The position numbers were made by a program, and so were the translations under genes. Under the pieces are notes generated by a model. That model had not been told where the DNA came from. It ran no database searches and saw only the letters and a program-made list of their open reading frames with translations. From a virus: 43,474 nucleotides of DNA. Every line of letters starts with the position of its first letter. Position 1 is the stretch's first letter. This document shows positions 1-43,474 of the stretch, piece after piece. The stretch covers positions 1 through 43,474 of the IMG/VR virus record IMGVR_UViG_3300035670_007019; one strand, 5' to 3'.

Positions 1-2
1 AT

Positions 3-347
3 GTAGAAATAGAAGAAAGTAATTTAGAAGAATTAGGAATAGTAACTGTCACAACATACAAAGCAACAGCAGAAGAAACCGATTCTACACCAAACATTAC
101 AGCAAGTGGATTTAAGATTAGTAAACGTAATCCTAAGAAACATAGAATCATTGCAGTAAGTAGGGATTTAAAACGTAAGTTAAAGTTCGGCCAGAGAGTT
201 CGTTTGAGAAATGCCGGTAAGTACAATGGTGAATATGTGGTAAGGGATGTGATGAATAAGAGATACAAAAAACGTATTGATATTTTAATCAACCCAAAAG
301 ACAAACAAACAAAACTTTCAAAAGTGAAAGTTTATAAAGTAAAATAA
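3..347 (+). CDS. 3D-domain (RlpA/barwin-like) protein, 5'-truncated
   Basis: The open frame enters at base 3 and ends at the stop at 345-347; the start lies outside the window. The visible ~114 residues hold VTTYKATAEETDSTPNITA, then a stretch reading RIIAVSRDL and KFGQRVRL, then YVVRDVMNKRYKKRIDI. This is the pattern of the 3D (three-aspartate) double-psi beta-barrel domain related to RlpA/barwin folds, found in cell-wall-acting proteins and phage endolysins. The D of TDS, the D of VRD and the D of RIDI are present. A role in peptidoglycan cleavage or binding is likely from the family; the missing N-terminus may carry another domain. Four tRNA(-like) genes follow directly. Confidence 0.75.
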   Translation, partial: VEIEESNLEELGIVTVTTYKATAEETDSTPNITASGFKISKRNPKKHRIIAVSRDLKRKLKFGQRVRLRNAGKYNGEYVVRDVMNKRYKKRIDILINPKDKQTKLSKVKVYKVK

Positions 348-352
348 AATTT

Positions 353-437
353 GCCTGAATGTTGGAATGGTAGACAAGACAGACTTAAAATCTGTTGTCC
401 AGTAATGGGCGTGTGGGTTCAAGTCCCTCTTCAGGTA
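353..437 (+). tRNA. tRNA-Leu(UAA)
   Basis: An 85-nt class II tRNA. Acceptor strands GCCTGAA and TTCAGGT pair, the anticodon arm is ACAGA-CTTAAAA-TCTGT with anticodon TAA, a long variable arm follows, and the T-loop GTTCAAGT is canonical. CCA is not encoded. It lies 5 nt after the stop of the 3D-domain gene. Confidence 0.93.
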
Positions 438-444
438 CAATATT

Positions 445-518
445 GGGGATGTAGCTCAGTTGGCTAGAGCATCTGCCTTGCACGCAGAGGGTCGTAGGTT
501 CGATTCCTATCATCTCCA
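445..518 (+). tRNA. tRNA-Ala(UGC)
   Basis: A 74-nt canonical tRNA. The acceptor GGGGATG pairs with CATCTCC, the D-arm has GCTCAGTTGGCTAGAGC, the anticodon arm is TCTGC-CTTGCAC-GCAGA with anticodon TGC, and the T-arm holds GGTTCGATTCC. CCA is not encoded. Confidence 0.95.
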
Positions 519-523
519 CATAT

Positions 524-641
524 GCCGGTGTGGCGGAAAGAATAGTTTGAATTCGAATAAAACTATTAGACGTCCTGTAATACTAGTAAGGGGGTGTATC
601 CGAAATGGACATCGTGTAGGTATCCAATCCTACCACCGGCA
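524..641 (+). tRNA. Aberrant class II tRNA-like element, isotype unclear
   Basis: A perfect 7-bp acceptor (GCCGGTG at 524-530 with CACCGGC at 634-640, then A) encloses 103 nt. TGGCGGAA after the acceptor looks like the start of a leucine-type D-arm, and TAGACG at 567-572 like its end, but about 30 nt intervene, containing an 8-bp hairpin (AATAGTTT/AAACTATT). TCCGAAATGGA resembles a long variable arm. The T-stem GTAGG/CCTAC is intact but its loop TATCCAAT has 8 nt and lacks TTC. No convincing anticodon arm could be drawn. It may be a tRNA with an insertion, a decayed tRNA, or a tRNA mimic; its place between two good tRNAs supports tRNA ancestry. Confidence 0.5.
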
Positions 642-698
642 CCTTATTTATCGTTGAAACATACGATATTCAACTTTATCGTTAATATAAACGATTAA

Positions 699-775
699 GG
701 GCTTGTAGCTCATTCGGTTAGAGCAACTGACTCATAATCAGTAGGTAATAGGTTCGATTCCTATCTGGCCCACCA
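699..775 (+). tRNA. tRNA with CAU anticodon (Met, or Ile2 if lysidine-modified)
   Basis: The acceptor GGGCTTG pairs with CTGGCCC (one G-T pair and one mismatch), the D-arm is GCTCATTCGGTTAGAGC, the anticodon arm ACTGA-CTCATAA-TCAGT gives CAT, and the T-arm is canonical. CCA is encoded at 773-775, unlike its two good neighbours. The anticodon stem lacks the three G-C pairs of initiator tRNA, so it is an elongator Met or an Ile2 tRNA. Confidence 0.93.
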
Positions 776-791
776 ATTTAATTAATTATTT

Positions 792-980
792 ATGAATCAC
801 TTAAATGAGTACATGAAAGGTATATTACCTATTGTAGTAGTTACACTTTGTGTTTATGTCTATGATAGTTATAAAAATCCCTACAATCATAGTTCTATAT
901 TAGAAGTATTTGGTGGTATTATGGTTGGTGTTCTTATTTTAGGTGCCATAAAAGAATACAATCGTAACGATGAGGTATAG
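792..980 (+). CDS. Small two-TM membrane protein
   Basis: 62 residues, not recognised. Two hydrophobic segments are visible, about residues 11-25 (GILPIVVVTLCVYVY) and 38-54 (LEVFGGIMVGVLILGAI), joined by a polar loop with Asn and Tyr, so it should sit in the inner membrane with both ends on one side. The ATG is preceded by AT-rich sequence without a Shine-Dalgarno site. Its end overlaps the next gene by 11 nt, which supports both being real and co-transcribed. Confidence 0.6.
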   Translation: MNHLNEYMKGILPIVVVTLCVYVYDSYKNPYNHSSILEVFGGIMVGVLILGAIKEYNRNDEV

Positions 981-1179
981 TAGTTTTAATTACCCAATAC
1001 AACGTATAAATGATAAATTGTATCAGGTGATTGCAGAATATCGATTTGAATCCGTTAAGGATGTGAACGCTATAAAGGAATGGTTGGAATGTGATGTTGC
1101 GTTTAAAAGTAATCATACATCTTCTTATTTATTTTGTAGAACTATTGAGGATATTGAACCTCTTCCAGAAACCACATAA
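970..1179 (+). CDS. Hypothetical protein (69 aa)
   Basis: Not recognised. 69 residues with alternating aromatic and charged residues, including a segment reading YQVIAEYRFESV and AIKEWLECDVAF, no signal peptide and no transmembrane segment, so probably a small soluble protein. It starts inside the last codons of the preceding membrane protein, an arrangement typical of translational coupling. Confidence 0.5.
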   Translation: MRYSSFNYPIQRINDKLYQVIAEYRFESVKDVNAIKEWLECDVAFKSNHTSSYLFCRTIEDIEPLPETT

Positions 1180-1190
1180 TTTTATTGGTT

Positions 1191-1201
1191 GATATTTATA
1201 G
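1191..1201 (+). promoter_or_regulatory. ATATTTATA motif, possible late promoter
   Basis: GATATTTATAG occurs just before the ATG at 1204 and matches the motif found before the tail operons. The spacing to the ATG (2 nt) is much shorter than at the other sites (20-35 nt), so this copy may be fortuitous or imply a downstream start. Confidence 0.3.
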
Positions 1202-1203
1202 GT

Positions 1204-2082
1204 ATGAATTATAAACGTTTAAGTAGTTTACGAAACTCATATCCTGCAGTATCAAATACTGATGTATCATCTTATTATGAAGATAAGGGTGAATACACAC
1301 GTAGATATGGGAATGATAGAGATAATGCATATATAGACCTATTTACATATCCTATTGATAAAATACAAACCTTAGACCCCGTAACATATCCTTATGTTGA
1401 TTTTTCATTTATCGTTCAGTTTTATGATGAAAAAGAAGGCTTTGTTGAAGAATGGACATCTGCTCCTTTTAAAAAATTGTTAGAAGAAGCCAAAAAAGAA
1501 AAAAATCCTTATTTTAATAAATTCACAGTTGCTGTTATTCCAATTGATTATGGTGATTTAAAGAACCACCATAGAAAGAATAAATTAGCAATAGGTGAAA
1601 AATATGCAGAAGTTGAAGTAACCAAAACCATTTCAACTATTGAAGATATGCTATTACATATTCAATGGCTGAGTGTATTCACCGACCAATTCCGAAGTAC
1701 AAATGTTGGTAATAAAATTGATGACCCAAAATATCCAATTGATGGAATCGGTAGTTGGGTTAGTAAACATAATCCAACTGGAGATTTTGGAGTAGGTTGG
1801 GATAAGTATTTAAAACAAACATTAGAAGATAAAGTTTTCGCAGATGAGACAACAAGTGATACTTTAATACCGGATGTTATTAAAAAAACGAAACCATCTG
1901 AAAAGAGTTTACCGATTAAAGCAGAACCAACACCACTCCCGGTCGAAGAACCTAACCCTAAAAATATACCACCACAGCAACCGGTGTATTATAATTCAAA
2001 ATATAACCAATATTATCCAGAAGATATAAGTGGTGGTAGTGATGTAATTCGTTTCCGAAATGGTGAATATAATTATCGTTAA
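1204..2082 (+). CDS. Hypothetical phage protein with proline-rich tail
   Basis: 292 residues from the ATG at 1204; an upstream TTG at 1189 is in frame but less likely. Not recognised. The first ~210 residues look globular and soluble, rich in Tyr, Lys and Asp. From about residue 215 it turns into a low-complexity linker rich in Pro, Lys and Glu (for example PTPLPVEEPNPKNIPPQQP), ending in a Tyr/Asn-rich tail. Such a globular domain plus flexible tail suits a structural or scaffold protein. No catalytic motif seen. Confidence 0.6.
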   Translation: MNYKRLSSLRNSYPAVSNTDVSSYYEDKGEYTRRYGNDRDNAYIDLFTYPIDKIQTLDPVTYPYVDFSFIVQFYDEKEGFVEEWTSAPFKKLLEEAKKEKNPYFNKFTVAVIPIDYGDLKNHHRKNKLAIGEKYAEVEVTKTISTIEDMLLHIQWLSVFTDQFRSTNVGNKIDDPKYPIDGIGSWVSKHNPTGDFGVGWDKYLKQTLEDKVFADETTSDTLIPDVIKKTKPSEKSLPIKAEPTPLPVEEPNPKNIPPQQPVYYNSKYNQYYPEDISGGSDVIRFRNGEYNYR

Positions 2083-2104
2083 TATTAACCCAATATGAAT
2101 ACTT

Positions 2105-2464
2105 ATGAAAAGAAGAACCTTTACAACAATCGATTGGCGAAAATATTTAGAACCAACTAATGATAAAAGAGTTCAAAAGTTTTTAGAAACTCGAGGATTC
2201 GATGTAATGAATCAAGTATCGCAAAACATCCACAACGCCGGATTAAAAGGATGGGATGAAGTTGCTATCTTAGTTCATCCAAATGCATCGGCAATATCAT
2301 TAGTTCCAAAAGAAGAATACATCGAAGCCTTAGACCATTGTTTAGAATGGTTCAAAGAAAAAGAGGAATATGAGATGTGTGGTAAAATTGTAAAATATAA
2401 AGAAGACATACTTAACTATAAGAAACCCACGAGGAAGAAAAGAGAAACCAAAAAGTTAATTTAA
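2105..2464 (+). CDS. Hypothetical protein (119 aa)
   Basis: Not recognised. Starts with an ATG followed by a basic stretch (MKRRTFTTIDWRKYL) and ends with a very basic tail (TRKKRETKKLI), suggesting contact with nucleic acid or an acidic partner. The middle contains KEEYIEALDHCLEWFKEKEEYEMCGKI, predicted helical. It lies between the proline-tailed protein and phoH, 15 nt before the latter, so probably the same transcript. Confidence 0.55.
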   Translation: MKRRTFTTIDWRKYLEPTNDKRVQKFLETRGFDVMNQVSQNIHNAGLKGWDEVAILVHPNASAISLVPKEEYIEALDHCLEWFKEKEEYEMCGKIVKYKEDILNYKKPTRKKRETKKLI

Positions 2465-2479
2465 ACAAGTTCCAATTTT

Positions 2480-3208
2480 ATGGCAGAGAATCAATCTACA
2501 AAACACAAACAATTGACAGACCAGATTAAAGACGAAATAACAAATAGACCAAAGGCTCCAATTAAGTTTCAGTTACAATTAAACGAAGAACAAAAAGAGG
2601 CGAAAGAAAAGATTCTCAATAATGCAATTACTATCCTAAGTGGTAAAGCAGGTAGTGGTAAAACACTTTTAGCATGTCAGGTTGCTCTTGATATGTTATT
2701 CAAAAAGAAAATCAATAAAATCATAATTACTCGCCCCACAGTTAGTAAAGAAGAAATTGGTTTCCTACCAGGAGATTTGAGAGAGAAAATGGAGCCGTGG
2801 ATGCAACCGGTATATTCTAATTTTTACCAATTATATAATAAGGAAAAAATCGATAAGATTTTAGAAAGTGGACAAGTTGAAATTGTTCCTCTTGCGTTTA
2901 TGAGAGGTAGAACCTTTTTAGATTCATTTATTATTGTTGATGAAGCACAAAACTGCACTAACACTCAAATGGAAATGATTACATCTCGTTTGGGTATTCG
3001 TAGTAAAATGGTAATTTGTGGTGATACACAACAAGTGGATTTGAAATATAGAGAAGATTCTGGGTTCAAATTCCTTTTATCAGCAGCAAGGAAAATTAAG
3101 GATATGGATTCTCAAACCTTACTTACCAATCATAGACATCCTGTGGTAGATGCCTTATTAGATGCATACACCGAATTCAACGAAACAATAGAAAAAAAAC
3201 ATAAGTGA
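2480..3208 (+). CDS. phoH: PhoH-family ATPase
   Basis: 242 residues, in the size range of the PhoH domain. Walker A is GKAGSGKT at residues 55-62, followed by a conserved strand-helix (TRPTVSKEEIGFLPGDLREKM, split here by its key TRP and GFLPGD) and Walker B DEAQN at 154-158, then GDTQQ and a terminal TLLTNHRHPVV. PhoH proteins are P-loop ATPases of the RNA/DNA helicase-like group, common in marine T4-like phages; their role in infection is unsettled. A strong terminator follows 9 nt after the stop, closing the operon. Confidence 0.93.
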   Translation: MAENQSTKHKQLTDQIKDEITNRPKAPIKFQLQLNEEQKEAKEKILNNAITILSGKAGSGKTLLACQVALDMLFKKKINKIIITRPTVSKEEIGFLPGDLREKMEPWMQPVYSNFYQLYNKEKIDKILESGQVEIVPLAFMRGRTFLDSFIIVDEAQNCTNTQMEMITSRLGIRSKMVICGDTQQVDLKYREDSGFKFLLSAARKIKDMDSQTLLTNHRHPVVDALLDAYTEFNETIEKKHK

Positions 3209-3217
3209 TTGATAATC

Positions 3218-3248
3218 AAAGGGTAGTGAAAAACTACCCTTTTTATTT
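3218..3248 (+). terminator. Rho-independent terminator after phoH
   Basis: A 10-bp stem AAAGGGTAGT (3218-3227) with ACTACCCTTT (3233-3242) closes a GAAAA loop and runs into TTATTT. It shows that the frame reaching back to a GTG at 3205 is not the true start of the next gene. Confidence 0.88.
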
Positions 3249-3277
3249 GGAAAATCCAATAAATGTTCGTATATTAG
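3246..3277 (+). promoter_or_regulatory. Bacteroidota-type sigma-A promoter
   Basis: TTTG at 3246-3249, a 20-nt spacer ending in TTCG, then TATATTAG at 3270-3277. It overlaps the tail of the phoH terminator. The predicted transcript would start within a few bases of the ATG at 3283, so the mRNA may be nearly leaderless. Confidence 0.82.
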
Positions 3278-3282
3278 CATAT

Positions 3283-3645
3283 ATGAATAAGAGAGATATA
3301 TCCCGCCTAATTAACCAATACTTTGATAAGATAATAACCCATTATGGAGAATCTAAATTCCAAATGGAAAGCCCCTGGTTGGTAATTGAAGATTCACCAT
3401 ATTCCGATGCAGATGATAAAGATTTGATTGGTGAGTATTGTTCCCTAAATAATGAATTGATAATATATTGGAAAAATATAAAAAATACCGAAGATTTGGT
3501 TAGAACCCTAATCCACGAATATCAACATTATTTGCAATCACCGAGTTGGATGACTCGATATTATAAAATGGGGTATGATTATAGTAATCACCCATATGAA
3601 ACGATTGCCTACGAACGTGAAACCGATTATAAATTATTTATATGA
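3283..3645 (+). CDS. HExxH metalloprotease-like protein (first of three)
   Basis: 120 residues from the ATG at 3283, chosen because the terminator at 3218-3248 and the promoter at 3246-3277 lie upstream of it. The motif HEYQH (residues 78-82, within TLIHEYQHYLQSP) is a zincin-type zinc-binding site; a downstream YETIAYERETDY stretch offers the third ligand. No signal peptide, so cytoplasmic or virion-bound. The family is not known to me by name; SprT-like or basic zincin folds are candidates. Overlaps the next gene by 4 nt (ATGA). Confidence 0.7.
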   Translation: MNKRDISRLINQYFDKIITHYGESKFQMESPWLVIEDSPYSDADDKDLIGEYCSLNNELIIYWKNIKNTEDLVRTLIHEYQHYLQSPSWMTRYYKMGYDYSNHPYETIAYERETDYKLFI

Positions 3646-4007
3646 AAACAAAACAATTCAAAAGTGAATTCAATTCTGCGTTAGAAGTTGCAATTATGGG
3701 AAAGGATGATTTCCGTTATAATGTAATCAAACCTATGTTTGATGAATATGGGTTTGGATTTATCATCCCCGCATTTAATTTAATCGTAATAGATGGCGAA
3801 CGTAAATTAGGAAAAGTCGTTCATAAGTTTATTGAAGCACATGAAGTTGCACATTACCAATTAGGTCATTCGAAAGAACATAATCCAAATGATGAAATCG
3901 AGGCAGATAGATTAGCATATAAAATGTTGGATAGTAAAGGATATAAAAAATCTGCTGAATTAGTTATTGAAAAATTCGAAGAAAGACACGGAATAAAATT
4001 TTATTAA
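3642..4007 (+). CDS. ImmA/IrrE-like HExxH metallopeptidase (second of three)
   Basis: 121 residues. HEVAH at residues 67-71 is followed by YQLGHSKEHNPNDEIEADRLAY, where the Glu of EIEADRLA is placed like the third zinc ligand of ImmA/IrrE (DUF955) peptidases. In that family the peptidase usually cleaves a repressor; in a phage it might remove a host regulator or defence protein, which is inference. No helix-turn-helix is attached. Start codon overlaps the stop of the previous metalloprotease, so they are coupled. Confidence 0.7.
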   Translation: MKTKQFKSEFNSALEVAIMGKDDFRYNVIKPMFDEYGFGFIIPAFNLIVIDGERKLGKVVHKFIEAHEVAHYQLGHSKEHNPNDEIEADRLAYKMLDSKGYKKSAELVIEKFEERHGIKFY

Positions 4008-4013
4008 AAAATA

Positions 4014-4045
4014 TTAGGATATATGAAAATAATTTCGTATGTTAG
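4014..4045 (+). promoter_or_regulatory. Bacteroidota-type promoter with weak -33
   Basis: TTAG (4014-4017) in place of TTTG, exactly 20 nt, then TATGTTAG (4038-4045) followed by CTTTG. The -7 part is as good as the other copies. The ATG of the third metalloprotease is 21 nt downstream. Confidence 0.65.
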
Positions 4046-4065
4046 CTTTGTAATAAGAACACACT

Positions 4066-4488
4066 ATGGGTAAATATAAATTCAAAAATCGTAAGTTTCC
4101 AATTAAGTTTCAGAAAGTAGTTGATTATATCAATGACCTAAAAGGCATTGAGGTTTCACTTTCTAATTCTACTTGTTTTATGGGACACTTCAACCGACAA
4201 ATTTTCATTCATCACAATTATGATTTGAATGAAAACGGATTGTTTGCGTTACTACATGAATGTGGACACGTATTACAACCGGTAACCAATATCGGTTCAA
4301 ACGCATATAAAAATATTGATTCGGATGAACATCCAAAGGAATTTATGATGGGTCAATTCTTAAATGAATTAGATGCTTGGAATCGAGGTTGGGAAATTGC
4401 TGAAAAATTAAATCTTAAAATAAATGTTAAAAAATTTGAAAAAGAAAAAGAGTTGGCTTTACTTACCTATTTTACTACTACTTGCTAG
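4066..4488 (+). CDS. HExxH metalloprotease-like protein (third of three)
   Basis: 140 residues. HECGH at residues 64-68 (LLHECGHVLQP) is a zincin motif; about 40 residues on, FLNELDAWNRGWEIAEKL contains Glu residues fit to be the third ligand, a layout seen in small phage and bacterial zincins with ELDAWxxG. Not clearly similar to its two upstream neighbours outside the motif. The last 65 nt also encode the beginning of the following lipoprotein in another frame. Confidence 0.7.
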   Translation: MGKYKFKNRKFPIKFQKVVDYINDLKGIEVSLSNSTCFMGHFNRQIFIHHNYDLNENGLFALLHECGHVLQPVTNIGSNAYKNIDSDEHPKEFMMGQFLNELDAWNRGWEIAEKLNLKINVKKFEKEKELALLTYFTTTC

Positions 4489-5608
4489 TTGTTCTAAGGA
4501 AGATATACCATCACCACAACCAATCCCACCTGTTTTAAAACCCATATTTTCGGAATCATATCGTAATCAAATATCTGGCATTGCTTTTACGTGGAATTAC
4601 TCTACAATAGATAATCCTAGTAGAACAAATTTAAATAATTACGAACGAATGGAATACAATGGTGGTCATGCATATTCTGATGTAAATGGAGATGGGAAGG
4701 AAGATATTTTAGTTTCTAAAATTAATAATGGAATTGTATGGTATATAAATAAAGGAGATGATACCCAATTCATTTCAGATACTACATATATAAATACATC
4801 TACATTTGGACTCTCAGCACATAAAATTTTAAAAACCGAAATAAATAAAGATGGTAAACCAGATTTTATATTATTGGGGGTGGATGAACGTATACAAGGT
4901 AATTATAGTGGAAATTTTAATGTATTACTTTCTACTTCACAAAAAACATTTAATCTATTAACAATTCCAAATCCAAACAAATATTGGTTTCATAATGGAG
5001 CATGTGGTGATTTGAATAATGATGGAAACGTAGATGTTATAACTGCTACGTTTGTTTGGTATGGAGATGGTACTGGAAATTTTACAAAATCAAATGTAGA
5101 ACTAAATAAATACACCCAAGCTATTTTAGTATATGAAATATTGGATATGGATGGTGATGGTAAAGATGATATTATTGTAGGTGGAAATGATGAATATGGA
5201 AACACTATGATTATTTACAATAACCAAACTTTAATAGGAGCAACTACAACCCAATTCCCTAAAAATTCACAATTTCCATTTTGTGTGGATATTGAGTTTT
5301 TGGATGTGAATGGAGATGGGGTTTTAGATATTGTGGAATTGCGGGGTGATAAATCTCAAATTCAAACAAAGATATTCACCTACATAAAAACATCCTCTGG
5401 ATACTCATTAGACCTTTCATTTTTTGATGATTCCATCGATGGTGGGGGTGTAATTGGTCAATCCGATAAATACGGATGGTCATCATTTAAAGTAGATGAT
5501 ATGGATAAGGATGGGATTGTAGAGTTGGTTGCAGAGAACTATCATGATTCTAAATGGAATGGATATAAGAAAATAGGTGGAAAATGGGTAAAAACCATAT
5601 TCTATTGA
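4424..5608 (+). CDS. Lipoprotein with FG-GAP/VCBS-type calcium-binding repeats
   Basis: 394 residues. A basic N-terminus, hydrophobic core and lipobox LLASC give a signal peptide II with Cys23 as the lipidated residue; the mature end reads CSKEDIPSP, matching the K-(D/E)-(D/E) signal that exports Bacteroidota lipoproteins to the cell surface. Six DxNxDGxxD-like loops follow (near residues 86, 140, 196, 241, 294 and 360), as in beta-propeller FG-GAP/VCBS proteins. Probably displayed on the infected cell, possibly to mask a receptor or exclude other phages (inference). Its start overlaps the preceding metalloprotease by 65 nt. Confidence 0.8.
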   Translation: MLKNLKKKKSWLYLPILLLLASCSKEDIPSPQPIPPVLKPIFSESYRNQISGIAFTWNYSTIDNPSRTNLNNYERMEYNGGHAYSDVNGDGKEDILVSKINNGIVWYINKGDDTQFISDTTYINTSTFGLSAHKILKTEINKDGKPDFILLGVDERIQGNYSGNFNVLLSTSQKTFNLLTIPNPNKYWFHNGACGDLNNDGNVDVITATFVWYGDGTGNFTKSNVELNKYTQAILVYEILDMDGDGKDDIIVGGNDEYGNTMIIYNNQTLIGATTTQFPKNSQFPFCVDIEFLDVNGDGVLDIVELRGDKSQIQTKIFTYIKTSSGYSLDLSFFDDSIDGGGVIGQSDKYGWSSFKVDDMDKDGIVELVAENYHDSKWNGYKKIGGKWVKTIFY

Positions 5609-5653
5609 TAATCAATAAATTATGTATTATATTAAAAAATATATTGAAAAACA

Positions 5654-5685
5654 TTTGGAAAATACAAAAAAAGGTTGTATATTAG
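5654..5685 (+). promoter_or_regulatory. Bacteroidota-type sigma-A promoter
   Basis: TTTG at 5654-5657, a 20-nt spacer, TATATTAG at 5678-5685. It sits in the 113-nt gap between the repeat lipoprotein and the deoxyribonucleotidase and leaves a leader of about 30 nt. Confidence 0.82.
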
Positions 5686-5721
5686 CTGTATAAGATTGAG
5701 AGATAATAAAACAAAAAGATA

Positions 5722-6207
5722 ATGAGTGAAAAGAAAAAGATAGTTTACATCGATATGGACGGTGTGTTAGTGGATTTGAAAGCAGAGTTTGATAGATGGT
5801 TCGAACGTCATCCACATTTAATTGAAAAGTATAAGAAATGTCCTGACCATATTCCTGGTATATTCCGAAATCCTCCTCCATACGAAGGGGCAATTGAGGC
5901 AGTTAAGAAATTGGCAGAAAGTGGTAAGTACGAATTATTCATCGCTACCGCAGCCCCGTGGGGAAATCCCGATTCTGCTTCTGATAAACGTTATTGGATT
6001 GAAGAATACTTTGGTGATTTATTCCACAAGAAAATGATTGTTACTCACCGAAAAGACCTTTTAGGTGGTGATTACTTAATCGATGATAGATTGAAAAACG
6101 GAGCGGGTGAGTTTAGAGGTGAGTTGTTACGATTTGGTTGGGCATATGAAACCGAAACTTGGAATGAGTATCCGAATTGGAAAGCAATCTTAAACAAATT
6201 GTTATGA
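5722..6207 (+). CDS. 5'(3')-deoxyribonucleotidase, HAD family
   Basis: 161 residues. The HAD motif I is YIDMDGVLVD near residues 9-18 (nucleophile and acid/base Asp), motif II is the Thr of FIATAAPWG, motif III the Lys of HRKDLLGGDY and motif IV the acidic pair in DYLIDDRLKNG. This matches NT5C-type 5'(3')-deoxyribonucleotidases, which remove phosphate from deoxynucleoside monophosphates; phages use them to balance nucleotide pools. The last codons overlap the next gene (ATGA), placing a nucleotide enzyme and a lipoprotein in the same transcript. Confidence 0.85.
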   Translation: MSEKKKIVYIDMDGVLVDLKAEFDRWFERHPHLIEKYKKCPDHIPGIFRNPPPYEGAIEAVKKLAESGKYELFIATAAPWGNPDSASDKRYWIEEYFGDLFHKKMIVTHRKDLLGGDYLIDDRLKNGAGEFRGELLRFGWAYETETWNEYPNWKAILNKLL

Positions 6208-6761
6208 GAATTAAATGGTTAGTATTCGGCTGTTTACTATTTACGGCTTGTAGTAAAGAGGATATTGGAGAACCGCAATGGGGGCCAACCCAACAAACTA
6301 CACAGCTATCTAACCCATCCACCAAACCAACACCAACATTAGAATTGGATGGTAGATTACCAATAGATAAAAACGGATATTATCATTTACAACTTATTTC
6401 AACATCTACACAAACAATACATCGAATTACTGGTAATGTTAAAAATTCAGTTGAACCAATAAAGGTAGAATGGGAAAATAATTTATTTTGGTGGTTATTA
6501 AAAGGTGATACAATATCAAACGTAACCAAACTATATATCAATCCCCTCGATGGTTCACGTAATTACGTTAATTTACCCCCTATTACTACTTGGAAGGATG
6601 AGTTAGTACCAACTATAAATACATCTTCATATGCCGGCACAAACGGGGAAATAAATACGGTCATTGCACCAATCTACAAAATGAAAGGTGATACGATGCG
6701 AATAACTTGTACAATTTTAGAATATAAAGTAAAAAAACAAATAAACATAGTATTAGAGTGA
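6204..6761 (+). CDS. Small predicted surface lipoprotein
   Basis: 185 residues from the ATG at 6204, chosen because it overlaps the previous stop and puts a signal peptide at the N-terminus. The signal is MRIKWLVFGCLLFTAC with Cys16 lipidated; the mature end CSKEDIGEP repeats the C-S-K-E-D-I of the lipoprotein at 4424. A Thr/Pro-rich linker (about residues 28-50) leads to a beta-rich domain of about 120 residues that I do not recognise. Likely surface exposed; a role in superinfection exclusion is possible but unproven. Confidence 0.75.
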   Translation: MRIKWLVFGCLLFTACSKEDIGEPQWGPTQQTTQLSNPSTKPTPTLELDGRLPIDKNGYYHLQLISTSTQTIHRITGNVKNSVEPIKVEWENNLFWWLLKGDTISNVTKLYINPLDGSRNYVNLPPITTWKDELVPTINTSSYAGTNGEINTVIAPIYKMKGDTMRITCTILEYKVKKQINIVLE

Positions 6762-7087
6762 GTAAGCAAAAAATGACACCAATTGCGTTTCCGGAGAGTT
6801 TAATTACCGAAGAAACGTTTGAAAGACAAGGCTGGGAAAGGATACAAGAAGATGAATCAGAAGGGCCGAGTGGATATTATTGGATATTACCTTTACCCAA
6901 AGATAATCCATCTGATGATGCACCAATTTTAATTTCATCTATGAATGATGAGTGGAAAGAAATTGGATTACCAGAAGGTAGTTATGTTATTGAGATTGAG
7001 GATTTTTTAGGATTAGGATTTTGTGAAAGTGAAGAACAATTAGAAATTCTTTACCGAGCTCTGACAGGAATGGAAATAAATGATTAA
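6758..7087 (+). CDS. Hypothetical acidic protein
   Basis: 109 residues if started at the GTG at 6758, which overlaps the previous stop; an in-frame ATG at 6773 would give 104. Not recognised. It is strongly acidic, with WERIQEDESEGPSGYYWILPLP and a C-terminal half rich in Glu and Leu. No signal peptide. Acidic small phage proteins are often inhibitors or DNA mimics, but nothing here proves that. Confidence 0.6.
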   Translation: MSKQKMTPIAFPESLITEETFERQGWERIQEDESEGPSGYYWILPLPKDNPSDDAPILISSMNDEWKEIGLPEGSYVIEIEDFLGLGFCESEEQLEILYRALTGMEIND

Positions 7088-7097
7088 AATATAAATT

Positions 7098-7757
7098 ATG
7101 AAAAGTTACACAGCAGAAGACCTACAAAAGAATTATGATAAATTCATAGAGGCATTGAGTAAAGTATTTAGTGGTGAACGATTGGAAAAATTAAAATTCA
7201 TGTATTCCGAAGAAGAATTGGGAACTGAATTAGTTCTAGCACCTGCGAGTGGTAAAGAACATTACCATTCGGCATATACCGGTGGTTATTTAGACCATGT
7301 GATGAACGTTGCCCGTAATGCGTACAAAATGAAGAAGATTTATGAAGAAGGTGGAATCAAAGTTGATTTTACCGATGAGGAATTATTCTTTGCAGCATTC
7401 CATCACGATTTAGGTAAATTGGGTACAAAAGGTAAACCACATTATATTGAGGAAGAATCCGATTGGCATAAGAAGAATCAGGGTTCTATGTTTAAGATAA
7501 ATGGTGAGAATCATTATATGGATGTAACACATAGGGCGTTGTGGTTATTGAATCAATATGGAATCAAATATACCGAAAAGGAGATGATTGGGATTATGTT
7601 AGCAGATGGATTATACAACGAAGGTACTAAACCTTACTTTATTAGTTTCCGCCCCGAAATGAGGTTAAAAACCGACCTTCCGTACATTCTACATTGGGCT
7701 GACCATATGTCTTGTAGACAAGAAAATAAGCAATGGGAAGATTCCCAACCATTCTAA
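7098..7757 (+). CDS. HD-domain phosphohydrolase
   Basis: 219 residues. Metal-binding HD-superfamily motifs are in order: HSAYTGGYLDHVMNVARNA (first His), AAFHHDLGKLG (HD), a later VTHRALWLL and LHWADHMSC (final Asp). The fold hydrolyses phosphoesters, with dNTPs, nucleotides and cyclic nucleotides as substrates in different members; the exact one cannot be told. Position after a deoxyribonucleotidase suggests nucleotide metabolism, though an anti-signalling role is also conceivable. The end of the gene abuts the palindromes controlling hsp20. Confidence 0.82.
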   Translation: MKSYTAEDLQKNYDKFIEALSKVFSGERLEKLKFMYSEEELGTELVLAPASGKEHYHSAYTGGYLDHVMNVARNAYKMKKIYEEGGIKVDFTDEELFFAAFHHDLGKLGTKGKPHYIEEESDWHKKNQGSMFKINGENHYMDVTHRALWLLNQYGIKYTEKEMIGIMLADGLYNEGTKPYFISFRPEMRLKTDLPYILHWADHMSCRQENKQWEDSQPF

Positions 7758-7758
7758 C

Positions 7759-7802
7759 TGACAAGTTGTCAAATAGATTTTTAAAATACTGACAATATGT
7801 CA
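7759..7802 (+). promoter_or_regulatory. Two tandem TGACA-N3-TGTCA palindromes upstream of hsp20
   Basis: TGACAAGTTGTCA (7759-7771) and TGACAATATGTCA (7790-7802) are 13-nt inverted repeats whose centres are 31 bp apart, about three helical turns, so both face the same side. They lie 66 nt before the Hsp20 start, the layout expected of an operator pair. CIRCE is not present. Confidence 0.6.
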
Positions 7803-7867
7803 TATAGTATCTGATGGTATGAGATTTGTAATATATGATGTATTGTTTAACTAAAAAAGAAAAGATT

Positions 7868-8257
7868 ATGTACACAGCAAATTTAGGACACTTATTAGAT
7901 TTATTTGAGAAGGATTTACCTACTTGGAAAACATCAACAACATTACGAGATACTGCGGTTGGATATACTAAACAGAATGATGATTCATACGAATTAGCGT
8001 TTCAGGTGGTAGGACATCCAAAAGAAAATATTTCAATTGATGTTGATGGAAACTTATTAAAAATTAAGGCAGAAAGTTTATACTCCGAAGGTTCAATCCA
8101 AAATAATTTGGTTTCAACATTAGAGCACAACATTCGTATTTCATCTAATTACGATATTACACAAACATCTGCAGAAGTAGAGAATGGTATTTTATTGATT
8201 ACTATTCCAAAGAAAGCAGAAGCAAAACAAAAGAAAATTTCAGTAAAAGTAAAGTAG
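7868..8257 (+). CDS. Hsp20/alpha-crystallin small heat-shock protein
   Basis: 129 residues from the ATG at 7868; in-frame ATGs at 7835 and 7838 would add a Cys/Lys-rich stub and are less likely. The alpha-crystallin domain covers about residues 35-115, with YELAFQVVGHPKENISIDVDGNLLKIKAE and the closing ENGILLITIPKK (the conserved G-x-L then I-x-I). Such ATP-independent chaperones hold unfolded protein; T4-like phages of marine bacteria often carry one. Flanked by the palindromes upstream and a strong terminator, it is a single-gene unit. Confidence 0.92.
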   Translation: MYTANLGHLLDLFEKDLPTWKTSTTLRDTAVGYTKQNDDSYELAFQVVGHPKENISIDVDGNLLKIKAESLYSEGSIQNNLVSTLEHNIRISSNYDITQTSAEVENGILLITIPKKAEAKQKKISVKVK

Positions 8258-8282
8258 TTTTTTTTAATCTCTCATTTTTTGT

Positions 8283-8316
8283 AAAGAGTCATCAATTTGG
8301 TGACTCTTTTTTTTTT
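8283..8316 (+). terminator. Terminator of hsp20 at the convergent junction
   Basis: AAAGAGTCATC (8283-8293) pairs with GGTGACTCTTT (8299-8309) around AATTT, followed by a long T run. The stop of the minus-strand GNAT gene lies inside the hairpin. On the minus strand the hairpin is followed only by TTTAC, so termination there would be weaker. Confidence 0.88.
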
Positions 8317-8744
8317 GTTTCAAACCCATTTGTAGTAAATACATTATGAGCTGCAACGTGCCAATCTTCACATATACATGATATTTTTGAAATAGGTATT
8401 GGCAACATTCCAATAGTTTTATTTACAAACCATTGTGCTGAATAATTTGGTCTTTTGTAACAATTTGTAACATACAAATTATATAAATAAAATTCGTTAT
8501 TCTCTTTTGGTTCATAAAACACATAACCAATTGCGTTATTACCATAATATAAAATAAACAAATGATGACCATTATTTATTCTAGTTTGAACATCATCAAA
8601 TATAAACATACCATCCCATTTATATTCTTCATTAAAAAAATATATTAGTTTTTTAATATCATCGGATAATACTTCATTATATCTTAATATACTAAGTTCT
8701 TCAATTTGGTTATAATCTGAAATATTTAATTCAAAATTTATCAT
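8292..8744 (-). CDS. GNAT-family N-acetyltransferase
   Basis: 150 residues. The N-terminal part is a helix-rich lead-in; the core shows the GNAT pattern: strand NAIGYVFYEP, strand EFYLYNLYVTNCYKRP where the acetyl-CoA loop should lie, and the C-terminal AAHNVFTTNGFETK matching the usual A-x-x-x-Y/F-x-x-x-G-F end. The substrate is unknown; a sugar amine or protein N-terminus is plausible given the neighbours. It is the last gene of the island and overlaps the oxygenase upstream by 4 nt. Confidence 0.75.
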   Translation of the reverse strand: MINFELNISDYNQIEELSILRYNEVLSDDIKKLIYFFNEEYKWDGMFIFDDVQTRINNGHHLFILYYGNNAIGYVFYEPKENNEFYLYNLYVTNCYKRPNYSAQWFVNKTIGMLPIPISKISCICEDWHVAAHNVFTTNGFETKKKESPN

Positions 8745-9220
8745 AATAAATTCTTTTTTACTAAATCTTCGTGATTGATAAAAATCAATGCACTTTTTCT
8801 AATACCATTTGTTATTTTTGTTATTTCATGCAATCTATTTGATTTAAAACAGTAAGGTACGCCTGGTCCTTTATCTATGATTTCGTTTGGGTTATATAAT
8901 ATATAATCACCACCATCATATTCATCGTTTATATGAAACCCAACAACATATGCTCTATTTTTATAATTACGTTCAACCGAATCTATGTGTTTATCGAAAT
9001 AATCACCAACATTATATTTGTGTATTATTAAACTATATTTCTTATGTATAAGTTTTTCACCACTTTCATTTTCAAACCAATCTAATAATTTAGTAGTTAT
9101 ATCCATCTCGTTATTCATCATAACAGCAAATTCATAACTTCTATCATCAAACTTTCGATAATCTACATTTTCCCAAAATGAATTTAAAAATTTTAATTCA
9201 GTATCGTTATATAATTTCAT
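8741..9220 (-). CDS. 2OG-Fe(II) oxygenase, prolyl-4-hydroxylase type (copy 1)
   Basis: 159 residues forming one double-stranded beta-helix. Iron ligands are His78 and Asp80 (FDKHIDS) and His131 (RLHEI); Arg141 (GIRKSAL) is placed to bind 2-oxoglutarate. GFHINDEYDGGDYILYNP is the typical P4Hc middle. These enzymes hydroxylate proteins, or modify sugars or small molecules; the target is unknown. A second oxygenase of the same type lies at the other end of the gene run (12716). Joined to its neighbours by overlapping start and stop codons. Confidence 0.88.
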   Translation of the reverse strand: MKLYNDTELKFLNSFWENVDYRKFDDRSYEFAVMMNNEMDITTKLLDWFENESGEKLIHKKYSLIIHKYNVGDYFDKHIDSVERNYKNRAYVVGFHINDEYDGGDYILYNPNEIIDKGPGVPYCFKSNRLHEITKITNGIRKSALIFINHEDLVKKNLL

Positions 9221-10473
9221 TACAAAAACTTTTTATTTGAATTAATTTTATCATTTTCTGTTTTAAAATCATCTAATAACATATCTAACATAGTATTTTC
9301 CGATTCTATTTTTTTAACAAACGCAATATGACATTCATTTGTCCATTCCTTTATTTTTTTATAGTTCTCATCAAAATTTTTTAAAAAGGAATCAATAAAC
9401 GATACAAATAAATCTACATTACCTTTATATAATTTTGCTTCATTATAAAACGGATGTTCTGAAATGTTTAATACTTTTTGTAACATTTCTAATGGATATG
9501 AATGAGTAGATACAAATGGTATATTTGCAAGAACTAATCCTAATGTTTTTTCAGAAAAATATTGATTTTGAAATTCATCTTTAGAATGAGCCCAACTTTC
9601 ATCTAATATTTGAATTTTGGCTTTTGATAGCATTCTAAACCATAAATCCCAAGTCAATCCACTTTGATATTGTATTAAAGTTATATTTTCAAAATCGGTA
9701 GTACCATTAATTGAATTAAAATGAATATTATCTATTTCTGATAATTCATTTTCATATGTGTTATAAAATTTACTTACCGGTGCTGAATTGGTTCTTTGTA
9801 ATAATAATTTTTTATTATTTAGTTTAGCCAAACCTTTTAATATATCACATCTATATTTTTTATGATTACGAACTGAATACATTAAATCATAATCAAAATT
9901 TAATTTCTCAAATATTTGTTTGTATTCATAATACCATCGTATTCCAATTATTTCATTCCATTGCCATATTGTATTTGTAAATGCAAAATAAATGTTTGGA
10001 AATCTATATCTAATATTATCATTTATAAATAAATTATCAGATATTATTTTGTGATTTTTTAACAATTGTATTTGTGATTCTAACTCATCTATGTGTATGG
10101 TAGTATCTAAATCACTTTTTGTTAAAATACGCTCAGTTCTAAATAATGTAATTATCCAATTTTTTTTATTTTCTAATAGTTCTACAAATTTACTAACTAT
10201 TGGTGTATCTTGTACATCACCAATATTCAATTCCATATAGGTAGAATCTGTATATCTTTGTAGTAATGCTGAAAAAAAATCTAATAAATGTAACCCATCA
10301 GTATTATCATTTATTTCTGGATTAAAATAAAATTCAATATCTACACCATTATAATTACAATATGCAGAACCAATATTGGTATTTAAATCAACTTCAATAA
10401 ATTTATTATTACTATTATGTGCTAATTTATAAAAAAGTATTTTACTATAATAGTGGTGTACATATATTTTCAT
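9220..10473 (-). CDS. Glycosyltransferase-like protein (GT-B/exostosin-like C-terminus)
   Basis: 417 residues. The C-terminal third contains LSKAKIQILDESWAH and then SEKTLGLVLANIPFVSTHS, the pattern (T/S-E-K-T, then a Pro-Phe turn) seen in the nucleotide-sugar-binding half of GT10- and GT47-like enzymes and in many marine phage proteins. The first half has mixed alpha/beta sequence without a clear motif. Likely transfers a sugar; donor and acceptor unknown. It lies between a SET protein and an oxygenase in one overlapping operon. Confidence 0.6.
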   Translation of the reverse strand: MKIYVHHYYSKILFYKLAHNSNNKFIEVDLNTNIGSAYCNYNGVDIEFYFNPEINDNTDGLHLLDFFSALLQRYTDSTYMELNIGDVQDTPIVSKFVELLENKKNWIITLFRTERILTKSDLDTTIHIDELESQIQLLKNHKIISDNLFINDNIRYRFPNIYFAFTNTIWQWNEIIGIRWYYEYKQIFEKLNFDYDLMYSVRNHKKYRCDILKGLAKLNNKKLLLQRTNSAPVSKFYNTYENELSEIDNIHFNSINGTTDFENITLIQYQSGLTWDLWFRMLSKAKIQILDESWAHSKDEFQNQYFSEKTLGLVLANIPFVSTHSYPLEMLQKVLNISEHPFYNEAKLYKGNVDLFVSFIDSFLKNFDENYKKIKEWTNECHIAFVKKIESENTMLDMLLDDFKTENDKINSNKKFL

Positions 10474-10886
10474 ATTATAGATAATTTGATATTTTTAGTT
10501 TTAAATGTTTCTACTAATTTCCAATAATTAGCATCACCATAATAAGTACAAATTTCTTCACCTACTTTTATATCTTTGATAGCAACAAACTGAAATGCCT
10601 TATGTTGTGGGTGGTTTCTCCAATATGCATTATTAGTATCAGAATGATTATATATACACCCATTACCTAATGGTAAAACATATTCTTCTAACTTACCTTC
10701 TGCCGGATAATTGAATTTATAATCATATAGAAAAAATGATTGTTCGCCTGGTTTAAATGGAAGTGTTATTAAATGACATTCCTCAATCACTTCACCTGCT
10801 TTGATTTCTTCAATAGCAAATACACCCATTCCATGTATCGGTGATTCTTTAACTTCTACCTTTGTTGCTACTTTTAAATTTATCAT
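10470..10886 (-). CDS. SET-domain lysine methyltransferase-like protein (copy 1)
   Basis: 138 residues, little more than the SET core. The N-terminal strand has HGMGVFAIEEIKAGEVI (GxG at 19-21), the knot motif is YNHSDTNNAYW with Asn80-His81, and the closing AIKDIKVGEEICTYYG supplies Tyr115/Tyr116 as catalytic tyrosine. SET enzymes use S-adenosylmethionine to methylate lysines; viral minimal SET proteins exist. The zinc-binding post-SET cysteines are absent. The SAM synthetase at 24774 could supply its cofactor. Target unknown; a virion or host protein. Confidence 0.85.
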   Translation of the reverse strand: MINLKVATKVEVKESPIHGMGVFAIEEIKAGEVIEECHLITLPFKPGEQSFFLYDYKFNYPAEGKLEEYVLPLGNGCIYNHSDTNNAYWRNHPQHKAFQFVAIKDIKVGEEICTYYGDANYWKLVETFKTKNIKLSII

Positions 10887-10888
10887 AA

Positions 10889-11590
10889 CTATATCAGCGT
10901 TTTATTGATTTTCGGAATCGGTAAATTATATTTCTCTTTACCTACATAATGTGTATAATAACTATTTGGTACTCGTAATCTATCCGAAAAATTATGAATA
11001 TTATATTGATTTGATAATAACGTTAAAAGATATTGAGATGTTATGGTACAACATAAATCAAATGTTTTTAAAGTATCTTTTCTAACTTTACAAAATTCAT
11101 ATAATTTAAACCATCTGTCTAAATATAATTCTTTTAATTCTTTATTATTAATTTTAAGAGTTCCTATGTTCATAACTCTTTGTTTTTCGACTTTCCATTC
11201 AGGTATTATATCCGATATACCTAACCCATCTAATTCATTTACACAATCATCATAAATACTTAACCAACTCTCCCATCCATCAAAATATACATCTACTGAA
11301 TCATCTAACTTTGGTAATCTATTATGAAATATAACATCACCATCTACTAATATATAATCATCATTTCTATTTAGTGGTATAGTTTTGAATGCATCCCAAA
11401 AAACAAATTCATCGGTTATTATATGTTTAATATCTACTAAATCATCAAACCAATCACAATTAGAATATAATTCAGTTTTATATCCTAATAGTTTAGCAGA
11501 ATTAATGCTATTCGTATAATACGATTTTAATACATCTATTTTATGTGAATCTGTATTTACAGTTTTATCAAATGTATATATTAAATTCAT
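10889..11590 (-). CDS. GT-A glycosyltransferase-like protein (copy 1)
   Basis: 233 residues. DYILVDGDVIF has Asp83-Gly84-Asp85, a DxD metal/nucleotide-sugar site of GT-A transferases; upstream is AKLLGYKTELYSN, downstream MNIGTLKINNKELKELY and the C-terminal SYYTHYVGK. The next gene (11590) shares the same frame of motifs, so the two are paralogues from a duplication. Together they could add successive sugars or act as a heterodimer. Soluble, no membrane segment. Only 2 nt separate it from the SET gene. Confidence 0.7.
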   Translation of the reverse strand: MNLIYTFDKTVNTDSHKIDVLKSYYTNSINSAKLLGYKTELYSNCDWFDDLVDIKHIITDEFVFWDAFKTIPLNRNDDYILVDGDVIFHNRLPKLDDSVDVYFDGWESWLSIYDDCVNELDGLGISDIIPEWKVEKQRVMNIGTLKINNKELKELYLDRWFKLYEFCKVRKDTLKTFDLCCTITSQYLLTLLSNQYNIHNFSDRLRVPNSYYTHYVGKEKYNLPIPKINKTLI

Positions 11591-12333
11591 TATAACAATT
11601 TAGTTGTAGGATTTAAGATAGAATCAACATGTTTCCATGCGGTAGGTGTAAATTTAGTTAATGACATATAATGAGTATAATCATTTATATTATTACATTC
11701 TTTACCAACATATTCGGTGCCTTCTAACAAACATGCAAACATATATTCACATACAATTATTGCAGGGTCATCTTTTTTAAATAGACGATTATCTGATTTA
11801 ATATTATCTATAAAGTATTTTCTAAATTTATAATAAGTGGATATAAATAATTCCTTTGTTTCTTTATTATTGAATTTAAGAATACCAACACTACATGCGT
11901 ATAGTGTATTATAGTTAAAATAATCTATATTAGATGTAATATCATAATCTTTAAAAATATTTAAATATCTTTGAAATTTAGTTTGTGTTTTAGATTTAAC
12001 CACTCCCTTTATTTCATATATCATATCACAATTAGTTGGCAAATTTAATTTAGATTCTAATATTATATCACCATCGATTGTAACACAATCTAAGTCTTCT
12101 TTTGAATGTATGTATAATTTTAAATCATCAGTAAGAACAAACTCTTCATTTGTAATATCTACATATTCATCTACTACATCCTTCAATTTTTGATAAGTAA
12201 AATCACAACCATATAATTTAATAGTATATCCCAATTGTTTTGAACGAGTAATTGCACCTTTGTATAAAAGTAATATCCAATCATTATCATCGTAATTACC
12301 CATTTTAGTGGAGTAACTATAAATTAGTTTCAT
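11590..12333 (-). CDS. GT-A glycosyltransferase-like protein (copy 2)
   Basis: 247 residues, a paralogue of the protein at 10889: MKLIYSYS resembles MNLIYTFD, SKQLGYTIKLYG resembles AKLLGYKTELYS, TIDGDIILESKL carries the DxD at 87-89, SVGILKFNNKETKELF mirrors the partner, and DYTHYMSLTKF the C-terminus. Divergence is considerable, so the duplication is old or the copies have different acceptors. Overlaps copy 1 by 1 nt and the SET gene upstream by 4 nt. Confidence 0.7.
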   Translation of the reverse strand: MKLIYSYSTKMGNYDDNDWILLLYKGAITRSKQLGYTIKLYGCDFTYQKLKDVVDEYVDITNEEFVLTDDLKLYIHSKEDLDCVTIDGDIILESKLNLPTNCDMIYEIKGVVKSKTQTKFQRYLNIFKDYDITSNIDYFNYNTLYACSVGILKFNNKETKELFISTYYKFRKYFIDNIKSDNRLFKKDDPAIIVCEYMFACLLEGTEYVGKECNNINDYTHYMSLTKFTPTAWKHVDSILNPTTKLL

Positions 12334-12716
12334 ATTAAATTTTGTTTTATAATTACTTTTTCTTCAATATAATCAAAATCAAATACTCCATATTTGTTTA
12401 TTAATCGCATCGGTAATTCTATTATTTTGATAATATCTAAATAATTTATAGTTAATTCTTCAAATTGATTAATATCTCTATTAGTATATATTTTAATAGC
12501 ATCACCATCTAATTCTAAATTACAATTTGGAATTCTATTATGATTTAAATATCTACCTAATGGGTTAGTTTCAACCCATCCTTCGTAAATGAGTCTACTT
12601 TCTGTCGATATAGTTTCTGATTTTGTAAAGTAATTACCAATAAAGGTATTGGATGTAATTGATGTAGATGAAATAATTCCTATTCCTCTTGATTCAAAAT
12701 TATATTTTTTAAACAT
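12330..12716 (-). CDS. SET-domain protein (copy 2)
   Basis: 128 residues. The GxG strand is ESRGIGIISS (11-13), the SET knot GRYLNHNRIPNC (Asn58-His59), and the end NRDINQFEELTINYLD places Tyr92 as the catalytic tyrosine. It is shorter and more divergent than the SET protein at 10470; the acidic E-E-L-T-I-N-Y signature is retained, so activity is plausible. The last ~35 residues form a tail without recognisable motif. Sandwiched between an oxygenase and a glycosyltransferase. Confidence 0.75.
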   Translation of the reverse strand: MFKKYNFESRGIGIISSTSITSNTFIGNYFTKSETISTESRLIYEGWVETNPLGRYLNHNRIPNCNLELDGDAIKIYTNRDINQFEELTINYLDIIKIIELPMRLINKYGVFDFDYIEEKVIIKQNLI

Positions 12717-13222
12717 TAAATTATATTTTTTGAAATATCAAAATCACTTTCATGTAAAAACAGAACTAATGAATATCGTTCACCATCTTCTAACATAGTT
12801 ACTTCATGTTCCGCAGTAGGTGATATAGACGTTATTGAACCGATTACTCTAGATTGCGGAGTATTTTCTACAATTAAATCACCTCCTATATAATCAGATG
12901 ATTCTGATAATTGAACTAATAAAGTTTTGTAAATTATATCAACTCCGTATTTGGAAAAATCTTGATGTTTAGCCAAACTACCACCTTTACCATATTTCAT
13001 AATTTTTATGGTAGGTATATTTTTTACCTTTAAGGGTGTAAGTTTTTGTAAGAGAAAATTCTTTAGTTCAGAATTATCAATTGTTACAAATTTGGCAGAA
13101 CTACCTTTTCTGAATTTTATTTGAATGCCATTCAGAGTGTGAGTATCCATACCATCAACTTCATCGTATAATGAATAAAATGACTTTATATACTCACACT
13201 CTTCTTTAGAAAATATAACCAT
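12716..13222 (-). CDS. 2OG-Fe(II) oxygenase, prolyl-4-hydroxylase type (copy 2)
   Basis: 168 residues. Iron ligands are His86 and Asp88 (LAKHQDFS) and His139 (AEHEVTML), with Arg149 (GERYSLVLFL) for 2-oxoglutarate. YIGGDLIVEN corresponds to GGDYILYN of copy 1. The N-terminus MVIFSKEECEYIKSFY matches the start typical of phage P4H-like proteins. Substrate unknown. It is the first gene of the overlapping run that ends with the GNAT; 14 nt separate it from a small open frame upstream. Confidence 0.85.
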   Translation of the reverse strand: MVIFSKEECEYIKSFYSLYDEVDGMDTHTLNGIQIKFRKGSSAKFVTIDNSELKNFLLQKLTPLKVKNIPTIKIMKYGKGGSLAKHQDFSKYGVDIIYKTLLVQLSESSDYIGGDLIVENTPQSRVIGSITSISPTAEHEVTMLEDGERYSLVLFLHESDFDISKNII

Positions 13223-13236
13223 TTAAGTAAGTTTAA

Positions 13237-13374
13237 TTACATATGTTTATCCTTAATGTATTGGATAAAATTAGTTAAAATGACATTAACTTGTTGATTT
13301 ATAGTTGGTGTAGTTGTTACAACTTGTTTGTTGTCCAAATCACTTTTAGTAAATGTTTTATATATTTGTGCCAT
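13237..13374 (-). CDS. Small hypothetical protein (45 aa)
   Basis: An ATG on the minus strand at 13374 opens 45 codons ending with TAA at 13237-13239. The product begins MAQIYKTFTKSDLDNKQV, continues with a Thr-rich turn and ends in a helix-like NVILTNFIQYIKDKHM. Not recognised. It fills the only space between the Hint-domain gene and the oxygenase and runs in the same direction, which supports it; alone its length would not. Confidence 0.5.
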   Translation of the reverse strand: MAQIYKTFTKSDLDNKQVVTTTPTINQQVNVILTNFIQYIKDKHM

Positions 13375-13384
13375 AGTGAAATCC

Positions 13385-15652
13385 TTATTTATTATGTACT
13401 AAAATTTGGTTAGCGTAAAAATTGTGATTATCTTCGACTGTTATGATATAAGTTTGAGTATCTTTCTCATCTAACTCTATTATATCTTTAATAGCAGTTC
13501 TACTTACACCATTTGATAAGTAAACCATATCACCAGTTTTGATTTGTTTAACTTCTTTATCTAATTCGTAACGTTTGTTTGTTAAGAATGGAGTATAAGA
13601 TGCCAATTCTAAATCACCAACATAGAATGGATGGTCAAACGTACATACTATTGAAGTTTGATTTGCAAATTCGTATTTAACTAAATCGTTGTGAATTGGA
13701 GTTTTTAAACCAATTACTTTTTTAACTTCATTTTGTAAAGTTGATTCATTAAATGAAAGTACCTCATCACCAATTACTACATCTTCAATATTCTTTTGAG
13801 AACCATCTCCCATAACTACCTTAGTTCCAGCAACAAAGCAAGAACCACCACTATATTTAAAGTTATGAACTAATAAGTTTTCAGCATAATATGTGTGATT
13901 ATCTTTAACATCTAAAATATGATAAACCTCAACCTCACCAACAATCGTTTCCTTTTCAGTTACAATAGTTTCATTGCCATTTCTATTAATTAGAATATCA
14001 TTTAATGTAATATCTTGTGCAGCAATCCATCCTTTACCTTTAACATAGAACTTATGTAATGCAGTAGATTTAACTTCATTACCATCATCAGTTTTGTGTC
14101 TGATTAATAGATGTTCTTTTTTCTTTACGATATTCCCAATAACACCTTCTGTTTTTTCACCTGTAAATTCGTTATATGTTAAGATTTTATCAGTTAATAA
14201 TAAATCTTCAATATTCTTTTGAGTACCATCTGCTAAAGTAATTTTAGTTCCAGCAGGGAAGCAGTTATGTGTAACAATCTTAACACTTAATTCTCCATTT
14301 GATAAGAAATAAGTATCAGATGTCTCCATATCAATAATATATGTTTTATAATCACCATCTAATATTTCTATTACAATTGAATCAATATTGATTAATCCAC
14401 CTGTTAAATTAATTAACTGATGTTTAGTTTCATCTAATTTTGCTATTGATTCATAACGAATACAATTTAAATCAATATCATGTACTAACAAATGAACTCC
14501 ACCAGATGCTCTAAATTCAGAACCATCTTCCATAGTTAAATGAAATGCCAGATTGTATAAAAGGGGTTGTTCTATTTTATTGATTAAAACAGAACTAGTA
14601 GCATATGAACCAGATGGTAATTCTGAACCAGCATGTGACCACGCCATAAAAGTAGAAACCACATCGGTATCAGGTGCTCCATTTATAAAATAAGATTTAA
14701 ATTCATCTCCAACTGATGCACTTCCAATCAATATGGTAGTACCATCTGCTTTAATAATTTCTTCTTCTTCGAATATACCACCCCAATTATAAACATTTGT
14801 AAATTTTGGATAATTTGTTGTTAATTCATAATAGTGTTTTACATCAATCTCATTTGCTATTTGTGTATCATCGTATTCAATTGATGTTGGTTTTACAAAT
14901 AATCCTTCTGTTGTATAATTTCCAACGTTTATTAAATCTAAATTACTACCATAAATAATATTAAATGAACGAACCGATGTTACTTTTGTTTCCGAAGCAT
15001 CTTCGTAAAATTTAATAATTAATTTATCATCGGATAATGAACCAGTGAATTCACTCCATCTATCATCCGTTGTTTCAGATGATTTACCAATCTTATAAAA
15101 TGATATTGGATGTGTTGTATTTGCAGATGTATCTTTAACTGCCACATCTGGTATGTTTGTAGTATTAAAATCTTTTGGTAAATTATCAAATTCAAATCCT
15201 TGTACGGATGATGAAAACGAATATTCTACAATTGATGCAGTATCATTATTTTCTGTAAATAATTGTAATGGTCCTAATACACTTTTAGCATATTCGGAAT
15301 CAAAAATGGATGCTTCATCATACGCAAAACGTAAGATAAATTTTGTAGAACTATCAGTTATTGCAGTTGGATAAATAGTACCAGCTTCCTCAATTGTAGA
15401 ATCAAACGATATTATAAATGGTGCGTTTGAAAATATACTTTGTGATAATTCTGCTACAATATCTGTATGAATTTCTTTGTGAATTGTATGTAATTCAGTT
15501 ATAGCTGAAGCAGATAGTATTTCTATAAAATTTGTGTAATCTAAAAAAGAAAGTCCATTTGGTACACAACCGGTATCAGTATTTACTTCCATTAATCTTA
15601 AATTGCCAGTAGTATCTTTAATAAAATCTGCTGAAAAAAATGTTCCCTTCAT
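13385..15652 (-). CDS. Large protein with two tandem C-terminal Hint (bacterial intein-like) domains
   Basis: 755 residues. Residues 464-597 and 605-754 are two Hint domains: each begins with Cys in CFPAGTKI or CFVAGTKV, has GSQKNIED- or GTQKNIED-like block A, a TALH or TFDH block B, and ends with YAENLLVHN or YANQILVHN. They are followed by Phe and by the C-terminal Lys, not Cys/Ser/Thr, as in bacterial intein-like proteins that cleave rather than splice neatly. The N-terminal ~460 residues look beta-rich; residues 1-40 (SADFIKDTTGNLRLMEVNTDTG) and RFAYDEASIFDSEYAK recall ATP-grasp metal/ATP motifs (weak). Preceded by a late-type promoter motif. Confidence 0.85.
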   Translation of the reverse strand: MKGTFFSADFIKDTTGNLRLMEVNTDTGCVPNGLSFLDYTNFIEILSASAITELHTIHKEIHTDIVAELSQSIFSNAPFIISFDSTIEEAGTIYPTAITDSSTKFILRFAYDEASIFDSEYAKSVLGPLQLFTENNDTASIVEYSFSSSVQGFEFDNLPKDFNTTNIPDVAVKDTSANTTHPISFYKIGKSSETTDDRWSEFTGSLSDDKLIIKFYEDASETKVTSVRSFNIIYGSNLDLINVGNYTTEGLFVKPTSIEYDDTQIANEIDVKHYYELTTNYPKFTNVYNWGGIFEEEEIIKADGTTILIGSASVGDEFKSYFINGAPDTDVVSTFMAWSHAGSELPSGSYATSSVLINKIEQPLLYNLAFHLTMEDGSEFRASGGVHLLVHDIDLNCIRYESIAKLDETKHQLINLTGGLINIDSIVIEILDGDYKTYIIDMETSDTYFLSNGELSVKIVTHNCFPAGTKITLADGTQKNIEDLLLTDKILTYNEFTGEKTEGVIGNIVKKKEHLLIRHKTDDGNEVKSTALHKFYVKGKGWIAAQDITLNDILINRNGNETIVTEKETIVGEVEVYHILDVKDNHTYYAENLLVHNFKYSGGSCFVAGTKVVMGDGSQKNIEDVVIGDEVLSFNESTLQNEVKKVIGLKTPIHNDLVKYEFANQTSIVCTFDHPFYVGDLELASYTPFLTNKRYELDKEVKQIKTGDMVYLSNGVSRTAIKDIIELDEKDTQTYIITVEDNHNFYANQILVHNK

Positions 15653-15671
15653 ATGTCTTAGTATTTCTTCT

Positions 15672-15683
15672 CTATAAATATAT
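15672..15683 (-). promoter_or_regulatory. ATATATTTATAG motif before the Hint-domain gene
   Basis: Read on the minus strand, ATATATTTATAG lies 19 nt before the ATG at 15652. Same motif and spacing class as upstream of 32342, 36173 and 43221. It suggests a second transcription start inside the island. Confidence 0.55.
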
Positions 15684-15725
15684 GTAAACTGAAAAAAGGT
15701 GGTGATACTCCACTAGGTTGTTTTA

Positions 15726-16280
15726 TTATTGTATTTCTATACTCATATTTAATAATTTTGTATAATAAATCATTTCAATTTCTAATTTTTTGTTTACCAT
15801 TTCAAATTCTTGTTTAAACTTATTTTTGAATTCTAATAAAACGAATTCTTTAGATATGTTAAACCCAAATTCAGACCAATCATATTCTGATTTGTTATGT
15901 GGAATTGAATATCCTTCTGATACTAAAAAATTAGATAAATCTGATAATTCAATAATTTGTATTGATGGATTTTGTATAAAAATAGAATACAAAAATCTAT
16001 AAGTTTTAGGATTCCAATGACCTATTCCATTTTCATTTATAGTACCACGAAGTATATGTTCTATATTTTGAATTGAATTATGGGTGTTTTTAAAATTTAC
16101 ATATTCAGTATGAATTGCAGATTCAAAATGTTCATATGGGTTTCGTATAACAATATGTGTTATTTGTTTAAGATTATCGCTATTTACATCAAAACGTTTA
16201 TCTTTAAATATTTTTCGTAAATGTCTAGTACCACATTTAGCAGGTGCTAATATTCGATTATCAAATAATTTAATATCCAT
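15726..16280 (-). CDS. Sulfotransferase-like protein
   Basis: 184 residues. LAPAKCGTRHLRKIF (residues 11-25) resembles the 5'-phosphosulfate-binding loop (P-K-x-G-T-T/S), and HIVIRNPYEHFESA (Arg46, Ser54) the 3'-phosphate-binding motif R-N-P-x-x-x-x-x-S of PAPS-dependent sulfotransferases. It is shorter than cellular carbohydrate sulfotransferases (about 250-300 residues), so it may be a minimal form. Likely sulfates a glycan. Its start overlaps the SGNH hydrolase stop by 1 nt. Confidence 0.72.
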   Translation of the reverse strand: MDIKLFDNRILAPAKCGTRHLRKIFKDKRFDVNSDNLKQITHIVIRNPYEHFESAIHTEYVNFKNTHNSIQNIEHILRGTINENGIGHWNPKTYRFLYSIFIQNPSIQIIELSDLSNFLVSEGYSIPHNKSEYDWSEFGFNISKEFVLLEFKNKFKQEFEMVNKKLEIEMIYYTKLLNMSIEIQ

Positions 16281-16984
16281 TATATGAATAGTGTATTGTA
16301 AAATTTAGAATAATCTATACAATCATATCCAAGTTTATCAACGATATGTTTACCTATAAAATAATTACCAAGTTCATTTGGATGACCACCCACATCACAA
16401 TTCATTTCATTTAATTTAAAAAAATCTATTAACCCATCAAACATAGTAATATTTGAATTAAAATCTAATATTCTTGTTAAATCCATTTCATTATATACAT
16501 TTGATTTTTTAACCAATTTTGACAATTCCATATAATTAAAAAACCAATATTCTATATTATGTTTTTTTAAAACTTCTTGTAACGCAAACATATAATGTAA
16601 TGTATGTTGACTACCCATAGGTTCAAATTTTACTCCTAAATGTGAATTATCCCACGGGTTTACAAATACATACTTACCATCTTCATCAGAGTGCATTCTA
16701 CGATTTGGACCAGACCACTGAATGATTACATAATCTGGTTTATTACCACTATGTATCAATGCCAAAATAGTTTCTAAACTTTTATGGAATATATAATCAT
16801 TTCCTGCACCATGCATTGCTTGATTGTATAATACGTGCGAATCTTTTTTAATAATAGATGGTACAATATTTGTCGAATATGCTTGAGAACCTATAATACT
16901 TTTCATAACAATCATTGGCCACGTTTTATCACGTTTCATACAATGACCTGCCGTATGTGAACATCCGTTTGTGTAAATTATCAT
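16280..16984 (-). CDS. SGNH/GDSL-type hydrolase-like protein
   Basis: 234 residues. Block I is TNGCSHTAGH with Ser9 as probable nucleophile, block III QAMHGAGNDYIF with the oxyanion Asn, a Gly-rich region WSGPNRRM, and block V DVGGHPNELGNYFIG with the catalytic His. SGNH hydrolases remove or transfer acyl groups on carbohydrates. Related genes are frequent in T4-like marine phages and are usually linked to surface polysaccharide or tail-fibre modification. It is the first gene of the island, 24 nt from the late-type motif in the divergent region. Confidence 0.8.
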   Translation of the reverse strand: MIIYTNGCSHTAGHCMKRDKTWPMIVMKSIIGSQAYSTNIVPSIIKKDSHVLYNQAMHGAGNDYIFHKSLETILALIHSGNKPDYVIIQWSGPNRRMHSDEDGKYVFVNPWDNSHLGVKFEPMGSQHTLHYMFALQEVLKKHNIEYWFFNYMELSKLVKKSNVYNEMDLTRILDFNSNITMFDGLIDFFKLNEMNCDVGGHPNELGNYFIGKHIVDKLGYDCIDYSKFYNTLFI

Positions 16985-17007
16985 CGGTTATTTTTAGTTT
17001 TAAAATC

Positions 17008-17022
17008 ATATATAAATATATA
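17008..17022 (-). promoter_or_regulatory. Late-type motif driving the inverted island
   Basis: On the minus strand the sequence reads TATATATTTATATA, 24 nt before the ATG of the SGNH gene at 16984. It pairs with an oppositely oriented copy at 17046-17057, making a compact divergent promoter region. Confidence 0.55.
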
Positions 17023-17045
17023 AAAACTACTTTTTTTGATATTGT

Positions 17046-17057
17046 AATATTTATTAG
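17046..17057 (+). promoter_or_regulatory. Late-type motif AATATTTATTAG
   Basis: AATATTTATTAG lies 21 nt before the ATG at 17079. The identical core with TTAG at its end occurs at 31309-31320. No TTTG-N20-TATnTT promoter is seen in this gap. Confidence 0.5.
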
Positions 17058-17078
17058 TAACAAACAAAATATATAATT

Positions 17079-17258
17079 ATGAAAGACGTGTATAAGCAAA
17101 AGATTGTTGATTTAGTAAATTCTATTCAAGGAAGAGTGGTATTAATCGATAAAATGATTGATGGTCAAAAAGAACCTAACCCACAAGAAGCTAAACAATA
17201 TATCAGAGAAATTCAAAAAGGTTTAGAACAAATAGACGAATTTATTTCAATATCATAA
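17079..17258 (+). CDS. Small helical protein (59 aa)
   Basis: An ATG at 17079 opens 59 codons ending with TAA at 17256-17258, 1 nt before the next ATG. The product starts MKDVYKQKIVDLVNSIQGRV and is predicted to form two amphipathic helices separated by GQKEPNPQEA, ending GLEQIDEFISIS. Small bihelical proteins like this occur in T4-like phages near structural genes; function unknown. Confidence 0.7.
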   Translation: MKDVYKQKIVDLVNSIQGRVVLIDKMIDGQKEPNPQEAKQYIREIQKGLEQIDEFISIS

Positions 17259-17259
17259 A

Positions 17260-18354
17260 ATGAACTGGCTTAAATATTTGGTAGGATTATCAGCGATAAT
17301 TGTTGCCGGATGTGCTGCTTATTTTTCGGTTACAGGTTTAGGAGTTTTATTCGCAGGAGCATCTACATCGGTAATGATTATGGCTAGTTCATTAGAATTA
17401 GCTAAGTTAGTTGCTGCAACTTACTTAAAACAAACGTGGGATGAAATCAAAGGATTCAACAAATGGTATTTAACTATATCAGTTGGTATTCTTATGATGA
17501 TTACATCCGCAGGTATTTTTGGTTATTTATCAAATGCGTTCCAACAACAAAATTTAGCATTACAACAAGTAGATAGAGAAATTCTTGTTCACACTACAAA
17601 GATAGAACAAAATGAATCTCAAATTCAACAACTATCTACTCAAATTTCTGAATTCAATTCTAATCAAGGTAAAATTATCGATGGTGGTAAAGTGAACTCA
17701 CGTCTACTTCGTTCTATTGATAATAGAGATAAACAAATTTCTAAACTAAATGATAAGATTGCTAAATTGCAAGAAGATAATGCTTTGGAAAATGATGCAA
17801 TTAATAAAATCAAAACTGATAATTTAGGATTAGAAAAAGAGGTAGGTGGATTCCGATTCGTTGCAGAAGCATTTGGATTGGATTTAAATACAGTCGTTAA
17901 GTTCTTTATCTTTATTATCGTAATTGTATTTGACCCCCTTGCAGTTGCATTAATCATTGCGTTTAATGGATTGATTGGTAAGAAAAATATGTATGGTGAA
18001 TCCGAACCCTTAGTGGAAAAAAATTATCAAATTTACGAAGATAGTGGAAAAAATTTACCAATCGAAGAAGAATCTGAAATTATAGTGGAAAATAATTTAT
18101 CATCAGAACAAATATTTGATGAAGCAGATTCTAATAAAGATGGAGTTGTATCCGAAGAAGAACGTAGAGAATGGTATGAGAAAGATGGTTGGAAAGACCC
18201 ATATGATGGTAAGGCATATTATTTACACCCGTGGTTTGATTGGAATAAAAAAGAACGTTGGATTAACGATAGAGAAGCAATCAATTATTGGTTAAATCAT
18301 ATGGGTGGTAATCAAAATGCAGTTATTCAATATAAAAAAGAAATTAAAAAATAA
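17260..18354 (+). CDS. Multi-pass membrane protein with coiled coil and EF-hand
   Basis: 364 residues. Three or four hydrophobic segments lie at about residues 5-23, 28-48, 70-90 and 212-238; a Gln/Lys/Asp-rich coiled coil spans about 95-195. After the last membrane segment a soluble tail contains DSNKDGVVSEEE, a complete 12-residue EF-hand loop with Glu at position 12, and a Trp/Tyr-rich end (YLHPWFDWNKKERW). Not a named family to me; similar architecture is seen in T4-like marine phages. It may sense calcium or shape the host membrane. Co-transcribed with the Fe-S carrier. Confidence 0.7.
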   Translation: MNWLKYLVGLSAIIVAGCAAYFSVTGLGVLFAGASTSVMIMASSLELAKLVAATYLKQTWDEIKGFNKWYLTISVGILMMITSAGIFGYLSNAFQQQNLALQQVDREILVHTTKIEQNESQIQQLSTQISEFNSNQGKIIDGGKVNSRLLRSIDNRDKQISKLNDKIAKLQEDNALENDAINKIKTDNLGLEKEVGGFRFVAEAFGLDLNTVVKFFIFIIVIVFDPLAVALIIAFNGLIGKKNMYGESEPLVEKNYQIYEDSGKNLPIEEESEIIVENNLSSEQIFDEADSNKDGVVSEEERREWYEKDGWKDPYDGKAYYLHPWFDWNKKERWINDREAINYWLNHMGGNQNAVIQYKKEIKK

Positions 18355-18360
18355 ACATAT

Positions 18361-18684
18361 ATGATTACAGTGTCAGATACTGCAGCAAAAAGAGTTCAAT
18401 CCCTAATTGGGGAAACTGATTTTAAAACTCCCTATTTAAGAGTTGGTGTTAAGGGCGGTGGATGTAGTGGATTATCATATGACCTTTCTTTTGATACTGA
18501 CCCACTTCCTAACGATACTTTAATCGAAGATATGGGTGTAAAAATATTAGTAGATAATAAATCTTTATTATATCTTGTTGGTACACAATTGGACTTTTCG
18601 GATGGCTTAAATGGTAAAGGTTTCCAATTTATAAACCCAAATGCAAGTAGAACGTGTGGTTGTGGGGAAAGTTTTTCCCTATAA
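18361..18684 (+). CDS. A-type iron-sulfur carrier (IscA/ErpA/HesB family)
   Basis: 107 residues, full family length. The three cluster-binding cysteines are present: GGGCSGLSYDL (first Cys) and the C-terminal RTCGCGESF (last two). The core LRVGVKGGGCSG, a middle ILVDNKSLLYLVGTQLDF and NPNASRTCGCG match the HesB consensus. It delivers Fe-S clusters to apo-enzymes; the phage reason is unclear, although phages of marine bacteria encode it repeatedly. Stop codon lies just before the next host-type promoter. Confidence 0.93.
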   Translation: MITVSDTAAKRVQSLIGETDFKTPYLRVGVKGGGCSGLSYDLSFDTDPLPNDTLIEDMGVKILVDNKSLLYLVGTQLDFSDGLNGKGFQFINPNASRTCGCGESFSL

Positions 18685-18686
18685 TA

Positions 18687-18718
18687 TTTGGTAATTTGGA
18701 ATATTATTCGTATATTAG
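18687..18718 (+). promoter_or_regulatory. Bacteroidota-type sigma-A promoter
   Basis: TTTG at 18687-18690, 20-nt spacer ending ATTCG, TATATTAG at 18711-18718 followed by CTTT. A 26-nt leader leads to uvsE. Confidence 0.82.
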
Positions 18719-18744
18719 CTTTATAAAATGTAAAACTATATAAT

Positions 18745-19644
18745 ATGAATTTAGGTTACGCGTGTATCAATATGACATTAGGAGAACAATCTCCTAAAAT
18801 TACTACCAATCGTAGTATGGTTAAGAAAACGTTTCATCAGAAAGGTATTTCTTACGCCTCCGAATTAGCCCTACAAAACTCTCGTGATTTATTTGAGATT
18901 ATCAAATGGAATGTTTCTAAGAATATTAAAGTATTCCGTATTTCATCAGATATGTTTCCGTGGGCTTCCGAATACAACGTAGAAGATATGCCAGATTATA
19001 CTAAAATCTCAAACATCCTTAAAGGTTGTGGTACTTATGCTAAGAATAATGGATTACGTCTTACATCACATCCCGGTCCGTTTAACGTATTAGTTTCACC
19101 AAATCCAAACGTAGTTGATAATACTATTAAAGATTTAGAATTACATGGTAAAGTATTTGATTTATTAGGATTAGATTTAACTCCTTACAATAAGATTAAT
19201 ATCCACTGTAATGGTGTTTACGGAGATAAAAAATCTGCGTTAGATAGATTTATCACCAACTATAAAAGACTCTCTGAATCGGTTCAAAAACGATTAACAA
19301 TAGAGAATGATGATAAGGCATCTATGTATTCAGTTAAAGACCTTATGTATGTACATGAGCAAATCGGTATTCCGATTGTATTTGATTATCATCACCACCA
19401 ATTTTGTACAGGTGATTTATCCGAAGAACAAGCATTGAAACTTGCAGTATCAACTTGGCCAGATGGTATTAAACCCATCGTTCATTATTCGGAATCAAAA
19501 GCGTTACACGAAAATAATCCAAAAGAAAAACCACAGGCACATTCACTTTACATTAACTCGCTTCCTAATACATACGGAATGGATGTGGATTGTATGGTAG
19601 AGGCCAAAGCAAAAGAATTAGCAATATTACCTTTTATTAAATAA
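18745..19644 (+). CDS. uvsE: UV damage endonuclease UvsE/UVDE
   Basis: 299 residues, usual length. The TIM-barrel motifs of UVDE are clear: LGYACINMTL at the start, FRISSDMFPWAS, RLTSHPGPFNVL, KINIHCNGVYGDKKSALDRF, LTIENDD, PIVFDYHHHQFC and HYSESK. His and Glu residues in these strands bind three metal ions. The enzyme nicks DNA 5' of UV photoproducts and starts alternative excision repair, useful for a phage exposed to sunlight. First gene of the repair/helicase operon. Confidence 0.95.
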   Translation: MNLGYACINMTLGEQSPKITTNRSMVKKTFHQKGISYASELALQNSRDLFEIIKWNVSKNIKVFRISSDMFPWASEYNVEDMPDYTKISNILKGCGTYAKNNGLRLTSHPGPFNVLVSPNPNVVDNTIKDLELHGKVFDLLGLDLTPYNKINIHCNGVYGDKKSALDRFITNYKRLSESVQKRLTIENDDKASMYSVKDLMYVHEQIGIPIVFDYHHHQFCTGDLSEEQALKLAVSTWPDGIKPIVHYSESKALHENNPKEKPQAHSLYINSLPNTYGMDVDCMVEAKAKELAILPFIK

Positions 19645-19645
19645 T

Positions 19646-19765
19646 ATGGAAAATCAAGGAAAAACAAAACAACAAATTGAAGATTCAGAAAACTTAGTAT
19701 CAATTGCAATAATTGGTGGAATCACCACGTTATTGGGAATCATTTTAATGGAGATATTTTTCTAA
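19646..19765 (+). CDS. Small single-TM protein (39 aa)
   Basis: An ATG at 19646 gives 39 residues: a polar head MENQGKTKQQIEDSENLVS and a hydrophobic segment IAIIGGITTLLGIILMEIFF. It fits exactly between uvsE (1 nt gap) and the helicase, whose ATG follows directly on the stop. A small inner-membrane peptide; function unknown. Confidence 0.65.
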   Translation: MENQGKTKQQIEDSENLVSIAIIGGITTLLGIILMEIFF

Positions 19766-21151
19766 ATGAAATTAAGAGATTATCAGATAGAACCAGTTGC
19801 CGTTGGTATTGAATTTTTTAAAACACCAAAAATGGCTCCTTCGATTATCGTTGCACCAACCGCATTCGGTAAATCGATTGTTATTGCCCATATTGCAAAA
19901 GGTATTGGGGAAAAAGTATTAGTGATACAACCATCAAAAGAATTATTAGAACAAAACTATAACAAACTTATTACGTTGGGAGGTACTGCATCAATTTATT
20001 CAGCATCTATGGGTGAGAAAGAAATTGGTGATATTACTTACGCAACGATTGGTTCTATTATCAACATTGCTTGGAAATTCAAACAATTGGGTATAACGAA
20101 AGTTATTATCGATGAGTGTGATAGATACCCGCGTGATAAAAATGGACAATTAAGAAAGTTTATTGATGCACTTAAAGCAACTCACGTCTTAGGATTAACT
20201 GCTACTCCATTAAAATTACAAACTAATATGGGTGAAACTGGTCCATATTCTAAGTTAGTAATGTTGACTAATCGTTCTAAACATGGTGCATTTTTCAAAC
20301 ATATAATTCACGTTTCCCAAATTCAAGATATAGTGAAGATGGGATTTTGGACTCCGTTAGAATATCAATCATATGATTTCGATACAGGAGCATTGGTGTA
20401 TAATTCAACTGGTGCTGAATATACAAATGATTCCATTGCAAGAGCATATGAGAATCAAAATCTACAAGATAAAATTGTTAAAAAAGTTCACGAGTTACAT
20501 AATAGAAAATCAATATTAGTTGCAGTTCCAACAATCGAACAAGCAACACAACTTGCAGGTAAGATTCCATCTGCTGCAGTAGTACATGGAGAAACTCCAA
20601 CTGCAGAACGTAATCGTATCATCGAAGAGTTCCGTTCACAAAAAATTAGAGTAATAGTTCAAGTGAATGTATTGACGGTTGGATTCGATTACCCAGAATT
20701 AGATTGTTTGATTACAGGTAGACCAACTGCTTCTATCTCATGGTGGTATCAGTTTGTTGGCAGAGGAACTCGTATTCATGACAATAAAAAAGATTGTTTA
20801 GTTGTGGATTTCGTAGGTGCAGTTGATAAGTTCGGTAAAGTTGAAGCACTTTATTACAAAGAAGATGATGATGGTATTTGGGAATTATATGGTGAAAATA
20901 AAAAGAAAATCACAGGTATTCCAATGCACGAAATTGGTATTCATTTAGAAGGTGGAATCAATTTATCAGAACAACGAAACGAAGAAGGTGAAATACAAAA
21001 GGTTTATATGACATTTGGTAAATACAAAAACAAACCAGTTGCATCAATACCACCTTATTATAGAAAATGGTTATTAGATAATATAAATTGGAATCCATAT
21101 AACGTAAAAATAAAAGAAGAAATAATCAGATTAGAACAATTAAAAAAATAA
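19766..21151 (+). CDS. Superfamily II DNA/RNA helicase with C-terminal DUF3820-like domain
   Basis: 461 residues. Motif Q/I: RDYQ and APTAFGKS (30-37); motif II IIDECDRYP; motif III GLTATP; motif IV-V VAVPTIEQA, VVHGETPTAERNRII and VNVLTVGFDYPELD; motif VI YQFVGRGTRIH. The arrangement resembles RadD/UvsW-type helicases. After the motor, TFGKYKNKPVASIPPYYRKWL matches the small DUF3820-type module found attached to nucleases and helicases. Probably unwinds recombination or replication intermediates. In the uvsE operon. Confidence 0.88.
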   Translation: MKLRDYQIEPVAVGIEFFKTPKMAPSIIVAPTAFGKSIVIAHIAKGIGEKVLVIQPSKELLEQNYNKLITLGGTASIYSASMGEKEIGDITYATIGSIINIAWKFKQLGITKVIIDECDRYPRDKNGQLRKFIDALKATHVLGLTATPLKLQTNMGETGPYSKLVMLTNRSKHGAFFKHIIHVSQIQDIVKMGFWTPLEYQSYDFDTGALVYNSTGAEYTNDSIARAYENQNLQDKIVKKVHELHNRKSILVAVPTIEQATQLAGKIPSAAVVHGETPTAERNRIIEEFRSQKIRVIVQVNVLTVGFDYPELDCLITGRPTASISWWYQFVGRGTRIHDNKKDCLVVDFVGAVDKFGKVEALYYKEDDDGIWELYGENKKKITGIPMHEIGIHLEGGINLSEQRNEEGEIQKVYMTFGKYKNKPVASIPPYYRKWLLDNINWNPYNVKIKEEIIRLEQLKK

Positions 21152-21183
21152 TTTGGAAATATAGAAAATAATTCGTATCTTTA
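21152..21183 (+). promoter_or_regulatory. Bacteroidota-type sigma-A promoter
   Basis: TTTG at 21152-21155, overlapping the helicase stop region, a 20-nt spacer ending TTCG, and TATCTTTA at 21176-21183. The next ATG (21189) is only 5 nt away, so the transcript should be leaderless or nearly so. Confidence 0.82.
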
Positions 21184-21188
21184 ATTTA

Positions 21189-21473
21189 ATGAAAAAACTA
21201 TTATTAGTGCTATTGTTATTGGGAGTGATGACAGTAGAAGGTAAACCAAAATATCGTATTGAGACTTGGGTAGACAATGGAACACGTTATTACTTACCAC
21301 AACGAAAAGTTTGGTATAAAACAAACTATTTTTATTTACCAATTAAAGTATGGGTAAGTGGAGCATTTCCATTTCAACATAAATCACAAGCAGAAGAGAT
21401 TATCAATAATTGGGATTTAGATTACATAGCAAAAAAAGAATACAAAAATTCCGAATACATAATCGTAAAATAA
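21189..21473 (+). CDS. Small secreted/periplasmic protein
   Basis: 94 residues. A clear signal peptide (MKKLLLVLLLLGVMTVEG) with likely cleavage near residue 18 leaves a basic, Tyr/Trp-rich domain of about 75 residues (KPKYRIETWVDNGTRYYLPQRK at its start, then KSQAEEIINNW). No lipobox cysteine. Not recognised; the pattern of a short SPOR-like or cell-wall-binding domain is possible but unproven. First gene after a host-type promoter, so probably early. Confidence 0.65.
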   Translation: MKKLLLVLLLLGVMTVEGKPKYRIETWVDNGTRYYLPQRKVWYKTNYFYLPIKVWVSGAFPFQHKSQAEEIINNWDLDYIAKKEYKNSEYIIVK

Positions 21474-21478
21474 AAAAT

Positions 21479-21748
21479 ATGTTACAAATTACAAAACAAG
21501 AATTAGTAGATAAATTACAATTGGAATCAGTTGAGGTTAAATTTATCAAAGCAAATGGTGAAGAAAGAGTAATGAATTGTACCCAAAAGATGATAAGTAT
21601 TCCAGAAGAATATCACCCAAAAGGAAACAAAGTTGCACAAACTGATGCAAATGGTAATGTATTATCAAATGATAATATTACTGTTTGGGATTTAGATGTG
21701 CAAGGTTGGAGAATGTTTAATTTTAACAAAGTTTTATCGGTTAAATAA
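21479..21748 (+). CDS. WYL_2/SH3-barrel family small protein
   Basis: 89 residues from the ATG at 21479, preferred over an in-frame upstream start at 21410 inside the previous gene. VEVKFIKANGEERVMNCTQ followed by a variable loop and ITVWDLDVQGWRMFNFNKVLSV is the signature of the phage WYL_2 (DUF2693) SH3-like barrel family: a strand with G-x-x-R-x-M and a closing V-W-D-x-x-x-x-G-W-R. Probably binds nucleic acid or protein; common in T4-like phages. Confidence 0.78.
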   Translation: MLQITKQELVDKLQLESVEVKFIKANGEERVMNCTQKMISIPEEYHPKGNKVAQTDANGNVLSNDNITVWDLDVQGWRMFNFNKVLSVK

Positions 21749-21749
21749 T

Positions 21750-22136
21750 ATGGATAATTTTTTAAGATATTCACCAATAATATTATTTGTTTCAATATTG
21801 TTATTAGCACTTGGTTTTAGTATAAATCACAATAAAGAAAATATAACAAAGGCAGAAGGTAGTTATATGTCATCATTACAAAAAATAGATTCTTTACAAA
21901 GTGTAATCAACGAACTACAATCGGAATTGGAAACACAAGAAAAGGGATTTTCTAATAAAGAACAAAGATATGAAGATATTCTTTTTGAATACGAATATGG
22001 GTTAGATAGATTAAAAGAAACCCATCCATCTGCGTATAAAGAATTTCACCGAATCATTGCATTCAAAGAAAGATATTCAGTTGAAGATAAAATTGATAAT
22101 CAAAAAAGATTAAAATCATATGAACAACTTAGATAA
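21750..22136 (+). CDS. Membrane-anchored coiled-coil protein
   Basis: 128 residues from the ATG at 21750. One N-terminal membrane helix (YSPIILFVSILLLALGFSI, about 7-25) is followed by a long coiled coil (about 40-75: SSLQKIDSLQSVINELQSELETQ, heptad Leu/Ile) and a helical C-terminus. The topology of a spanin-like inner-membrane protein is possible, but no partner outer-membrane lipoprotein overlaps it. Overlaps thyA by 17 nt. Confidence 0.6.
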   Translation: MDNFLRYSPIILFVSILLLALGFSINHNKENITKAEGSYMSSLQKIDSLQSVINELQSELETQEKGFSNKEQRYEDILFEYEYGLDRLKETHPSAYKEFHRIIAFKERYSVEDKIDNQKRLKSYEQLR

Positions 22137-23346
22137 ATCATATCAAGCATTATTACAAGACATATTAGATAATGGAGTAGAAAAAGGAGATAGAACCGGA
22201 ACTGGCACTATTTCTGTTTTTGGTAGACAGATTCGTCATAAAATGAGTGAGGGATTTCCATTATTAACCACAAAAAAAATGGCGTGGAATGTTATGGTTG
22301 CCGAACTCCTATGGTTTTTAAGAGGAGATACTAACATCAAATTCCTATTAGATTACGATTGTCACATTTGGGATGGTGATGCATATAAAAATTATGAAAT
22401 AAATTTTAGAGATGAACCACCATATGTACCTTCAAAGGCTATTTGGTCACAATCGGAGTTCATTCAACAAATCAAAACCGATGAAAAGTTTGCCCAACGT
22501 TGGGGTGATTTAGGTCCAATTTATGGTAAACAATGGAGAGGATGGGATTGGGATTTAAACCCAAATCCAATTGACCAAATTGCAAACCTAATCAATGATT
22601 TAAAAACAAATCCCGATAGTAGAAGATTGATGGTTAGTGCTTGGAATGTTGGTGCATTAGAGTCAATGGTTCTTCCACCTTGTCATTATGGATTTCAAGT
22701 TTATACGAGAGAGTTAAGTATTGAGGAACGATTGGAGTTAGCGTCTAAAACTTATAAAGTATTTGAACCTTTTGATTTTCATAGAGGTGACCACGAAGAA
22801 ATTGATGAATTATATCCAGTTCCTAAAAGAGCAATCTCCCTAATGTGGAATCAACGAAGTGTAGATACATTTTTAGGATTACCATTCAATATTGCATCAT
22901 ATGGTTTGTTATTAGAAATTATTGCAAAGGAGGTAAATATGATACCTGATGAGTTGATTGGTAATTTAGGTGATGTTCATTTGTATTCAAACCATATTGA
23001 ACAAGCTAAAGAACAAATTGGTAGAGAATTAACTTTGGAAGAACGAATGCATTGGTGGTTTGAAAATCATAAGCCGAATCGTGATGTTTGTGATAATATT
23101 GATGAACAATCTGATTATGCTAAAGGGGTCTATTTCGATTCGGCAGGAGTACCTAAACGAACAAGAGAACCTTATGAATTACCATCAGTAAATATCACCG
23201 AACGAAATTGGTATTTACATCACAAAGTAAAAGAACATTTAGGTCCTAAAACATTTGATGAAAAGATTATGAGTTATAGACCAGATTGTTTTGAATTAGT
23301 TGGATATACCTCACATCCAAAAATTAAAGCACCCCTAAGTAACTAA
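22120..23346 (+). CDS. thyA: Thymidylate synthase with large insertions
   Basis: 408 residues against about 264-320 for most ThyA. Catalytic Cys188 lies in LPPCHYGFQ; the folate/dUMP motifs GDRTGTGT, GPIYGKQWRGW, RRLMVSAWN, FLGLPFNIASYG and HLYSNH are all present. The Asn of FNIASY argues for dUMP rather than dCMP as substrate. Extra segments lie before the GPIYGKQW motif, after PPCHYGFQVY (about 38 residues) and after HLYSNH (about 50 residues). The last two inserts both begin REL-x-x-EER. Makes dTMP for phage DNA synthesis. Confidence 0.95.
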   Translation: MNNLDKSYQALLQDILDNGVEKGDRTGTGTISVFGRQIRHKMSEGFPLLTTKKMAWNVMVAELLWFLRGDTNIKFLLDYDCHIWDGDAYKNYEINFRDEPPYVPSKAIWSQSEFIQQIKTDEKFAQRWGDLGPIYGKQWRGWDWDLNPNPIDQIANLINDLKTNPDSRRLMVSAWNVGALESMVLPPCHYGFQVYTRELSIEERLELASKTYKVFEPFDFHRGDHEEIDELYPVPKRAISLMWNQRSVDTFLGLPFNIASYGLLLEIIAKEVNMIPDELIGNLGDVHLYSNHIEQAKEQIGRELTLEERMHWWFENHKPNRDVCDNIDEQSDYAKGVYFDSAGVPKRTREPYELPSVNITERNWYLHHKVKEHLGPKTFDEKIMSYRPDCFELVGYTSHPKIKAPLSN

Positions 23347-23347
23347 T

Positions 23348-24523
23348 ATGAATATCACACTTACATCTAAAATACAAAACGATAAATACACCGAATATGT
23401 GTATAATGCGTTTGATATACAAAATAGAGAAGAAACACAAGTTACAATTCCTATGAATTTAGATGGATTAAATTCGTTTGATTGGAATATTGGTGTCATA
23501 TATGGCGGAAGTGGTAGTGGTAAATCAACTATATTAAAAGAATTGGGTGGTAGTAAAGATGTTAAGTTTGATGAAGATAAACCACTTATATCTAATTTTG
23601 ATTGGTTAGAACCAGAAGAGGCAACAAGAGTCCTAACATCGATAGGATTATCATCAGTTCCCACTTGGTTAAGACCGTTTCGTTTATTAAGTAATGGAGA
23701 ACAATATCGTGCATATCTTGCATATTTAGTTTCATCTGCAAAAGATGGTGATACTATTTTAATTGATGAATACACATCGGTTGTTGATAGAGATGTTGCA
23801 AAGGCAATGAGTTTCGCATTACAAAAATACATTCGTAGGGAAGGAAAAAAGATTATCTTAGCATCCTGTCACTTTGATATTATGGAGTGGATAATGCCGG
23901 ATTGGATATATTCACCATCAAAAGGAGGCGGGTTCGAAAGACCTGACTATCTTCGGCAAGGGAGACCGGAAATCACTTTATCAGTTAGTAGGGTTGAACC
24001 TGAAGCTTGGGACTTCTTCAAAGAACATCATTATCTAACACAAAACGCAAACAAAACCTACATCTATCTTCTATTTGAATGGAACGATAAACCTGTAGCA
24101 ATAAATGTAATTGGAAGACATTTGGGTAAGAATGGTGGATTCAAAGTATTCAGAGAAAGTAGAATCGTAGTTCATCCAGATTATCAAGGAATGAGTATTG
24201 GTAGTAAAATATCTGAATGGAGTGGTGGTATTCTTAAAAATATGCATGCAAAGTATTACACTAAAACTATCAATCCTGCGTTGGGTATTTATCGAAATAT
24301 TCATACCGAAAGTTGGAAACCTACTTTATTTAACGGAAAGATTAGAAACGATAATAATGACCATTCAGAGGTGTATAAGACAATGTATCAACGAGCATCA
24401 TATTGTCATGAGTATGTTGGTGAACCAATAGATGGATATGATGAATTACTAAAACCAATTGATGAGATGCGAAAGGAGAGTAGAGTTGATAAGGAAACAA
24501 TAAATAAATTTTTTTCATTTTAA
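23348..24523 (+). CDS. ABC-type ATPase fused to a GNAT acetyltransferase
   Basis: 391 residues. The N-terminal ~220 form an ABC ATPase: Walker A GGSGSGKST (53-61), signature LSNGEQYRA, Walker B TILIDEYTSVVD and H-loop ASCHFD. No membrane domain is attached. The C-terminal half is a GNAT: LYLLFEWNDKPVA-like strand and RIVVHPDYQGMSIGSKISEW, the acetyl-CoA loop. This matches the known ABC-ATPase/acetyltransferase fusion group (COG2401). Function is unsettled; suggestions include RNA modification. It starts 1 nt after thyA. Confidence 0.85.
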   Translation: MNITLTSKIQNDKYTEYVYNAFDIQNREETQVTIPMNLDGLNSFDWNIGVIYGGSGSGKSTILKELGGSKDVKFDEDKPLISNFDWLEPEEATRVLTSIGLSSVPTWLRPFRLLSNGEQYRAYLAYLVSSAKDGDTILIDEYTSVVDRDVAKAMSFALQKYIRREGKKIILASCHFDIMEWIMPDWIYSPSKGGGFERPDYLRQGRPEITLSVSRVEPEAWDFFKEHHYLTQNANKTYIYLLFEWNDKPVAINVIGRHLGKNGGFKVFRESRIVVHPDYQGMSIGSKISEWSGGILKNMHAKYYTKTINPALGIYRNIHTESWKPTLFNGKIRNDNNDHSEVYKTMYQRASYCHEYVGEPIDGYDELLKPIDEMRKESRVDKETINKFFSF

Positions 24524-24531
24524 TTTAAGTT

Positions 24532-24777
24532 ATGGCAAAGAGACCAGAACCTTCGATGAAGGATAAACCTACCAAATTTGAATATACCTACGAAGACGAT
24601 GAATCTATATCAATTTGGAAATATGATAAAAAGAAATTTCCAAATGGTCCAATATCAGTAGAGTATAAATGGAAACCAGCCTATTTTGCTAGAATGAAAG
24701 TTATAGAAAAACAAAATAAAGAGGCAAAGAAAACGAAAACAAAAACTAACGAAAAAACGTTAAATAAATTTAAATGA
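24532..24777 (+). CDS. Hypothetical basic protein (81 aa)
   Basis: Not recognised. Charged throughout, with an acidic centre (EYTYEDDESISIWKYDKKKFP) and a Lys/Thr-rich tail (KKTKTKTNEKTLNKFK). Soluble, likely partly disordered. Overlaps metK by 4 nt (ATGA), so it is translated from the same message. Confidence 0.55.
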   Translation: MAKRPEPSMKDKPTKFEYTYEDDESISIWKYDKKKFPNGPISVEYKWKPAYFARMKVIEKQNKEAKKTKTKTNEKTLNKFK

Positions 24778-25730
24778 GAACATCAGAATTCATATCACCT
24801 AAACATCCAGATAAATTGTGTGATATTATATCTGACACAATATTTGATAAATATTTAGAACAAGACCCGTACACGCAATGTAATATTCAAGTGAGTGGTG
24901 GATTTGGTGTTTTAAATATTATTGGAGAAGTTGCAAGTGATGGACATTTATCTGATTCAGAAATAATTGAAATTGTTTATAACATTTCTAATATAGAAAA
25001 CGTTAATATTGTATTAAAGAATATTAATAAAATTTCTCATATAAATAAATTTGGAATATCGATAGGTTACGCAACCAAAGAGACTGAAACTTACTTACCT
25101 TTTGAATATCATTATACTCGTGAATTAAATAAATTTATTTATACACAATTTCCGTTTGAAGGTAAAACTCAAATCACAATAAATGGAGATTGGGTAGATG
25201 TTGTGGCATCGTTTGAAAATACTACCACATTAGAATTGGAAACAATTATAAAAGAATATTTTGATACTACAAATTTTCATCTGAATAAATTATATTGTAA
25301 TTCAAATGGTGATTGGTCTAATGGTGGGTTGATAAATGGAGTAGGTGCATCAGGTAAACAAAATGTAATTGATAATTATGGTCCCAGAATTCCGTTAGGT
25401 GGTGGTTCGTATAGTGGAAAAGATGCTACTAAATTAGATAGATGTGCAGGATATATGGCTAGAAGAATAGCTGTTGATTCTTTGAAACAATATGGATTAC
25501 AATACGCATTAGTGGAATTAAGTTATTCTAATAACCAAACACAACCTATTCAAGCAAGAATAAAAGGAAATGATAGTGGTATAAATGTTGAAACCGGTCT
25601 TCGATTGTATGAGGTACAAGGATATGACTTATCACCAAATGGAATTATTGATTTTTTAGATTTACGAAATATATCTTACGCAGAAACATCCAAATGGGGA
25701 CATATGGGTAATAATTTTAATTGGAAATAA
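24774..25730 (+). CDS. metK: S-adenosylmethionine synthetase, short form
   Basis: 318 residues, roughly 65-90 shorter than bacterial MetK. Motifs are in order: SPKHPDKLCDIISD (methionine/ATP His-Pro-Asp-Lys), GEVASDGHLSD, GYATKETETYLP, a divergent central domain, and GGGSYSGKDATKLDRCAGYMARRIA, the P-loop-like GGGxFSGKDxxKVDRS signature. Loops of the central and last domains are trimmed. It should make SAM from methionine and ATP, supplying methyl groups, for instance to the SET proteins of the island. Ends an operon: a new promoter begins 2 nt after the stop. Confidence 0.9.
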   Translation: MRTSEFISPKHPDKLCDIISDTIFDKYLEQDPYTQCNIQVSGGFGVLNIIGEVASDGHLSDSEIIEIVYNISNIENVNIVLKNINKISHINKFGISIGYATKETETYLPFEYHYTRELNKFIYTQFPFEGKTQITINGDWVDVVASFENTTTLELETIIKEYFDTTNFHLNKLYCNSNGDWSNGGLINGVGASGKQNVIDNYGPRIPLGGGSYSGKDATKLDRCAGYMARRIAVDSLKQYGLQYALVELSYSNNQTQPIQARIKGNDSGINVETGLRLYEVQGYDLSPNGIIDFLDLRNISYAETSKWGHMGNNFNWK

Positions 25731-25731
25731 A

Positions 25732-25763
25732 TTTGGAATTATGAAAATATTTTCGTATCTTTA
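25732..25763 (+). promoter_or_regulatory. Bacteroidota-type sigma-A promoter
   Basis: TTTG at 25732-25735, spacer of 20 nt ending TTTCG, TATCTTTA at 25756-25763. A leader of roughly 25 nt precedes the ATG at 25793. It would drive the deformylase-to-sigma operon. Confidence 0.82.
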
Positions 25764-25792
25764 CATAACAATAACCAAATAATAAATATTTT

Positions 25793-25984
25793 ATGAGTAA
25801 TGACACAATAACAATTCCCGTATCACTAATAAAAGATACACCTAACAATGCGGAATTGGGTGAAAAAATTAGAAGAATTTTCAACGAACAAATCAAAGAA
25901 ACCCATTCAATATTTCCAGATAATGTGGAATATACTGATGAATATTTTAAACCGAATTACATAAATCCTTATACAAATAAATAA
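25793..25984 (+). CDS. Hypothetical protein (63 aa)
   Basis: Not recognised. 63 residues: a short strand-like start (MSNDTITIPVSLIKD), a helix AELGEKIRRIFNEQIKE and a Tyr/Asn/Pro-rich tail. The start could fit a dimerising small regulator, but there is no clear DNA-binding motif. First gene after a host-type promoter. Confidence 0.5.
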   Translation: MSNDTITIPVSLIKDTPNNAELGEKIRRIFNEQIKETHSIFPDNVEYTDEYFKPNYINPYTNK

Positions 25985-25994
25985 AAATAATATC

Positions 25995-26612
25995 ATGCAA
26001 ATTGTAAAAGACAAACTTAAACTATCTAAACCGATTAAACCTTCAAAATTATCTGCTGAAGAAATTCAAAAGATTACTGAAACCCTTACTACTGAATTAG
26101 AAAAACACGGTGGTATTGGATTATCTGCTAATCAATTAGGTTTGGATGTTCGTGCATGTATAATTAAGGTAATCGAGCCGTTAGTTTTAATCAACCCAAC
26201 AATCATAGAACGCTCAGAAGATGCTGTTGCCTATGTAGAGCAATGTTTATCAATCGATAAGACATTAAAAAGTCCAGTTAAAACAGTTCGTTCAAAACGA
26301 ATTTTAGTAGAAACCGACAACTTAGGTGTTGTAGAATTTAAAGCAGATAATCAATTCAACGATTGGAAAGATGCAGATGAATTCTTTGGTGATGCTGGTT
26401 TAATGGAGTGTGTATGTGCACAACATGAAATCGACCACTTAGATGGTATTCTTATTACAAACCCAGAACGTAGATATACAACTACATACATTGCTCCTAA
26501 AACTTATGGTAGAAATGAAATGGTTATGGTTAAATTACCAGATGGGAAAACCGAATTTATGAAATATAAAAAAGCACAACCATTCTTAGAGTTAGGTGCA
26601 GAGATTGTATAA
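25995..26612 (+). CDS. def: Peptide deformylase
   Basis: 205 residues. The three deformylase motifs are present: GIGLSANQ (40-47, motif I), EQCLSI (motif II, with the metal-binding Cys) and QHEIDHLDG (motif III, HExxH). An insertion (NDWKDADEFFG) precedes motif III. About 45 residues after the core, including TYGRNEMVMVKLPDGK and MKYKKAQPFLELG, form an extension not found in host enzymes. Removes the formyl group of new proteins; cyanophages carry analogous genes. Confidence 0.93.
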   Translation: MQIVKDKLKLSKPIKPSKLSAEEIQKITETLTTELEKHGGIGLSANQLGLDVRACIIKVIEPLVLINPTIIERSEDAVAYVEQCLSIDKTLKSPVKTVRSKRILVETDNLGVVEFKADNQFNDWKDADEFFGDAGLMECVCAQHEIDHLDGILITNPERRYTTTYIAPKTYGRNEMVMVKLPDGKTEFMKYKKAQPFLELGAEIV

Positions 26613-26613
26613 T

Positions 26614-26844
26614 ATGGCTAAATTTACATTTACTATCGATGCAGATGATTATAGAGAGGCATCGAATATAGAACTAACAGTGCCGGATGATATGACAATT
26701 TTTGAATACAAAACGATATGTATTAGAATGGCATCGGCTTTAGGCTATCATCACGAAACTATAAATAAAGCCTTTATCGAAACCGATGAAGAGCGTAAAA
26801 CCTTTGAAGATTTAATCAATGAGCTCAGAAAAGAAACTATCTAA
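26614..26844 (+). CDS. Hypothetical protein (76 aa)
   Basis: 76 residues from the ATG at 26614, 1 nt after the def stop; an in-frame upstream ATG at 26596 lies inside def and is less likely. Not recognised. The sequence FTFTIDADDYREASNIELTVPDDMTIFEYKTICIRMASALGY suggests a small ubiquitin-like or beta-grasp arrangement, which is a guess. Ends overlapping the next gene by 26 nt. Confidence 0.5.
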   Translation: MAKFTFTIDADDYREASNIELTVPDDMTIFEYKTICIRMASALGYHHETINKAFIETDEERKTFEDLINELRKETI

Positions 26845-27073
26845 AAAAGAACATATTAAAATGTTAGAACAAACAATTGTAAATCATAGTTTTATAATTG
26901 ATGCTCTAATCAATATTTTAATTGAAAATGGAGTTTGTAGTTTTGATGACATCAAAGGTAAAATTGATAGAAACGCGAAGATAATTGAAGAACAATTAAA
27001 AAACCAAATGAATCCACCATCCGAAGATGAAACACCTATGATGAATTATTTCGGACCGATGGGTGAAGCATAA
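26819..27073 (+). CDS. Hypothetical helical protein (84 aa)
   Basis: Not recognised. A Lys/Glu-rich helix (SEKKLSKKEHIKMLEQTIV) continues into a hydrophobic helix (FIIDALINILIENGV) and a KIIEEQLKNQMNPPSEDE tail rich in Pro and Met. Predicted to be a small coiled-coil dimer. It begins inside the last codons of the previous gene. Confidence 0.5.
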   Translation: MSSEKKLSKKEHIKMLEQTIVNHSFIIDALINILIENGVCSFDDIKGKIDRNAKIIEEQLKNQMNPPSEDETPMMNYFGPMGEA

Positions 27074-27085
27074 AAATCAAAAAAT

Positions 27086-27343
27086 ATGATTTATATAATA
27101 TTATCAATATCTGCAATTCTAAATATTGCACTTATTGTAGGAGTAAGAAATTTACTGAATCAAAATGAAGAGTTAGAAGATACACTTACCGAAACTCTTA
27201 GAGATGTTAAAACAAAAGTAGAAACTGCATTAGAAGCATTGAGAGATGCAGATTTAAAAGGTTCATTTGAATCCGATGATGAAGTTGGAGTGGTTTTCAA
27301 AGAAATCAAAGATGTTGTTGAAAATCTAAATGAAATAATTTAA
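27086..27343 (+). CDS. Membrane-anchored coiled-coil protein (85 aa)
   Basis: One N-terminal membrane helix (IYIILSISAILNIALIVGV) leads to a heptad-patterned helix (NLLNQNEELEDTLTETLRDVKTKVETALEALRD) and a Glu/Asp-rich end. Small proteins with this build occur beside replication or transcription genes of T4-like phages; no function is known to me. It sits 1 nt before the sigma factor gene. Confidence 0.6.
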   Translation: MIYIILSISAILNIALIVGVRNLLNQNEELEDTLTETLRDVKTKVETALEALRDADLKGSFESDDEVGVVFKEIKDVVENLNEII

Positions 27344-27344
27344 T

Positions 27345-28103
27345 ATGGCAAAAACAAGAAAACCAAAAGATAAAGTATATTTTGGAACACCTGCACAAGA
27401 TGCAATAGTAGAATACAATAAATGTAAAGACCCCGTAAAACGTTCTAAAATTTACGAAGAAAGAATTAAATATCCTTTTGAAAAGTTAGCAGAAAACGTA
27501 TTAAATACATTTAAGTTTTCATATTTTGATGTATCTAAAAAGGATATACAAATGGAAGTAGTTTCTACTATGGTAGAAAAAATGCATATGTATAAAGAAG
27601 GTAAGGGTAGAGCATTCTCTTATTTTACCATCATTGCAAAGAATCATTTGATTCTAAAAAACAACGGAAACTACAAACGTTGGAAACAAAATGCTTTAAT
27701 TTCTGAAATGCCTGAAAGTTGGAATCCTGAGAATGATTTTTACGAAACCGAAGAAGGAACTGAATTCAGAGAATTTAAAGATATAATGTTAGCCTATTGG
27801 GATAAACATTTAACAACCATATTTAATAAAAAAAGAGATATACAAATTGCAGATGCGGTATTGGAATTATTCCGTAGAAGTGATTATATAGAAAATTTTA
27901 ACAAAAAACATTTATATCTACTTATTAGAGAAATGACTGATTGCAAGACTCATTATATCACAAAAGTGGTAAATATAATGAAACAACATCAGAAAAAAAT
28001 GTTAAACGATTATTTAGAAGAAGGTGATTTTTCAGTAAGAGATGAACCTTTTTGGGTATCGCCAGATTCAATAAGTGGTGATGAAGATTATGATGAAGAA
28101 TAA
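27345..28103 (+). CDS. gp55-like late-transcription sigma factor
   Basis: 252 residues. The best-kept part, about residues 64-115 (EVVSTMVEKMHMYKEGKGRAFSYFTIIAKNHLI, given here in key pieces, then LKNNGNYKRWKQNA), matches the region-2-like helix of T4 gp55-type sigma factors, where A-F/Y-S-Y-F is conserved. The C-terminal end is acidic (GDEDYDEE), which would suit contact with a sliding clamp or RNA polymerase. It probably directs RNA polymerase to late promoters; ATATTTATA before tail genes is the candidate site. The end overlaps the carbamoyltransferase. Confidence 0.78.
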   Translation: MAKTRKPKDKVYFGTPAQDAIVEYNKCKDPVKRSKIYEERIKYPFEKLAENVLNTFKFSYFDVSKKDIQMEVVSTMVEKMHMYKEGKGRAFSYFTIIAKNHLILKNNGNYKRWKQNALISEMPESWNPENDFYETEEGTEFREFKDIMLAYWDKHLTTIFNKKRDIQIADAVLELFRRSDYIENFNKKHLYLLIREMTDCKTHYITKVVNIMKQHQKKMLNDYLEEGDFSVRDEPFWVSPDSISGDEDYDEE

Positions 28104-29805
28104 ATATATTTTAGGAATAGCATGTGGATATCATGATTCTGCAGCATGTTTATTAAAAGATGGAAAAGTTTTAGGAGCAGTAGAAGAAGAAAGATTTACG
28201 GGAATTAAACATGATTCTTCTTTTCCCACTAATGCAATAAATTGGTTATATAACGAATTCAAAATTACCGGTGCGGATGTATCGGTAGTTTCGTTTTATG
28301 AAAACCCAACAACAAAGTTAGAACGCATCGAAGAAACCACTAAGAGAGGTGGGTTATTACAATACTTCAAACGTAATGCTATTCTAAAAGAAAATAAACA
28401 AAAATATAAAGAAACGGAACGTAAGATTTATGAAATCACAAACGATAAAATAATTTTATCATACGGAGACCATCATTTATCTCACATTGCGTATTCTTAT
28501 TACACATCTCCATTTGACCGTTCAGCAATCATTTCAGTAGATGGTGTTGGGGAATGGGAAACCACAGTTTTAGCATTTGCAGAAAATAATAAAATCACAA
28601 AAATTCAGAATATTAAATTTCCACATTCGTTGGGAATGATTTATTCTGCATTTACTGCATTCTTAGGATTTAAACCAAATGAGGGTGAGTATAAGGTAAT
28701 GGGTCTTGCACCATATGGTAATCCGAACGTTTATACAAAACATTTTAAAGAACTTATTAAAGAAACCGAAGATGGTGGGTTTGAAATCAATATGGATTAT
28801 TTCACATATGATTATTCAAACAATTCTATGTTTAATGAAAAATTAGGATTATTATTAGGTATTCCAAATCGATTACCAGAAGATAAGATAGAACAACATC
28901 ATAAGGATTTAGCAGCAACAATTCAATCACAATATGAATATTTCTTTTTCCGTTTAATAAATAAAATGTTTGCAACTAATCCATCATATAGTTTGTGTTT
29001 AAGTGGTGGGTGTGCATATAATGGAACTGCAAACGGAAAAATAACAAAAGAATCTCCATATAAACAATTATGGATTCCACCTGCACCATCTGATGCCGGT
29101 TCTGCAATTGGATGTGCTTTAGAATATTATTATACTCATACTGAAAATGCTGGTAGAGTTGATAATACGAATCCATACTTAGGCCCATGGCATTCAAATG
29201 ATGAAATTAAAGAAGAATTAGATAAACAATCAAACGATGTATGGTATGAATACAAAAATCACTCCGAACTTATTCCAATTATTTCTAAGGAAATTACAGA
29301 TGGAAATGTTATTGGTTGGTACGAAGGTAGAATGGAATTTGGTTCTCGAGCACTCGGTAATCGTTCTATACTTGCTAACCCAAGAGACCCTCAAATGAAA
29401 AGTAGGGTAAATAGAGTAATCAAAAAAAGAGAAGGGTTTAGACCATTTGCTCCAATCGTAAAAGAAGAGGATAGATTAAAATATTTTGATTACAAACTAT
29501 TAGTTCCCTATATGAATCAAGTGGTAAAAGTAAATTCAGAACATATAGATAATTTACCGGCAATTACTCACGTAGATGGTTCTGCAAGAATTCAAACCTT
29601 AAATAATAGACAACATAAAAGAATGTATTCATTATTAAATCAATTAGAAAGAGATAATGGATACCCGATTGTCCTAAACACATCATTCAATTTAAAAGAT
29701 AAAACAATTGTAAATTCACCAAAGGATGCAATTGAAACTTTTTTAGATTGTGAAATGGATACATTAGTATTAGGAAATTATATCGTTAAGAAAAAAATTA
29801 AATAG
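28090..29805 (+). CDS. NodU/CmcH-family O-carbamoyltransferase
   Basis: About 571 residues from the ATG at 28090 (28093 also possible; the GTG at 28075 is less likely). Two-domain family: the N-terminal Kae1-like half shows ILGIACGYHDSAACLL, EEERFTGIKHDSSFP, GDHHLSHIAYSYY, ISVDGVGEWETT, GEYKVMGLAPYG and SGGCAYNG; the C-terminal half shows PPAPSDAGSAIG, GRMEFGSRALGNRSIL and REGFRPFAP. It moves a carbamoyl group from carbamoyl phosphate to a hydroxyl, usually on a sugar. That fits with the glycosyltransferases of the inverted island, though it is in another operon. Confidence 0.93.
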   Translation: MMKNKYILGIACGYHDSAACLLKDGKVLGAVEEERFTGIKHDSSFPTNAINWLYNEFKITGADVSVVSFYENPTTKLERIEETTKRGGLLQYFKRNAILKENKQKYKETERKIYEITNDKIILSYGDHHLSHIAYSYYTSPFDRSAIISVDGVGEWETTVLAFAENNKITKIQNIKFPHSLGMIYSAFTAFLGFKPNEGEYKVMGLAPYGNPNVYTKHFKELIKETEDGGFEINMDYFTYDYSNNSMFNEKLGLLLGIPNRLPEDKIEQHHKDLAATIQSQYEYFFFRLINKMFATNPSYSLCLSGGCAYNGTANGKITKESPYKQLWIPPAPSDAGSAIGCALEYYYTHTENAGRVDNTNPYLGPWHSNDEIKEELDKQSNDVWYEYKNHSELIPIISKEITDGNVIGWYEGRMEFGSRALGNRSILANPRDPQMKSRVNRVIKKREGFRPFAPIVKEEDRLKYFDYKLLVPYMNQVVKVNSEHIDNLPAITHVDGSARIQTLNNRQHKRMYSLLNQLERDNGYPIVLNTSFNLKDKTIVNSPKDAIETFLDCEMDTLVLGNYIVKKKIK

Positions 29806-29831
29806 TAATACTTATATTCGAAACCTTGTGG

Positions 29832-29893
29832 TTAAACCTTCACTGTCCTTTGAGGCAGTTGAGTTGGAGAAATACCAACGAATGAAGTTTTAA
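29832..29893 (+). ncRNA. Three-way-junction leader RNA
   Basis: TTAAACCTTCA (29832-29842) pairs with TGAAGTTTTAA (29883-29893) with one mismatch and encloses two hairpins: CTGTC/GGCAG with loop CTTTGA (29843-29858), and GTTGG/CCAAC with loop AGAAATA (29863-29879). It lies 24 nt upstream of the zinc-ribbon gene, whose ATG is preceded by a rare purine-rich AAAGGA. Probably a 5' leader element; I do not recognise a known riboswitch or ribozyme. Confidence 0.5.
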
Positions 29894-29917
29894 ATAACAA
29901 ATAAACAAAGGAAAAAA

Positions 29918-30685
29918 ATGAAACAATCAATCTGGACTAGCGGAAGTCCGTCAAACCCGCAAGCGTTTATCACAAAAGGTAAACAAAGAATCAAACAATT
30001 CGATGGTCAAGTCTATCTTAATGATGGAGATGAATACCAAATCGAATTATTCAACCCAACTCCAAAACACATCTTAGCAAAAATCAAAATCGATAAAGAT
30101 TACTTATCGGGTGGTGGTATTGTATTAAGACCAGGTGAGAGAGTGTTTTTAGAACGTTTCTTGGATTCAAATAACAAATTTGTATTCAGAACCTATGAAG
30201 TAGGAAAAGAGGCAGTTAATTTAGGTGCTATTGATAATAATGGATATGTTGAAATACAATTCTTTAATGAGAATACTACCAATCATTTCTATGGTGGATA
30301 TGGTACAATCACTACGAGTAGTAGTGGAAATTGGTTAGGTGGTGCAACATATACTACCAATACATTAGGAATTAGTGGAACTACCCCTACCTCATATTAC
30401 AACAACGCAAGTTTAACATCAAATACATTTTCAGGTCCGAATCTTAGAAGTAATAAAATAGAAACTGGTACAACTGAAAAAGGTGATACATCTAATCAAC
30501 AATTTACATCATCGGATAGAACTTTCCATTCGTATTCATTTCATAATGTTGCGTGGAGAATTTTACCCACATCACATAAACAATATCACAAAGAAGAGTT
30601 AGGTATTCTATATTGTGGCGAGTGTGGTGCTAAAAGAAAAAAAGATACACATAAGTTCTGTCCACATTGCGGAACTAAATTCTAA
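29918..30685 (+). CDS. Putative virion-type protein with C-terminal zinc ribbon
   Basis: 255 residues. The N-terminal ~115 are beta-rich (FDGQVYLNDGDEYQIELFNP, then RPGERVFLERFLD), like a jelly-roll or decoration domain. The middle is low complexity, rich in Thr, Ser, Asn and Gly. The last 25 residues form a zinc ribbon, CGECGAK and CPHCGTKF. Higher-GC, regular codons, a Shine-Dalgarno-like AAAGGA, a structured leader and a strong terminator all suggest abundant expression as a single-gene unit. Function not known. Confidence 0.65.
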   Translation: MKQSIWTSGSPSNPQAFITKGKQRIKQFDGQVYLNDGDEYQIELFNPTPKHILAKIKIDKDYLSGGGIVLRPGERVFLERFLDSNNKFVFRTYEVGKEAVNLGAIDNNGYVEIQFFNENTTNHFYGGYGTITTSSSGNWLGGATYTTNTLGISGTTPTSYYNNASLTSNTFSGPNLRSNKIETGTTEKGDTSNQQFTSSDRTFHSYSFHNVAWRILPTSHKQYHKEELGILYCGECGAKRKKDTHKFCPHCGTKF

Positions 30686-30711
30686 ACAAATATAATCACA
30701 AGGTATTCACT

Positions 30712-30740
30712 AAGGGAAAGCGAAAGTTTTCCCTTTTTTA
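30712..30740 (+). terminator. Rho-independent terminator
   Basis: AAGGGAAAGC (30712-30721) pairs with GTTTTCCCTT (30726-30735) around a GAAA tetraloop, followed by TTTTA. It ends the zinc-ribbon gene unit. Confidence 0.9.
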
Positions 30741-30761
30741 TTGAAAATATTTTACAAAAAA

Positions 30762-30793
30762 TTTGGAATTGTAAAATATTCTTCGTATGTTAG
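30762..30793 (+). promoter_or_regulatory. Bacteroidota-type sigma-A promoter
   Basis: TTTG at 30762-30765, 20-nt spacer ending TTCG, TATGTTAG at 30786-30793, then CTTTG as at 4046. A 30-nt leader precedes the ATG at 30830. Confidence 0.82.
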
Positions 30794-30829
30794 CTTTGTA
30801 ATAAGAGTTAAACATAAAACAATAAAAAT

Positions 30830-31039
30830 ATGAATTCTTTTCCAAATTTTTCTGAAATGAGTGTGAGTGAGTATGTTGATTTTATTGAGTTAAGAGCCAT
30901 CCATACTGGTGTGGATGCTGAGGAGTTGAATATAGACATCTTCTTTGAGAAGATGTTGATTAGTGAGGAGATGTATGAGAGAGCTAAGTGGGAATTGGTT
31001 ACACGTGATATGGTGTTTGCACATTATGGTGAATATTAA
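30830..31039 (+). CDS. Hypothetical acidic protein (69 aa)
   Basis: Not recognised. 69 residues, helical and acidic, with FPNFSEMSVSEYVDFIELR, AEELNIDIFFEKM and SEEMYERAKWEL. Codon use differs a little from neighbours, with many GAG and GTG codons. Driven by a host-type promoter, so probably early, although it lies between presumed late genes. Confidence 0.6.
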   Translation: MNSFPNFSEMSVSEYVDFIELRAIHTGVDAEELNIDIFFEKMLISEEMYERAKWELVTRDMVFAHYGEY

Positions 31040-31051
31040 AATATAAAAATT

Positions 31052-31282
31052 ATGAGAAACGGATTAGATATTTCTACATTAAAGAAAATTGAGTTAGAAT
31101 TTGGTGATTTTGACATCAAACAAGTTTGGGGTGGTTCAAACGATGTGTATTTTCGTTTTGGATACTGGAGACAGGTTGATGTGAATAAATTGAACGAATT
31201 ATTGGGTAATCTTAATGAAGTAGTTGAAGATTGTGATTACGATGATGATTGCGGTTATCAGTTCATGTATCGATTGAAATAA
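31052..31282 (+). CDS. Hypothetical protein (76 aa)
   Basis: Not recognised. 76 residues in an alpha-beta pattern: LKKIELEFGDFDIKQVWGG, then VYFRFGYWRQVDVNKLNELLG and an Asp-rich CDYDDDCGYQFMYRL. The Asp/Cys cluster might bind metal. Second gene of the small unit that begins at the promoter at 30762. Confidence 0.6.
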   Translation: MRNGLDISTLKKIELEFGDFDIKQVWGGSNDVYFRFGYWRQVDVNKLNELLGNLNEVVEDCDYDDDCGYQFMYRLK

Positions 31283-31307
31283 TATTTTATATCAATTTGA
31301 AATAAAA

Positions 31308-31320
31308 ATATATTTATTAG
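31308..31320 (+). promoter_or_regulatory. Late-type motif ATATATTTATTAG
   Basis: Lies 34 nt before the ATG at 31355, with the same core and TTAG end as the copy at 17046. No host-type promoter occurs in this gap. Confidence 0.5.
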
Positions 31321-31354
31321 CGTGAGAATTTAACCAATCTCTTCAGGCTAAGAA

Positions 31355-32164
31355 ATGGACACCAAATTGAATGAATGTATTATAGTTAGAAAAAAGATGG
31401 GTGATACTGTCGTTATGGCTAAAAACCGCGATAGAATGTATAGACCTGAATTGGAAGTAGTACATGAATTATTAAACGGAGTAGAGGTAGTATATCTTCA
31501 CGATACAATCACCGATTGGAGTGAGGGTATAAACGAATATGGTATTGGTGTATTAAACACTGCCTTAATGGTTGGGTATGATGAAAAGGAAAAACAACTT
31601 GTAAAAAAGACAGGTAAGAAATCCAAAGATGGTATTAAAATCAGAGAAGCATTAGGACAAAAAACCCTAAAAGATACAATCGTAATTGCTGCTAAATTTA
31701 TGGGTGGTATTAAAGGCCATACTTTTATATCAACCGAAGATAAAGTTGTATCAATCGAAACAACATCAAAACACAATCCACGTTTCACAATTCACCAATC
31801 AGATGCTCATGTAGTTAGAACTAATCATGGACATGACCATTGGGATGCTGGATATACCGAAGGACCAGATTATCTTTCATCAAAAGTAAGAAAAGCATCA
31901 GCAGAGAAATTGACAGGAAAAGCAGAAGACCCACAAGGAGTTTTAAATGCATTGAGACAAGATTTGTTCAGTAAAAAATCAAATCTTAATATGGCACGCA
32001 AAACTGATAAAATGAATACATCATCACAAGTTTTATTAAATTTAACCGATTTGATTTTTGAATTGAATTATTTTGATGAAAAAGTTGATAAGTTTCATGG
32101 TGTTAAAGTAAATTTACCAAAAGGTTATGAACCAAAAATTAAAATTGAAATCAAAAAATTGTAA
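31355..32164 (+). CDS. Ntn-hydrolase-like protein (C45/NRDE-type)
   Basis: 269 residues. After a short N-terminus with Cys8 (LNECIIVRKKMGDTVVMAKNRDRMY) come GVEVVYLHDTITDWSEGINEYGIGVLNT and later SIETTSKHN and VVRTNHGHDHW. The K-N-R-D and E-G-I-N-E-x-G-I/L-x-V-x-N-T patterns resemble Ntn hydrolases of the acyltransferase/C45 or NRDE type, which normally expose a catalytic Cys after removing a few N-terminal residues; Cys8 would be that residue. Substrate unknown; amide or acyl bonds are typical. Confidence 0.55.
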   Translation: MDTKLNECIIVRKKMGDTVVMAKNRDRMYRPELEVVHELLNGVEVVYLHDTITDWSEGINEYGIGVLNTALMVGYDEKEKQLVKKTGKKSKDGIKIREALGQKTLKDTIVIAAKFMGGIKGHTFISTEDKVVSIETTSKHNPRFTIHQSDAHVVRTNHGHDHWDAGYTEGPDYLSSKVRKASAEKLTGKAEDPQGVLNALRQDLFSKKSNLNMARKTDKMNTSSQVLLNLTDLIFELNYFDEKVDKFHGVKVNLPKGYEPKIKIEIKKL

Positions 32165-32173
32165 GGGGTTACT

Positions 32174-32272
32174 ATGACAAAAAGACAACAAAAAGAAAAA
32201 AATCGTAAGAAGATTGCTAAGAAAACGATTACCGAACAACAAAAAAAAGGTAATTATAAAAAACACACTTAA
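32174..32272 (+). CDS. Very basic small protein (32 aa)
   Basis: An ATG at 32174 opens 32 codons rich in Lys and Gln (MTKRQQKEKNRKKIAKK, then TITEQQKKGNYKKHT). It lies 9 nt after the Ntn-hydrolase-like gene and ends just before a terminator, both supporting it. It could bind nucleic acid; no known family. Confidence 0.5.
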   Translation: MTKRQQKEKNRKKIAKKTITEQQKKGNYKKHT

Positions 32273-32275
32273 TTG

Positions 32276-32306
32276 AAAAACCTCACTAAAAATGAGGTTT
32301 TTTTAT
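32276..32306 (+). terminator. Rho-independent terminator before the tail module
   Basis: AAAAACCTCA (32276-32285) pairs with TGAGGTTTTT (32293-32302) around CTAAAAA, followed by further T residues. It separates the Ntn-hydrolase unit from the tail operon. Confidence 0.88.
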
Positions 32307-32311
32307 TTATC

Positions 32312-32321
32312 ATATTTATAG
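32312..32321 (+). promoter_or_regulatory. Late-type motif before the tail operon
   Basis: ATATTTATAG, 20 nt before the ATG at 32342 and directly after a terminator, so a promoter is needed here; no TTTG-N20-TATnTT match is present. Confidence 0.6.
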
Positions 32322-32341
32322 CTTGAATCAATTTAATAAAT

Positions 32342-32752
32342 ATGAGCACAGAATTTGAAATATTCCCTGGCAAAAGTTTGAGTGGATTATTTAAAGATAT
32401 TTACGATAATCAACAAAATAAGAAAGCAAGAATTTCGGAATTAATAGCCGAAATGAGAAAGTTAATTCGTCACGCAGGTGATATGGCAGTTATTGGTCCA
32501 ATTCTAAAAGATTTAGTAGATGTATCAGTTCGTAATGATGATGCGTTAATTAAATTAGCAACAATTGCACAACGTATTGTTACTGCAAACACTAAATCCG
32601 AAGGTGAAGTTGGATTCTTATCTGATGCTGAAAAAGAACAATTATTGAAAGAAATTGAAGTAACTGTCAACGATGTAAAAGATGAACAAGATGCAAAGGT
32701 AGATGAATTGACAAACGAAGTTGAAGAATTAAAACAAAAGATTGGTAAGTAA
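32342..32752 (+). CDS. Conserved-looking tail-module protein with coiled coil
   Basis: 136 residues. The first ~85 are helical (GKSLSGLFKDIYDNQQNKKARISELI, abbreviated by its ends, then GDMAVIGPILKDLVDVSVRNDDALIKLATIAQRIV); the last 35 form a coiled coil (DEQDAKVDELTNEVEELKQKIG). Proteins like this precede the baseplate hub gene in T4-like marine phages; role unknown, perhaps a chaperone or hub component. The stop overlaps the next start by 1 nt. Confidence 0.65.
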   Translation: MSTEFEIFPGKSLSGLFKDIYDNQQNKKARISELIAEMRKLIRHAGDMAVIGPILKDLVDVSVRNDDALIKLATIAQRIVTANTKSEGEVGFLSDAEKEQLLKEIEVTVNDVKDEQDAKVDELTNEVEELKQKIGK

Positions 32753-33978
32753 TGAGTCAAAGAACCCAAATATCAAACGCATCATATTCCACAAATCCTA
32801 ATACCGGTGGTGCAACTGGTGTAATGACTGGTGTTGTGTTAGATGTGATTTTGGATGATAAACATCCAAAAGTAGAAACGTATGATTTTAGTGAAGTTGA
32901 ATCAAAAGATACAAGTATTATTGGTAGTGCTGTTATTAGAAAATTAAATGACCCATCTGCTAGTAAAACGGGTGCAAAGGCATATAAACCATTCAGTAGT
33001 GATGAAGGTATTCCATTAGTTGGTGAGACGGTAGAATTATTTTCATTAGGTGGTAAATTACATTATAAAAGAATTGCATCTACAAATATCAATACCGGAA
33101 ACGCAATTGAAAACGTAGATATAAAAAACTTTCAGGCAACTGAAAAACCCGGTTCACCTGCTAGTGAATATTCAACAGTGTCTGCAACTGGAACTCCAAG
33201 TGGAGGTAGTGGTGATGAGGAACGAAAGACGAAAATTGGTGAATATTTTGAACCAAAGCAAATAAATCCTCTTAAATTATATGAAGGTGATAGAATCATC
33301 CAATCCCGTTTCGGACAAAGCATTCGTTTTAGTGGATATAATAATCAAGATAAAAAATACGCACCTACCATTATTCTTCGTAATAGACAAAGTGATGAAT
33401 CTTTAAGTAAATTAAAAAAAGGTTCATTAACCGAAGAAGATGTTAATAAAGATGGAACTACGATTGCAATTACATCTGGTGTATATAAATTGGATTTTCA
33501 ATCATCATTAGAAACAAAACCAACTAAATTTTCAAATTATCCATCAGAATTAAAAGGATATGACCAAGTTCTTGTAAACACCGAAAGAATTATACTTTCA
33601 TCAAAAACACAAGAAATGATTTTCTTTTCAAAAGGAAATTGGGGATTTATATCAGATGGTAAAATGTCAATTGATAATGGAAAAGCTGGTGCTGATTTAG
33701 ATTTTCACGGAGATGTTCGTATCACTACAAATGATAATAGCACTTATATATTAGGTGGTAAAGGTAATATCTTTTTAAATACTGAAAGTGATAAAGAACC
33801 TTTGGTAAGAGGAGAAACTTTAAAAGGATTATTAGAAGAATTAATTGATGCAATTAATAATCAAGTATTCAAAACACCTGCAGGTCCAACGGCAACAGGT
33901 CCTGAAAATCGTAGTACATTTAATGATATTAAGGGTAGATTAGATAAATTCTTATCAACTTTAAATTATACGGAATAA
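32752..33978 (+). CDS. Baseplate hub/spike-like protein (gp5-type)
   Basis: 408 residues. An N-terminal OB-like segment (GVMTGVVLDVILDDKHPKVE) is followed by a variable linker (Pro/Ser/Gly), then LYEGDRIIQSRFGQSIRFSGYN, typical of phage hub proteins, then beta-rich repeats (ERIILSSKTQEMIFFSKG, DVRITTNDNSTYILGG) like a spike/needle domain, and a C-terminal helix. No lysozyme domain is present, unlike T4 gp5; lysins are provided by the next two genes. Assignment is by pattern and position. Confidence 0.65.
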   Translation: MSQRTQISNASYSTNPNTGGATGVMTGVVLDVILDDKHPKVETYDFSEVESKDTSIIGSAVIRKLNDPSASKTGAKAYKPFSSDEGIPLVGETVELFSLGGKLHYKRIASTNINTGNAIENVDIKNFQATEKPGSPASEYSTVSATGTPSGGSGDEERKTKIGEYFEPKQINPLKLYEGDRIIQSRFGQSIRFSGYNNQDKKYAPTIILRNRQSDESLSKLKKGSLTEEDVNKDGTTIAITSGVYKLDFQSSLETKPTKFSNYPSELKGYDQVLVNTERIILSSKTQEMIFFSKGNWGFISDGKMSIDNGKAGADLDFHGDVRITTNDNSTYILGGKGNIFLNTESDKEPLVRGETLKGLLEELIDAINNQVFKTPAGPTATGPENRSTFNDIKGRLDKFLSTLNYTE

Positions 33979-33979
33979 A

Positions 33980-35128
33980 ATGTCATTAGAAATATTCAAA
34001 CAAAATATGTTGAGTTATATGCAAAACCAACAAGGAATTAGTTCCTATGGAGATTTTGCAAAGAAACTTACTATGGAGTATGATATGGCTGTGAAACGAG
34101 GATTTGATACTACCAATAGTATTCCGATAGCAAAAGGTAATACCGAATTAATGGAAGCCACTTTGACTGGAATCTTAAATACTGCATTACAACAACCATC
34201 TGGCGAACACCCAATTATTACAAATATGGGACCTGCATTTATTGCATATTGGACAGGTGCTACAATGAGTCAAGTTCCACCACCAATTATACCATCACCG
34301 GGTGCAGTTGTGAATGTAGCAACTGTTAGTAGTTTTATCACCGACCCTGGTATTTGGCAACCAACTGATATTCAAAGTTTAACTCCATTAGAGGTTATAC
34401 CATCCGAAGGTGAGGGTGAACCTACAACCGAAGAATTATTAGAAAGAATACCAGATGATAATAATACATTAGAAGGTGCAGAAGAGGCTATGAATGAAAC
34501 CGGAGTTGAACTTTTAACTGATGGTGGTGAAGATGGTGGTTCTCAAATTGAATCGATACAAAGTGAATATGGTGAAGATAATCCACCATATGAACAAAAC
34601 CAAACACCAGATGAGGTTGCTATCACTACATCATCTGCTAATGCCAAACCAATATCATGTGGTGGAACATTAGATTACAATACTCAATTATCTCCAAATT
34701 TTAAATTAAAACATTTATCCATTGCAACAGTATTTCCTCATAAAATTAAAGCACAAGTTGGATTAAGTGCAGAAGATATTGTTTGTAATTTAAAAAATGT
34801 AGCTATTAATATTTTAGAACCGATAAAAGCAAAATATCCAAATATGAAAATAAATTCAGCTTTTAGAGGTGCACCTTCAATTCCTGGTGGAGTATCACAA
34901 CATCAAAAAGGTGAGGCAGTAGATTTACAATTTGTGGGGGTTTCACCAAAAGAATATCTACCAATTGCAAAATGGATTGCTGGAACACTTCCTTTTGACC
35001 AAATGATTTTTGAACATGGTAATTCAATTTGGTTACATATAAGTTGTAAACGAGGTGGTTCACAACGAAAACAATTATTGACAATGTTAAAGGGTAAATA
35101 TTCACCGGGAATTAAATGTTATTATTAA
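33980..35128 (+). CDS. Tail-associated M15-type peptidase (D,D-carboxypeptidase/endopeptidase-like)
   Basis: 382 residues. The N-terminal ~110 form a phage-specific domain ending with VPPPIIPSPGAVVNV; an acidic Glu/Asp/Gly/Thr linker spans about 135-225. The C-terminal ~150 is a peptidase M15 domain: INSAFR, SQHQKGEAVDLQF (zinc His and Asp), FDQMIFEHG and WLHISCK (zinc His). It should cut peptide bonds in peptidoglycan stems. Its neighbour has a glycosidase instead, with a similar N-terminal adaptor and linker. Confidence 0.85.
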   Translation: MSLEIFKQNMLSYMQNQQGISSYGDFAKKLTMEYDMAVKRGFDTTNSIPIAKGNTELMEATLTGILNTALQQPSGEHPIITNMGPAFIAYWTGATMSQVPPPIIPSPGAVVNVATVSSFITDPGIWQPTDIQSLTPLEVIPSEGEGEPTTEELLERIPDDNNTLEGAEEAMNETGVELLTDGGEDGGSQIESIQSEYGEDNPPYEQNQTPDEVAITTSSANAKPISCGGTLDYNTQLSPNFKLKHLSIATVFPHKIKAQVGLSAEDIVCNLKNVAINILEPIKAKYPNMKINSAFRGAPSIPGGVSQHQKGEAVDLQFVGVSPKEYLPIAKWIAGTLPFDQMIFEHGNSIWLHISCKRGGSQRKQLLTMLKGKYSPGIKCYY

Positions 35129-35131
35129 TAT

Positions 35132-36118
35132 ATGGCAAAACCAACCGATAGCAGTGAAGTATTTTTAGACCAATTGATTGCATCAATTCAATCTCACTTG
35201 CCCACCATTAAAGGAACATATCTTACAACATCATTATATCCTCCTTTAATGACACCTGGTCCTGGTGCAGTACCTTTTGTTGGTTATACAATTCCGCCTG
35301 CAGGAAGAGGTGCTGGAGGTGGTGGTGATGTATTAGAATCAACTCCTGAAGAATTGACCGATGAACAAAAAAGAATTGAAGAAGCAATAACTCTAACTCC
35401 TGAACAAGAAGCATTGGCTGAAAGTGCAACTGAGGCAGGATATGATATAAATGATTCTACATCCGCAGGATTGAGTGGAGAAACCATAGAATTTTCACCG
35501 GATGAATCAAACGATGTAGATAGTGGTGGAGGTTCATCAGATACTCAAGCAGATTCTGAAACGGCAAATCAACCTCCATCCGAAAAAATCGCAGAATGTG
35601 GAAATGTAAGAATCAAAGAACCACCACAAGTTGTTATTGATGCTATGAGAAAATGGGGAATAAAAACCCCATTACAAAAAGCTCATTTCCTTGCTCAATG
35701 TGCACATGAAAGTGGTAATTTTATTTATACAAAAGAAATATGGGGTCCATCTGCAGCACAACAACGTTATGAAGGTAGAAAAGACTTAGGTAATACACAA
35801 CCAGGCGATGGGTTTCGTTTTGCAGGAAGAGGATACATTCAAGTTACAGGTAGAGCAAATTATGCACAATTTAGAAAAGGAGTAACCGATGATGTTGTTG
35901 CTAATTCTACCTTAGTTGAAAAAAAATATGTTGCAGAAACTGCATGTTGGTTTTGGAGAACCCGTAAATTAAACGAAGCAGCAGTAGATGATACAATTGG
36001 AACATTAAAGTTTATTACAAAACGAATAAATGGTGGATATAATGGATTGGATGATAGAAAGAAGAAATTCTGTGCTTATTGGAAAAAATTAAAAGAAAAC
36101 CCCAATTTATACTCATAA
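35132..36118 (+). CDS. Tail-associated GH19-type lysozyme/chitinase-like protein
   Basis: 328 residues. The N-terminal ~55 (TTSLYPPLMTPGPGAVPFVGYT) resemble the adaptor end of the preceding peptidase; an acidic linker covers about 65-150. The C-terminal domain is GH19-like: KAHFLAQCAHESGNF with the catalytic Glu, YEGRKDLGNTQPGDGFRFAG, then RGYIQVTGRANY, and KFITKRINGG. Family members cleave beta-1,4 bonds in peptidoglycan or chitin. Probably fixed in the baseplate to open the cell wall during injection. Confidence 0.88.
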   Translation: MAKPTDSSEVFLDQLIASIQSHLPTIKGTYLTTSLYPPLMTPGPGAVPFVGYTIPPAGRGAGGGGDVLESTPEELTDEQKRIEEAITLTPEQEALAESATEAGYDINDSTSAGLSGETIEFSPDESNDVDSGGGSSDTQADSETANQPPSEKIAECGNVRIKEPPQVVIDAMRKWGIKTPLQKAHFLAQCAHESGNFIYTKEIWGPSAAQQRYEGRKDLGNTQPGDGFRFAGRGYIQVTGRANYAQFRKGVTDDVVANSTLVEKKYVAETACWFWRTRKLNEAAVDDTIGTLKFITKRINGGYNGLDDRKKKFCAYWKKLKENPNLYS

Positions 36119-36140
36119 GAATTCAAAATCTAACGAAGAT

Positions 36141-36150
36141 ATATTTATAT
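36141..36150 (+). promoter_or_regulatory. Late-type motif before the baseplate wedge operon
   Basis: ATATTTATAT, 22 nt before the ATG at 36173, in the 54-nt gap after the GH19 lysin. Marks a second entry point into the tail module. Confidence 0.55.
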
Positions 36151-36172
36151 GAAGTAAACAAATATTTTCAAA

Positions 36173-36802
36173 ATGGATTCTAAAAAATTAGCACAACTAA
36201 TTAAATTAGTAGTAGAACAAGAAATTAAAAAACAACTTCCCCAAATGATTAAAGAGGAAGTTGGTAAGTTATTAAATGAAACTACAAAACCAACTCCTAA
36301 GAAAAAGGATATATTGGAAGATGTAGACCCATTTGAACTTGCAAATCAATTGTTAGATAAGGAAAGAGTGCAGCCAAAGATTCAAAAAGAATCGGTACAA
36401 CCAAAACAACCTATTAGACAATTTTCAAAAAACCCAACAATCAACGATATTTTAAATCAAACTAAACCATTTAGTTCAGCACAAAGAGCAGAAGGTGGTG
36501 TAGGTGGTGGTTCATCTATTTTAGATAATTTCCAATCTGAACCTATTAACGAAGGTTATACAAATTCACATATTCCAAATTATATGGATGCTGAACCAGA
36601 TATTGATGAAACTATTTCATATAGTGGTGGAGCAATGGGAGGTATTCAATCTATGAGAGCACAAATGGCTGAGAAGATGGGTTATGGTGATATGAATGTT
36701 GGTGGAAACAAAGGTGGTTTAGGTGTATCAACTGGTTTGGCGGGTTTAGATAGAATTTTAAATAGAGATAATTCAGAATTGGTTAAGAGGTTTAAAAAAT
36801 AA
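36173..36802 (+). CDS. Hypothetical baseplate-module protein
   Basis: 209 residues. A charged N-terminal helix (KKLAQLIKLVVEQEIKKQLPQ) repeats in heptads; the middle is disordered, rich in Gln, Pro and Lys; the end is Gly/Met-rich (GGAMGGIQSMRAQMAEKMGYG). Not a named family to me; the helix-plus-disorder build and position before gp25 suggest an assembly factor. The stop overlaps the gp25 start by 1 nt. Confidence 0.6.
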   Translation: MDSKKLAQLIKLVVEQEIKKQLPQMIKEEVGKLLNETTKPTPKKKDILEDVDPFELANQLLDKERVQPKIQKESVQPKQPIRQFSKNPTINDILNQTKPFSSAQRAEGGVGGGSSILDNFQSEPINEGYTNSHIPNYMDAEPDIDETISYSGGAMGGIQSMRAQMAEKMGYGDMNVGGNKGGLGVSTGLAGLDRILNRDNSELVKRFKK

Positions 36803-37233
36803 TGGCATACGTTTTAGGAAATAAAATTGTAAAAGATACAAAAGAATACGATTCATATGCGTATGGAATTACCTTACCAATAAAAAGGGGAGGTAATGGG
36901 TATTTTGAACAGGCTTTTACTTCCTTTGAACAAGCTAAATCAAACTTAAAAAATTTACTCCTAACTAAACAAGGTGAAAGAGTAATGCAACCTGAATTCG
37001 GAACTGGATTAGAAGCATTATTATTTGAACCGATGGATAGTGAATTTGAAAGTAAATTGACCAATGTAATTACACAGACAGTAAATTATTGGCTACCTTA
37101 CATAAACATAGAAGAAATTGATATAGAAATGACTGATGATATGAAGGATAGACATATAGCACATATGAAAGTTCAGTTTACGGTCGGTAATCAAATTGAA
37201 TTACAAGAAATAACTTTTACAGTTAGGGGATAA
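36802..37233 (+). CDS. Baseplate wedge protein gp25-like
   Basis: 143 residues, the size of T4 gp25. The core NLKNLLLTKQGERVMQPEFG followed by GLEALLFEP is the family hallmark (L-L-x-T-x-x-G-E-R-x-x-x-P-x-F-G), then VITQTVNYWLPYINIEEIDI and the closing beta strands. It forms the inner ring of the wedge and contacts the sheath. The order gp25 then gp6 is the conserved T4-like baseplate order. Confidence 0.92.
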   Translation: MAYVLGNKIVKDTKEYDSYAYGITLPIKRGGNGYFEQAFTSFEQAKSNLKNLLLTKQGERVMQPEFGTGLEALLFEPMDSEFESKLTNVITQTVNYWLPYINIEEIDIEMTDDMKDRHIAHMKVQFTVGNQIELQEITFTVRG

Positions 37234-37240
37234 TAAAAAA

Positions 37241-39256
37241 ATGGCGTTAAATAGTATAACAAAAAAAAGTAATCAGGGAAGAGATATAAAATATCTTAAT
37301 AAAGATTTTGCGGGTTTCCGTCAAAATTTAATTGAGTATGCTAAAACATATTTCCCAAAAACATATTCAGATTTTAATGAATCATCTCCAGGTATGATGT
37401 TTATAGAAATGGCATCATATATTGGTGATGTTATGGGATATTACATCGATGATACTTTAAAAGAATCTTTAATGTTATATGCAGAGGATAAAGAAAACGT
37501 TCTTGCCCTTGCACAATATTTAGGATATAAACCAAAAGTAACTTCTCCTGCATTAGTTAGTTTAACAGTTTATCAATTAGTTCCTGCAGTTGGAATCGGT
37601 GTAAACAATAGACCCGATTCAAAATATTATTTAAGAATTAAAGAAGGGATGGTAGTTCAAGCAAACTCAACCGGAACTCTTTTTAGAACAACTGAATTAT
37701 TAGATTTTAATGTAGATGATGATAGAGAAATAACAATTTATTCTAAAAATGGAGATGAACCTGCTTTTTACTTAATTAAAAAACACGTAAATGCTATTTC
37801 TGCAGAATTAAAGACTATCGAAAAAACATTTGGTAGTCCGGAAGAATTTTCTACAATCGATATAGCAGATGATAATGTAATCGAAATATACGATGTGAGA
37901 GATAGTAATGGAAATAAATGGTATGAAGTTCCATATCTTGCACAAGAAATGGTATTCGTAGATTACCCAAATAATGAATATACAGATAAAGATTTAGTTC
38001 AATTCAAAGATTCAGTATCAAATATATTAAAGGTATTAAAAACATCTCGTAGATTTGTAACAAAAGTAAACGCAGATAATTCAACAAGTTTGGTATTCGG
38101 TGGTGGTAATTCAACATCATCGGATGAAACACTTATTCCTAATTTTAAAAATGTAGGATTAGGGTTAAATTCATCAATAGATAAATTAGGTGCATCATTT
38201 GACCCCGCAAATTTCTTAAAAACAAAATCATATGGACAAGCACCAAACAATACAACTATAACAGTTTCGTATTTAGTTGGTGGTGGTATTGCATCAAACA
38301 CACCAATTGGGGATTTAACAAGAATTGAAAACATATCGTTTGATGAAGATACAAATTCATTTACGGATAATGAATTAGGATTATATAGAACTGCTAAAAG
38401 TTCGATTGCAGTAGAAAATGAAGTAACTGCAGTTGGTGGTAGAGGTGCCGAAACAATTGAGGAAATTAGAGAGAATGCACTTGCAAATTTCTCATCTCAA
38501 AATCGTGCAGTAACTCGTAAAGATTATCAAGTAAGAGCATTATCATTACCTCCAAAGTATGGTGGAATTGCTAAAGCATATTGTGCACCAGATGGAGAGT
38601 TGGATAATAATTCACCATCATCTATTCTTGCAAACCCAGATACTTTATCAGAATTTACACAATTAGTTCAATCCATGCAAGGTAAATCTGAAATGGAAAT
38701 TAAAGATAGTGTAAACAAATTTTTAGTTGGTAAGAAAAATAATTTGAATGAAAAAAATAATCCTTTTGCAATAAACTTATATGTGTTAGGATATAATTCA
38801 AATAAAAACTTACAACAAATTGGAACAAATCAGGCATTAAAACAAAATCTTAAAACATATCTAAATGAATATAGAATGTTGACTGATGGTGTAAATCTTT
38901 TAGATGGTTTTATTATCAACATCGGTGTAGATTTTGAAATTATGGTGTATGGTGGATATAATAAAAGAGAAGTATTGGTAAGATGTATTGATGAAATTAC
39001 AAATTACTTTAATATAGATAATTGGACATTTAATATGGCAATCAATCTAAGTGAATTAGAATTGTTGATTGCAGGTGTTGAAGGAGTTCAATCTGTTCCG
39101 AAGTGTGAAATTGTAAACAAATGTTTAGGTCAATATTCGCAATATTCATATAACATTGCTGAAGCAACAAAAGGTAAAATGGTGTACCCATCATTAGACC
39201 CATCAGTATTTGAATTGAAATATCCAGCGAAAGATATTAAAGGGAGGGTTGTTTAA
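37241..39256 (+). CDS. Baseplate wedge protein gp6-like
   Basis: 671 residues, matching T4 gp6 (660). KDFAGFRQNLIEYAKTYFP and FNESSPGMMFIEMASYIGDVMGYYID open the protein as in gp6 homologues; FSSQNRAVTRKDYQVRALSLP with GIAKAYC is the gpJ/gp6-type core; FDIEMVYGG-like and INLSELELLIAGVEGVQSV form the C-terminal domains. It makes the wedge dimers that hold the baseplate together. Ends 1 nt into the next gene. Confidence 0.92.
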   Translation: MALNSITKKSNQGRDIKYLNKDFAGFRQNLIEYAKTYFPKTYSDFNESSPGMMFIEMASYIGDVMGYYIDDTLKESLMLYAEDKENVLALAQYLGYKPKVTSPALVSLTVYQLVPAVGIGVNNRPDSKYYLRIKEGMVVQANSTGTLFRTTELLDFNVDDDREITIYSKNGDEPAFYLIKKHVNAISAELKTIEKTFGSPEEFSTIDIADDNVIEIYDVRDSNGNKWYEVPYLAQEMVFVDYPNNEYTDKDLVQFKDSVSNILKVLKTSRRFVTKVNADNSTSLVFGGGNSTSSDETLIPNFKNVGLGLNSSIDKLGASFDPANFLKTKSYGQAPNNTTITVSYLVGGGIASNTPIGDLTRIENISFDEDTNSFTDNELGLYRTAKSSIAVENEVTAVGGRGAETIEEIRENALANFSSQNRAVTRKDYQVRALSLPPKYGGIAKAYCAPDGELDNNSPSSILANPDTLSEFTQLVQSMQGKSEMEIKDSVNKFLVGKKNNLNEKNNPFAINLYVLGYNSNKNLQQIGTNQALKQNLKTYLNEYRMLTDGVNLLDGFIINIGVDFEIMVYGGYNKREVLVRCIDEITNYFNIDNWTFNMAINLSELELLIAGVEGVQSVPKCEIVNKCLGQYSQYSYNIAEATKGKMVYPSLDPSVFELKYPAKDIKGRVV

Positions 39257-40320
39257 TGTATCAATTCATAACAGCATCAAAAGATGCAACAATTTATTTA
39301 CAACAACCTAAACAAAACACAGGGTTGGATGAAATATTAGAAATTTCCAAAGTTTATTATGGAAATCTAAAAGATACTGCACGTAGTTTAATTAAATTTG
39401 ATACAACTGCTTTATCTGCATCTTTGCTATCCGGTGATGTGACAATGAGTTCATGTGATTTGATATTGAAAGAATGTGAATCAAACGAAATACCAATAGA
39501 TTATACCATTTATGCATACGCAATATCTCAAAGTTGGGATATGGGTATAGGAACTCGTTTTGATGATATTTCAATTGATGGTGTAACTTGGAATTATAGA
39601 AGTACGGAAAATGATTGGTTAGAAAATTCTGGTAGTTTAAATCCACAAACAACTGGTTCATTGACTGGAAAGGGTGGTGTTTGGTACACTGGTTCTTACG
39701 CATCACAATCGTTTAATTACCAAAGTTCTGATATTGAGATGAATATTATTCCATTAGTTTCAGCTTGGTTAAGTGGTAGTTTTCCAAATGAGGGTATGAT
39801 ATTAAAACATGCATCTTCATTAGAAAATGATACGTTAGATTATGGACAATTAAAATTCTTTTCAAAAGAAACAAATACCATATATCAACCAAAACTAAGA
39901 ATTGGATGGGATGATTCGACATTTACAACTGGTTCACTAACTGAATTGACAAGTGATGATATTCATGTAACATTTAAGAGATTAAAAGCTAGATACAAAG
40001 TAAATAGTAAACCAGAGATAAGAGTGTTTGCAAGAGAAAAGTATCCACTTAAAACATATACCAATCTTTATTCATATAATGATGTAAAGTATTTACCTGC
40101 TACAACTTATTATCAAATTAAAGATGTAGTTACGGATGAAGTGGTTGTTCCATTTGGTGATTACACAAAAGTTAGTTGTGATTCAAATGGTAATTACTTT
40201 AAGGTAAATTTAACGAATTGGGAAACTAATAGAGAATATTACATCGAAATAAAAATTGATAGAGATGGTGAAATCGAATATTTTTCAGATAAAGATTTAA
40301 CCTTTTTAGTGGAAAAATAA
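39256..40320 (+). CDS. Tail/baseplate structural protein with DNRLRE-like N-terminal domain
   Basis: 354 residues. ASKDATIYLQQPKQNTGLDEIL then ARSLIKFDTTAL resembles the start of DNRLRE-type beta-sandwich domains; later SQSWDMGIGTRFDD, GVTWNYRST and PKLRIGWDDSTF continue that theme. The C-terminal third is a second beta domain (RIRVFAREKYP-like, then YYQIKDV). Beta-sandwich structural proteins here are often in the T4 gp8/gp7 position. Specific role unknown. Confidence 0.6.
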   Translation: MYQFITASKDATIYLQQPKQNTGLDEILEISKVYYGNLKDTARSLIKFDTTALSASLLSGDVTMSSCDLILKECESNEIPIDYTIYAYAISQSWDMGIGTRFDDISIDGVTWNYRSTENDWLENSGSLNPQTTGSLTGKGGVWYTGSYASQSFNYQSSDIEMNIIPLVSAWLSGSFPNEGMILKHASSLENDTLDYGQLKFFSKETNTIYQPKLRIGWDDSTFTTGSLTELTSDDIHVTFKRLKARYKVNSKPEIRVFAREKYPLKTYTNLYSYNDVKYLPATTYYQIKDVVTDEVVVPFGDYTKVSCDSNGNYFKVNLTNWETNREYYIEIKIDRDGEIEYFSDKDLTFLVEK

Positions 40321-40323
40321 TAT

Positions 40324-41415
40324 ATGTCATTACAAAACGAATTTAGAGTATCAGAATTAATATCAAGTGGTTCTGCAGTTATTACCTCACAAAATAGTTC
40401 AGGTAATCATACTTTTTATGCCAAACCAATAAATGAAGATTTTGATGGTGAAACCAGTGGTTATGTAGAAAAACCAAAATACAACGAAGAAGAACTGAAA
40501 AAAGCAGTTGATGTTGTAGTTGATGAACTTATACCACAAACACCAAAAGAACAACCAAAAGTAGTTCCTCAAAAAACATACGATAGATTAGAAGGATTAT
40601 ATAGTGGTAGTTTAGGCCAAGTTAGAAATTTAGATAAAGAGTTAAGTGATGCAACTGCAGAGATACAACGTTTAACTACTGAAAATAATAATCTAATAAC
40701 TCAAATTGATGTTGAACGTTTATTACGTGCATCTGCTGAAAATGAATTAGATATTACTAATGAAAAATATGTAACCTTAGTACAAGATTTTCAGAATGCA
40801 TTGAGTAAAGGTATTAGAGAAGGTATTGAAAGAGTTTCACTAGAAGCACAACTTAGAGGTTTACAGGCTGAGAAACAAACGTTTACTGAATTACAAAAAC
40901 AATTAGAAACTCAATTACAATCGGCACTGACAAGAACAATTGATTTACAAAACCAAGTAACAAATGCTCAACAATTATTAGCATCTGCACAAATTGAGGC
41001 TTCACAAGCACAGGCAGCAGCTTCAGCAGCACAGGCAGCAAAAACTCAAGCAGAATTGGCTAATACGAAAAAGAAGAAAATCATTTGTAATGAATTATAT
41101 ATTCAAGGATATTTACCAGAACACATATGGGATGCAGATGAGAGATATGGTAATATGATGTGGGAGAAAGACCCTCAATTAGTATTAGGATATATGATGT
41201 GGGCTAAAAATGTGGTGAAGTTTATGAAACAAAAACCACAACATACAAAATGGATTTACAAAGTAGTTAGACCGTGGACAGAACATATGGCTTATGAGAT
41301 GGGTGAATTACCAAAAGATAATTGGATGGGTAAAATAATTCACAATATTGGTAAACAATATTGTTATTATGTATATAATAAAACGATGAGTAAAAGAAAC
41401 GTAGCATGGCAATAA
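40324..41415 (+). CDS. Structural protein with long coiled coil
   Basis: 363 residues. Residues about 90-245 form a long coiled coil rich in Gln, Ala, Leu and Glu, with an Ala-Gln run (SQAQAAASAAQAAKTQAELA). The C-terminal ~110 (CNELYIQGYLPEHIWDADERYG onward, rich in Trp and Met) is a compact domain of a type met in other phage tail proteins. A trimeric fibre or length-determining rod is plausible. Overlaps the next gene by 10 nt. Confidence 0.6.
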   Translation: MSLQNEFRVSELISSGSAVITSQNSSGNHTFYAKPINEDFDGETSGYVEKPKYNEEELKKAVDVVVDELIPQTPKEQPKVVPQKTYDRLEGLYSGSLGQVRNLDKELSDATAEIQRLTTENNNLITQIDVERLLRASAENELDITNEKYVTLVQDFQNALSKGIREGIERVSLEAQLRGLQAEKQTFTELQKQLETQLQSALTRTIDLQNQVTNAQQLLASAQIEASQAQAAASAAQAAKTQAELANTKKKKIICNELYIQGYLPEHIWDADERYGNMMWEKDPQLVLGYMMWAKNVVKFMKQKPQHTKWIYKVVRPWTEHMAYEMGELPKDNWMGKIIHNIGKQYCYYVYNKTMSKRNVAWQ

Positions 41416-43169
41416 CTCAATTTAAAGAAGTAGTTGATAAAAAGGGCTACAAAGTTGATAGTAAAGATAGAGCAATTTTTGAACAAGAAGTTGCAAAATC
41501 CTACTTTGGACTTGGAACTGCAGATACTATTGAATTTGTATTATATGATGCAAGTGATAATGTATTGCCACAAGGTGAAAGTGGAGATAAAGTTAGATAC
41601 ATATTTTTGGACGATGTAAATATTTCAAAATATTTTATTTTTAGTGAAAATAAATCTAACAAAAAAACAAATGGTGCTAAAGAATATATAATAGATACTG
41701 AAAAGTTAGTTAGAGATGCAGGATATGCAAATGGTATATTCAAAACTCAAACTACACTTTTGAATAGAAGAGCAGGTTCTGCGAGTGTAGATAAAGATAA
41801 GTTATGGATACATGAAATTTCACCATCTCGTACTGAAATTCGTGTCTTACCTTTAAAAGATAAAGATGGTAAAGTAATTGATGATTTAGATACTCGTGTA
41901 AATATTTTTTTAAAAGAAGGTGAGTTTAGAGATGATACTGTTTATTTCATAGAACCTTTTATTGAAAGTCTTAAAGTAGAAAATATCTTACAAAAGTTTG
42001 TTTCACAAAAGGGAACAATCCAGCAAGGTGAAACTTATGTAAAACTTATACAAAAAGAATTTAATATTATAAATTGGGAAGAATTTATAAATGTAATAAA
42101 AACTAAATTAGTTGAAAGTACAAAATATTATATTCAAAATAGGGATTGGTCAATAAAATCAGTAACTTATGGTAAACCATTATCATCACCAATGCCAGTT
42201 GAATTATCAATCGAAAGAATTAAACAAACGATATTACAATCTTTGATAGAAATTATCGAATATTATTTACCAAAAAGAAATATTCAAGAAGATAATATAC
42301 TTTCTAAAGACGAACAAATTACATTAGATGAAACTAAACAAATATTAAAATCAATTCTTAGTAACAATCAAAACGTTTCAACTGAAATTGGAAATAGACA
42401 AGGTGTAGTTAGAGGTTGTACTGACCCTAATGCATTAAATTATAACCCTCTTGCAGTAGAGAATGATGGTAGTTGTGTTTATAGACCTATACAAGATGCA
42501 AACCCAATTCAAAAGGTTAGAGGATGTATGGACCCGAATTCACTAAACTACAATCCAAACGCAACAGAGGATGATGGTTCTTGTAGATATGCGGATAAAC
42601 CACAAACAACAACTAAAACATTCTATGTTTGGTCAGATAATGGTGGTATAACATTTACTGATAAAGATGGTAAAAAACCTACAAATGTATTTGGTAGAGA
42701 ATATGATGCATTAACTATCACATATCAAGGTACACCTGAATTTAGTGGAGATGTAAGAGAAGTACCAAAACAAAAAGTGGAATTAAAATTATTCTCATAT
42801 ACAATTTATAATGGTTCGCATGAAGCAAATCAAAATCAAAACTATAATGGTGCATCATACGGAAGTGGATTTACAAATTCATTCCAATATAAAAATTCAG
42901 CAGGTCAACCACAAACTGGTCCATCATTAGAACCAGGTCGTTCCGTTACATTATGTGCTGCCGAAGGAACTATAACGGTCGGTGGACCAAATTGGACAGT
43001 TACTAAAGTTGGTGATTGTGGAGCTCCTACAAATTATCAACCGACCGTATCATATGGAGGAAGTAGTGGTGGAAGTTCAGGTGGAGAAACTGCAAATAAT
43101 TTTAGAGACTATGGATATGGTGGAAACTATATGGATACTAACGATAATCAATACCAAAATATAAGGTAG
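41406..43169 (+). CDS. Large tail protein with Bacteroidota-type GCxDP repeats
   Basis: 587 residues. The first ~330 are not recognised (mixed alpha/beta, ends in a helical region with EYYLPKRN). Two 23-residue repeats follow at about 337-359 and 373-395, each G-C-x-D-P-x-x-L-N-Y-N-P-x-A-x-x-x-D-G-S-C. The C-terminal third is beta-rich, Gly/Ser/Tyr-rich, ending in a GGSSGGSSGG-type linker. The repeats are common in secreted proteins of Bacteroidota and probably bind calcium. A fibre or adhesin role is likely. Confidence 0.6.
   Translation: MAITQFKEVVDKKGYKVDSKDRAIFEQEVAKSYFGLGTADTIEFVLYDASDNVLPQGESGDKVRYIFLDDVNISKYFIFSENKSNKKTNGAKEYIIDTEKLVRDAGYANGIFKTQTTLLNRRAGSASVDKDKLWIHEISPSRTEIRVLPLKDKDGKVIDDLDTRVNIFLKEGEFRDDTVYFIEPFIESLKVENILQKFVSQKGTIQQGETYVKLIQKEFNIINWEEFINVIKTKLVESTKYYIQNRDWSIKSVTYGKPLSSPMPVELSIERIKQTILQSLIEIIEYYLPKRNIQEDNILSKDEQITLDETKQILKSILSNNQNVSTEIGNRQGVVRGCTDPNALNYNPLAVENDGSCVYRPIQDANPIQKVRGCMDPNSLNYNPNATEDDGSCRYADKPQTTTKTFYVWSDNGGITFTDKDGKKPTNVFGREYDALTITYQGTPEFSGDVREVPKQKVELKLFSYTIYNGSHEANQNQNYNGASYGSGFTNSFQYKNSAGQPQTGPSLEPGRSVTLCAAEGTITVGGPNWTVTKVGDCGAPTNYQPTVSYGGSSGGSSGGETANNFRDYGYGGNYMDTNDNQYQNIR
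42414..42482 (+). repeat. GCxDP repeat unit 1
   Basis: Encodes a 23-residue unit with two cysteines, D-P, N-Y-N-P and D-G-S-C; residues 337-359 of the protein at 41406. Unit 2 has the same length and motif order. Confidence 0.8.
42522..42590 (+). repeat. GCxDP repeat unit 2
   Basis: Second 23-residue unit (residues 373-395), beginning 13 codons after unit 1 ends. The DNA of the two units differs at many third positions, so the duplication is not recent. Confidence 0.8.
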
Positions 43170-43193
43170 TAAAGTAACAATATTAAATAAGCT

Positions 43194-43203
43194 ATATTTA
43201 TAG
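43194..43203 (+). promoter_or_regulatory. Late-type motif before the last gene
   Basis: ATATTTATAG, 17 nt before the ATG at 43221, in the 51-nt gap after the GCxDP-repeat gene. Confidence 0.55.
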
Positions 43204-43220
43204 ACGAGGATTATAATTAA

Positions 43221-43474
43221 ATGGCAATAGAAGAAATAAATAGATTAGATGGTAATGTAAATATGAACGGCCTGGACAACTTCGTTAATGATGTTGGTGG
43301 CGGTGGGGGTGGTGGAACTGTATACGTTCCCCCTACAACTCCTATATCTGAAAGTCAAAGTTTATTTGTAAATGTTGCAATTTCATCAACTCCAAAAGAT
43401 GGAATGATTGTTATAGATGGTAATGAAACAAATCAACTAGCACCATCTACTATTACATTTACCGAAAAAGAATT
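43221..43474 (+). CDS. Tail fibre-like protein, 3'-truncated
   Basis: 84 residues are visible from the ATG at 43221 to the window edge. The start MAIEEINRLDGNVNMNGLDNF leads to a poly-Gly hinge (VGGGGGGGTVYVPP) and then SQSLFVNVAISSTPKDGMIVIDGN, a short beta-rich segment of the PEGA or Ig-like kind. A Gly hinge joined to beta modules fits a fibre or adhesin. The rest lies outside the window. Confidence 0.55.
   Translation, partial: MAIEEINRLDGNVNMNGLDNFVNDVGGGGGGGTVYVPPTTPISESQSLFVNVAISSTPKDGMIVIDGNETNQLAPSTITFTEKE

Follow-up and report, generated by a model that had tools for sequence, protein, structure and literature searches.

A viral gene cassette around an ATP-grasp–Hint protein looks like an undescribed route to a peptide or protein tip with chemical decoration

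What is the product of a block of phage genes in which oxygenases, SET-domain proteins and putative glycosyltransferases lie side by side? The window analysed here, a whole stretch of 43,474 nucleotides from a T4-like environmental virus (IMG/VR record IMGVR_UViG_3300035670_007019), raises this question with twelve tightly packed minus-strand genes at 8292–16984, neighbours among them sharing 1 or 4 bases (at 8741–8744, 9220, 10470–10473, 11590, 12330–12333, 12716 and 16280). An earlier note on this DNA had placed the island correctly, in coordinates and strand, and had taken it for a co-transcribed modification cassette, which our analysis supports. It had also called the island inverted; the genes do lie on the minus strand here, but this orientation is peculiar to this phage: the closest relatives have the cassette at the corresponding place, ahead of HD-HSP20-tmEF, and co-oriented. 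The gene-neighbourhood check that it had proposed gave a positive result: dozens of other contigs carry these families next to the same hub gene, so that the grouping of enzymes is not due to chance. Where the note went astray was in treating the Hint protein as one member among others and in overlooking a gene for a 45-aa protein. The Hint protein is the universal hub of the cassette, with an N-terminal ATP-grasp domain and a degenerate Hint domain, and the 45-aa partner is as conserved as the hub itself.

One scan of IMG/VR returned 97 loci matching the hub system, from which 77 distinct proteins were examined; the carriers are T4-like environmental viruses, whose aquatic hosts are probably Bacteroidota. 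Searches of isolated phages by tblastn with three hub proteins and two of the putative glycosyltransferases (GT417 and GTa, see below) found none with the N-terminal domain, the hub matches being to Hint domains only, and tblastn with the SET-domain protein SET1 gave a single match, in a 735-kb uncultured phage. A pattern scan of bacterial and archaeal genomes, which can miss distant relatives, produced 15 matches and no relative. We found no paper joining phage Hint, ATP-grasp and S74 domains, and the claim that no phage system with this combination has been described stands for the literature and the isolate collections searched.

The hub protein and its small partner

The hub gene (13385..15652, minus strand) encodes a 755-aa protein that consists of a circularly permuted ATP-grasp domain, a degenerate Hint domain and two canonical Hint domains and ends in HN-K. 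The N-domain (residues 1–280; 14813..15652) was modelled with AF2 at a pLDDT of 89. Foldseek matched the hub model to homoglutathione synthetase, YjfC and YgiC with a probability of 1.00 (E 1.1e-5), and VIA over residues 1–280 gave Z-scores of 9.4 for homoglutathione synthetase (hGS), 8.5 for YgiC and 7.6 for GspS, compared with no more than 5.8 for other ATP-grasp families and unrelated structures. A profile search of PDB sequences with the N-domain returned nothing, the ATP-grasp relation being visible by fold comparison only, and comparison with BFVD gave no significant match. The motifs of the hub match those of YgiC and GspS, and residues D9, E22, R108, D118, K173 and R228 are invariant in the 77 relatives. 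D9, E22 and N24, which are invariant with the exception of one ambiguous letter, align with D318, E330 and N332 of GspS, which are metal-binding. At the position of Arg316 of GspS, the catalytic arginine two residues before the Asp, the hub relatives have Ser (62/77) or Gly (15/77), so that catalysis by the hub may differ or be lost. Thus, judged by its predicted structure, the N-domain has the circularly permuted ATP-grasp fold of the glutathione synthetase/GspS/YgiC superfamily; since Arg316 is not kept, we claim the fold and not membership in the GspS/YgiC enzyme family.

The degenerate Hint domain that follows (residues 281–463; 14264..14812) lacks Cys1 and retains His462-Asn463. Its relationship to the canonical Hint profile is supported by hhalign (probability 96%, E 2e-9), and its model (292..459) matches the Prp8 intein with a Z-score of 17.1. 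Asn463 is kept in all 77 relatives, as would be expected of a Cys-less Hint domain if C-terminal cleavage is the selected trait. The first canonical Hint/BIL domain (residues 464–597; 13862..14263) runs from Cys464 to His-Asn597; the second (residues 605–754; 13391..13840), which matches BIL2 of Tetrahymena BUBL1 with a Z-score of 25.1, is followed by a lone Lys at position 755. Among the relatives, the canonical copies have Cys1, the TxxH motif (86/90) and the C-terminal HN, features that assign them to the Hint/BIL family, and they are predicted to be self-cleaving. The sole segment between self-cleaving domains in this hub is the heptapeptide FKYSGGS (residues 598–604; 13841..13861), a candidate released peptide or a plain linker.

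In a sister branch, the canonical Hint domains are replaced by a hypervariable Cys/Tyr/Gly-rich segment of 67–109 aa and an S74-like self-cleaving domain, which stands in the Hint's place after the Asn and keeps its Ser...Lys pair in 14 members of the branch. The variability of this cargo is seen in the pair L161 and L162, which differ at 43 of 234 nucleotides in the cargo compared with 7/840 and 2/219 in the flanks. In a search for signs of a diversity-generating retroelement, which would comprise a reverse transcriptase and a template repeat, no convincing template repeat was found near the cargo in 18 loci of the S74 and naked branches, and the changes affect all codon positions; 10 large Hint-branch records contained no reverse transcriptase, those of the S74 branch being fragments. 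A clearly hypervariable precursor-like segment occurs in the S74 branch only. In the Hint branch, to which this phage belongs, the candidate segment often comprises 0–2 residues, or else shows conservation among close relatives, and peptide release is therefore weakly supported there. In addition, the best-known S74 domains are those of trimeric virion fibres, which counts against a peptide as the product.

The small partner (MAQIYKTFTK...QYIKDKHM; 13237..13374, minus strand), a helical protein, is encoded directly after the hub gene in 60 of the 61 relatives and is under purifying selection: in 13 of 14 pairs, dN is far lower than dS. The protein can end in S, L, M, T, E, I, V or G, and its alignment has too few conserved positions for use in a search.

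Accessory enzymes and late expression

The only other constant component of the cassette is a 2OG-Fe(II) oxygenase, found within 12 genes of the hub in 58 of the 61 relatives, the cassette oxygenases being encoded on the same strand. This phage has two, OX2 (12716..13222) and OX1 (8741..9220; Pfam match to PF13640 at 1.4e-5). Singly, both fall just under the Pfam cut-off; their family profile matches PKHD/prolyl hydroxylases at up to 2e-15. The HxD...H...R motif is present in both, with H86 invariant and H139 and R149 near-invariant. By sequence, then, OX1 and OX2 belong to the PKHD/prolyl-4-hydroxylase family, a type of oxygenase that hydroxylates proteins or peptides. The enzyme list of the note fared unevenly: the two oxygenases, the Hint domains and the SET-domain proteins SET2 (12330..12716; PF00856, 2.4e-11) and SET1 (10470..10886; 7e-14), both above Pfam's curated cut-off, were verified, whereas the remaining assignments come from weak profiles or motifs. 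GTb (11590..12333) and its paralogue GTa (10889..11590) are GT-A-like proteins with an invariant DxD motif, DUF6734 being matched by 6 of 47 pooled proteins, and GT417 (9220..10473), a conserved 417-aa protein that recurs in S74-branch cassettes and has no database family match, is a possible GT-B glycosyltransferase; none of the three matches a PDB or Pfam glycosyltransferase. The GNAT-like protein (8292..8744) scores 0.022 alone and has a homologue in the L014 cassette; Acetyltransf_1 is matched by three out of four relatives, at best with 4.5e-4. The sulfotransferase-like protein (15726..16280) has conserved PAPS-loop-like motifs; its subfamily has no database match and no PDB relative, one pooled relative matches Sulfotransfer_4 at 1e-3, and an APS kinase gene is present in 8 related cassettes. 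The SGNH/GDSL-like hydrolase (16280..16984) matches GDSL structures at 0.009, and its same-cassette relatives pass or approach the Pfam GDSL family. The accessory set (SET, glycosyltransferase, sulfotransferase, radical SAM, GNAT and SGNH proteins) is reshuffled from one phage to the next, the hub, small protein and oxygenase remaining constant, and minimal cassettes (L131, L132 and L141) contain little besides these three and a sulfotransferase.

The motif TATTTATA lies 28 bp before the hub gene (15673..15680, minus strand) and 34 bp before the SGNH–sulfotransferase gene pair (17011..17018, minus strand). It is found upstream of 52 of 72 hub genes, compared with 64 of 1280 (5%) other genes, and also precedes structural operons. 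Given this enrichment and its association with structural operons, the system is probably expressed late in infection, as had been proposed. The signal resides in the position before certain genes, the motif being no commoner in the window than expected by chance (17 vs 14.7). The late motif of T4, TATAAATA, was rejected as it was not enriched (4% vs 2%), whereas TATTTATA on the coding strand was.

What the cassette may produce

The reading that we favour, tentatively and at somewhat less than an even chance, is a late pathway for the chemical modification of a peptide or protein segment, built around a self-processing ligase/precursor. Cyclisation of the Asn at the degenerate Hint domain would cut ahead of the segment that follows, at its N-terminal side, and the self-cleaving module further downstream (a canonical Hint or, in the sister branch, S74) would cut behind it, at the C-terminal side. 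Once exposed, the segment, with 7 aa here and 67–109 aa in the S74 branch, could be hydroxylated, glycosylated, sulfated, methylated or acetylated, with the ATP-grasp domain making an amide bond on this segment or on the small partner. This would amount to RiPP-like logic in which the precursor carries its ligase and cleavage domains in fused form, operating during virion production. The reading is backed by the ATP-grasp fold with its invariant residues and its peptide-ligase relatives, the constant Asn463, the TxxH motif kept in the canonical Hints, the S74 domain in the Hint's place, the variable Cys-rich cargo, the peptide-hydroxylase type and shared strand of the oxygenases, the APS kinase genes and the late motif. 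A bolder version, which we consider doubtful, is a class of phage ribosomal peptide biosynthesis in which a single polypeptide unites the precursor, the ATP-grasp ligase and a pair of self-cleaving domains, with late tailoring by hydroxylases and glycosyl-, sulfo- and methyltransferases and a fast-diversifying cargo delivered with or on virions. What counts against the favoured reading, besides the short or conserved segments of the Hint branch, the fibre context of S74 domains and the replaced Arg316, is that no exporter was identified for the cassette.

The same architecture might instead serve the maturation of a virion tip, a possible though rather unlikely explanation. The hub would be a virion-associated adhesin or fibre part, the hypervariable segment its receptor-binding tip, S74 and Hint self-removing folding modules, and the enzymes would decorate the tip by hydroxylation, glycosylation and sulfation. 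A late motif common to structural operons, a hypervariable segment flanked by conserved sequence and a single hub copy per genome all fit a tip, as do the function of S74 domains in tail-fibre assembly (PMC7824862) and the listing of Fe(II)-dependent oxygenases alongside genes for host recognition in marine-phage islands (PMC3909814). A fibre, however, needs no invariant ATP-grasp active site, Hint-branch hubs lack a tip-sized segment, and in large records the hub gene is tens of kilobases away from gp23.

The tight operon with oxygenase, methyltransferase and glycosyltransferase genes adjacent, the late motif and the sugar-pathway genes (RmlC-like, SIS, E1-like, carbamoyltransferase) close to several relatives would also suit enzymes acting in trans, by stepwise side-chain modification of ordinary virion proteins or host glycans, with the Hint protein incidental. 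We judge this improbable: hub and small partner are present almost everywhere, unlike the other enzymes, which vary, and the minimal cassettes dispense with most of the latter. It is quite improbable that the 45-aa partner is itself a carrier or precursor peptide, loaded by the ATP-grasp domain and then tailored (as are LysW or pearlins), with the Hint part merely maturing the ligase; its position, purifying selection, size and partner type are those of a carrier, and the structural comparison includes a weak match to ArgX-LysW (Z 5.8), but its C-terminal residue is variable, unlike that of LysW-type carriers, and it has no core-like variable region. Modification of DNA or RNA, or anti-defence, at which one OX2 Pfam match to Oxygenase-NA (0.0011), a weak Tet-like match of the oxygenase profile and a thymidylate synthase in the vicinity might hint, is extremely improbable, as protein hydroxylases are the best oxygenase matches by many orders of magnitude, PADLOC yields generic 2OG and endonuclease matches only, and the timing is late.

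Comparison with known systems

YgiC/YjfC, which are peptide-spermidine ligases according to the RefSeq name of YgiC and a paper cited in PMC12568646, share with GspS, eukaryotic glutathione synthetase and the hub the fold of the whole N-domain and the D..E.N metal motif, and the hub has invariant lysines where those of the ATP site are expected. The hub domain differs in being shorter, fused to Hint domains and encoded by a late phage gene, in having no profile-detectable sequence relative in the PDB, and in the replacement of Arg316. In predicted structure, the canonical Hints come closest to bacterial intein-like (BIL) domains, such as Tetrahymena BUBL1 BIL2 (Z 25.1) and the C. thermocellum BIL (Z 21.2), with which they have Cys1, TxxH and HN in common, whereas the hub carries a tandem array behind an ATP-grasp domain, with a Cys-less first copy and a C-terminal extein that is usually one Lys.

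Graspetide pathways, defined by a precursor and by leader-guided formation of lactones or lactams on side chains, and other RiPP pathways resemble the island in having an ATP-grasp ligase, a small neighbouring peptide and tailoring enzymes; the island differs in its permuted ATP-grasp of the glutathione-synthetase type, its viral origin and the fusion of the precursor-like segment to ligase and self-cleaving domains. A graspetide survey (PMC8939145) makes no mention of phage, intein, oxygenase or glutathione, and has 'virus' in its reference list only. Among phages, PMC7824862 describes a jumbo cyanophage secondary-metabolite cluster with carbamoyltransferases, several 2OG oxygenases (hydroxylases), a halogenase and a HemK-like methylase, predicted to act in metabolite synthesis or glycan decoration; the passages on this cluster mention neither an ATP-grasp–Hint hub nor a small partner nor SET proteins. 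For hydroxylation and subsequent glycosylation by a virus, there is a precedent in the Mimivirus-type procollagen lysyl hydroxylase/glycosyltransferase (6ax6), which the oxygenase profile matches at 2.5e-5, whereas the island enzymes are small and separate, and its glycosyltransferase-like proteins are without a solved relative.

Compared with these systems, the hub joins an amide-bond-forming type of ATP-grasp to intein-type self-cleavage, a pair that we have not found described together, in a conserved and widespread viral gene system. If a modified peptide is the product, phages would count as makers of decorated peptides, and new ligases and cleavage modules could be drawn from them; if the virion tip is decorated, phage morphogenesis would include a dedicated route of protein hydroxylation and glycosylation. 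In either case, the cluster has the look of a viral route, not described before, to a peptide or protein tip that carries chemical decoration.

The inverted island and its surroundings

The window, a 43,474-base IMG/VR virus record, is probably a fragment. The earlier note's twelve-gene minus-strand island (8292–16984) holds in coordinates, strand and packing: its neighbours lie on the plus strand, and consecutive genes overlap by 1 or 4 bases. The twelfth gene, encoding 45 aa (13237–13374, minus strand), lies between the Hint gene and OX2, one of two 2OG oxygenases. Profiles confirmed both proposed SET proteins, and a 37-member family profile assigned the two oxygenases to the PKHD/prolyl-hydroxylase type. 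The Hint domains of the 'tandem Hint' protein (13385–15652, minus strand) were likewise confirmed by profile, but this protein, here termed the hub, also carries an ATP-grasp domain and a degenerate Hint. As to the three proposed glycosyltransferases, GTa and GTb both contain an invariant DxD and some pooled relatives match DUF6734, but a structure-database comparison found no solved relative for any of the three. The GNAT-like, SGNH-like and sulfotransferase-like calls are plausible but weak, and glycosyltransferase, sulfotransferase and SGNH roles can be assigned only tentatively.

Host-like genes for HSP20 (7835–8257), an IscA-type iron-sulfur protein (18361–18684) and the UV endonuclease UvdE (18745–19644) flank the island. 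A membrane protein with a coiled coil and a possible EF-hand (17260–18354) adjoins HD-HSP20 in all close relatives. The 408-aa thymidylate synthase (22120–23346) has a Pfam match that covers 300 residues for 227 model positions, which suggests an insertion within the domain.

Distribution and timing of the cassette

Viral scans with SET1 (one of the SET proteins), the SGNH protein and the Hint protein recovered contigs that carry this island, again beside HD, HSP20, tmEF and UvdE; there the island is co-oriented with this neighbourhood, and its inversion is particular to the window phage. Close SET1 homologues also occur with no hub visible nearby (L005, L006, L007, L008 and a 735-kb uncultured phage, LR756501.1:692213–692551), and SET1 may thus have a wider role. 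A profile of hub residues 1–280 matched 97 loci in one viral scan, of which the 80 listed represent 61 distinct proteins including the window's; later scans added a sister branch, giving 77 distinct hub proteins in all. All relatives come from uncultivated viruses, and none was found in the bacterial and archaeal species genomes scanned or in the isolated phages searched. Of 16 records examined, none below 190 kb, 8 contain T4-type gp23, and each of the 16 has a single hub copy.

Within 12 genes of the 61 hubs we found a 2OG oxygenase in 58 cases, SGNH in 41, a sulfotransferase-like protein in 31, radical SAM in 29, SET in 27, a glycosyltransferase-like protein in 23 and a carbamoyltransferase in 16. 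Oxygenase genes are enriched near the hub (129 of 885 genes within 8 positions versus 18 of 683 further off). All these counts ignore shared ancestry, yet gene order and content vary between contigs. In 60 of 61 relatives the next gene after the hub encodes a protein of 38–53 aa, which is also present in the sister branch. Its YK and a C-terminal stretch (F-x-x-x-x-K) are conserved, and 13 of 14 pairs show a dN well under dS. The window's Nol-like carbamoyltransferase is encoded at 28075–29805, and its 16 hub-linked relatives (among 61 contigs) are often accompanied by E1-like, RmlC-like or APS-kinase genes. In some relatives a fused glycosyltransferase/FkbM methyltransferase or pyruvyltransferase protein of 900–1200 aa adjoins the hub (L082:15039–17753, L018:3–3524).

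Of 72 hub genes, 52 carry the late-promoter-like motif TATTTATA in their 100-base upstream region; among 1280 other genes the number is 64 (p about 1e-44, ancestry ignored). In the window it precedes the hub by 28 bases, SGNH by 34, gene 32342 by 29 and gene 36173, the start of the baseplate run, by 31; in three relatives it is also found upstream of the gene next to gp23. At the level of sequence, this enrichment and these placements support late expression of the cassette well, as the earlier note had proposed from a late-type motif. Genes including UvdE and 4066 have a TTAGCTTTGTAAT element instead of TATTTATA. This second promoter-like element (TTCGTAT.TTAGCTTTGTAAT or TTCGTATATTAGCTTTATAA, upstream of 4066, 18745 and 30830) is distinct from TATTTATA; it looks Bacteroidota-like, which hints at the host phylum. 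Comparison of sequences and models shows a conserved, predicted late cassette of ATP-grasp/Hint hub, small partner and P4H-type oxygenases.

The C-terminal part of the hub and its possible cargo

Judged by profile and model, hub residues 281–463 are a degenerate Hint domain: they match the canonical copies (probability 96%, E 2e-9), and the Prp8 intein superposes onto residues 292–459 (Z 17.1). This domain is without the Cys, but all 77 hub proteins keep Asn463 and 74 of them keep His462. Two canonical Hints follow (464–597 and 605–754), separated by FKYSGGS and with BIL domains as their nearest relatives; the protein terminates in one Lys. Hubs of this Hint branch have one to three canonical Hints, inter-domain segments of 0–14 residues and mostly an HN-K C-terminus.

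In the hub tree the split between the Hint and sister branches is fully supported, and only a few switches in the type of C-terminus occurred. In 14 distinct sister-branch hubs (L014, L151–L167), the Asn is followed by 67–109 variable residues and an S74-like domain, which retains Ser and Lys five residues apart; the Pfam S74 model matched once, weakly (7.8e-4). In three other relatives the C-terminus is a naked, Cys-rich tail of 42–50 residues, and in one it is a Pro-rich tail; L087 has a variant Hint. The sister-branch segment is rich in Cys, Tyr and Gly; taken together with the naked tails, it has 10.6% Cys, against 0.5% elsewhere. Between L161 and L162 it differs at 43 of 234 bases, versus 7 of 840 in ATP-grasp and 2 of 219 in S74 (p = 3e-25 against the flanks), and in 85 of 91 pairs conservation is lowest there. 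We found no convincing template repeat adjoining 18 sister-branch cargos and no reverse transcriptase in ten Hint-branch records searched. Signs of a fast-evolving segment in the Hint branch are thin: one pair has it (9 of 36 bases, p = 0.004), other pairs do not.

The invariant Asn in a Cys-less Hint, and the presence of a different self-cleaving domain exactly where other hubs have canonical Hints, suggest cutting after the Asn and again further on as a shared purpose of the hubs. The two cuts would free the intervening segment, and this segment, the hub or the partner might then be modified by the cassette enzymes. The best alternative is that the hub segment forms a virion tip, in keeping with the S74 domain of sister-branch hubs, the late timing and the hypervariability of the segment. 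The stepwise modification in trans envisaged in the earlier note (side-chain hydroxylation, glycosylation, sulfation or acylation, and lysine methylation) is possible but offers no explanation for the hub.

The ATP-grasp domain and known ligases

Hub residues 1–280, modelled from 59 sequences (pLDDT 89), gave significant Foldseek matches only to homoglutathione synthetase, YjfC and YgiC, and structural re-alignment yielded Z scores of 9.4 with human glutathione synthetase, 8.5 with YgiC and 7.6 with GspS. On this model, the domain belongs to the circularly permuted ATP-grasp group; the full-length model (pTM 0.48) does not define relative domain placement. D9, E22, R108, D118, K173 and R228 are invariant across the 77 distinct hub proteins, N24 is kept in 76 (one ambiguous) and K187 in 75. 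YgiC and YjfC have been reported as peptide-spermidine ligases (paper cited in PMC12568646). The N-terminal motif of the hub aligns with D318-E330-N332 of GspS and the corresponding stretch of YgiC. Arg316 of GspS is replaced by Ser or Gly in the 77 hub proteins.
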